32,766 nt of DNA from Rhodobacterales bacterium (GTDB lineage: Bacteria; Pseudomonadota; Alphaproteobacteria; Rhodobacterales; Rhodobacteraceae), in NCBI GenBank assembly GCA_017303485.1, contig JAFLCY010000036.1:1-32766 (forward strand). The letters run 5' to 3'. Positions 1 through 32,766 of the stretch are shown here, in pieces. Under the pieces are notes generated by a model, which was not told where the DNA came from, ran no database searches, and worked only from the letters and a program-made list of their open reading frames with translations. The number at the start of each line of letters is the position of its first letter. Within the stretch, counting starts at the first letter, position 1. Made by a program: the position numbers and the translations under genes.

Positions 1-51
1 AACCTTGAAGAACACCGCTTCCCCGAACCGTGGACGGTCCTCGCCCCCTGA
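1..51 (+). CDS. C-terminal end of an upstream gene (5' part outside window)
   Basis: An open frame runs in from the left edge and stops at TGA 49-51. It encodes the 16 residues NLEEHRFPEPWTVLAP. The composition looks like a real protein tail and the frame is open to the window edge, but 16 residues are too few to name a family. The next gene is a purine permease on the same strand, so a purine or ureide catabolic enzyme would fit the context; that is only a guess. Extending the sequence leftwards would settle it. Confidence 0.4.
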   Translation, partial: NLEEHRFPEPWTVLAP

Positions 52-59
52 CCGGGGGC
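43..59 (+). terminator. Short GC hairpin over the upstream stop codon
   Basis: GCCCCC (43-48) and GGGGGC (54-59) are perfect arms around a 5-nt loop, and the stop codon at 49-51 lies in the loop. No T-run follows, so it is at best a weak or Rho-assisted terminator or an mRNA 3' stabiliser. Confidence 0.25.
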
Positions 60-134
60 CCTAACCGGAGCGCGCGCCGGGGCAGCGTGCAGACGGCGCG
101 AACACAAACAGCCCCAAGGGAAAAGGAAACCACC

Positions 135-1616
135 ATGACCACGCATCCCGTGGACGAAATCCTTGCGCCACCAAAGCTTTTCACCCTCGGCCTTCAGCAC
201 GTCCTGGTCATGTATGCCGGCGCCGTCGCCGTGCCCCTGATCATCGGTCGCGCGCTGAAACTGGAGCCCGCCGACGTCGCCTTCCTGATCTCGGCCGATC
301 TCTTCGTCTGCGGCGTGGCGACGCTGATCCAGTCGCTTGGCGCGACGCAATGGTTCGGCATCCGCCTGCCGGTGATGATGGGCGTGACCTTCGCCGCCGT
401 CGGCCCGATGGTCGCGATGGCCAACGCCAACCCCGGGCCGGAGGGCGCCCGCGCGATCTTCGGTGCGATCATCGCTGCCGGGATCATCTCGATCCTGATC
501 GCGCCGCTCGTCTCCCGGATGCTCCGCTTCTTCCCGCCCGTCGTCACCGGCACGATCATCCTGGTCATCGGCGTCAGCCTGATGCGCATCGGCATCAACT
601 GGATCTTCGGCAACCCGGTCGGCCCCACCGCCCCGCAGATCATCGACCCCGCCCATGCCGACTGGCTGAAGGCGGTGACCGAGGGTGCGGCGGGCGGCAC
701 GATCACCGGCCTGCCCGCGATGCCCGAGAAGTTCGCCGCCGCCGCGACGATGAACAACCCGGCCTATGCACCCTCGGGCAACATCATCATCTCGGCGGTC
801 GTGCTGGTCGCGATCCTCCTGATCGCCCGGTTCGCCAAGGGCTTCATCGCCAATATCTCGGTGCTTCTCGGCATCATCATCGGCGCGGTCATCGCCACAG
901 CGCTTGGCAAGATGACCTTCGCCAAGGTGGCCGACGCCGCCTGGTTCGACATCATCACGCCCTTCCATTTCGGCATGCCCACCTTCGACCTCGTCATGAT
1001 CGTGACCATGACCCTGGTGATGATCGTGGTGATGATCGAATCCACCGGCATGTTCCTTGCGCTCGGCGACATGACCGGCAAGCGCATCACCCAGCCCATG
1101 CTTTCGGCAGGCCTGCGCACCGATGGCGTCGGCACCCTGATCGGCGGCATCTTCAACACCTTCCCCTATACCTCGTTCAGCCAGAACGTCGGCCTTGTTG
1201 GCGTCACCGGCATCAAGAGCCGCTACGTCTGCGTCGCCGGAGGGATCATCCTGATCGTCCTCGGCCTGGTGCCGAAGATGGGCGCGCTGGTGGAAAGTGT
1301 CCCCACCATGGTGCTGGGCGGTGCGGGGCTGGTGATGTTCGGCATGGTTGCCGCCACGGGGATCCGCATCCTGTCGGGCGTCGACTTCGGCAAGAACCGC
1401 AACAACCTCTTCGTCGTCGCGGTCTCGCTTGGCATGGGGATGATCCCGCTCGTTGCGCCGAACTTCAAGCAGTGGATGCCGCACGGGATCCACCCGTTGA
1501 TCGAAAGCGGCATCCTCCTGGCCTCGATCACCGCCGTGATCCTCAACGCCTTCTTCAACGGGGCCGAGGACGCGACCGAGGAAATCAAGGCCGCCGCCTC
1601 AAAGGCCGACCACTGA
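135..1616 (+). CDS. NCS2-family purine (xanthine/urate-type) permease
   Basis: Encodes a 493-residue inner-membrane nucleobase:proton symporter of the NCS2/NAT family, the usual length for XanQ, PbuX and UacT relatives. The first membrane segment holds the family QH motif (LQHVLVMYAG, Q21-H22). A later segment has VVMIESTGMFLALG with the conserved Glu. The NAT signature reads QNVGLVGVTG. Gln at its first position is typical of xanthine/urate carriers, whereas uracil carriers have Glu, so I favour a purine substrate over uracil. The start is ATG 135, preceded by an AAGGAAA ribosome site; the frame is open further upstream to 30, but that part is low-complexity and lacks a ribosome site. Which purine it carries cannot be read from sequence. 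Confidence 0.88.
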   Translation: MTTHPVDEILAPPKLFTLGLQHVLVMYAGAVAVPLIIGRALKLEPADVAFLISADLFVCGVATLIQSLGATQWFGIRLPVMMGVTFAAVGPMVAMANANPGPEGARAIFGAIIAAGIISILIAPLVSRMLRFFPPVVTGTIILVIGVSLMRIGINWIFGNPVGPTAPQIIDPAHADWLKAVTEGAAGGTITGLPAMPEKFAAAATMNNPAYAPSGNIIISAVVLVAILLIARFAKGFIANISVLLGIIIGAVIATALGKMTFAKVADAAWFDIITPFHFGMPTFDLVMIVTMTLVMIVVMIESTGMFLALGDMTGKRITQPMLSAGLRTDGVGTLIGGIFNTFPYTSFSQNVGLVGVTGIKSRYVCVAGGIILIVLGLVPKMGALVESVPTMVLGGAGLVMFGMVAATGIRILSGVDFGKNRNNLFVVAVSLGMGMIPLVAPNFKQWMPHGIHPLIESGILLASITAVILNAFFNGAEDATEEIKAAASKADH

Positions 1617-1620
1617 GACC

Positions 1621-1669
1621 AAAGGGCCAGGCGTCAGACCCCGGCCCTTTCCCCCTGACAGGGACGCCT
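1621..1669 (+). terminator. Hairpin region downstream of the purine permease
   Basis: AAAGGGCC (1621-1628) pairs perfectly with GGCCCTTT (1643-1650), starting 4 nt after the permease stop, and C-rich sequence follows. A second pairing, AGGCGTC (1629-1635) with GACGCCT (1663-1669), uses the loop of the first hairpin. The two can form a pseudoknot or compete. The first hairpin looks like a terminator but lacks a clear T-run. Confidence 0.4.
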
Positions 1670-1716
1670 CTCCCCGCTAGTCTCGAACCCGACCCGGGCA
1701 GAAGGCACCTGAAGGC

Positions 1717-2493
1717 ATGAGCGCGACAACCCTACGTAGCCGCACCCGCGCGCTTTACGAGCGCCCGGGCACCGCCGCAGACCGCTTCCGCTATGCGCTT
1801 CTCGGCTTCGATGTCCTGACCGTCGCCTGGCTTGTCGCGTCATCGTTTCTGGAACGCGGGCAGCACCACACCCGAATCGACCTTGCCATCGGCCTGGTCT
1901 TTCTGGCCGACTTTCTCGCCCGGCTCTGGATTTCCCGCAGACCCCTGAAAGACCTGCTCAGCTTCTGGAGCGCCGCCGATATCCTGGTGATCGTCTCGCT
2001 CCTGTTCCCGATCTGGGGCGAGGGTCTGGCCTTCCTGCGCGTCCTGCGCCTGTTTCGTGTGTTCCACTCCCCCCAGACGCTTCGGCAACTGCGCGAGGAT
2101 GTTCCCGGCTTCCGCCAGAACGAGATGGCCCTGCGTGCCGGCCTCAACCTGCTGATCTTCATCTTTGCGATGACGGCGCTGGTCTACCAGACCCAGGCCA
2201 GCGTCAACAAAGGCATCACCAACTATGTCGATGCGCTCTACTTCACCGTGACAACGCTTTCGACAACCGGCTTCGGCGACATCACCCTTGTCGGCACCAC
2301 CGGCAAGCTTCTGTCGGTGGCGATCATGATTTTCGGCATCAGCCTGTTCCTGCGGCTGGTGCAGGTCATGCTGCGGCCACCCAAGGCGATCTATTCCTGT
2401 CCCACCTGTGGGTTGCGGCGCCACGACCATGACTCGGTCCACTGCAAGGCTTGCGGAACCGTGCTGAACATCCCCGATGACGGGGTGGACTAA
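1717..2493 (+). CDS. Voltage-gated-type potassium channel with C-terminal zinc ribbon
   Basis: A 258-residue six-transmembrane cation channel. Predicted segments are S1 about 28-44, S2 55-73, S3 83-99, S4 104-118, S5 141-158, pore loop 169-190 and S6 197-219. S4 carries regularly spaced arginines (FLRVLRLFRVFHS), as in voltage sensors. The selectivity filter is TTGFGD (183-188), a known variant of TVGYGD. After S6 comes a short cytosolic tail with CPTC (228-231) and CKAC (243-246), a four-cysteine zinc ribbon. No RCK (TrkA-N) domain is present. The start is ATG 1717, with AGAAGG about 11 nt upstream. The stop overlaps by 4 bp the stop of the convergent EF-G-like gene. Ion choice and gating are inferred from family; the ribbon has no function I can assign. 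Confidence 0.85.
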   Translation: MSATTLRSRTRALYERPGTAADRFRYALLGFDVLTVAWLVASSFLERGQHHTRIDLAIGLVFLADFLARLWISRRPLKDLLSFWSAADILVIVSLLFPIWGEGLAFLRVLRLFRVFHSPQTLRQLREDVPGFRQNEMALRAGLNLLIFIFAMTALVYQTQASVNKGITNYVDALYFTVTTLSTTGFGDITLVGTTGKLLSVAIMIFGISLFLRLVQVMLRPPKAIYSCPTCGLRRHDHDSVHCKACGTVLNIPDDGVD

Positions 2494-4394
2494 GCCGCCT
2501 CGCCCGGGTCGTCCTTCGTGACCTCGTAATGGTCGAACGTGCTGGTGAACCAGGCCGTGCCCCGCGTCGAAGCCGCCAGCCCGACGAACAGCGCATCCTC
2601 CGACGCCGTCGGCAACAGCAGCTGAAACACGTCCCAGCCTGCCGCGCCCTCATGCGCCTCAAAGCCCAGGACCTGCCCCTTCAGCCCCGACACCAGCGGC
2701 ACCAGCGCCCCGGAGAACACCGAGGGCACATGGATTTCCACCTTCATCACCGGCTGCAACAGCACGGTCCCGACCTCGTCCAGCGCCTCGCGGATGGCGG
2801 ATTTGCCCGCGGTGCGGAAAGCATGGTCGGAACTGTCGACCGAATGCGACTTGCCGTCCTTCAGCTCGACCGAGACGTCGACGACCGGATGGCCCAGCGG
2901 CCCTTTCGCCAGCCCGTCCCGCGCGCCTTCCTCGACGGATGGGATGTAGTTGCGCGGCACCGTGCCGCCCTTCACCGTCTCGGTGAAGGCAAAGCCGGAC
3001 CCCCGCGCCTCGGGCCGGATCTCGATCACCACATCGGCGAACTGCCCCGCCCCGCCGGTCTGCTTGCGGTGCCGGTGGTGGATTTCGGTGCCGCGCTGGA
3101 TCGTCTCGCGCAGGGCGGTCGGCACCAGGCTTTCGCTGACCTTGACCCCGAAATCCCCGGCGATCTTGGCCAGCACCCGGCGCAGGTGCAAAGGCCCCTG
3201 CGTCGCCAGGATCGTCCGGCCGCTCGAATCGTCGACCGACAGGCCCAGCGCCGGGTCGATCTCGGCCAGCCGGGTCAGCGCCGCCAAGAGCCGGCTGTCG
3301 TCCTTGTCACTTTCCGGCGCGATGATCCGGCGATAGGTCGAGGGGTGGCTGGGCTCGCTCTCCGCCACCCGCTCGGCCGCATCTCGGCTGACCGCCTGCC
3401 CCGCCGCAAGATGTTCCGACTTCACCGCCAATCCGATCTGGCCGGGCTCCAGCTGCCCCAGCGAGGTCTTGGCATCAAGGTCGGTGATCGAGCCGACATC
3501 CGCGCCCCCGAGCCGCGCGCCGCCGCTCAGAGGGCCCTCCAGCGCGCGCAGCAGCACCACCTTGCCCAGATGCTTGAACTGATCCGCCAGCGCACCGACC
3601 GCGACCGCCCCGCCGTTGAACCGGCCCCGCGTGACCTCGACCCCCGGCGCGTCATGGCGCAGCGACTTCATCAGCCGGTTGATGCCATGCCCCTTGCTCG
3701 CCGATCCGATGAAGCACTCGATGACCGCATTCTCGCGCAGTGCCTTGGCCGCGATGGCATAGACCTCGCCTGCCAGCGGCTGGCGATCCTCGATCAGCTC
3801 CTCCATCAGGTGGTCGTCAAGGTCAGCATAGCTTTCCAAAAGCTCGGTGCGGGCTGCGGCCTCGCGGTCCTTCACGCTGTCGGGCATCTCGATCATCGCC
3901 GAAGGCTTGCCGTCCTGGAATTTCCAGGCCCGCTCCGACACCAGATCGACGAAGCCGGTGATCGTGCTGCCCTCGCGGATCGGCACCTCGCGCAGGACGA
4001 TGTGATGGCGGGAATAGGTTTGCAGGGCGCTGACGATCTCTGCGATCCTGTGCTGCGCACTGTCGATCCGGTTGATGAAGATGATCGCGGGCACCCCCAG
4101 TTCCTCGACCCGCCGGATGAAGGGTGCGGCAAGAACGGCGCTTTCGGCATCGGCGGGGACGCAGATCACCGCGATATCCGATGCCGCCAGCGCCGCCCCG
4201 ACCGAGGCGAGGTTCTCGGCCCCGCCCACCACGTCGACGGCGGCCCAGTCCTCGCCCATGAAGTTGAAGGCATTGATGCTGGCGACACCGGGCACGGTCA
4301 GCGACTTGCCGCGCTTGTCGTCCAGACCGGCAAGCGCCTGGACGACGGTCGTCTTTCCGGCGCCGGATGGCCCAAGGATGGTGAATACCCGCAT
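2490..4394 (-). CDS. Elongation factor G-like protein with degenerate G domain
   Basis: A 634-residue paralogue of translation factor EF-G, shorter than the usual 690-700. The N-terminal G domain keeps a P-loop, GPSGAGKT (8-15), and a G4 motif NRID (108-111, normally NKxD). G3 reads DVVGG (54-58) instead of DTPGH, so the catalytic His after PG is missing, and the switch I stretch between G1 and G3 is greatly shortened. The later part matches EF-G domains II-V, including HRHRKQTGGAGQFADVVIEI and the GFEAHEG segment near the end. Such EF-G-like proteins are widespread in alphaproteobacteria and usually annotated only as such. The start is ATG 4392-4394; upstream lie about 200 bp before the gap gene. 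It could be a ribosome-associated factor with slow or no GTP turnover; no function is established from sequence. Confidence 0.85.
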   Translation of the reverse strand: MRVFTILGPSGAGKTTVVQALAGLDDKRGKSLTVPGVASINAFNFMGEDWAAVDVVGGAENLASVGAALAASDIAVICVPADAESAVLAAPFIRRVEELGVPAIIFINRIDSAQHRIAEIVSALQTYSRHHIVLREVPIREGSTITGFVDLVSERAWKFQDGKPSAMIEMPDSVKDREAAARTELLESYADLDDHLMEELIEDRQPLAGEVYAIAAKALRENAVIECFIGSASKGHGINRLMKSLRHDAPGVEVTRGRFNGGAVAVGALADQFKHLGKVVLLRALEGPLSGGARLGGADVGSITDLDAKTSLGQLEPGQIGLAVKSEHLAAGQAVSRDAAERVAESEPSHPSTYRRIIAPESDKDDSRLLAALTRLAEIDPALGLSVDDSSGRTILATQGPLHLRRVLAKIAGDFGVKVSESLVPTALRETIQRGTEIHHRHRKQTGGAGQFADVVIEIRPEARGSGFAFTETVKGGTVPRNYIPSVEEGARDGLAKGPLGHPVVDVSVELKDGKSHSVDSSDHAFRTAGKSAIREALDEVGTVLLQPVMKVEIHVPSVFSGALVPLVSGLKGQVLGFEAHEGAAGWDVFQLLLPTASEDALFVGLAASTRGTAWFTSTFDHYEVTKDDPGEAA

Positions 4395-4598
4395 GTCCTG
4401 TCCCCTTCACGTTGCGCTTTTCCGGCGTCGTGCGAAGCAGTTCGCCGATTGCTGCAAGCATGGCCCGGCGCAAGCCCTCGCGTCAAATGCGGAACAGTGT
4501 CGCGGTGCTGACCGTGTCCACGGGATTTGCACTATGGCGGGGGTCAGACCCCGGGCAGGACCGGCATTTCAGCGCCAGACTGACCGCCCCGGACAGTC

Positions 4599-5573
4599 TC
4601 ACCCCATCCGCAGCGCCATATCCAGCATCCGGTTGGAGAACCCCCATTCATTGTCGTACCAGCCGAAGACCCGCAGCATGCCCCCGTCCGTCACCTTCGT
4701 TTCCGGGCAGGCCATCACCACCGATTCCGGCCGCGCCCGAAGGTCGGTCGAGACCAGAGGCCGGTCCGTCGCCCCGATCACCCCCCCGGCCGCGCGGAAG
4801 GCCGCGTTGACCTCCTCGACCGAAGGCCGCCGCTCGGTCATCACATGAAAGTCGACGCAGGAGACCGAGGCCACCGGCACCCGCACCGCCTGCGCCACGA
4901 TCCGCCCCGCCACCTCGGGCAGCACCCCGTCCAGCAGCCGCGCCGCCGAGGTCGTGGTCGGCACCATCGACAAGGCCGCCGCCCGGCTGCGCGGGTAGTC
5001 GGCGGCAGGTGCATCTACAGTCGGCTGGCTGCCGGTGTAGCAGTGAACCGTGGTCATCGACCCGGTCACGATGCCCCAATTTTCATGGATCAGCTTCGCC
5101 AGCGGCGCCAGCGCGTTCGTGGTGCAGGAGGCGTTCGAGACGACCCGCTGGCCGTTCATCACCCCGTCATTCGCCCCCAGAACCACCGTCACTTCCGCCG
5201 CCCCGGAGGGACCGGAGACCAGCACCCGCCCCGCCCCGGCGCGAAGGCCCCGCTCCGCCACCTCGCGCGCCTCGGCCCGACCGGTGCATTCCAGCACCAG
5301 ATCGACGCCCTGCAAATCCAGCGTCGAAAGATCACCCGTTCGATGCAAGGGCACCCGCCGCCCGCTGACCACCAGCGCCCCGCCGTCCAGCACCACCCCA
5401 CCCCGCCAGGGGCCGAAGACGCTGTCATACTCGAAAAGATAGGCGCACATCTCGGGCGCAGCGATGTCGTTGATCCCGGCGATCTCCAGCCCCGGCCAGC
5501 TTTCCGGCGCCTGCAGATAGGCCCGCAGCACCGACCGCCCAATCCGTCCGAACCCGTTGATGAAGACCCGCAT
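4599..5573 (-). CDS. gap: Type I glyceraldehyde-3-phosphate dehydrogenase (or erythrose-4-phosphate dehydrogenase)
   Basis: Encodes 324 residues of the GAPDH family, which oxidises glyceraldehyde 3-phosphate with NAD(P) and phosphate. Visible marks are the Rossmann motif INGFGRIGR (4-13), NDI (35-37) at the cofactor-discriminating position, which favours NAD, the catalytic Cys150 in SNASCTTN and the activating His177 in MTTVHCYT. The C-terminal YDNEWGFSNRMLD is conserved. The CNEWGF/DNEWGF region and the short length are shared with erythrose-4-phosphate dehydrogenase (Epd), so that activity cannot be excluded. I chose ATG 5571-5573 because the protein then begins directly with the Rossmann strand; an upstream in-frame start at 5612 would add 13 residues without homology. 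It is separated from bhcD by a palindromic repeat and is probably its own unit. Confidence 0.85.
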   Translation of the reverse strand: MRVFINGFGRIGRSVLRAYLQAPESWPGLEIAGINDIAAPEMCAYLFEYDSVFGPWRGGVVLDGGALVVSGRRVPLHRTGDLSTLDLQGVDLVLECTGRAEAREVAERGLRAGAGRVLVSGPSGAAEVTVVLGANDGVMNGQRVVSNASCTTNALAPLAKLIHENWGIVTGSMTTVHCYTGSQPTVDAPAADYPRSRAAALSMVPTTTSAARLLDGVLPEVAGRIVAQAVRVPVASVSCVDFHVMTERRPSVEEVNAAFRAAGGVIGATDRPLVSTDLRARPESVVMACPETKVTDGGMLRVFGWYDNEWGFSNRMLDMALRMG

Positions 5574-5666
5574 CGCCCGCTCTCCCTGCGCCGGATATTG
5601 CAGTCTCACCACGGGTTTGCGGTCACTTCAACAGGCGTTTGATCAAAACTTGTGCCCATCACAATC

Positions 5667-5730
5667 GGGAACAGCCAAGTTTCTTGAGCAAGAAACTTGT
5701 CAAATTCCTTGCTCAAGGAATTTGGTTCCC
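5667..5730 (-). repeat. Double palindrome after bhcD (copy 1)
   Basis: Two near-perfect palindromes lie in tandem: 5677-5698 (arms AAGTTTCTTG/CAAGAAACTT) and 5701-5724 (arms CAAATTCCTTG/CAAGGAATTTG), each with a 2-nt AG or CT centre. Outer arms GGGAAC (5667-5672) and GTTCCC (5725-5730) enclose both. The element starts immediately after the bhcD stop at 5731 in the direction of transcription. A second copy lies after bhcA. It could end the bhc transcript or protect its 3' end. Confidence 0.75.
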
Positions 5731-6690
5731 TCAGACCCCGACCTCGATCCCCAGACCCCGCTCGCGAGCCCGCTGCACCGCGACTGCCGCGACGGCAAGG
5801 TCCTGCAACCCCACCCCGGTGCCGTCGAACAGCGTGATCTCTTCCGCCGACCGCCGCCCCGGATGGGCACTGGTCAGCACCTCCCCCAGCGGCACGATGG
5901 CACTGGCGTCCAAAAGCCCCTGCCCCACCGCATGCTGCGCTTCGCCGATCGTCACGCTTTGCGCCACCTCGTCGGTGAAGACCGAGGCTCCTGCGACCAG
6001 CGCGGGCTCCACCTCCTGCTTGCCGACTGTATCCGTCCCCATGCAGGACAGATGCGTGCCGGGCGAGACATGTTCCGCCAGAAGGCTCGCGGCCGGCGAG
6101 GAGGTGATCGTCACGATCACATCCGCCTCGCGCAACCGGGGCAGGTCGACCGCCTCGAACGGCAGGCCGAGTTCGGCGGCAACCGCCCCAAGCCTCGGCA
6201 GCATGTCGGGATGCAGGTTCCAGGCGATGACCCGTTCGAACCGCCGCACCCGTGCTGCGGCGCGCAGCTGGAAGCCCGCCTGATGTCCCGCTCCGACGAT
6301 GCCCAGCACATGCGCCTCTGGCCGTGCCAGCCGGTCGATGGCGATGGCCGAAGCCGCCGCCGTGCGCAAAGCGGTCAAAAGGTTGCCGCCCACCATGGCT
6401 TCCGGTCGCCCGGTATCGGGGTCGAACAGGAAGACCGAGGACTGGTGGTTGATCAGCCCCTTCGCGGCGTTGCCGGGAAAGTAACCGCCCGCCTTCACGC
6501 CCAGTTGGCCGCCCGCCCGGTCCAGCCCGGACTTGAACCCATACTGCCGCCCCTCCCCCAGCGCCTCGCGCACGACGGGGAAATTGTAGGCCTCGCCGCG
6601 CGCCATGGCGGCAAAGCAGGCCTCGACAGCGCGGAAGGCGTCTTCCGGTGTGACGAGTGAGGCGATCAGAGCCTCGGGGACGATCAGCAT
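5731..6690 (-). CDS. bhcD: Iminosuccinate reductase BhcD (ornithine cyclodeaminase family)
   Basis: A 319-residue member of the ornithine cyclodeaminase/mu-crystallin family. In the beta-hydroxyaspartate cycle BhcD reduces iminosuccinate to L-aspartate with NAD(P)H, closing the cycle. Seen here: the family N-terminal substrate domain with Lys67 (GVKAGGYFPGN), a Rossmann motif GIVGAG (130-135) and the TDTVGKQE segment typical of the family. The specific role is assigned from position: it is the last gene of a bhcA-bhcB-bhcC-bhcD set in the order described for Paracoccus denitrificans. The start ATG 6688-6690 follows a GGGAG site; the ATG 13 codons upstream lies in the palindromic spacer. Without context it would be called ornithine cyclodeaminase. 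Confidence 0.9.
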   Translation of the reverse strand: MLIVPEALIASLVTPEDAFRAVEACFAAMARGEAYNFPVVREALGEGRQYGFKSGLDRAGGQLGVKAGGYFPGNAAKGLINHQSSVFLFDPDTGRPEAMVGGNLLTALRTAAASAIAIDRLARPEAHVLGIVGAGHQAGFQLRAAARVRRFERVIAWNLHPDMLPRLGAVAAELGLPFEAVDLPRLREADVIVTITSSPAASLLAEHVSPGTHLSCMGTDTVGKQEVEPALVAGASVFTDEVAQSVTIGEAQHAVGQGLLDASAIVPLGEVLTSAHPGRRSAEEITLFDGTGVGLQDLAVAAVAVQRARERGLGIEVGV

Positions 6691-6707
6691 CGGAAGACTC
6701 CCGGCAG

Positions 6708-6763
6708 GTAGGGTGGGCAATCTGCCCATGTTGCGCGAAGCGTGGGCAAATTGCCCACCCTAC
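6708..6763 (-). repeat. REP-like long palindrome between bhcC and bhcD
   Basis: Arms of 21 bp (6708-6728 and 6743-6763, GTAGGGTGGGCAAT...) with one mismatch that still allows a G-U pair, around a 14-nt loop. It starts 4 nt after the bhcC stop. A related palindrome, sharing the GGGCAATCTGCCC core, abuts the caiD stop at 16441-16487. It is likely a REP-type dispersed repeat that forms a stable intercistronic hairpin. Confidence 0.75.
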
Positions 6764-6767
6764 GATT

Positions 6768-7931
6768 TCAGTACGCCTTGCCCCGCGCGGAGACCGGCCA
6801 GACCACCTCGACCTTGCCGTTCCGCACGCCGACATACCAGTCATGCACGTTGCAGGTCGGGTCGCAGTGGCCGGGAACCAGACGCAGCTTCTCATTGATC
6901 TTCAGCGCGCTCTGCGGGTCTTCGACCACGCCATGCTCGTCGCTGCACTTGATGTATTTCACATCCGTCCGGCCAAAGATCACCGGCAGGCCGGAGTCCA
7001 CCGACTGCGCCTTCAGGCCCGCATCGACGATGGCCTTGTCGGGCTTGGCGTGGCTCATCACCGAGGTCAGGATGAAGAGCGCATTCTCCCATTCGCCCTG
7101 GTCGATCCGCTTGCCCTGTTCGTCAAGGATGCGGCCATAATCGGCATCCATGAAGGCATAACTGCCGCACTGAAGCTCATTGTAGACGCCCGAGCCGGTT
7201 TCGAAATAATAGCTGCCGGTGCCGCCGCCCGAGACCAGATCCGCGGTGATCCCCACCGATTTCAGCGCCTGTACCGCGTCCTTGACCTGGGTAATGGCGG
7301 CGTCCAGCTTTTCCTTGCGCGCCTCGTAGCTGTCCAGGTGCTGCATGGCACCCTGGTAAGCCTGGATGCCCTTGAAAGTCAGACCGGGTGCCGCCTCGAC
7401 CGCGCGGGCGATGGCCACCACGTCCTGCGAGGTCTTCACCCCGCAGCGCCCCGCGCCGCAGTCGATCTCGACGAAGACGCCCAGTTCGGTGCCATGCCTG
7501 ACCGCCGCCTTCGAGAGGTCGGCCACGTTGTCCAGATCATCCACGCAGACGATGATCGAGGAGCCGAGCTTCGGCAACCGGGCCAGCCGGTCGATCTTGG
7601 CCGCGTCGCGGACCTGGTTCGACACCAGCACGTCCCTGATGCCGCCGCGCACGAAGACTTCCGCCTCAGAGACCTTCTGGCAGCAGACGCCCACCGCGCC
7701 GCCCAGGCTTTCCTGCAGTTTCTGCACGTCGACCGACTTGTGCATCTTGCCGTGGCTGCGGTGGCGCATGCCATGCGCGCGGGCATAGTCGCCCATCTTC
7801 TTCACGTTGCGCTCCAGCGCGTCGAGATCAAGGATCAGGCAGGGGGTCTGGATGTCCTTTTCAGCCATCCCCGGCTTGGCGGGAATGTCAAAGCCCACGT
7901 CATAGGTATCGAAATTCACGGGTGCGTTCAT
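6768..7931 (-). CDS. bhcC: beta-Hydroxyaspartate aldolase BhcC
   Basis: A 387-residue PLP enzyme of the D-threonine aldolase-like fold type III family. BhcC condenses glyoxylate and glycine to (2R,3S)-beta-hydroxyaspartate. The N-terminal barrel holds TPCLILDLDALERN and the PLP-lysine motif RSHGKMHK (58-65, probable Schiff-base Lys62). GGGTGSYY is the phosphate-binding loop. The C-terminus has GHCDPTCNVHDWYV, with the His/Cys-Asp pair that binds the divalent metal in this family. The ATG at 7929-7931 lies only 3 nt after the bhcB stop, so translation is probably coupled. Alone it would be annotated as a D-threonine aldolase or DSD1 protein; the complete bhc context makes the specific call strong. 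Confidence 0.92.
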   Translation of the reverse strand: MNAPVNFDTYDVGFDIPAKPGMAEKDIQTPCLILDLDALERNVKKMGDYARAHGMRHRSHGKMHKSVDVQKLQESLGGAVGVCCQKVSEAEVFVRGGIRDVLVSNQVRDAAKIDRLARLPKLGSSIIVCVDDLDNVADLSKAAVRHGTELGVFVEIDCGAGRCGVKTSQDVVAIARAVEAAPGLTFKGIQAYQGAMQHLDSYEARKEKLDAAITQVKDAVQALKSVGITADLVSGGGTGSYYFETGSGVYNELQCGSYAFMDADYGRILDEQGKRIDQGEWENALFILTSVMSHAKPDKAIVDAGLKAQSVDSGLPVIFGRTDVKYIKCSDEHGVVEDPQSALKINEKLRLVPGHCDPTCNVHDWYVGVRNGKVEVVWPVSARGKAY

Positions 7932-7934
7932 GGC

Positions 7935-8909
7935 TCAGACTCCTTGAATCCAGGGCAGCTTGTCGAGATCGACATTGCCGCCGGTGATGATGATGCCGAC
8001 GCGCTTGCCGCGGAAGGCGTGCTTGTTCTTCAGGACCACGGCCAGCGGCACGGCGCTGGAGGGTTCCATGACCACGCGCAAGTGCTTCCAGGTCAGCTTC
8101 ATCGCCTCGACGATCTCGGCTTCCGAGGCAGTGTAGATCTCGCTGACGTGGTTCGAGACGAAATGCCAGGTCAGGTCCTTCAGCGGCACCAGGAGGCCGT
8201 CGGCGATGGTCTTCGGCGCGTCGTCGGCGATGATATGCCCGGCCTTGAAGCTGCGATAGGCGTCATCGGCCTGCTCGGGTTCCGCCGCGATGACCTTGGT
8301 CTCGGGTGCCAGGGTCGACAGCGTCAGGCAGGTGCCCGAGATCATCCCGCCGCCACCGATCGGAGCCACGACCATGTCGAGCCCGTCGACCTGCTCCACG
8401 AACTCGCGCGAACAGGTGCCCTGCCCGGCAATGACGCGGGGGTCGTTGTAGGGATGCACGAAATCGCCCCCGGTCCGGGCCTGCACCTCGGCAAAGACCG
8501 CCTCACGCGAGGAGGTGGAGGGTTCGCTTTCGGTGATCACCCCGCCATAGCGCCGCACGGTGTCCTTCTTCGCCTGCGGCGCGGTGCGTGGCATGACCAC
8601 GTTGCAGGGGATGCCGCGCAGCATGGCGGCGTAGCTGAGGCACGAGGCATGGTTGCCGCTGGAATGGGTCGCAACCCCCTTCTTCGCCTGTTCGTCCGTC
8701 AGCCCGAAGACCGCGTTCGTCGCGCCGCGCACCTTGAAAGCACCGGGTTCCTGAAAGTTCTCGCATTTGAAGAACAGTTGCGCGCCCGAAAGCTCGTTCA
8801 GGTAGTCCGAGGTGCGGACCGGGGTGCGGCGAATATGCGGCTGGATGCGCTCATGCGCGGCCAGCATGTCGTCGTAAGTGGGGACCAGCAATCCGTTCAT
8901 GTCCTTCAT
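7935..8909 (-). CDS. bhcB: beta-Hydroxyaspartate dehydratase BhcB
   Basis: A 324-residue fold type II PLP enzyme of the serine/threonine dehydratase family. BhcB eliminates water from beta-hydroxyaspartate to give iminosuccinate. Seen: Lys59 in GAFKVRGA (Schiff base), SSGNHA (83-88), the glycine loop GGGGMISG and the C-terminal ITGGNVDL. Start choice matters. The frame is open to 8972, but those extra 21 residues (from MSKDFDKFLAQ) are only a translation of the palindromic repeat at 8932-8980. ATG 8907-8909 has GGAGG 7 nt upstream and gives a normal N-terminus. A second ATG at 8898-8900 is possible. It is often labelled threo-3-hydroxyaspartate ammonia-lyase. Confidence 0.92.
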   Translation of the reverse strand: MKDMNGLLVPTYDDMLAAHERIQPHIRRTPVRTSDYLNELSGAQLFFKCENFQEPGAFKVRGATNAVFGLTDEQAKKGVATHSSGNHASCLSYAAMLRGIPCNVVMPRTAPQAKKDTVRRYGGVITESEPSTSSREAVFAEVQARTGGDFVHPYNDPRVIAGQGTCSREFVEQVDGLDMVVAPIGGGGMISGTCLTLSTLAPETKVIAAEPEQADDAYRSFKAGHIIADDAPKTIADGLLVPLKDLTWHFVSNHVSEIYTASEAEIVEAMKLTWKHLRVVMEPSSAVPLAVVLKNKHAFRGKRVGIIITGGNVDLDKLPWIQGV

Positions 8910-8931
8910 GTCCCGCCCTCCCAGCAGGGGC

Positions 8932-8980
8932 CAAATTTCTTGAGCAAGAAATTTGTCAAAATCCTTGCTCAAGGATTTTG
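8932..8980 (-). repeat. Double palindrome between bhcA and bhcB (copy 2)
   Basis: Two tandem palindromes: 8932-8955 (arms CAAATTTCTTG/CAAGAAATTTG) and 8957-8980 (arms CAAAATCCTTG/CAAGGATTTTG). They closely match copy 1 at 5677-5724 in sequence, order and spacing. In the transcript they begin one base after the bhcA stop (8982-8984) and end about 22 nt before the bhcB start, outside its ribosome site. The stems are 11 bp each, far more AT-rich than the surroundings. Confidence 0.8.
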
Positions 8981-8981
8981 C

Positions 8982-10172
8982 TTACTCCGCCGCCAGCGCC
9001 ATCGCAGGGACGGTGCCCCGATAGTACTCCTGCGCCGCCGCCACGCCCGAGCCAAGCTTCAGCGGCCAGCCCAGATCGGCCATGCACATCTCGGCCACGG
9101 CAAGGCCCGACAGCACCATCGCGTCTGTCAGCATGCCCAGATGGCCGATACGGAAGACCTTGCCCGCCACTTCGCCCAGCCCCACACCGAAGGCCATGCC
9201 GTATTTCGAGGCGGCAAGCTGCACCAGCGCGGTTCCGTCGCAACCCTCGGGCACACGAACCGCCGTCACGGTGTCGGAATAGAGGTCCGCCGAGGCCGCA
9301 TAGGGCGCCATGCCCCAGGCAAAGACCGCGCGGCGCACGCCTTCAGCCAGCCGGTGATGCCGGGCATAGACGTTGTCCAGCCCCTCGCTCTCCAAAAGGT
9401 CGATGGAATGTGCGAGGCCCGCGATCAGGCCGACGGCGGGGGTATAGGGATAGCCGCCCCGCGCATAGGCGGTCAGCATGTCCTTGAAATCGAAGAAGGT
9501 GCGCGGCAGACGCGCGGTTTCCATCGCTGCGATCGCTTTGGGCGAAACCCCCAGGATCGCCAGCCCTGCAGGCAGCATGAAGCCCTTCTGGCTGCCCGCC
9601 ACCGCGATATCGACACCCCAACCCGCGAAATCGAACGGCATCGAGGCGATGGAGGACACCCCGTCGACGAACAGCAGTGCCGGGTGTCCGGCTGCATCCA
9701 TTGCCCGCCGGATGCCCGCAATGTCGGATTTCACCCCCGTCGCCGTTTCGTTGTGGGTGGCCAAAACCGCCTTGATCTGATGCGCCTTGTCCGCCTTCAG
9801 CGCCTTTTCGATCGCCTCCAGCGGCGCGCCTTGCCCCCAGGGCGTCTCGATGATCTCGACATCCAGCTTGTGGCGCTGGCAGAGGTCGATCCAGCGGTGG
9901 CTGAACATGCCGAAGCGCGCCGCCAGAACGGTGTCGCCGGGCGAAAGCGTGTTGCTGATCGCCGCCTCCCAGCCGCCGGTTCCGGTGGAGGGGATCACGA
10001 TGATCTCGCCCTGATCCATCTTCAGCACCCGCCGCACGCCTTCCACCGCAGGCTTGAACAGCCGCGCGAAAGCCGGTGAGCGGTGGTCCAGCGTCGGCAT
10101 GTCGCAGGCCTTGCGCACCGAATCCGGGATGTTCGTCGGACCGGGGATGAAGACGGGGTTCTGCATGGACAT
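8982..10172 (-). CDS. bhcA: L-aspartate-glyoxylate aminotransferase BhcA
   Basis: A 396-residue class V aminotransferase (fold type I). BhcA transfers the amino group of aspartate to glyoxylate, giving glycine for the aldolase and releasing oxaloacetate, the net product of the cycle. Visible: FIPGPTNIPDSVR at the N-terminus (substrate side), STGTGGWEA (62-70, phosphate binding), HNETATGV (140-147), FVDGVSSIAS with the cofactor Asp170 and AGSQKGFMLP with the PLP Lys196. The length matches class V serine-glyoxylate-type enzymes. ATG 10170-10172 has GGAG 7 nt upstream; ATG 10164-10166 is the alternative. It is the first gene of the operon, 152 bp from divergent bhcR. Generic annotation would be serine-glyoxylate aminotransferase. 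Confidence 0.92.
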   Translation of the reverse strand: MSMQNPVFIPGPTNIPDSVRKACDMPTLDHRSPAFARLFKPAVEGVRRVLKMDQGEIIVIPSTGTGGWEAAISNTLSPGDTVLAARFGMFSHRWIDLCQRHKLDVEIIETPWGQGAPLEAIEKALKADKAHQIKAVLATHNETATGVKSDIAGIRRAMDAAGHPALLFVDGVSSIASMPFDFAGWGVDIAVAGSQKGFMLPAGLAILGVSPKAIAAMETARLPRTFFDFKDMLTAYARGGYPYTPAVGLIAGLAHSIDLLESEGLDNVYARHHRLAEGVRRAVFAWGMAPYAASADLYSDTVTAVRVPEGCDGTALVQLAASKYGMAFGVGLGEVAGKVFRIGHLGMLTDAMVLSGLAVAEMCMADLGWPLKLGSGVAAAQEYYRGTVPAMALAAE

Positions 10173-10201
10173 CGGGCAACTCCGTGAAAGACTGCCCGGA
10201 A

Positions 10202-10230
10202 TTTCTACGCCCTGCGACCAATGCGCACAA
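10202..10230 (-). promoter_or_regulatory. Candidate bhcA promoter
   Basis: On the minus strand TTGTGC (10225-10230) is followed after 17 nt by TAGAAA (10202-10207), a sigma70-like pair. The predicted start would lie near 10194, giving a leader of about 20 nt that still contains the GGAG site. The -10 is non-consensus, so this is tentative. Confidence 0.35.
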
Positions 10231-10232
10231 TT

Positions 10233-10250
10233 TTTTCGAAAAGATTTTTC
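10233..10250. promoter_or_regulatory. Candidate BhcR operator in the bhcA-bhcR spacer
   Basis: An AT-rich cluster in a GC-rich spacer: TTTTCGAAAA (10233-10242) is a perfect palindrome, and GAAAA (10238-10242) with TTTTC (10246-10250) forms a second, overlapping inverted repeat. It lies just upstream of the candidate bhcA -35, where an activator would bind. BhcR of P. denitrificans is reported to bind the bhcA upstream region in response to glyoxylate; that this is the site is my inference. Confidence 0.4.
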
Positions 10251-10324
10251 ACTGTCATGAACCCGTGCTATTCCCCATCTGCGTCAACAGCTTGCGATTT
10301 TTCAGCCCGGAGAGGACCCGGACC

Positions 10325-11140
10325 ATGGCACAGAAACCCCGCGGCCGCCCGAAGGCATTCAACGACAAGACCGACCAGAACACCGTGCAGGCGCTGGACC
10401 GGGGCCTGGACATCCTGACCCATGTCGCCCTGAATCCCGGCCGCACGCTGTCGGAAATCGCCGAGGACACCGGCGAGGCCATCGCCACCGTCTTCCGCGC
10501 CCTCGTCACCCTGCAGGGCCACGGCATGGTCGAGGTCGAGGAGCCCGGCCAGTTCTGGCACATCGGCCCCGGCGCCTTCCGCGTGGGGTCCGCCTTCCTG
10601 CGTCGGACCAAGGTGGTCGAACGCGCCCGCCAGCCGATGGACGCGCTGATGCGTGAAACCGGGGAAACCGCCAACCTTGGGATCGAGGTGAAGGACGAGG
10701 TCTTCTTCGTCGCCCAAGTCGAAACCTACGAGGCGATCCGCGCCTTCTTCCCGCCGGGCACCCGCGCGCCCATGCATTCCTCCGGCATCGGCAAGGCGCT
10801 GCTCGCCTGGTATCCCGAGGAGAAGACCCGCGGCATCCTCGCCCGCAAGGGGCTGGAGAAGTTCACCTCCCTCACCCTCACCAGCGACTCGGCTCTGCTG
10901 CGCGACCTCTCGCGTACCCGTGACCGGGGCTTTTCCATCGACGACCAGGAGCGCGCCGAGGGGATGCGCTGCGTCGCCGCGCCGATCTTCAATGCCCATG
11001 GCGAGCCGGTGGCGGGCCTTTCCGTTTCCGGCCCTGCCTTCCGCATGGGGCTGTCCGACGCGACGCGCATCGGGGCGCTGGTGCGGGCGGCGGCGGATCA
11101 GGTGACCGAGGCTACCGGCGGCGGCCTGCCGCAGGAGTGA
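10325..11140 (+). CDS. bhcR: IclR-family regulator of the glyoxylate cluster, BhcR
   Basis: A 271-residue IclR-type transcription factor. The N-terminal winged helix-turn-helix (about 18-80) contains TVQALDRGLDILTHVAL and LSEIAEDTGEAIATVFRAL. The C-terminal effector domain (about 95-265) includes NLGIEVKDEVFFVAQVE, the PMHSSGIGKALLAW stretch typical of the ligand pocket and GMRCVAAPIF. It is divergent from bhcA, as in P. denitrificans, where BhcR is the glyoxylate-sensing regulator of the cluster. The start ATG 10325 has GGAGAGGA upstream and begins with a basic GRPK tail; the frame is open back to 10184 but crosses the operator region. The identification depends on context and is strong. Confidence 0.9.
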   Translation: MAQKPRGRPKAFNDKTDQNTVQALDRGLDILTHVALNPGRTLSEIAEDTGEAIATVFRALVTLQGHGMVEVEEPGQFWHIGPGAFRVGSAFLRRTKVVERARQPMDALMRETGETANLGIEVKDEVFFVAQVETYEAIRAFFPPGTRAPMHSSGIGKALLAWYPEEKTRGILARKGLEKFTSLTLTSDSALLRDLSRTRDRGFSIDDQERAEGMRCVAAPIFNAHGEPVAGLSVSGPAFRMGLSDATRIGALVRAAADQVTEATGGGLPQE

Positions 11141-11158
11141 CGCTTTCGGCATTGGCCG

Positions 11159-11193
11159 GTCGGTCGGGGGCCAGACGCGGTGCCCCGACCGGC
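11159..11193 (+). terminator. Hairpin downstream of bhcR
   Basis: CGGTCGGGG (11161-11169) pairs with CCCCGACCG (11183-11191), and the stem can grow by a wobble and a GC pair to 11159/11193. It lies 20 nt after the bhcR stop and before betC. No T-run follows. Confidence 0.45.
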
Positions 11194-11226
11194 TAGACAG
11201 GCGCAACGGCAGCGAAGGACCATGAG

Positions 11227-12729
11227 ATGACGAAGCCAAACCTCCTGATCCTGATGGTCGACCAGTTGAACGGGACGCTTTTCCCCGACGGCCCGGCCGA
11301 TTTCCTGCACGCTCCGAACCTGAAGCGCCTCGCCGCCCGTTCCGCCCGCTTCGCCAATTGCTACACCGCCTCGCCCCTCTGCGCCCCGGCGCGGGCCAGC
11401 TTCATGTCCGGCCAGCTGCCCAGCCGCACCCGGGTCTATGACAACGCCGCCGAATTCGCCTCGGACATTCCGACCTACGCCCATCACCTCCGCCGCGCGG
11501 GCTATTACACCGCCCTCTCCGGCAAGATGCATTTCGTCGGCCCCGACCAGCTGCACGGTTTCGAGGAGCGGCTGACCACCGACATATACCCCGCCGATTT
11601 CGGCTGGACCCCGGATTACCGCAAGCCGGGTGAGCGGATCGACTGGTGGTATCACAACCTTGGCTCGGTCACCGGCGCGGGCGTGGCCGAGATCACCAAC
11701 CAGTACGAATACGACGACGACGTCGCCTTCCAGGCGGTCCAGAAGCTCTACGACCTCTCGCGCGGCCTTGATCCCCGCCCTTGGGCGCTGACCGTCAGCT
11801 TCACCCACCCGCACGACCCCTTCGTCGCCCGCCGCAAATACTGGGACCTTTACGAAGGCGCCCCCGAATGCGAGCCGCCCGAGGGGCTGGCCTACGATGA
11901 CATGGACCCCCATTCCCGGCGCCTGATGGACGCCTGCGACTGGCGCTCGCTCACCATCACCCCAGACCACATCCGTCGCGCGAAACAGGCCTATTTCGCC
12001 AATATCTCCTATATCGACGACAAGATCGGCGAGATTCTGGCCGTGCTGGAGGCCACCCGTCAGGACGCCCAGATCCTCTTCCTCTCCGACCACGGCGAGA
12101 TGCTTGGGGAAAAGGGCCTGTGGTTCAAGATGAGCTTCTTCGAAGGCTCCTCCCGCGTCCCGCTGATGATCGCCGCCCCCGACATGCCCGCGAGGCGGGT
12201 CGACACCCCTGTCTCCTCGATCGACCTCGCCCCCACCCTTGCCGCGCTGGCCGGGATTTCCATGGCCGAGGTCGCCCCCTGGACCGAAGGCGTCAACCTG
12301 ATCCCGGTGGCAAACGGCGCCCCCCGCCCGCCCGTGGCGATGGAATACGCCGCCGAAGGCACGATCACCCCGATGGTGGCCCTGCGCGAGGGTGCCTGGA
12401 AATACACCCGCTGCCCCGCCGACCCCGAACAACTGTTCGACGTCGCTAACGACCCGGGCGAACGGCAGAACCTTGCCGCCGACCCCCGCACCACCGAAAT
12501 CCTTGCCCATTTCCGCGCCCTCGCCGACGCCCGCTGGGACCTCGCCGCCTACGACGCCGCCGTCCGCGAAAGCCAGGCCCGCCGCTGGGTGGTCTATGAG
12601 GCGCTGCGCAACGGCGCCTATTTCCCCTGGGACCACCAACCCCTGCGCGCCGCCAGCGAACGCTACATGCGCAACCACATGGACCTGAACGTGCTGGAGG
12701 ACAGCAAGCGGTTTCCAAGGGGGGAATAG
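11227..12729 (+). CDS. betC: Choline-sulfatase BetC
   Basis: A 500-residue type I sulfatase that hydrolyses choline-O-sulfate to choline and sulfate, probably in the cytoplasm since no signal peptide is seen. LLILMVDQL at 6-14 carries the metal-binding Asp12. The sulfatase signature SPLCAPARASFMSG supplies Cys52 for conversion to formylglycine (CxPxR). FLSDHGEMLGEKGLW is the second metal segment. The last 60 residues (RRWVVYEALRNGAYFPWDHQ, then YMRNHMDLNVLEDSKRFP) match the domain specific to choline-sulfatases, which makes BetC much more likely than a generic sulfatase. ATG 11227 has AAGGA 7 nt upstream. It converges with the betA-like gene; betB and betI are not in the window. Confidence 0.92.
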   Translation: MTKPNLLILMVDQLNGTLFPDGPADFLHAPNLKRLAARSARFANCYTASPLCAPARASFMSGQLPSRTRVYDNAAEFASDIPTYAHHLRRAGYYTALSGKMHFVGPDQLHGFEERLTTDIYPADFGWTPDYRKPGERIDWWYHNLGSVTGAGVAEITNQYEYDDDVAFQAVQKLYDLSRGLDPRPWALTVSFTHPHDPFVARRKYWDLYEGAPECEPPEGLAYDDMDPHSRRLMDACDWRSLTITPDHIRRAKQAYFANISYIDDKIGEILAVLEATRQDAQILFLSDHGEMLGEKGLWFKMSFFEGSSRVPLMIAAPDMPARRVDTPVSSIDLAPTLAALAGISMAEVAPWTEGVNLIPVANGAPRPPVAMEYAAEGTITPMVALREGAWKYTRCPADPEQLFDVANDPGERQNLAADPRTTEILAHFRALADARWDLAAYDAAVRESQARRWVVYEALRNGAYFPWDHQPLRAASERYMRNHMDLNVLEDSKRFPRGE

Positions 12730-12759
12730 AGGGCCGGGCCCCGGGCGCACATCCACATT

Positions 12760-12794
12760 TGCTCTTTTCCTGAAATACTCCCGCCGGAGGCTCC
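12760..12794 (-). repeat. GATATTT-type dispersed element, copy A
   Basis: Read on the minus strand: a GC palindrome around CCTCCGGCGGGAG, then TATTTCAGGAAAAGAGCA. The same layout recurs at 19468-19522, 26394-26435 and 32491-32530, with an inverted copy at 19289-19336. It lies between the convergent betC and betA-like genes, downstream of both, and may act as a terminator. Confidence 0.6.
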
Positions 12795-12885
12795 CGCACG
12801 CTCCGACGGAGCCGCTCTCGGGGCACTTTCCGTGCCAGCGCCGTTCCGCGTGGCTCGATGCCTCAAGGACGGCTCCCCGGCCGGT

Positions 12886-14499
12886 TCACCGCGCGTTGCG
12901 CAGAACCGCCTCTGCCCCCTTCCAGCCCATCAGCATGGCAGGCGCATTCGTGTTCCCCGCGATGATGTTCGGGAAAGCACTGGCGTCGATCACCCGCAGC
13001 CCGCCGATGCCGTGCACACGCAGCCCTGCATCCACCACCGATGACGCCGCATCCCGCCCCATCCGGCAGGTGCAGCTCGGGTGATAGACCGTCCCCGACC
13101 GGGCGCGGAAATCATGGATCAGCGCGTCATCCGACTGCACCTCTGGCCCCGGCCGCAGTTCTTCCTTGATCAGACGTGCCATTGCCGGTTGCGCCGCGAT
13201 CTGGCGGAGGAACTTCACGGCAGCCAGCATCTCCTCGACATCGTTGTCCGTCGAAAACGCGTTCGCCGTGATCACCGGATGCTGCTGCGGGTCCGCGCTG
13301 CGAAGACGGATGTGCCCCCGGCTGGTCGGGCGGCAGTTCGACAACCCGATCGACATTCCCGACCAGGGATCTGGTGTCAACAACGGGCGTTCCCCTTCGC
13401 GCGGGATCAGGGTTGAGAACGCCTGGAAATACAACTGCATGTTTGGTCGGTCCAGCTCAGGCCGCGTGCGGAAGAACCCGCCGCCATGGTTGATCGACTT
13501 CGCCAAAGGCCCCCCGCCCCCCAGGAAATACTGGAGCCCGGCCCGGACCTTTCCCCACCAGGGCCGCAACTCGTCATTGTAGGTCGGCACCCTCATCGAC
13601 CAGGTGTAGTTGATCCCCTGATGGTCGCTCAGATGGTCGCCCACGTTCGGGTTGTCCAGCACAACCGGGATGCCCAGCGACTGCAACAGACCGCCCGGCC
13701 CGATCCCCGAAAGCTGCAACAGCTGTGGCGAGTTGATCGCCCCGCCACACAGGATCACCTCGGCCCTTGCCCACAAAACCCGCGTCTCGCCGCCCTGGCG
13801 GTACTCCACCCCCACGGCGCGACCAGCCTCGACCACCACCCGCGTCGCCAGAGCGTCAGTGATCACCCGCAGGTTCGCCCGCTTCATTGCCGGTCGCAAG
13901 AATGCCCGCGCCGCCGAGTTTCGCCGAGCGCGCCTGATCGTCATCTGGTAGACGCCCGCGCCCTCCTGCACCGCACCGTTGAAATCCGGGTTCTCCGCCA
14001 GCCCCGCCGCACCGCAGGCCGCGACATAGCTTTGCACCAAAGGATGCAAGCCCGTCCGGTTGGCCGAGATGAACAGCGGCCCGCCGGAGCCGCGCCAGTC
14101 ATCGCCGCCCGCCTCGTTGTCTTCCATCGCGCGGTAGGCGCTCAGGCACTCCTCCCAACCCCATCCCGGAGCCGCGCGCGCCCAGTCCTCGTAGTCTGCC
14201 CGATGCCCCCGGATCCAGACCATCGCATTGATGCTGGACGACCCGCCCAGAAGCTTGCCGCGTGGCCAATGGTCCCGGGCGCCGTTCAACCCCGGATCCG
14301 GCTCGGTCCGGTAAAGCCAGTTCACCAAGGGATCGTAGAACAGCTTTCCATACCCCAGCGGCAACTGCACATAGAACCGCCGGTCGGTGCCCCCCGCTTC
14401 AAGCAGGGTAACCTTGTGACGGCCATTGGCCGACAGCCGGTCGGCCAGCACAGAGCCTGCCGATCCCGCACCCACGATGATGTAATCGGTCTCGTCCAT
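12886..14499 (-). CDS. betA: GMC-family FAD oxidoreductase, choline dehydrogenase-like
   Basis: A 537-residue FAD-dependent alcohol dehydrogenase of the glucose-methanol-choline family. The N-terminal FAD fold has DYIIVGAGSAGSVLADRLS, and GKLLGGSSSINAMVWIRGH is the GMC signature. The C-terminal active-site region holds His473 (VYHPSCTCRMG) and an Asn in GNTNAPAMLMGWKGAE, the His-Asn pair found in many choline dehydrogenases. Choline dehydrogenase would oxidise choline to betaine aldehyde, and the facing betC gene supports that, but the GMC family also includes aliphatic and polyethylene-glycol alcohol dehydrogenases of the same length. The ATG at 14497-14499 has only a weak ribosome site. FAD binding is certain, substrate moderate. 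Confidence 0.75.
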   Translation of the reverse strand: MDETDYIIVGAGSAGSVLADRLSANGRHKVTLLEAGGTDRRFYVQLPLGYGKLFYDPLVNWLYRTEPDPGLNGARDHWPRGKLLGGSSSINAMVWIRGHRADYEDWARAAPGWGWEECLSAYRAMEDNEAGGDDWRGSGGPLFISANRTGLHPLVQSYVAACGAAGLAENPDFNGAVQEGAGVYQMTIRRARRNSAARAFLRPAMKRANLRVITDALATRVVVEAGRAVGVEYRQGGETRVLWARAEVILCGGAINSPQLLQLSGIGPGGLLQSLGIPVVLDNPNVGDHLSDHQGINYTWSMRVPTYNDELRPWWGKVRAGLQYFLGGGGPLAKSINHGGGFFRTRPELDRPNMQLYFQAFSTLIPREGERPLLTPDPWSGMSIGLSNCRPTSRGHIRLRSADPQQHPVITANAFSTDNDVEEMLAAVKFLRQIAAQPAMARLIKEELRPGPEVQSDDALIHDFRARSGTVYHPSCTCRMGRDAASSVVDAGLRVHGIGGLRVIDASAFPNIIAGNTNAPAMLMGWKGAEAVLRNAR

Positions 14500-14655
14500 T
14501 GCGGCCCCGCTATCCGGCAGTCAGCCTAGACGCGCGCTTTGGCAGGAACCGTCCGTTTCACGACACCGGATGTCGCCGCCGGAACGGCTCCTCGTTCGCC
14601 TTCGTCTTCTCGTCACAAGTTCCTCGGAAGGAGAGAGACAGTCATCGACGAGCCG

Positions 14656-15126
14656 TCAACCCGCCACGTCAAACGTGGGCTCATACTCCACCGGGAAATT
14701 CACCGACCGGGCGATGAAGCAGACCTCGTGGATACGGTGGTGGATCGCCTCGGCCTTGGCCAGATCGGTCCCCGCCTTCACCGTGACATGCGGCCGAAGC
14801 GTGACCTTCAGGAATCGACCGGCCCCACCGCGACCAACCTCGCCCACACCGAGCGGAGCATCGGAATAACCCGTCACCACGATCCCCGCATCGGACGCAT
14901 AGTGCAGATACCAGAGCATGTGACAGGCCGAGAGCGCGCTGAGCAGCAGATCCTCCGGGTTCATCTTGCCCGGATCGCCCCCCAGCAGTGGATCGTTGGA
15001 ACAGTGAACCAATGCCTTTCCCGGCACCGCGATGTCCCAGGTCCGGTCGTAGGCTTTGTAATGTGCCGTCCCTTCGCCCCGGTTGCCGGTCCAGAGGATA
15101 CGGGTGGTGTAGTCGTGGTTGGGCAT
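14656..15126 (-). CDS. osmC: OsmC/Ohr-family thiol peroxidase
   Basis: A 156-residue OsmC-fold protein. The family reduces organic hydroperoxides with two cysteines. Here Cys68 lies in MNPEDLLLSALSACHMLWYL and Cys136 in HHRIHEVCFIARSVNFPV, matching the two conserved positions; Cys42 (LVHCSND) is an extra. The length is normal. The start ATG 15124-15126 has a purine-rich GAGAGA upstream. An inverted repeat at 15141-15158 lies just ahead of the start. A decayed copy of the first half of this gene lies 1.1 kb upstream at 16220-16423, on the other side of a glycosyltransferase gene. The subfamily is closer to the YhfA/OsmC-like branch than to classical Ohr; the substrate is unknown. Confidence 0.85.
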   Translation of the reverse strand: MPNHDYTTRILWTGNRGEGTAHYKAYDRTWDIAVPGKALVHCSNDPLLGGDPGKMNPEDLLLSALSACHMLWYLHYASDAGIVVTGYSDAPLGVGEVGRGGAGRFLKVTLRPHVTVKAGTDLAKAEAIHHRIHEVCFIARSVNFPVEYEPTFDVAG

Positions 15127-15140
15127 GGGGGTCTCTCGGA

Positions 15141-15158
15141 TTGAACTGCGTGGTTCAA
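15141..15158. promoter_or_regulatory. Candidate operator upstream of osmC
   Basis: TTGAAC (15141-15146) and GTTCAA (15153-15158) form a perfect inverted repeat with 6-nt spacing, 14 nt upstream of the osmC start. The size and symmetry suit a dimeric winged-helix repressor. Which regulator, if any, binds is unknown. Confidence 0.3.
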
Positions 15159-15248
15159 GGCGGGCTCGGCGTTGATCCTCATCACTCTGCGCGTAACGCC
15201 CGGTTCGCTGCGGACTTGGTCGCTACGTCCGCGGGATGGCTGCGCTGT

Positions 15249-16076
15249 TCAGCTCTTCACACCGGCCGGGCTCCCCGCGTGGTCGGCAAGCCAACGGGCC
15301 GATGTCGACAGGTCCGACCAACCACAAAGGGCCGCAAGGAACTCCGGGTCGCGATCTGTGCTGACCGCCACTTTCTTCATGAACTCCGACCCTTTGCGCA
15401 ACTTGTAGCGTTGCTTCATTCGATGCAGTCGCGAGGACGTCAGCTTCGTGACCGGCGTCCCCACCGGCAGCACCGCGCGCCATTTCCGGCACATGTACTC
15501 ATAGCATTGGTCGAAGTCTGGTCCGAGCTCGATATGCAGGCCATCATTGTGAATGCAGGGCAGAGCGCCGGCATAGACTCCCTTGCCCATGGCAATCGCG
15601 GTCAAGGTGATGTCGGTTCCGTAGAGATGCCAACCCGGCAAGGCGTCATCGAACCGGACTCCGGACGCGCGTCGCACAACGATGAGCATTTCATCCAGCG
15701 ATCTGACGGGCATGGGCGACAACGGCACCAGGCCGGAGAACCCGCCAAGCGAGGACGACCATACCGGCCCCCAGCCAAGACCGTCAGCGGCAACTCCGTA
15801 GGCGCCGATGACCGCCCAGTCGGGGTCCTTTGCCTCTACCTCGGCAATCCGGGCCTGCAGGAGCAGGTCCCAACCGGCGGGAAGAAAGACATCGTGATGA
15901 GCGAACACAAGGACCGGCTCGCTGGTCGCGTCGATTGCACGGTTATAGCCAATGCTGGCCGAAACAGCCGCTTCTTCTACCCGGTAGGTCCAAAGCCCCG
16001 CACAGGGCGACCGGTCAAGGTTTGCTGACCTGATCTCGACCGAATGACTGTTCGCGCACAATGCAAAATTTGCCAT
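15249..16076 (-). CDS. StrF-like glycosyltransferase family protein
   Basis: A 275-residue protein resembling the glycosyltransferase-like family named after StrF (GT-A fold). Seen: SASIGYNRAIDATSEPVLVFAHHDVFLPAGWD (39-70, in two adjoining stretches), which is the typical N-terminal nucleotide-sugar region with an acidic HHD motif at 60-62. Later come WAVIGAYGVAADG and a C-terminal ALPGWHLYGTDITLTAIAMG, where the acidic pair may serve catalysis. There is no membrane segment. The N-terminal FALCANSHSVEIRSANL is the expected first strand, so ATG 16074-16076 is probably right although no ribosome site precedes it; a good promoter ends 5 nt before it. Base composition looks less GC-rich than the neighbours, and the gene sits between an osmC gene and an osmC remnant, which suggests insertion by transfer. 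Acceptor and sugar are unknown. Confidence 0.7.
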   Translation of the reverse strand: MANFALCANSHSVEIRSANLDRSPCAGLWTYRVEEAAVSASIGYNRAIDATSEPVLVFAHHDVFLPAGWDLLLQARIAEVEAKDPDWAVIGAYGVAADGLGWGPVWSSSLGGFSGLVPLSPMPVRSLDEMLIVVRRASGVRFDDALPGWHLYGTDITLTAIAMGKGVYAGALPCIHNDGLHIELGPDFDQCYEYMCRKWRAVLPVGTPVTKLTSSRLHRMKQRYKLRKGSEFMKKVAVSTDRDPEFLAALCGWSDLSTSARWLADHAGSPAGVKS

Positions 16077-16081
16077 GCCGC

Positions 16082-16109
16082 ATATTATGATCTGCGCCTA
16101 CTAGGTCAA
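16082..16109 (-). promoter_or_regulatory. Strong sigma70-like promoter of the glycosyltransferase gene
   Basis: On the minus strand TTGACC (16104-16109), a 16-nt spacer and TAATAT (16082-16087) form the best sigma70-type pair I see in the window. Only 5 nt separate the -10 from the start codon, so the predicted transcription start falls on the ATG itself. That implies a leaderless mRNA or a later start codon. Confidence 0.55.
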
Positions 16110-16219
16110 CAGAAGGAACACATCGAAATGCGGAGCCTTGGCCGATATTCAATGCCCTGAAGGAGTGCCTGGACACCACGTTCCCCGCGTTGCTTGCAAG
16201 TTTTAGATTGGAATTTTCC

Positions 16220-16423
16220 ACTGGCCAAAACAGCGCTAAGGATCGCGCCCTCCGGGTTCATCTTTGCCAGAACGCCGCCCGGAACTGGATCGTTCGAGCA
16301 ATGGACCACGGCCTTTCCCTGCACCGCCATGTCCCGGGTTTGATCGCAGGCCATGCACTGCCCTTTCCCTTCGCCCCGGTGACCAGTTCAGAGAGTGCTG
16401 GTGGTGCCGTCTTGCCTGGGCAT
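16220..16423 (-). pseudogene. Truncated, stop-containing osmC paralogue
   Basis: The minus strand from ATG 16421-16423 translates as MPRQDGTTSTL, stop, TGHRGEGKGQCMACD, then TRDMAVQGKAVVHCSNDP and AKMNPEGAILSAVLAS. This aligns without gaps to residues 1-67 of the intact OsmC at 14656-15126 (MPNHDYTTRILW..., TWDIAVPGKALVHCSNDP, KMNPEDLLLSALSA). Trp12 has become a TGA stop, and similarity ends just before the first catalytic cysteine. The catalytic C-terminal half is absent. The 16077-16487 interval holds nothing else beyond this remnant, the glycosyltransferase promoter and a REP-like palindrome. A tandem duplication followed by decay or by insertion of the glycosyltransferase region explains it. 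Confidence 0.8.
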
Positions 16424-16440
16424 TTTCATCTTTGCCTCAC

Positions 16441-16487
16441 GGCGGGCTATCTGCCCCCGTTACCCGAGCTTGGGCAGATTGCCCGCC
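16441..16487 (-). repeat. REP-like long palindrome abutting the caiD stop
   Basis: Arms of 16 bp, 16441-16456 and 16472-16487, with a single mismatch and a 15-nt loop. The right arm touches the caiD stop codon (16488-16490). The core GGGCAATCTGCCC is shared with the palindrome at 6708-6763. It is a likely 3' end structure of the carnitine operon. Confidence 0.7.
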
Positions 16488-17285
16488 CTACTTCCCTTTC
16501 CAAACCGGGTCTCGCTTCTCGGCGAAGGCCTTCGCGCCCTCCAGCTGGTCCTCGCTGGAATACAATCGGTCCACAGTCGGCATCTGCCGCTTGGTGATCC
16601 GGTTCAGCGCGTCCTGGAAGCGCATGTTCTCCGCCTCGCGCACCACTTCCTTGATCGCGGCGTAGACCAGGGGCGGGCCTGACTCCAGCAGGCGCGCAAG
16701 GTCCCAGGCTTTCCCCAGCAGATCCTCCGGCTCGCAGACCTCCTTCACAATCCCCCAGCGATGCGCCTCCTCAGCATCAAACCAGCGCCCGGTAAGCAGC
16801 AGGTCCATCGCCACATGATAAGGAATGCGCTTCGGCAGCTTGATCGAGGCCGCATCCGCCACCGTGCCCGAGCGGATTTCCGGCAGGGCGAAGGTGGCAT
16901 TGGTCGAGCACAGGATCAGGTCCGCCGACAAGGCCAGCTCCAGCCCGCCACCGCAGCAGATACCCTGCACCGCCGCGATCACCGGCTTGTTGAGGTTCGG
17001 CAGTTCCTGAAGGCCGCCGAAGCCACCAACCCCATAGTCGCCGTCCACCGCATCGCCCTCGGCGGCGGCTTTCAGGTCCCAGCCGGGGCAGAAGAACTTC
17101 TCACCCGCCGCCCGCAGGATGCAGACCCGCAAGCTCTCGTCGTCCCGGAAGTCCCGGAACACCAGCCCCATCACGCGGCTGGTCTTCAGGCTGATCGCAT
17201 TGGCCTTGGGCGCGTCCAGCGTCACCTCAAGAATGGCCCCCTCGCGCCGGGTCTTCACCGGGCCTTCGGTCCGCATTTCCATCAT
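16488..17285 (-). CDS. caiD: Carnitinyl-CoA dehydratase-like enoyl-CoA hydratase
   Basis: A 265-residue crotonase-fold enzyme strikingly similar to E. coli CaiD, which interconverts crotonobetainyl-CoA and L-carnitinyl-CoA. Shared stretches are ILEVTLDAPKANAI, AGEKFF, GWDLKAAAEG and the C-terminal FAEKRDPVWKGK. Glu116 (GGGLELAL) and Glu136 (LPEIRSG) correspond to the two catalytic acids, and the GGG at 112-114 belongs to the oxyanion hole. It is the last gene of the carnitine operon. Its ATG overlaps the TGA of the CoA ligase gene by 4 bp (17282-17285), so translation is coupled. A general enoyl-CoA hydratase is the alternative, but the C-terminal signature and context favour CaiD. Confidence 0.88.
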   Translation of the reverse strand: MMEMRTEGPVKTRREGAILEVTLDAPKANAISLKTSRVMGLVFRDFRDDESLRVCILRAAGEKFFCPGWDLKAAAEGDAVDGDYGVGGFGGLQELPNLNKPVIAAVQGICCGGGLELALSADLILCSTNATFALPEIRSGTVADAASIKLPKRIPYHVAMDLLLTGRWFDAEEAHRWGIVKEVCEPEDLLGKAWDLARLLESGPPLVYAAIKEVVREAENMRFQDALNRITKRQMPTVDRLYSSEDQLEGAKAFAEKRDPVWKGK

Positions 17286-19270
17286 GCTCTCCTCACCAAA
17301 GCATCCACCGCCACGGCGCCCGTCTCGCGCACCATGACCGGATTGATCTCGATTTCCTCAAGGCTCTCGTCCGCCAGCATCAGCGCGCCAAGCCGGACCG
17401 CGATCTCCGCCACCGCCGCCATGTCGGCTTTCGGACGTCCCCGGTAGCCGTCGAGCAGCGGCCAAAGCCGCAAGCGCTTCATCGTCCCCAGCACCTCGGC
17501 CTCAGTCACCGGCAAGACCAGTGTCACCGTGTCCGCCAGCACCTCTGCCGTGACCCCGCCCATGCCCAGGGTCAGGGTGACGCCGTAGACCGGATCGCGC
17601 CGCAGGCCCAGAAGCACCTCGGCCACCGCTCCGGTCACCATCTCCTCGACCAGATAGCCCGAGGCCCCCGGCATCTCGGCCTGCCCCTCCAGCGAGGGAA
17701 GCCCCAGCCGCACCGCCCCCGCCTCGGTCTTGTGGGCAAAGCCCAGACCCTTCAGCACGTAGGGCGCGCCAAAGCGCACCTTCCGCGCGACTTCAGCAAT
17801 CGAAGCGCCCGTCACCGACCCCGGCACCGCGACCCCCGCCGAAGCCAGGAGTTCCTTGCCCTCGGCCTCGCTCAGCATCTGGCTGTCGCGCGGCGCCAGC
17901 GCCACCACCGGCCTCCACCCTTCAACGCCCGGGGCGGTCTGCGCTGCGGTCACCGCCGCCAGGGCCGTCTCCAGCCCCAGAAGCGCGCAAACCCCGTCTT
18001 CCATCATCGCCTGCACCCGGCCTTCGCCAAAGTTCTCTGCCATCGAGGCCACCGGGAAGGCCATCTTCCCCGTCGCCTTCTGCGCATCGACAATCGCCCG
18101 GAAGGCCGGATCATAGCCCGACGGATCACAGCGGTCGGCGCGTGGACTGTCGATGATGTAAAGCCCCGCGTCATAGGCGTCGAGCATCGCGCTGAACACC
18201 TCCGTCGTCTTCGGCCCATCACCCCAGATGAAGGTATGATAGTCCAACGGGTTGGAGATCGTCGGAATCTCCCCCAGCACCGCGAAGAGCCGGTCATGCG
18301 TGGCCTGCGGCACCGGCGGGAAGTCGATCCCGTAAGGCGCGGCAAGGTCCGCCACCAGCCCCGCCTCGCCGCCGGAGCAGGACAGCGAACAGATTCTGGT
18401 CCCGATCTGCGGTCCGTGGACATGGAATATCTTCAGCGTCTCGATCAGTTCCGAGGGCGTGTTCACCTCCGCCACCCCGATCTGCCGCAGGAAGGCACTG
18501 GACGCGGCCCCGCCTCCGGCCAGCGAAGCCGTATGGCTGGCCGCCGCCGTGCGCGACAGCTCGGTCTTGCCCGACTTGATCGCCACAACGCCCTTGCCCA
18601 TTTCACGCGCCTTTTCGGCCAGCGCGGCAAAGGCCGGGGCATCGTCGATCCCCTCGATGTAAAGCCCCACCGCCGTCACCCGGGGATCATCCAGCAAGGC
18701 CCCGGTCAGTTCCGCCAGCCCGACCACGGCGGCATTGCCCAGACAGGCGACGTAGGCGACCGGCAGCCCGCGCTGCTGCATCCCCATGTTGATCACGATG
18801 TTCGAGGACTGGCTGACCAGCGCCACCCCCTTGTCCACCCGGATGCCACCATGCTGGTCTGGCCACAGAAGCGCGCCGTCGAGGTAATTGATCACCCCGT
18901 AGCAGTTGGGCCCGAGGATCGGCATATCGCCCGCCGCCGCGACCAGCCGGTCCTGCAATCCCGGCTCCCCCGCTTCCGTCCAGCCGGACGCAAAGCAGAT
19001 CGCCCCGCCCGCACCCATCGCGGCAAGGTCTGCAACCACTTCGATGGTCGCGAAGCGATTGACGCCGATGAAGGTCGCATCGGGGGCTTCCGGCAGGTCG
19101 GCGAGACTTGCGTAGGCCTTCATCCCCCCGATCTCGGCCTTGGTCGGATGCACCGGCCAGACCGGGCCCTGGAAGCCCATCTTGCGGCACTGCTCGATGA
19201 CGTTCAGCGCCCAGCCTGCGCCGAAGACCGCAATGTGACGTGGGCGGAGGAGACGGTCGAGGCGGCTCAT
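17282..19270 (-). CDS. ADP-forming acyl-CoA synthetase (acetate-CoA ligase family), probably for carnitine or its precursors
   Basis: A 662-residue single-chain NDP-forming CoA ligase. The order is a CoA-binding Rossmann domain (about 5-130, HIAVFGAGWALNVIEQ), succinyl-CoA-synthetase-like ligase domains (about 145-440) with the phosphohistidine His246 in AAASHTASLAGGG, and a C-terminal ATP-grasp domain (about 465-655) with APYVLKGLGFAHKTEAGAV and EIEINPVMV. The family makes acyl-CoA from acid, CoA and ATP through a phosphohistidine and releases ADP. Sitting between the acyl-CoA dehydrogenase and caiD, it plausibly replaces the AMP-forming ligase CaiC and activates gamma-butyrobetaine, crotonobetaine or carnitine; run in reverse it would recover ATP from carnitinyl-CoA. 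Substrate is inference. The ATG at 19268-19270 is preceded by a 261-bp gap holding two repeat copies. Confidence 0.82.
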   Translation of the reverse strand: MSRLDRLLRPRHIAVFGAGWALNVIEQCRKMGFQGPVWPVHPTKAEIGGMKAYASLADLPEAPDATFIGVNRFATIEVVADLAAMGAGGAICFASGWTEAGEPGLQDRLVAAAGDMPILGPNCYGVINYLDGALLWPDQHGGIRVDKGVALVSQSSNIVINMGMQQRGLPVAYVACLGNAAVVGLAELTGALLDDPRVTAVGLYIEGIDDAPAFAALAEKAREMGKGVVAIKSGKTELSRTAAASHTASLAGGGAASSAFLRQIGVAEVNTPSELIETLKIFHVHGPQIGTRICSLSCSGGEAGLVADLAAPYGIDFPPVPQATHDRLFAVLGEIPTISNPLDYHTFIWGDGPKTTEVFSAMLDAYDAGLYIIDSPRADRCDPSGYDPAFRAIVDAQKATGKMAFPVASMAENFGEGRVQAMMEDGVCALLGLETALAAVTAAQTAPGVEGWRPVVALAPRDSQMLSEAEGKELLASAGVAVPGSVTGASIAEVARKVRFGAPYVLKGLGFAHKTEAGAVRLGLPSLEGQAEMPGASGYLVEEMVTGAVAEVLLGLRRDPVYGVTLTLGMGGVTAEVLADTVTLVLPVTEAEVLGTMKRLRLWPLLDGYRGRPKADMAAVAEIAVRLGALMLADESLEEIEINPVMVRETGAVAVDALVRRA

Positions 19271-19288
19271 GCGCGGCCTCCGGCCCCG

Positions 19289-19336
19289 CCGGGGGCGTTG
19301 CCCCCGGACCCCCAGGATACTTGGAGACAGAAAATA
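19289..19336 (+). repeat. GATATTT-type dispersed element, copy B (inverted)
   Basis: On + an 8-bp hairpin, CCGGGGGC (19289-19296) with GCCCCCGG (19300-19307), is followed by CAGGATACTTGGAGACAG and an A-run. It has the same order as the other copies but points against the flanking operon. With copy C at 19468-19522 it bounds about 130 bp in inverted orientation. Confidence 0.55.
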
Positions 19337-19467
19337 GGAACACCCCGCCCCGGAATCCGAAGCGAGGTGCCATTTCCCGTCACGGTCATCGGCGTCCCCG
19401 CCTGTACCGTGCAGCCAGAATCGCCGATTAACCTTAACGCGCGGTTACCAAGGCCCGAGGAAGTCTG

Positions 19468-19522
19468 CATTTTCTGTCCCTAAATATCCCACGGGGAGCG
19501 CGAGGGGTGTGAAACCCCTCGC
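19468..19522 (-). repeat. GATATTT-type dispersed element, copy C, after the acyl-CoA dehydrogenase gene
   Basis: Read on the minus strand: a hairpin GCGAGGGG/CCCCTCGC (arms at 19500-19507 and 19515-19522), then GGGATATTTAGGGACAG and AAAA. It starts 9 nt after the stop of the acyl-CoA dehydrogenase gene. It resembles a terminator or processing site inside the operon. Confidence 0.6.
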
Positions 19523-19531
19523 TCCGACTTC

Positions 19532-20698
19532 TCAACCCCCGACCGCCCGCAAGAGTTCGCGGCTGATGATGTGGCGCTGGATCTCCGAGGTGCCCTCCCA
19601 GATCCGCTCCACCCGGCTATCGCGCCAGATGCGCTCCAGCGGCAATTCATCCATAAGCCCCATGCCGCCATGGATCTGGATCGCCTCGTCCGCCACCATC
19701 GCCAGCACTTCGGTCGCCTTCAGCTTGGCCATCGACATGTCGGCCTCGGTCACCGTGCCCTGGTCGTATTTCCAGGCCGCTTCCCGCGTCAGAAGCTCCG
19801 CAGCTTTCAGCTCCATCGCCATGTCGGACAGCTTGAAACTGATGCCCTGGAACTTGCCAATCTGCTGGCCGAACTGCTTGCGCTCGGCCGCATAGGAAAC
19901 CGCATGGCCCAAGGCCCGCTCCGCCCGGCCAAGGCAGGTCGAGGCGACCTGCAGCCGCGTCGCCCCGAGCCAGGAATTCGCCACCTCGAAGCCCTTGTGC
20001 GGCTCACCAAGCACGTTCGCCGCGGGCACCCGGCAGTCGTCGAACTCCAGCACCGCGTTGGTGTAGCCGCGGTGCGAGACGTTGCGATAGCCCTCGCGCA
20101 CGGTAAATCCCGGCGTACCCTTGTCCACAAAGAACGCGGTGATCAGCTTCTTCGGCCCGCGCGGGGTCTGTTCCTCGCCGCTCGCCATGAAGCAGATCGC
20201 GAAGCCTGCAAGGTCGGCGTGAGAGATGAAATGCTTGGTGCCGTTCAGCACCCAGTCACCACCGTCCTGACGCGCCGAAGCCTTCATCCCCCGCAAATCC
20301 GACCCCGCGCCGGGTTCGGTCATCGCCAGGCAATCCCAGGTCTCGCCCCGGATGCAGGGCATCAGGTAGCGTTCGCGCTGGTCGGCGTTGCCGGCCAGAA
20401 GGATGTTCGACGGCCGCGCCACGCAGGTCCAGTGCAGCGCATAGTTCGCCCGGCCCAGTTCTTTCTCGTAGAGAAGCCAGGACAGCGTATCGAGCCCCGC
20501 GCCGCCCAGTTCCACCGGCATGTTGGCGGCATAAAGCCCCGCCGCCATCGCCTTCTGCTGGATCTCGCGGATCAGCTCCAATGGCAGCACGCCGCTGCGT
20601 TCCACCGCCTGCTCATGCGGGTAAAGCTCCGCCTCGACGAAGGCGCGCGTCGTGTCGACGATCATCGCCTGTTCTTCGGTCAGTCCGAAATCCATCAT
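19532..20698 (-). CDS. Acyl-CoA dehydrogenase of the carnitine operon
   Basis: A 388-residue flavoprotein of the acyl-CoA dehydrogenase family. The N-terminal helical domain starts at FGLTEEQAMIVDTTRAFVE. The middle domain has the FAD motif AMTEPGAGSDLRGMK. The C-terminal domain has RKQFGQQIGKFQGISFKLSDMA and QIHGGMGLMDELPLERIWRD, then the terminal EGTSEIQRHIISREL typical of the family. In this operon the likely job is oxidation of gamma-butyrobetainyl-CoA to crotonobetainyl-CoA; the sequence does not resemble E. coli CaiA closely, so this is inferred from neighbours only. The start ATG 20696-20698 overlaps the TGA of the cdhA-cdhB gene by 4 bp, and a second ATG follows directly. FAD dehydrogenase class is certain, substrate open. 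Confidence 0.85.
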   Translation of the reverse strand: MMDFGLTEEQAMIVDTTRAFVEAELYPHEQAVERSGVLPLELIREIQQKAMAAGLYAANMPVELGGAGLDTLSWLLYEKELGRANYALHWTCVARPSNILLAGNADQRERYLMPCIRGETWDCLAMTEPGAGSDLRGMKASARQDGGDWVLNGTKHFISHADLAGFAICFMASGEEQTPRGPKKLITAFFVDKGTPGFTVREGYRNVSHRGYTNAVLEFDDCRVPAANVLGEPHKGFEVANSWLGATRLQVASTCLGRAERALGHAVSYAAERKQFGQQIGKFQGISFKLSDMAMELKAAELLTREAAWKYDQGTVTEADMSMAKLKATEVLAMVADEAIQIHGGMGLMDELPLERIWRDSRVERIWEGTSEIQRHIISRELLRAVGG

Positions 20699-22185
20699 GT
20701 CCTCGCCCGATCAATCGCTTGTCCAACCGCCCGGCCCGCGCCTTCCGGCAAGGGCAGCCCGGCATGGGCCTCTGCAATCGCCTTCAGGTTCCGCCAGACC
20801 TCCGGCGCCGCTGGCACCGTCTTGCCCGCCTTCATGTCGACGTGAAGGCACAACTGTTCGATGGTCGCCACGCAAGTGTCACCGACCATCACCCGGACAA
20901 AGCTGCGGAAGCGCTTCTCGTCCGCCGAGATGATCTGCAACTCGCCCCGCACCTGATCGCCCAACTTCGCCTCGCCCAGATGGCGGATATGCGTTTCGGC
21001 CGAATAGAAGGAATGCCCCGCCGCGACATAGTCCATCCCCGCCCCGATGGTGCGCAGGAAGTTGTCTACCGTCTCCGAGTTCACGAAGTAATACCGGCTT
21101 TCGGTCATGTGGCCGTTGTAGTCGATCCAGCCCGGCAGCACCTGGCCCTGGTACATCACCAGCGGCGCGGCCTTGGCACCACTATCGAGGCCCGCCTGCA
21201 TCTTGGCATGGAAGTCGGCAGCCCGACGTTCATCATGCTCGCGCAGCACCTTCCCCGCACCCCAGTTCCGCTCCTTCAGTGAACGCAGGAAGCCCACGAG
21301 GTTGCGGTCGCGGATCCGTTCCAGCTCGCGGATGCCATACATGCCGGACTGCGCGTCGGACTGGTTCGCCACCAGGTCCACCAGCTCGTCATTGAACTCG
21401 GGCACGTCCATCAGCTTGGTCCAGGGCCATTTCAGCGCCGGGCCGAACTGCGCCATGAAATGCCGCATCCCGGCCTCGCCGCCCGCAATCCGGTAGGTCT
21501 CGAACAGGCCCATCTGCCCCCAGCGCAGGCCAAAGCCCATGCGGATCGCCTCGTCGATCTCTTCCGTGGTGGCGATGCCGTCCTTCAGCATCCACAGCGC
21601 CTCGCGCCAGACGGCCTCAAGGAAGCGGTTGCCGATGAAGGCGTCGATCTCATGGCGAATGACAAGCGGGAACATCCCGATGTCCTTCATGATCTGCACG
21701 GTCTTTTCGACGGTTTCCGGCGTGTTCTTCTCCGATCCTGACACCTCGGACAGGGGCAGCAGGTAGACCGGGTTGAACGGATGCGCGACGATGATGTTCT
21801 CCGGCGCGGGCGAGCCCTGCTGCAGGTCGCTGGCCTTGAACCCGCTGGTCGAGGCCCCGATCAGCACGCCGGGATTGGCCTGCTGCAACTGGGCATAGAC
21901 CTTGTGCTTCAGCTCAATCCGCTCGCTGACCGATTCCTGCACATATTCCGCGCCCTCGACCGCCTCGCCGATGGTGTCGTGGAACGTCAGCTTGCCCTCG
22001 ACCGGCATCGGCACGTCCGACAGCGCGGGCAGCGCCGCCCGGGCGTTGGCCATCACCTCGGCGATCTTGCGTTCCGCCTGCGGATCGGGGTCGAACACCC
22101 CCACATCCCAACCGTTCAACAGGAACCGCGCGGCCCAGCCGCCGCCAATAACCCCGCCACCGATGATTGCCGCTTTCCGTGCCAT
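20695..22185 (-). CDS. cdhA: Carnitine 3-dehydrogenase fused to betainyl-CoA thioesterase
   Basis: A 496-residue two-domain enzyme. Residues 1-315 are an NAD-dependent 3-hydroxyacyl-CoA dehydrogenase-like carnitine dehydrogenase: Rossmann motif IIGGGVIGGGWAARF (7-21), the catalytic His135 in AHPFNPVYLLPLSEV and the DAFIGNRFLEAVWREAL helix. Residues 342-480 are a hotdog-fold thioesterase with WIDYNGHMTESRYYF (acidic-Asn-His motif at 355-359). The first part oxidises L-carnitine to 3-dehydrocarnitine; the second would hydrolyse betainyl-CoA to glycine betaine. Similar 497-residue fusions are known in rhizobia, while Pseudomonas has separate cdhA and cdhB. ATG 22183-22185 has AGGAG 5 nt upstream. 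The gene lies directly after cdhC. Confidence 0.9.
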   Translation of the reverse strand: MARKAAIIGGGVIGGGWAARFLLNGWDVGVFDPDPQAERKIAEVMANARAALPALSDVPMPVEGKLTFHDTIGEAVEGAEYVQESVSERIELKHKVYAQLQQANPGVLIGASTSGFKASDLQQGSPAPENIIVAHPFNPVYLLPLSEVSGSEKNTPETVEKTVQIMKDIGMFPLVIRHEIDAFIGNRFLEAVWREALWMLKDGIATTEEIDEAIRMGFGLRWGQMGLFETYRIAGGEAGMRHFMAQFGPALKWPWTKLMDVPEFNDELVDLVANQSDAQSGMYGIRELERIRDRNLVGFLRSLKERNWGAGKVLREHDERRAADFHAKMQAGLDSGAKAAPLVMYQGQVLPGWIDYNGHMTESRYYFVNSETVDNFLRTIGAGMDYVAAGHSFYSAETHIRHLGEAKLGDQVRGELQIISADEKRFRSFVRVMVGDTCVATIEQLCLHVDMKAGKTVPAAPEVWRNLKAIAEAHAGLPLPEGAGRAVGQAIDRART

Positions 22186-22279
22186 TCTGTCTCCTCGTGG
22201 GGTTCACCCCCTCACACTCGCCTTCCCCCAAGGGAATGAGAGCTCGCTTCCGCGTACAACCTGCAAATCCTGCGGCCCC

Positions 22280-22320
22280 GGTGCTTCCCTCCCCGCTCAC
22301 GGGGAGAGAGGATGGGCACC
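22280..22320 (-). repeat. Palindromic repeat between cdhC and cdhA
   Basis: An inner hairpin CTCCCCG (22289-22295), 4-nt loop, CGGGGAG (22300-22306), lies inside outer arms GGTGC (22280-22284) and GCACC (22316-22320). The CTCCCCGTGAGCGGGGAG type is a common proteobacterial REP-like sequence. It starts about 10 nt after the cdhC stop and may stabilise or separate the cdhC message. Confidence 0.55.
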
Positions 22321-22330
22321 GCCCGATGGG

Positions 22331-23245
22331 TCACTTCCCCACCGGCGCCCGCTTCTCTAGCTTCAGCCGGGCGCGCACCTCTGCCGGGGTGATCACCCGG
22401 GCGCCCATGTTCTCGATGATGGTGGTGGCGCGCTCCACCAGCTGCGCATTGGTGGCCAGCACGCCCTTGTCGAGCCAGAGGTTGTCCTCCAGCCCGACGC
22501 GCACGTTGCCACCAGCCAGCGTGGCGGCGGCGACATAGGCCATCTCGTTGCGCCCCAGCCCGAAGGCGCTGAAGTGCCACCCGGCGGGCACGTTGTTCAC
22601 CATCGCCATGAAAGTGTTGAGGTCATCCGGCGCGCCCCACGGCACCCCCATGCAGAGCTGCACCAGCACCGGCTCCGGGATCACGCCTTCCTTCACCAGC
22701 TCCTTCGCCAGCCACAGATGGCCGGTGTCGAAGGCCTCGATCTCGATCCTGACCCCCGCCGCCGCCATCCTGCGGCCCATGTCGCGCAGCATGCCCGGCG
22801 TGTTGACCATCACATAATCGGCCTCGTTGAAGTTCATCGTGCCGCAGTCCAGCGTGCAGATCTCCGGCAGGCATTCGACGATATGGGCAACCCGCTCCTC
22901 AGCGCCGCACATGTCGGAATGGGCCGCCATCCGGTCCATGGACTCGGTGCCGTCGAACATCATGTCGCCGCCCATCCCGGCGGTCAGGTTCAGGACCACG
23001 TCGGTGTCACTGTCGCGGATGCGGTCGGTGACCTCGCGGTAGTATTCCAGCTTGCGTGACGGCTTCCCCGTCTCCGGGTCGCGCACATGGCAATGCACCA
23101 CCGCCGCCCCAGCCTTGGCCGCCGCAATCGCGCTTTCGGCGATCTGCTTCGGCGAGCGCGGCACATGAGGGCTGCGATCCTGCGTGCCGCCCGATCCGGT
23201 CACGGCGCAGGTGATGAAGACTTCCTTGTTCATGTTCAGCGGCAT
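22331..23245 (-). CDS. cdhC: Dehydrocarnitine cleavage enzyme (BKACE/DUF849 family)
   Basis: A 304-residue zinc-dependent beta-keto acid cleavage enzyme. For this family in carnitine catabolism the reaction is 3-dehydrocarnitine plus acetyl-CoA giving betainyl-CoA plus acetoacetate. Seen: ITCAVTGSGG at the N-terminus, the zinc-binding VVHCHVRDPETG (His51, His53), the TAGMGGDMMF loop and IEIEAFDTGHLWLAKEL. ATG 23243-23245 has GGGGAGG 5 nt upstream; the frame is open further up to 23452, but that stretch crosses the divergent promoter region and the regulator gene. It is the first gene of the carnitine operon, divergent from a cdhR-like regulator, as in Pseudomonas. The alternative, 3-keto-5-aminohexanoate cleavage in lysine fermentation, does not fit the context. 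Confidence 0.9.
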   Translation of the reverse strand: MPLNMNKEVFITCAVTGSGGTQDRSPHVPRSPKQIAESAIAAAKAGAAVVHCHVRDPETGKPSRKLEYYREVTDRIRDSDTDVVLNLTAGMGGDMMFDGTESMDRMAAHSDMCGAEERVAHIVECLPEICTLDCGTMNFNEADYVMVNTPGMLRDMGRRMAAAGVRIEIEAFDTGHLWLAKELVKEGVIPEPVLVQLCMGVPWGAPDDLNTFMAMVNNVPAGWHFSAFGLGRNEMAYVAAATLAGGNVRVGLEDNLWLDKGVLATNAQLVERATTIIENMGARVITPAEVRARLKLEKRAPVGK

Positions 23246-23297
23246 GGTGGCCTCCCCGATTTCGATCCCCAGCATAGCCCGCTTGCCAGCCCGCGCT

Positions 23298-23312
23298 TTG
23301 CACATTACGCAA
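23298..23312. promoter_or_regulatory. Candidate operator between cdhC and cdhR
   Basis: TTGC (23298-23301) and GCAA (23309-23312) form an inverted repeat with a 7-nt AT-rich centre, 5 nt before the cdhR start and inside the 72-bp divergent spacer. It could serve both genes. The half-sites are short, so this is tentative. Confidence 0.3.
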
Positions 23313-23317
23313 TCTGC

Positions 23318-24283
23318 ATGACGGGAAATGCCATCTTTCAACCCTCTGACGGCCCGCTGACTCTCGCGCTCCTCGTGCTGCCGCAGGCCTCCATCCTTGA
23401 AGTCGCCTCCGCGCTCGACCCCTTGCGCAATGCCAACCGCCATCTCGGGCATGAAGCCTACCGCTGGCGCGTCGTCTCACCCGACGGGGCACCGGTGCCG
23501 CTGACTTGCGGCATCGAGCTTCCCTCCTCCGGCCCGCTCTCGCATGCGGTCGGGGCCGAGGCGCTGATCGTGGTTGCCGGTTACCGCCTGGGCGAGGTGG
23601 CGACGCGTCCGCTGATCCGCGACCTGCGCCGCATCGCCCCGCGGTTCCAGCTGGTCGGCGGCATCGACGCCGGACCCTGGGTTCTGGCAAGGGCCGGTCT
23701 CCTCGACGGCCACCGCGCCACCGTGCATTGGGAAGATCTCGAAGACCTCGCGGCCAGTCACCCCGACATCGACGTGGTGCCCGACCGCTTCGTGATCGAC
23801 CGCAACCGCGTGACGATCGCAGGCGCCGCGCCCGCGACCGATTTCATGCTGCACCTGATCCGCGCCCGCCACGGGGCTGCGCTGGCCCGGCAGGTCGCCT
23901 CCAGCTTCCTTGCCACGGTGCGCAAGGGCTCAGAGCCGCAGATCGCCCCCGAGGCACAGGAACCCGCGCTTGACCCGCGTGTCGCCGCCGCCCTGGCCCG
24001 AATGGAGGCGCGGATCGACAGCCCGGAACCTGTCCACGCCATGGCCCGCGCCATCGGGCTGTCGCCCCGCCGTCTGGAAACCCTGTTCCGCGCCGCCCTC
24101 GGCACCACGCCGGCCGCCCACGCGCTGGACCTGCGCCTGCAGGCCGCCCGCCGCATGCTGACCGACACCCCGCACCCCTTGGCGGAAGTGGCGCTGCGGA
24201 CTGGCTTTTCCAGCCCGTCCACCCTGTCGCGCGCCTTCAGGTCACGATTTGGCCAGACGCCCGGTTCCTTGCGAAGCTCCTGA
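23318..24283 (+). CDS. cdhR: GATase1-like AraC-family regulator, CdhR-type
   Basis: A 321-residue transcription factor with an N-terminal DJ-1/PfpI-like (GATase1-like) sensor domain (about 12-195) and a C-terminal AraC double helix-turn-helix (about 215-318). The sensor has GGIDAGPWVLARAGLLDGHRATVHWE, in which the usual catalytic Cys position is Asp117, so it should bind a ligand rather than catalyse. The DNA-binding part has AIGLSPRRLETLFRAALGTTP and LAEVALRTGFSSPSTLSRAFRSRFGQTP. This architecture is that of CdhR, GbdR and SouR, which respond to carnitine, glycine betaine and sarcosine. The divergent carnitine operon points to a CdhR role. ATG 23318 lacks a clear ribosome site; the longer frame from 23087 overlaps cdhC. 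Confidence 0.85.
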   Translation: MTGNAIFQPSDGPLTLALLVLPQASILEVASALDPLRNANRHLGHEAYRWRVVSPDGAPVPLTCGIELPSSGPLSHAVGAEALIVVAGYRLGEVATRPLIRDLRRIAPRFQLVGGIDAGPWVLARAGLLDGHRATVHWEDLEDLAASHPDIDVVPDRFVIDRNRVTIAGAAPATDFMLHLIRARHGAALARQVASSFLATVRKGSEPQIAPEAQEPALDPRVAAALARMEARIDSPEPVHAMARAIGLSPRRLETLFRAALGTTPAAHALDLRLQAARRMLTDTPHPLAEVALRTGFSSPSTLSRAFRSRFGQTPGSLRSS

Positions 24284-24314
24284 TGCCGGGTGTCGGCTAA
24301 CTTGCCGCAAGATC

Positions 24315-24327
24315 GGGGGCTGCCCCC
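24315..24327. terminator. Small hairpin between convergent cdhR and the M3 peptidase gene
   Basis: GGGGG (24315-24319) and CCCCC (24323-24327) lie around a 3-nt loop in the 47-bp convergent spacer. It is short and without T-runs, but placed where a bidirectional terminator would be. Confidence 0.25.
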
Positions 24328-24330
24328 AAC

Positions 24331-26340
24331 TCACGCCGCATCCAGCAGACCCCGCCCCTTCAACAGCGCCTCGACCCCCGGCATCCGGCCGCGGAACTTC
24401 AGATACAGCGCCTCGGCGTCCTCTGACCCGCCGGCCGACAGGATGAAGCGTTCCAGCCGCGCCGCCACCCCGGGGTCGAAGGCATCGCCCGTCTCCTCGA
24501 ACGCCGCGAAAGCATCGGCGTCCATCACTTCGGACCACATGTAGCTGTAGTACCCGCTGGAATAGCCGTCCCCGCTGAAGACATGCGCGAAATGCGGCGT
24601 AGCGTGCCGCATCCTGATCGCGCGCGGCATTCCCAGCGCTTCCAGCACCTCGGCCTGGCGCTGCATCGGGTCGGCGGGAGGCGTGCCGGTGTGAAACTCC
24701 AGGTCCACCATCGCACTGGCCACGAACTCTACCGTGGCGAAACCCTGGTCATAGGTCCCGGCATCCAGAAGGCGCTGCAGCATATCGGCAGGCAAGGGTT
24801 CCCCGGTCTGATAGTGCCGCGCATGGGTCTCCAGCACCTGCGGCACGTCCAGCCAGTGTTCGTACAACTGGCTCGGCAGTTCGACGAAGTCGCGCGCCAC
24901 CGAGGTGCCGCTGATGAATCCATAGGTCACATCCGACAACATCTGGTGCAGCGCATGGCCGAATTCGTGGAACAGCGTCCGCGCATCGTCATGGCTGAGC
25001 AGACAGGGATCCCCCTTGGCGAAGTTGCAGACGTTGACCACCACGGGCCGCACCTCGCCCCCCAGCTTCCGCTGCGACCGGATCGCAGAACACCAGGCCC
25101 CCGACCGCTTGGAGCCGCGCGCAAAGTAATCGCCCAGAAAGACCGCGACATGGGCACCCTTGCGCGTCACCTCCCAGCCCCGCACATCCGGGTGGTAGAA
25201 CGGCCCGTCGATCTCGCGGAATTCCAGTCCGAAGAGGCGGGTCGCACAATCGAACATCGCGCCCAGCATGGCGTCGAGCGACAGGAAGGGCTTCAGCGCA
25301 GCCTCGTCCAGGTCATGCTCCGCCTTGCGCCGCTTCTCGGAATAGTAGCGCCAGTCCCAGGGCTCCAGCGGCCCCGCGAAGCCGTCCGACTTCAGCATCG
25401 CCTCCAGCACCGTCGCATCTTCCAGCGCCTTCGCCCGCGCCGGAGCCCAGACCCGCATCAGCAGGTCACGCACCGCCTCCGGCGTCTTGGCCATCTCCGG
25501 TTCCAGCTTGTAGGCCGCAAAATCGGCATAGCCCAGGAGCTGCGCCCGCTCGGCCCGCAAGGCCAGGATTTCCGCCGCAATCGCCCGGTTGTCCGTCTCT
25601 CCCCCGTTGGCGCCGCGAGCGACCCAGGCCTCATAGGCCCGCTCCCGCAGGGCGCGGTTGGGAGAGAATTGCAGGAAGGGCACGATCAGGCTGCGGCTCA
25701 GCGTGACCACCGGCCCCATGTCCTTCTCGGCCCCGGCCGCCTTCGCGGCCTCCTGCACAAAGCCCGGCAGGGCAGCCAGATCGGCGGCTGCAAGCTCCAT
25801 GTGCCAGGACCGTTCGTCGGCCAGCAGGTTCTGCCCAAAGCGCGTCCCCAGCACCGCCAGCCGCGCCTTGACCTCGGTCAGCCGCTCGGCCTCCGCCCCG
25901 TCCAGCGCCGCACCCGAACGGACGAACATCTGCCGGTAAAGCTCCAGCACCCGCGCTTGCTCCGGCGTCAGTCCCAGCCCCTCGCGACTCTGCCACAGGG
26001 CCTCGATCTTTGCCCAGAGCGCCTTGTTGTTGGTCACCTCGCTGGAAAAGGCCGACATCTTCGGCGCAAGATCCCGCATCAGCGCCTCACGCGCCTCGGA
26101 GCTGTCGGCCCCGGCCAGGTTGTAGAACACCCCCGACACCCGGTCGAGATCGCCCTCCGCCAGTTCCAGCGCCTCGATCACCTCGCCAAAGCCTGTCCCC
26201 GGCCCTTCGGCGATCGCCCGGATCGCGCCACGCGCCCGGTCAAGCGCCACATCGAAAGCCGGCCCGAAGTCCTCGTCCCGGATCGCGGCAAACGGCGGCA
26301 GGCCGAAGGGCGTATCCCATTTGTCCAGAAGCACGCTCAT
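24331..26340 (-). CDS. dcp: M3-family zinc metallopeptidase (peptidyl-dipeptidase Dcp/oligopeptidase A type)
   Basis: A 669-residue thimet-oligopeptidase-like enzyme that cleaves short peptides. The zinc motif LFHEFGHALHQ (His458-Glu-Phe-Gly-His462) is present, followed about 25 residues on by the acidic DFVELPSQLYEHW helix that gives the third zinc ligand. The C-terminal SGYYSYMWSEVMDADAFAAFEETG is the family signature of the substrate region. There is no signal peptide, so it is cytosolic. The length matches Dcp (about 680). ATG 26338-26340 has AAAGGAG 7 nt upstream; a longer frame runs into the repeat at 26394-26435. It has no clear link to its neighbours. Dcp versus oligopeptidase A cannot be separated by eye. 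Confidence 0.88.
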   Translation of the reverse strand: MSVLLDKWDTPFGLPPFAAIRDEDFGPAFDVALDRARGAIRAIAEGPGTGFGEVIEALELAEGDLDRVSGVFYNLAGADSSEAREALMRDLAPKMSAFSSEVTNNKALWAKIEALWQSREGLGLTPEQARVLELYRQMFVRSGAALDGAEAERLTEVKARLAVLGTRFGQNLLADERSWHMELAAADLAALPGFVQEAAKAAGAEKDMGPVVTLSRSLIVPFLQFSPNRALRERAYEAWVARGANGGETDNRAIAAEILALRAERAQLLGYADFAAYKLEPEMAKTPEAVRDLLMRVWAPARAKALEDATVLEAMLKSDGFAGPLEPWDWRYYSEKRRKAEHDLDEAALKPFLSLDAMLGAMFDCATRLFGLEFREIDGPFYHPDVRGWEVTRKGAHVAVFLGDYFARGSKRSGAWCSAIRSQRKLGGEVRPVVVNVCNFAKGDPCLLSHDDARTLFHEFGHALHQMLSDVTYGFISGTSVARDFVELPSQLYEHWLDVPQVLETHARHYQTGEPLPADMLQRLLDAGTYDQGFATVEFVASAMVDLEFHTGTPPADPMQRQAEVLEALGMPRAIRMRHATPHFAHVFSGDGYSSGYYSYMWSEVMDADAFAAFEETGDAFDPGVAARLERFILSAGGSEDAEALYLKFRGRMPGVEALLKGRGLLDAA

Positions 26341-26393
26341 TGCAAATCTCCTTTGCGCCGAAGCTAGGCGCGCGAAACCGCAAGGTCCACCCT

Positions 26394-26435
26394 TGCTCTT
26401 TTCCCAAATACTCTGGGGTTTGGGGTGAAACCCCA
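26394..26435 (-). repeat. GATATTT-type dispersed element, copy D
   Basis: Read on the minus strand: hairpin TGGGGTTT/AAACCCCA (arms 26414-26421 and 26428-26435), then GAGTATTTGGGAAAAGAGCA. It lies 68 bp after the ABC permease stop and upstream of the peptidase gene, where it could end the ABC operon. Confidence 0.6.
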
Positions 26436-26502
26436 TCGCCGAGGAGGAGGGCGCAAGCCCCGACGACGAGACAAGGAACCTGCGGCTGACAAGCCGCTCC
26501 GC

Positions 26503-27297
26503 CTACGAACCGCCCCGCCCGCGCGCGCGCATCCGGGCCTCGAACCGCCGCAGAAGCAGCGACAACCCGATGGTCATCACCAGATACAGGAAGGCCGCCA
26601 CGTTGTAGGTCTCGAAATAGCGGAAGTTCCCCGCCGCCGTGACCTTGGCCAACTGCGCCACATCGGTGATCCCCAGCACCGCCACCAGCGAGCTGTCTTT
26701 CACCATTGCAACAAAATCATTGCCCAACGGGGGGAGGATCAACCGGAAAGCCTGCGGAAATCGAACATGACGGAATCGCTGCCAGCCGTTCAGCCCCAGA
26801 GCCATCGCCGCCTCGATCTGGCCCTTGTCCACCGCTTGCAGCCCGGCGCGGAAGATCTCGGCCAGGAAGGCGGAATAGGCGAGCATCAGCGCCAGTACCG
26901 CCCGCCACAACAAGGGCACGTCGCGGGTGCGCAGGATGTCGTCGCCCGCCAGCGCATTCACCCCGGCCACTATGCCTGGCACCAGCACGAAAGCGACATA
27001 CAAAAGCAGCACGATGATCGGGATTCCCCGCATCACCTCGATGTACAGCCGCGCCGCCTGCCGCAGCACAATGCGCTTCGACATCCCCATCACAGCCAGA
27101 CCCAGCCCGATGCAGCAGGCGCCCAGATAGGCGACCACCGCAACCAATAGCGTGATCCCCAGCCCCTTCGACAGCACCTTCAGCGCCGAAGCATAGACCT
27201 CGTCCGACAACATCTCGTACAAAAGCCAAAGGCCGGTGATCACCAGGATCACCAGCCACCAGGGAAAGTCCTTGTCGGGTTCGGCGTTCGGGGTCAT
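26503..27297 (-). CDS. Polar amino-acid ABC transporter permease
   Basis: A 264-residue inner-membrane permease of the HisMQ/GlnP type. Predicted membrane helices lie near 13-27, 48-70, 92-110, 130-147 and 225-247. The EAA loop that docks the ATPase is seen in AAMALGLNGWQRFRHVRFPQAFRLILPPLGNDFVAMVKDSSL. The binding protein gene lies just upstream in the same transcription direction, 33 bp away, with a strong hairpin between. No ATP-binding gene follows; the next gene leftwards is the unrelated M3 peptidase. The transporter must borrow an ATPase, or its gene lies elsewhere. The last residues are rich in Arg (FEARMRARGRGG). A single permease gene suggests a homodimer. Confidence 0.88.
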   Translation of the reverse strand: MTPNAEPDKDFPWWLVILVITGLWLLYEMLSDEVYASALKVLSKGLGITLLVAVVAYLGACCIGLGLAVMGMSKRIVLRQAARLYIEVMRGIPIIVLLLYVAFVLVPGIVAGVNALAGDDILRTRDVPLLWRAVLALMLAYSAFLAEIFRAGLQAVDKGQIEAAMALGLNGWQRFRHVRFPQAFRLILPPLGNDFVAMVKDSSLVAVLGITDVAQLAKVTAAGNFRYFETYNVAAFLYLVMTIGLSLLLRRFEARMRARGRGGS

Positions 27298-27303
27298 CAG
27301 GTC

Positions 27304-27324
27304 GCCCCCGGCAGGACCGGGGGC
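27304..27324 (-). promoter_or_regulatory. Hairpin between the binding-protein and permease genes
   Basis: GCCCCCGG (27304-27311) and CCGGGGGC (27317-27324) are perfect arms with a 5-nt loop. In the mRNA the stem starts about 6 nt after the binding-protein stop and ends 6 nt before the permease ATG, and the only G-rich ribosome-site candidate lies inside its 3' arm. It could lower permease translation and protect the upstream message. Confidence 0.55.
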
Positions 27325-27330
27325 CGCCTT

Positions 27331-28116
27331 TCATTCACCCATCTTGTACTCGACGAACCACTTCTGGTTCAGTGCGTCCAGCGTGCCGTCCGCCTTCATG
27401 GCAGCAATCGCGGCATTGACCGGCGCCACCAGGTCCGAGCCTTTCGGGAAGATGAAGCCGAAATCCTCGGACGCCAGCGGTTCGCCCACGATCTTCAGCG
27501 CACCGTTCGAGGCCGCGACATAGCCATTCGCCGCCGTCGAATCCGACAGGGTCAGGTCCACGTCGCCCGCCTTCAGCGCCTCAAGCCCGGCCCCGAAGGT
27601 CTCGAACTTGATGATGCGGGCGTTTTCCTCGTTGCCATCCAGGATGTTGTAGACCGCCGCATAGAAGGGCGAGGTTCCAGGCTGTGCCGAGATCAGCAAC
27701 TCCGGGATCGCCGCAAAGCTTGCCGCATCGGTGAAGCGGCTCTCGTCGCCCCGCACGATCATCAGCATCTCCGAACGCATGTAGGGGTCCGAGAAATCGA
27801 CCTGTTCCTTGCGTTCGTCCTTGATGGTGATGCCGGTCATGCCGATGTCGTACTGGCCTTCCGACACGGCAGGGATCATCGCATCCCAGCTGGTGTTCTC
27901 ATATGTCACCGTCATGTTCAGGCGCTTGGCGATTTCCGCCATCGCGTCATATTCCCAGCCGACCGCCGCACCGGACTTGTCCAGAAACTGAAGCGGCGGA
28001 TAGGCGTTTTCGGTCACGACCACAACTTCCTTCCCGGCAAGATCAGGCAGGTCCTGCGCCAGGGCGGGCGCGGCAAGCGTGGCAAGGCCCAGAAGGGCGG
28101 CAGCAGTCAGTTTCAT
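27331..28116 (-). CDS. Periplasmic amino-acid-binding protein of an ABC transporter
   Basis: A 261-residue substrate-binding protein of the SBP_bac_3 family. The N-terminus [20 protein letters not shown] is a clear Sec signal peptide with cleavage expected before Gln21. The mature part shows [25 protein letters not shown] (family ligand-binding strand), [22 protein letters not shown] and [14 protein letters not shown], all typical of polar amino-acid binders. It delivers its ligand to the permease encoded next. ATG 28114-28116 has GGGAG 8 nt upstream. It is divergent from the AI-2E family transporter over a 199-bp spacer. The residues do not tell which amino acid is bound. Confidence 0.9.
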
Positions 28117-28315
28117 GGGTCAGGCTCCCGTTGGTTCCGCTCGACTATGCCCAGAGCCCGCCCGGCTTGCAACCCGGACGCAGTCGCCCCCAAGCGGGCT
28201 TCACGCCTGTGCGGGCGCGGGCGCCGACGGGCGCCGTTTGCTGCCGTTAGCTGTTGACAGGCCCGGGACGCTGCGGCTCACTCAACGGGTTGGTTCAGTC
28301 CCGGGGAGAGGCGAG

Positions 28316-30244
28316 ATGCCGCTGTCCTTCGTGCCGCAGGACGATCTGATCCACGCGACACGCATCACCCTGCCGCGCATGGCCACCGTGGTCGTCGCGA
28401 CGGTCGTGCTTTACGTCGCGCAGGAGGTTTTCCTGCCCATCGCACTGGCCATGTTGATCGCCTTCGCGATGTCGCCGCTGGTCGTATCGGCACGGCGGAT
28501 GGGGATGGGGCATCTGGGATCGGTTCTGGGCGCCTCGGCGCTGGCCTTTTCGGGAATCGGAGTCTTTTGCCTGATTGTCTTTGGCCAGCTGGCCGAACTC
28601 GCACTGAACCTTCCGGCCTTTCAGTCCAACATCATGGCCAAGCTCAACGACCTGCAGGCCGCCAGCGGCGAGAGCGGCGTGGTTTCGCGGCTGATGCGGA
28701 TGGCCAGCGCGATCTCGTCCAAGATCGGCGCGGCGGTGCCTGACAGTGACGCGGTCCGTCCGTTGGCGGTAGAAGTGGTGAACCCGGTCAATCCGCTGGC
28801 CTTCCTGCAGAATCTGATCGTGCCGCTGATCAGCCCCATCGCCACGCTGGGCCTTGTGGTGGTGCTGGTGATCTTCATGCTGCTGGAGCGCGGTCAGTTG
28901 CGGGACCGGTTCATCCGGCTGGTTGGTGCGGCCGATTTGCATCGGACGACGCAGGTGCTGGAAGATGCCGGGCAACGGGTCGCCAAGTATCTGCTGACGC
29001 AGCTACTGGTCAACGCGATCTATGCGCTTCCCATCGGAATCGGCCTTTGGCTGATCGGCGTGCCGAATGCGACTCTCTGGGGATTGCTGACGCTGGTGCT
29101 GCGGTTCGTACCCTATATCGGCTCTGTTCTTGCGGCGGCCTTCCCGTTGTTTCTCGCCTTCGCGGTCTCGCCCGACTGGACGGCGGTGCTGCTAACTGCC
29201 GCGCTGTTCCTGATCGTCGAGGCCATCACCTCGAACGTGATCGAGCCGCGGCTCTACAGTTCCAACACCGGCGTAAGTTCGCTGGCGATCATCATCGCCG
29301 CAATCTTCTGGACCTTTCTCTGGGGGCCGCTCGGGCTGATGCTTTCAACGCCGCTGACCGTCTGCCTGGTCGTGCTGGGCCGCCATATCCCCCAGTTCGA
29401 GCTGTTCGACATTCTGTTCGGCGACCAGCCCGTGCTGGCAGGGCATCAACGCCTGTATCAGCGGCTGCTGGCCGGCGACACGGTCGAGGCGATTTCCAGC
29501 GCCGAGGAGGCCCTGGAATACCAGTCGATAGACGAGTTCCATCAGGATGTCGTCCTGCCGGCGCTGCTGATCGCGCAGGACGATCGCGACCGCGGTGTGC
29601 TGTCGGCGGCGCAGGAAGGCCGGGTTGCCAGCACCGGGCTTGCGATGGTGTCCAGCATTGCGGGGCTGGCGGCAGAGATGGCGCCCCTGCCCGCCACGGC
29701 GGACGGGCCAGAGGAGGAACCTGCGGCGGACGGTACTGACGCGCTTCGCAACCGGACCGTCACCTGCGTCGGCGGTCGCTGGGATATCGACGAGGTATCC
29801 GCCGCAATCCTGGCGCAGAGTCTGACCCTTGAGGGTGCATCCGCCGTATCGCGCCCGGCGGCCGAGCTGCTGCCCGGACGCATTGCCTCTCTGGTGCCGG
29901 AGGCGGGCGACTGCCTGATCCTGTGCTTCCTCGACCCCAAGCCGTCCCGCGCCTCGCTGTTGCATGTCCGAAGGCTGAAGCGGATCATGCCCGGGCTGCG
30001 GGTGGGCGTGGCGATCTGGGCGATGCCATCCGATCTGGCGCACACTTCGGATGGTGCGCTGAGTACCGCCTCGGTCGATCCGGCCAAGATCGACGAGGCG
30101 CGCGACCTGGGTGCCGATTTCGTCGTCACCACCCTGGCCGAAGCAGTCGAGGCCGGGTTGGACGATGTTCCAGGTGCGGCGCTTCCGGAAGAGGCACCCG
30201 CACGGCCAAGCCAACGCCGCAGGATGCGGCCAAAATCTGCCTGA
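28316..30244 (+). CDS. AI-2E family transporter with C-terminal cytosolic domain
   Basis: A 642-residue membrane protein of the PerM/TqsA (AI-2E transporter) family, whose usual length is about 350-380. The membrane part spans about 20-360 with helices near 22-42, 43-58, 68-92, 165-190, 228-250, 252-282, 288-305 and 322-355; RFVPYIGSVLAAAFPLFLAF and EAITSNVIEPRLYSS are family marks. The extra 280 residues hold a helical stretch (370-455), an acidic linker (456-475) and a Rossmann-like module (about 478-625) starting TVTCVGGRWDIDEVSAAILA, with CLILCFLDPKPSRASLLHVR. ATG 28316 follows a GGGGAGAGG site. It probably forms an operon with the two small genes downstream. The transported compound is unknown; the family name does not prove AI-2 export. 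Confidence 0.82.
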   Translation: MPLSFVPQDDLIHATRITLPRMATVVVATVVLYVAQEVFLPIALAMLIAFAMSPLVVSARRMGMGHLGSVLGASALAFSGIGVFCLIVFGQLAELALNLPAFQSNIMAKLNDLQAASGESGVVSRLMRMASAISSKIGAAVPDSDAVRPLAVEVVNPVNPLAFLQNLIVPLISPIATLGLVVVLVIFMLLERGQLRDRFIRLVGAADLHRTTQVLEDAGQRVAKYLLTQLLVNAIYALPIGIGLWLIGVPNATLWGLLTLVLRFVPYIGSVLAAAFPLFLAFAVSPDWTAVLLTAALFLIVEAITSNVIEPRLYSSNTGVSSLAIIIAAIFWTFLWGPLGLMLSTPLTVCLVVLGRHIPQFELFDILFGDQPVLAGHQRLYQRLLAGDTVEAISSAEEALEYQSIDEFHQDVVLPALLIAQDDRDRGVLSAAQEGRVASTGLAMVSSIAGLAAEMAPLPATADGPEEEPAADGTDALRNRTVTCVGGRWDIDEVSAAILAQSLTLEGASAVSRPAAELLPGRIASLVPEAGDCLILCFLDPKPSRASLLHVRRLKRIMPGLRVGVAIWAMPSDLAHTSDGALSTASVDPAKIDEARDLGADFVVTTLAEAVEAGLDDVPGAALPEEAPARPSQRRRMRPKSA

Positions 30245-30254
30245 GGAGAATCAT

Positions 30255-30581
30255 ATGGCACCGAATTCGAAGCCGTCCGCTGATCCGGCCGAAGCCCTTG
30301 CCAAGGAGGTTGCGTCGCTGCGCCAGGACGTCCGGGCGCTTGCCGAAAGCCTGGCGCAGCTTGCCTCGACCCAGGCTGAAGATGGCGATCTGCGCGAGAA
30401 GATCATCGCGCAGTTGGGCGAGCTGGGCGCAAAGGGCCGCGAGGGAGTTGAGGCTGCCCAATCGGAAATCGACCGGCTGGTGTCCGGAACCACCGCCTAT
30501 GCCCGCGAACAGCCCGTGCGTGCGCTTGGCTTTGCAGCTCTGGCCGGGATGGTGCTGGGCCTGCTGATCGGCCGTCGATAG
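30255..30581 (+). CDS. DUF883/ElaB-YqjD-like membrane-anchored protein
   Basis: A 108-residue protein with a long amphipathic, coiled-coil-prone N-terminal part (about 10-80, rich in Ala, Glu and Leu, with ALAKEVASLRQDVRALAESL) and one C-terminal hydrophobic segment (VRALGFAALAGMVLGLLIG, 88-106) ending in basic residues. This layout is typical of the DUF883 family (ElaB, YqjD), C-tail-anchored inner-membrane proteins that bind ribosomes in E. coli stationary phase. ATG 30255 lies 10 nt after the preceding stop, with GGAG upstream. It is followed with no gap by a small membrane protein, an arrangement like yqjD-yqjE. The family call is by architecture. Confidence 0.7.
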   Translation: MAPNSKPSADPAEALAKEVASLRQDVRALAESLAQLASTQAEDGDLREKIIAQLGELGAKGREGVEAAQSEIDRLVSGTTAYAREQPVRALGFAALAGMVLGLLIGRR

Positions 30582-30986
30582 ATGGGGGGTCTATTGCACC
30601 TGGCGCTGGGTCTGACCGGCATTGGCCTTCACCGGACCGGCGCGCGCGTGGCGTCTGTCTCGATGATCTTTGCCGCAGCGCTGCTGTTCCTGCTGATCGG
30701 TCTCCTGGGATTTGCCGGCGTGGCCTTCCTGCTTCTGGCACAGGCGACAAGCCCGATGGTGGCCGCGCTGATCTGCGGCTCATCAGGGCTTTTCATCGGC
30801 GCGCTGCTTCTCCTGCTGGCCCGTGCCCGGGCGCAGCCGATGCGGCTTTTGATGGGCCGGAATGCCGGCAAGTCGCTTCCCGCATTCGATCCCGCCAGCC
30901 TTGCCCGCGATGCTTCCGACACCGAAGTGCGCGGCGCGCTGGTGCTTACGGCGCTGGCGGCGTTCCTGCTGTCGACCCGGCGCTGA
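30582..30986 (+). CDS. Small membrane protein, YqjE/holin-X-like
   Basis: A 134-residue protein with two strong adjacent hydrophobic helices (about 27-51 and 57-80, with a charged turn after the second) and a C-terminal hydrophobic stretch (116-131). It resembles the YqjE/holin-like superfamily often found next to DUF883 genes. The ATG follows the TAG of the DUF883 gene without a gap (TAGATG) and has no own ribosome site, so translation is coupled. The last 41 bp overlap the 3' end of the convergent moeB-like gene. The holin label is structural only; nothing here suggests a phage. Confidence 0.65.
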   Translation: MGGLLHLALGLTGIGLHRTGARVASVSMIFAAALLFLLIGLLGFAGVAFLLLAQATSPMVAALICGSSGLFIGALLLLLARARAQPMRLLMGRNAGKSLPAFDPASLARDASDTEVRGALVLTALAAFLLSTRR

Positions 30987-32010
30987 CGCCGCAGACCACG
31001 CAATCCGCTCGCCGCTTCACGCCGATTACCCGCGTCTCGGCGTATAGCGCGTCGTGGATCATCAGCCGCCCCGCGAGGGTCTCCCCGGCCCCGGTGACCC
31101 ACTTCACCGCCTCCATCGCCATCACCGACCCGATCACCCCGGGCAAGGGAGCGGCCACCCCTGCCTCGGCGCAGGTCGGCACCAACCCCGGCGCGGGCTT
31201 GACCGGGAAGACGCAGGCATAGCACGGCCCGCCCTTCGCCGGATCGAACAGCGACACCTGCCCCTCCCACTGCGTGATCGCCCCCGAGATCAGGGGCACC
31301 CCCGCCGCCACGCAGGCCCGGTTGACCAGATAACGGGTGTCGAAATCATCGGTCCCGTCCAGCACAAGATCATAGTCCGCGACCAGATCCCGGGCATTCT
31401 CCTCGGTCAGCTTGCGATTGTAGGGCCGGACTTCGATGAACGGGTTCAGCGCCCGCATCGCCGCCTCGGCCGAGAAGACCTTTGGCATCCCGATCCGCCC
31501 GTCGGTGTGGATCACCTGACGCTGCAGGTTTGACCCCTCGACAACGTCATCGTCGATCACTCCGATCACGCCCACGCCCGCCGCCGCGAGGTAGAGGAGC
31601 GCAGGCGAGCCCAGGCCCCCTGCCCCCACCACCAGCACCTTCGCCGCCTTCAGCCGCTTCTGCCCCGGCCCGCCGATCTCGCGCAGGATGATGTGGCGGG
31701 CATAGCGGTCAAGCTCAGCCTCGCGGAAAGTGCCCGCAGCTGGCGGGGCGGCTGGCTCTGCGATCTTCGTCCGTCGCACCGCCCGCAGGATTTCGCGGTA
31801 GCCCAGCACGACGCCGGCCAAAAGGCCCAGAACTGTCCAGGCCCGGAAGTCGCCGCCCAAAAGGCGGGCCAGCAGGTTGCCCGCAATAACGGGCAGATGA
31901 GCCAGCATCAAGGCCGCCCACCAGCCCGCCGCGGCCAGCAGCCAGCCCTCGCCCCAGCCGCGCCAGCGGCCCAGCGCCCAGATCCCAATGAAGCCCAGAA
32001 CCCCGATCAC
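30946..32010 (-). CDS. moeB: MoeB/ThiF-family adenylyltransferase with N-terminal membrane segments
   Basis: A 354-residue E1-like enzyme; MoeB adenylates the C-terminus of MoaD (or ThiS) for sulfur transfer in molybdopterin synthesis. Residues 98-345 are the catalytic domain: [16 protein letters not shown], the nucleotide loop GAGGLGS (129-135), [13 protein letters not shown] and two zinc pairs, CYAC (263-266) and CVVC (337-340). There is no rhodanese domain. The first 80 residues are extra and hydrophobic (helices about 2-14, 22-37 and 58-72), which would tether the enzyme to the inner membrane. The start is GTG 32008-32010, overlapping the dut TGA by 4 bp, so coupling to dut is likely. The 3' end overlaps the convergent membrane-protein gene by 41 bp. 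Confidence 0.85.
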
Positions 32011-32486
32011 GGTTTGCCAGCGCCGAACCCGGTGGAGCCGAACCCGCCGGTTCCCCGGTCTGTTTCGTCCAGCCCATTGACCACCGCAAATCCGACCTGC
32101 ACCACCGGCGCCACCACCGCCTGCGCCACCCGGTCGCCGTGCCGGATCGTGTAGGGCTCGGGGCCAAGATTGATCAGCGACACCCCCAGCGGCCCGCGAT
32201 AGTCGCTGTCGATGGTGCCGGGCGTGTTCGGCAGCGTGATCCCGTGCTTCGAGGCCAGCCCGGACCGGGGACGGACCTGCATCTCAAATCCTGCCGGCAC
32301 CGCCACCCGGATGCCGGTCGGGCAGATCGCGCGCGCCATCGGCGCGAGCGTCAGCCCCGCCTCGCGCGCCTCGGGCGGGAAATTCGCGCAGAGGTCCGCA
32401 CCCGCAGCCCCCGCCGTCTGATAGGCGGGCAGCGGCAGGGTCCGGTCCGCCCAGTCTTCCCAAAGCACTTGCACAACCGGCCCCAT
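32007..32486 (-). CDS. dut: dUTP diphosphatase
   Basis: A 159-residue trimeric dUTPase that hydrolyses dUTP to dUMP and pyrophosphate. All five motifs are visible: [41 protein letters not shown] and the C-terminal [11 protein letters not shown]-loop-like arm. I chose ATG 32484-32486 because the protein then starts with the family's first strand ([12 protein letters not shown]). An ATG at 32499-32501 would add five residues, but it lies inside the dispersed repeat at 32491-32530. The gene sits between coaBC and moeB, an order I know from Rhodobacteraceae, and its stop overlaps the moeB GTG. Confidence 0.93.
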
Positions 32487-32490
32487 CGCC

Positions 32491-32530
32491 TGCTCTTTCA
32501 TCTGTCCCCAAATATCCCCGCCGGAGGCTC
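32491..32530 (-). repeat. GATATTT-type dispersed element, copy E
   Basis: Read on the minus strand: GAGCCTCCGGCGGGGATATT, then TGGGGACAGATGAAAGAGCA. It fills most of the 55-bp spacer between coaBC and dut and carries a possible dut start codon. It is the fullest copy, containing both the GGGGACAG and AAAGAGCA parts seen separately in the others. Confidence 0.65.
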
Positions 32531-32541
32531 CGACGCCGGCC

Positions 32542-32766
32542 TCAAGCCAAAGCCTCGGCGATCCGTGCTGCCAGCCGCCGCGCGACCTCATCCTTGGCCA
32601 TTCTTGGCCAGGCTTCGGCCCCAGCCTCGGAAATCAGCGTGATCGTGTTTTCCGCCCCGCCCATGATCCCGGTCGCGGGAGAAACATCGTTCGCCACGAT
32701 CCAGTCACAGCCCTTGCGCGCACGCTTGGCCGTGGCATGGGCCACAACGTCGTTGGTCTCGGCAGC
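32542..32766 (-). CDS. coaBC: CoaBC, C-terminal part (gene runs out of the window)
   Basis: The last 74 residues of the bifunctional phosphopantothenoylcysteine decarboxylase/phosphopantothenate-cysteine ligase of coenzyme A synthesis. The stretch [19 protein letters not shown], followed by [10 protein letters not shown] and a late NTITLI, is the conserved end of the CoaB synthetase domain. The stop is TGA at 32542-32544; the 5' end lies beyond the right edge. It is first in a likely coaBC-dut-moeB operon. Confidence 0.9.

Follow-up and report, generated by a model that had tools for sequence, protein, structure and literature searches.

A carnitine operon of Rhodobacterales that may begin with gamma-butyrobetaine and an ADP-forming CoA ligase

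The cdh pathway of P. aeruginosa (caiX-cdhCAB-hocS) and S. meliloti combines CdhA, CdhB and CdhC chemistry with a divergent GATase1-AraC regulator, as does the locus described here, although no upper module is named for the P. aeruginosa operon and its operator motif is missing from the present DNA. According to a paper citing Bazire 2019, S. meliloti has a dual-function dehydrogenase/thioesterase. The E. coli cai operon shares with this locus a CaiD-like hydratase and CoA-ester chemistry on betaines; however, it is anaerobic, runs towards butyrobetaine, and its CaiA differs in type from the dehydrogenase found here. The bbu cluster of Emergencia timonensis also uses gamma-butyrobetainyl-CoA, but has CoA transferases and a TMA lyase where the present locus has a ligase and a hydratase. 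Closest in chemistry is strain HK4 (Rhizobium/Agrobacterium-like, Lonza), which, according to PMC2131755, turns butyrobetaine into carnitine in a manner resembling the breakdown of fatty acids. The likeness drawn from that description lies in the butyrobetaine-to-carnitine chemistry, and Rhizobium and Neorhizobium plasmids carry the present operon. DddX, a DMSP lyase of the ADP-forming acyl-CoA ligase (ACD) superfamily, has the fold of the present ligase, with CoA-binding and ATP-grasp domains on a single chain and a phospho-histidine.

The window analysed is a 32,766-nucleotide stretch of Rhodobacterales bacterium (contig JAFLCY010000036.1). Its positions 16488-24283 hold a five-gene operon behind a divergent CdhR-type regulator, as the first-pass annotation had proposed; all six are there, their families assigned with Pfam and NCBIfam. 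The same-strand order is BKACE/CdhC, CdhA-CdhB fusion, acyl-CoA dehydrogenase (ACAD), NDP-forming CoA ligase (ACD) and CaiD-like hydratase (ECH). The features are:

23318..24283, plus strand: CdhR/GbdR-like GATase1-AraC regulator (PF01965 + PF12833); reading frame open from 23087
23246..23317, no strand: divergent promoter/operator region, 72 bp, conserved TTACGnAA core (alignment of 53 rows)
22331..23245, minus strand: CdhC (BKACE), cleaves 3-dehydrocarnitine, about 304 aa (PF05853)
20695..22185, minus strand: CdhA-CdhB fusion, carnitine 3-dehydrogenase + betainyl-CoA thioesterase, 496 aa (NCBIfam NF005716, Pfam)
19532..20698, minus strand: acyl-CoA dehydrogenase, proposed gamma-butyrobetainyl-CoA dehydrogenase, 388 aa (Pfam, PDB matches, alignment)
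17282..19270, minus strand: ADP (NDP)-forming acyl-CoA ligase, 662 aa, phospho-His H246, signature W136 + W349 (Pfam, AF2 model, tree)
16488..17285, minus strand: CaiD-like crotonobetainyl-CoA hydratase, 265 aa (CaiD identity, aligned glutamates, PRK03580 below cutoff)
14656..15126, minus strand: OsmC-like protein (family search), downstream of ECH in some relatives
12886..14499, minus strand: GMC oxidoreductase, choline-dehydrogenase-like but below that model's cutoff (NCBIfam; relatives)

The CdhAB/ACAD and ACD/ECH pairs each overlap by 4 nt, and gaps of 145 bp and 261 bp separate BKACE from CdhAB and ACAD from ACD. The most likely cdhC start is at 23245, preceded by a ribosome-binding-site-like GGGGAGG, and the regulator most likely starts at about 23318, which would leave a 72-bp divergent region. 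The TTACGnAA core of this region is kept in the window and 52 relatives. No match to the CdhR site of P. aeruginosa, a pair of GGTCGC half-sites with a 15-bp spacer, occurs in the window at spacers of 13-17, and the half-site is absent from the 72-bp region. The regulator, built of DJ-1/PfpI and AraC domains, scores 186.6 bits against the NCBIfam GbdR model, below its cutoff of 480. Downstream of ECH, an OsmC-like gene lies within 2.5 kb in 19/57 relatives (nearest, 43 bp), and is possibly an original operon member; a GMC oxidoreductase gene lies within 3.5 kb in 32/57. The protein at 15249-16076 had no match in a PHROGs scan.

The lower steps are those of the established cdh pathway. The fusion protein exceeds the carnitine 3-dehydrogenase cutoff (NF005716, 742.5 bits against 592) and contains 3HCDH_N, 3HCDH and 4HBT_2 domains, and the BKACE gene adjoining CdhA matches PF05853 at 334.6 bits. 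It is likely that an upper module, made up of ACAD, ACD and the CaiD-like hydratase, is coupled to this aerobic pathway in the operon, leading from gamma-butyrobetaine to glycine betaine. ACD would phosphorylate its own histidine from ATP and form gamma-butyrobetainyl-CoA with release of ADP; ACAD would oxidize this ester to crotonobetainyl-CoA, passing electrons to ETF, and the hydratase would yield L-carnitinyl-CoA. Carnitine could then be freed of CoA by the thioesterase domain or by ACD in reverse, oxidized by CdhA to 3-dehydrocarnitine, and converted by BKACE with acetyl-CoA to betainyl-CoA and acetoacetate, CdhB finally releasing glycine betaine. Every upper-module substrate, ADP formation, ATP recovery and CoA removal from carnitinyl-CoA are the inferred parts of this scheme. 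Either gamma-butyrobetaine or crotonobetaine had been put forward as the entry compound; the former fits better, given the presence of a dehydrogenase, and the latter less so.

Gene content, order and conservation, the families, the expected catalytic residues and co-occurrence are direct observations. Among 80 close relatives, gene order is kept in 60 of 62 testable loci, so the arrangement is not a matter of chance, and the same order is found again on named plasmids of Rhizobium, Neorhizobium and Sulfitobacter. In a sample of 149 family genomes, CdhAB is also encoded in 99 of the 103 that carry ACD (Fisher 2e-17), with the two genes no more than 12 kb apart in 39 of these 99; in a class sample of 240 genomes, it accompanies ACD in 21 of 23. 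The co-occurrence check suggested at first pass is thus strongly positive. Such a layout is common both within Rhodobacteraceae and on plasmids of Rhizobiaceae. While the module is indeed joined to cdh genes, the earlier description of a union of Cai and aerobic chemistry was overstated in view of this commonness and of the HK4 precedent; the fatty-acid-oxidation-like route already reported in PMC2131755 means that the upper-module chemistry is not new.

ACAD and a CaiD-like hydratase are found within 5 kb in 54/66 ACD-clade loci with adequate flanks, versus 0/7 background ACD loci when identical thresholds are applied; one or other gene is missing in the remaining 12. No ACAD match lies near cdh in the 12 loci fetched from the 14 genomes that have CdhAB only. 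In genomes G022 and G154 the module lies on a different stretch from cdh, with its own GlxA-type regulator, and in Ruegeria pomeroyi the three genes and their own regulator lie in a 26-kb stretch with no cdh genes. Given these cases, ACAD/ACD/ECH is a separable module that looks appended to the cdh pathway. The placement of the three distal genes in carnitine metabolism is upheld as far as they travel with carnitine genes, their substrates still being predictions.

ACAD comprises N, middle and C domains, and its closest PDB matches are short-chain acyl-CoA dehydrogenases. A Glu within WEGTSEIQ aligns at the SCAD-type catalytic position; Asp replaces it in 44 of 132 distinct related stretches. 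The dehydrogenase is not orthologous to CaiA: identity to E. coli CaiA is 31%, the NCBIfam score is 178.3 bits against a cutoff of 540, and CaiA has Gly in place of the Glu. No NCBIfam equivalog cutoff is reached by ACAD. ECH shares 53% of residues with E. coli CaiD across 253 aa, and its two crotonase active-site glutamates align with those of CaiD; its best NCBIfam match, crotonobetainyl-CoA hydratase PRK03580, scores 304.8 bits, below the cutoff of 500.

A CaiD-like hydratase would also suit racemization or salvage of D-carnitine or crotonobetaine, in which ACD charges the substrate, the hydratase interconverts the esters via crotonobetainyl-CoA, L-carnitine enters the cdh pathway, and ACAD is a side activity or electron outlet. 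Locus L122, where a CaiD-like gene accompanies BKACE and CdhAB and neither ACAD nor ACD has a match, is in keeping with this, but the dehydrogenase would then be needless in the 59/66 flanked clade loci that have it at ≥45% identity, and the SCAD-type Glu of the window ACAD also argues against it; we regard such a role as unlikely. ACAD might instead act like BbuA, an ACAD-like protein that, according to PMC8364193, uses the same CoA ester, splitting gamma-butyrobetainyl-CoA into TMA and crotonyl-CoA. That reaction would bypass the co-travelling hydratase, CdhAB and BKACE, and a family scan of nine proteins from the operon region gave no CoA-transferase match; on this gene context, a lyase is scarcely credible.

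Oxidation of gamma-butyrobetainyl-CoA would depend on the ligase, which is not homologous to CaiC or CaiB, as anticipated: neither E. coli protein has a BLAST match (E 1e-5) among the 12 window proteins, and no CaiT homologue is found among them. CoA_binding_2, Succ_CoA_lig and ATP-grasp_5 domains place CoA-binding, ligase-CoA and ATP-grasp functions on a single chain, and the H246 position is His in 102/102 aligned rows. No NCBIfam equivalog cutoff is reached. The AF2 model (pLDDT 79.6) best matches DddX (7cm9, TM 0.83), with substrate loops below pLDDT 50, too weak to place the tryptophans. In the midpoint-rooted tree, a fully supported split puts 72 ACD rows on one side with DddX outside, among other ACDs, on a long branch of unsure placement. 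W349 is present in 72/72 clade rows and W136 in 67/72, versus 0/30 outside rows for each. Both lie near the DddX substrate site, W136 aligning with Tyr181. The phmmer alignment sets W349 opposite DddX Trp391, while columns 391/432/435 (DddX Trp391, Glu432, Phe435) are His/Asp/Gly in the window ACD, the loop alignment being uncertain. A Trp also occurs within six columns of W349 in 3/30 outside rows (DddX, L105b, L187), which speaks against clean separation.

DddX is the nearest solved structure, and the top NCBIfam model for ACAD is acryloyl-CoA reductase (287 bits, cutoff 640), which could suggest that ACD is of the DddX type, with DMSP or some other onium acid as its substrate, and that ACAD and ECH handle acryloyl-CoA, beside cdh genes that likewise handle onium compounds. 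Identity to DddX is, however, about 30%, the background level for many ACDs; this and the tree make DddX an unlikely specific relative. The clade alignment shows no conservation of Glu432, the residue proposed to serve as base when DMS is released, the aromatic positions differ, and the hydratase is CaiD-like. We consider a DddX-type function very improbable.

ACD is probably an ATP-saving enzyme of CoA attachment, and as a CaiC replacement the clade appears to be new; no description of the family in that role was found in searches of the open-licence PMC literature, and the ADP-forming ligase in PMC11291895 serves acetate. Such ligases are not confined to the clade, since an outside ACD at 25% identity (L126) adjoins CdhA-like and CaiD-like genes. 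More speculatively, and on balance doubtfully, the 72 rows could form an undescribed family of reversible ADP-forming betaine:CoA ligases with a two-tryptophan quaternary-ammonium site, charging gamma-butyrobetaine and unloading L-carnitinyl-CoA, thereby replacing both CaiC and CaiB, so that activation would cost almost no net ATP.

If butyrobetaine were the starting point of both the ACD module and butyrobetaine dioxygenase, the two would be expected to exclude each other, but neither sample shows this. Dioxygenase-like genes (TIGR02409, E ≤ 1e-60; model cutoff passed in only 3/149 and 8/240 genomes) occur in 6/14 CdhAB-only and 37/99 CdhAB+ACD family genomes, and in 9/12 and 17/21, respectively, of the class sample. 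The six proteins scanned also match TmpA and TMLD models. In the genome from which the window comes TIGR02409 has no match, but it has none in the control genomes either. Dioxygenase-like genes do sit next to cdh at L119 and L121, loci in which no ACD match turned up. Separately, several relatives have a class II aldolase (about 50% identity) close to the module, which hinted at trimethyllysine degradation; against that reading, hydroxy-trimethyllysine aldolases should be PLP enzymes.

If the proposed pathway is correct, it would identify the genes by which soil and marine Alphaproteobacteria turn butyrobetaine into carnitine, and would explain the role of a ligase that plasmid records, where they name it among the matches listed (50 of 157), call 'acetate--CoA ligase family protein' or 'acyl-CoA synthetase'. 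Carnitine production would also gain a CaiC substitute that spares ATP, and butyrobetaine could be converted to glycine betaine with no TMA set free.

All five genes that the first-pass annotation had grouped as an operon, and the divergent regulator beside them, were located in the window, which comes from an assembly of 257 contigs (completeness 99.84%, contamination 6.22%):

22331-23245, minus strand, CdhC (BKACE)
20695-22185, minus strand, CdhA-CdhB fusion (CdhAB), scoring 742.5 and so exceeding the curated carnitine 3-dehydrogenase cutoff of 592
19532-20698, minus strand, acyl-CoA dehydrogenase (ACAD)
17282-19270, minus strand, NDP-forming CoA ligase (ACD)
16488-17285, minus strand, enoyl-CoA hydratase
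about 23318 to 24283, opposite direction to the five operon genes, DJ-1/PfpI-AraC regulator

The hydratase, dehydrogenase and ligase of the window attain none of the equivalog cutoffs. The operon is real, conserved, and widespread. GTDB genomes were pattern-scanned; of 204 stretches that were confirmed, the best 80 were retained, and among these the closest matches to the ligase belong to Tabrizicola and other Rhodobacteraceae. Sixty-two of the 80 loci were testable (4.8 kb or more ahead of ACD and 850 bp or more behind it); 60 carry the five genes in window order, 49 of them with a match to the divergent CdhR-like regulator. The exceptions, L050 and L053 from Defluviimonas, comprise ACAD, ACD, and hydratase with a 33-34% identical regulator, and cdh genes are absent from both stretches. 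Since the 80 stretches are close kin (~70-93% identity), wider genome samples were added.

Within a family sample of 149 genomes, ACD (E <= 1e-80) was found in 103 and CdhAB in 113: both in 99, ACD alone in 4, CdhAB alone in 14, and neither in 32 (Fisher p = 2e-17, counting genomes as independent despite their kinship). ACD and CdhAB starts lie at most 12 kb apart in 39 of the 99. A class sample of 240 genomes gave ACD in 23, CdhAB in 33, and both in 21 (Fisher p = 1e-19), CdhAB being scored there at E <= 1e-60, hence including unfused CdhA. The co-occurrence that the annotation had proposed as a check is thus evident in 99/103 and 21/23 ACD genomes, respectively. Such nesting, with ACD seldom found without CdhAB and CdhAB often without ACD, is the pattern to be expected had the carnitine pathway been extended upstream. 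For the CdhAB-only family genomes, cdh loci were fetched for 12 of 14 (one merely 4.7 kb); none of the 12 has an ACAD match near cdh, and their sole hydratase match is generic (30%).

A 102-row ACD tree, rooted at its midpoint, separates 72 clade rows from 30 others at SH-aLRT 100. At the 66 clade loci with at least 2.5 kb of flank on each side, ACAD (at least 45% identity) and a CaiD-like hydratase, both within 5 kb of ACD, accompany the ligase in 54, ACAD only in 5, hydratase only in 3, and neither in 4; at the same thresholds, neither partner was found at any of seven background ACD loci. CdhAB lies within 8 kb in 29 of the 66, with BKACE in 30 and a GlxA-type regulator in 38. At nine of the 12 exceptional loci the ACD is a distant clade member, 32-40% identical to that of the window, and some of these loci have generic hydratases only; ligases near the clade base may therefore act on other substrates. 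On the R. pomeroyi megaplasmid the module (SPO_RS21280, 21275, 21270 (DJ-1), and 21265) has its own GlxA regulator, and cdh genes are absent from the 26-kb stretch around it; in Paracoccus methylovorus the module adjoins the cdh genes, with a regulator for each. All five genes follow window order in Rhizobium johnstonii 3841 pRL10, Rhizobium NZLR1, both Neorhizobium records, and Sulfitobacter W027, and are present in a different order in Thioclava. Downstream in Neorhizobium NCHU2750, on the opposite strand, lie a dioxygenase and a dimethylglycine dehydrogenase, which would suit further glycine betaine breakdown.

A DJ-1/PfpI gene sits between ACD and hydratase in L129 (14017-14622), and likewise in L090, L145, and L175. 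A class II aldolase lies near the module in L133, L134, L141, L148, L150, L151, L152, L154, and L174, accompanied by a TauD-type dioxygenase in L133, L134, L150, and L174; this neighborhood is possibly a feeder pathway for butyrobetaine. L207, L208, and L211, from another class of the same phylum, combine ACD (38-39%), ACAD (56%), and a generic hydratase, with no cdh match within the 17-18 kb read.

The hydratase has 53% identity to CaiD of E. coli, and the two active-site glutamates, at positions we take to be catalytic, are common to both enzymes. The dehydrogenase is 31% identical to CaiA and, at what is presumably the SCAD-type catalytic position, has Glu where CaiA has Gly. On these grounds it is no inherited CaiA and seems to be a separately recruited short-chain-type dehydrogenase. 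Across 132 distinct ACAD stretches of at least 48% identity (from 138 locus matches, window included), this position is Glu in 87, Asp in 44, and unread in 1; both forms occur beside the module, for example in L129, L130, and L093. CaiB, CaiC, and CaiT have no match among the 12 window proteins, in keeping with the claim that the ligase is non-homologous to CaiC.

The top structural match of an AF2 model of ACD (25 sequences; pLDDT 79.6, pTM 0.81) is the DMSP lyase DddX (TM 0.83, 27% identity), followed by 4-hydroxybutyryl-CoA synthetase and PatZ. DddX falls on the opposite side of the tree split, among the 30 non-clade rows on a long branch. The phospho-His H246 is conserved in 102/102 rows. 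W349 is present in 72/72 clade rows and W136, in the column of DddX Tyr181, in 67/72 (the five rows lacking it belong to remote clade members), versus 0/30 others in each case; T346, D374, P376, and E412 are further clade residues. A Trp occurs within six columns of W349 in 3/30 non-clade rows, DddX among these. The docking passage of PMC8163506 places DddX Trp391 and Phe435 at the sulfonium, with Tyr181, Asp208, and Glu432 close to the substrate. MAFFT sets window His, Asp, and Gly at DddX columns 391, 432, and 435, and phmmer instead pairs W349 with Trp391; because this loop alignment is uncertain, we can only infer from sequence a two-Trp site for the trimethylammonium group. That the 72-row clade is a family of reversible ADP-forming betaine:CoA ligases with such a quaternary-ammonium site is a tentative and rather doubtful proposal. 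At L126 (9522-13400), a non-clade ACD (25% identity, grouping weakly with DddX) adjoins CdhA-like (50%) and CaiD-like (45%) genes, and is perhaps a second, independent betaine ligase. This ACD and the DddX Trp near W349 slightly weaken both the ligase-family proposal and the gamma-butyrobetaine reading of the operon.

In both Rhizobium records the operon is followed by an ABC transporter with a hydrolase of the CocE type. A cassette matching this one occurs elsewhere in the window genome, at G000:C216 ~13100-20180 (L228 7110-14177; SBP 56%, ATPase 68%, hydrolase 43%), and in one relative, L028, such a cassette lies a few kb from the operon; it is a candidate butyrobetaine/carnitine importer. 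Within the window, a complete beta-hydroxyaspartate cycle cluster (bhcA, bhcB, bhcC, bhcD, and the regulator BhcR, all exceeding NCBIfam cutoffs) occupies 5731-11140. A choline-sulfatase at 11227-12729 (854.7 bits, cutoff 433.45) adjoins a choline-dehydrogenase-like GMC enzyme, which gives the window the look of an island devoted to quaternary ammonium compounds. Beside the hydratase lies an osmC remnant (16223-16423; first 67 codons, 58% identity, one stop). Between it and an intact osmC is an orphan gene (15249-16076, 275 aa), whose product has no Pfam or PHROG match and which is matched at the equivalent place in 1/57 relatives.

In the pathway we favor, ACD would charge gamma-butyrobetaine and ACAD would then oxidize the saturated CoA ester; CoA would be removed from L-carnitinyl-CoA by the CdhB thioesterase domain or by ACD in reverse. 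Because an ACAD implies a saturated acid, gamma-butyrobetaine is a more fitting starting compound than either crotonobetaine or D-carnitine. The same point makes it unlikely that the module serves to racemize or salvage D-carnitine or crotonobetaine, for which an ACAD would be needless; this rival gains marginally on reappraisal. The route from gamma-butyrobetaine to glycine betaine is, in our judgment, probable. Butyrobetaine-dioxygenase-like genes were predicted to be complementary to the ACD module; this prediction was tested and failed, so either oxygenase and ACD routes coexist or the dioxygenases serve other work.

A route from butyrobetaine to carnitine that resembles fatty acid breakdown is reported for strain HK4 (PMC2131755). 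Published work describes raised CdhABC production in R. pomeroyi on N-osmolytes (PMC12478193), a CdhR-controlled caiX-cdhCAB-hocS operon in P. aeruginosa (PMC5806209), and, for BbuA, an alternative fate of gamma-butyrobetainyl-CoA (PMC8364193), the same CoA ester as the proposed ACD product but with a different destiny. The portions of open-licence PMC literature consulted contained no description of an ADP-forming butyrobetaine ligase. The five-gene pathway of the first-pass annotation largely stands as a probable reading of an operon that is real and conserved; its chemistry is already precedented, and it is the ligase family in a betaine-activating role that appears new.
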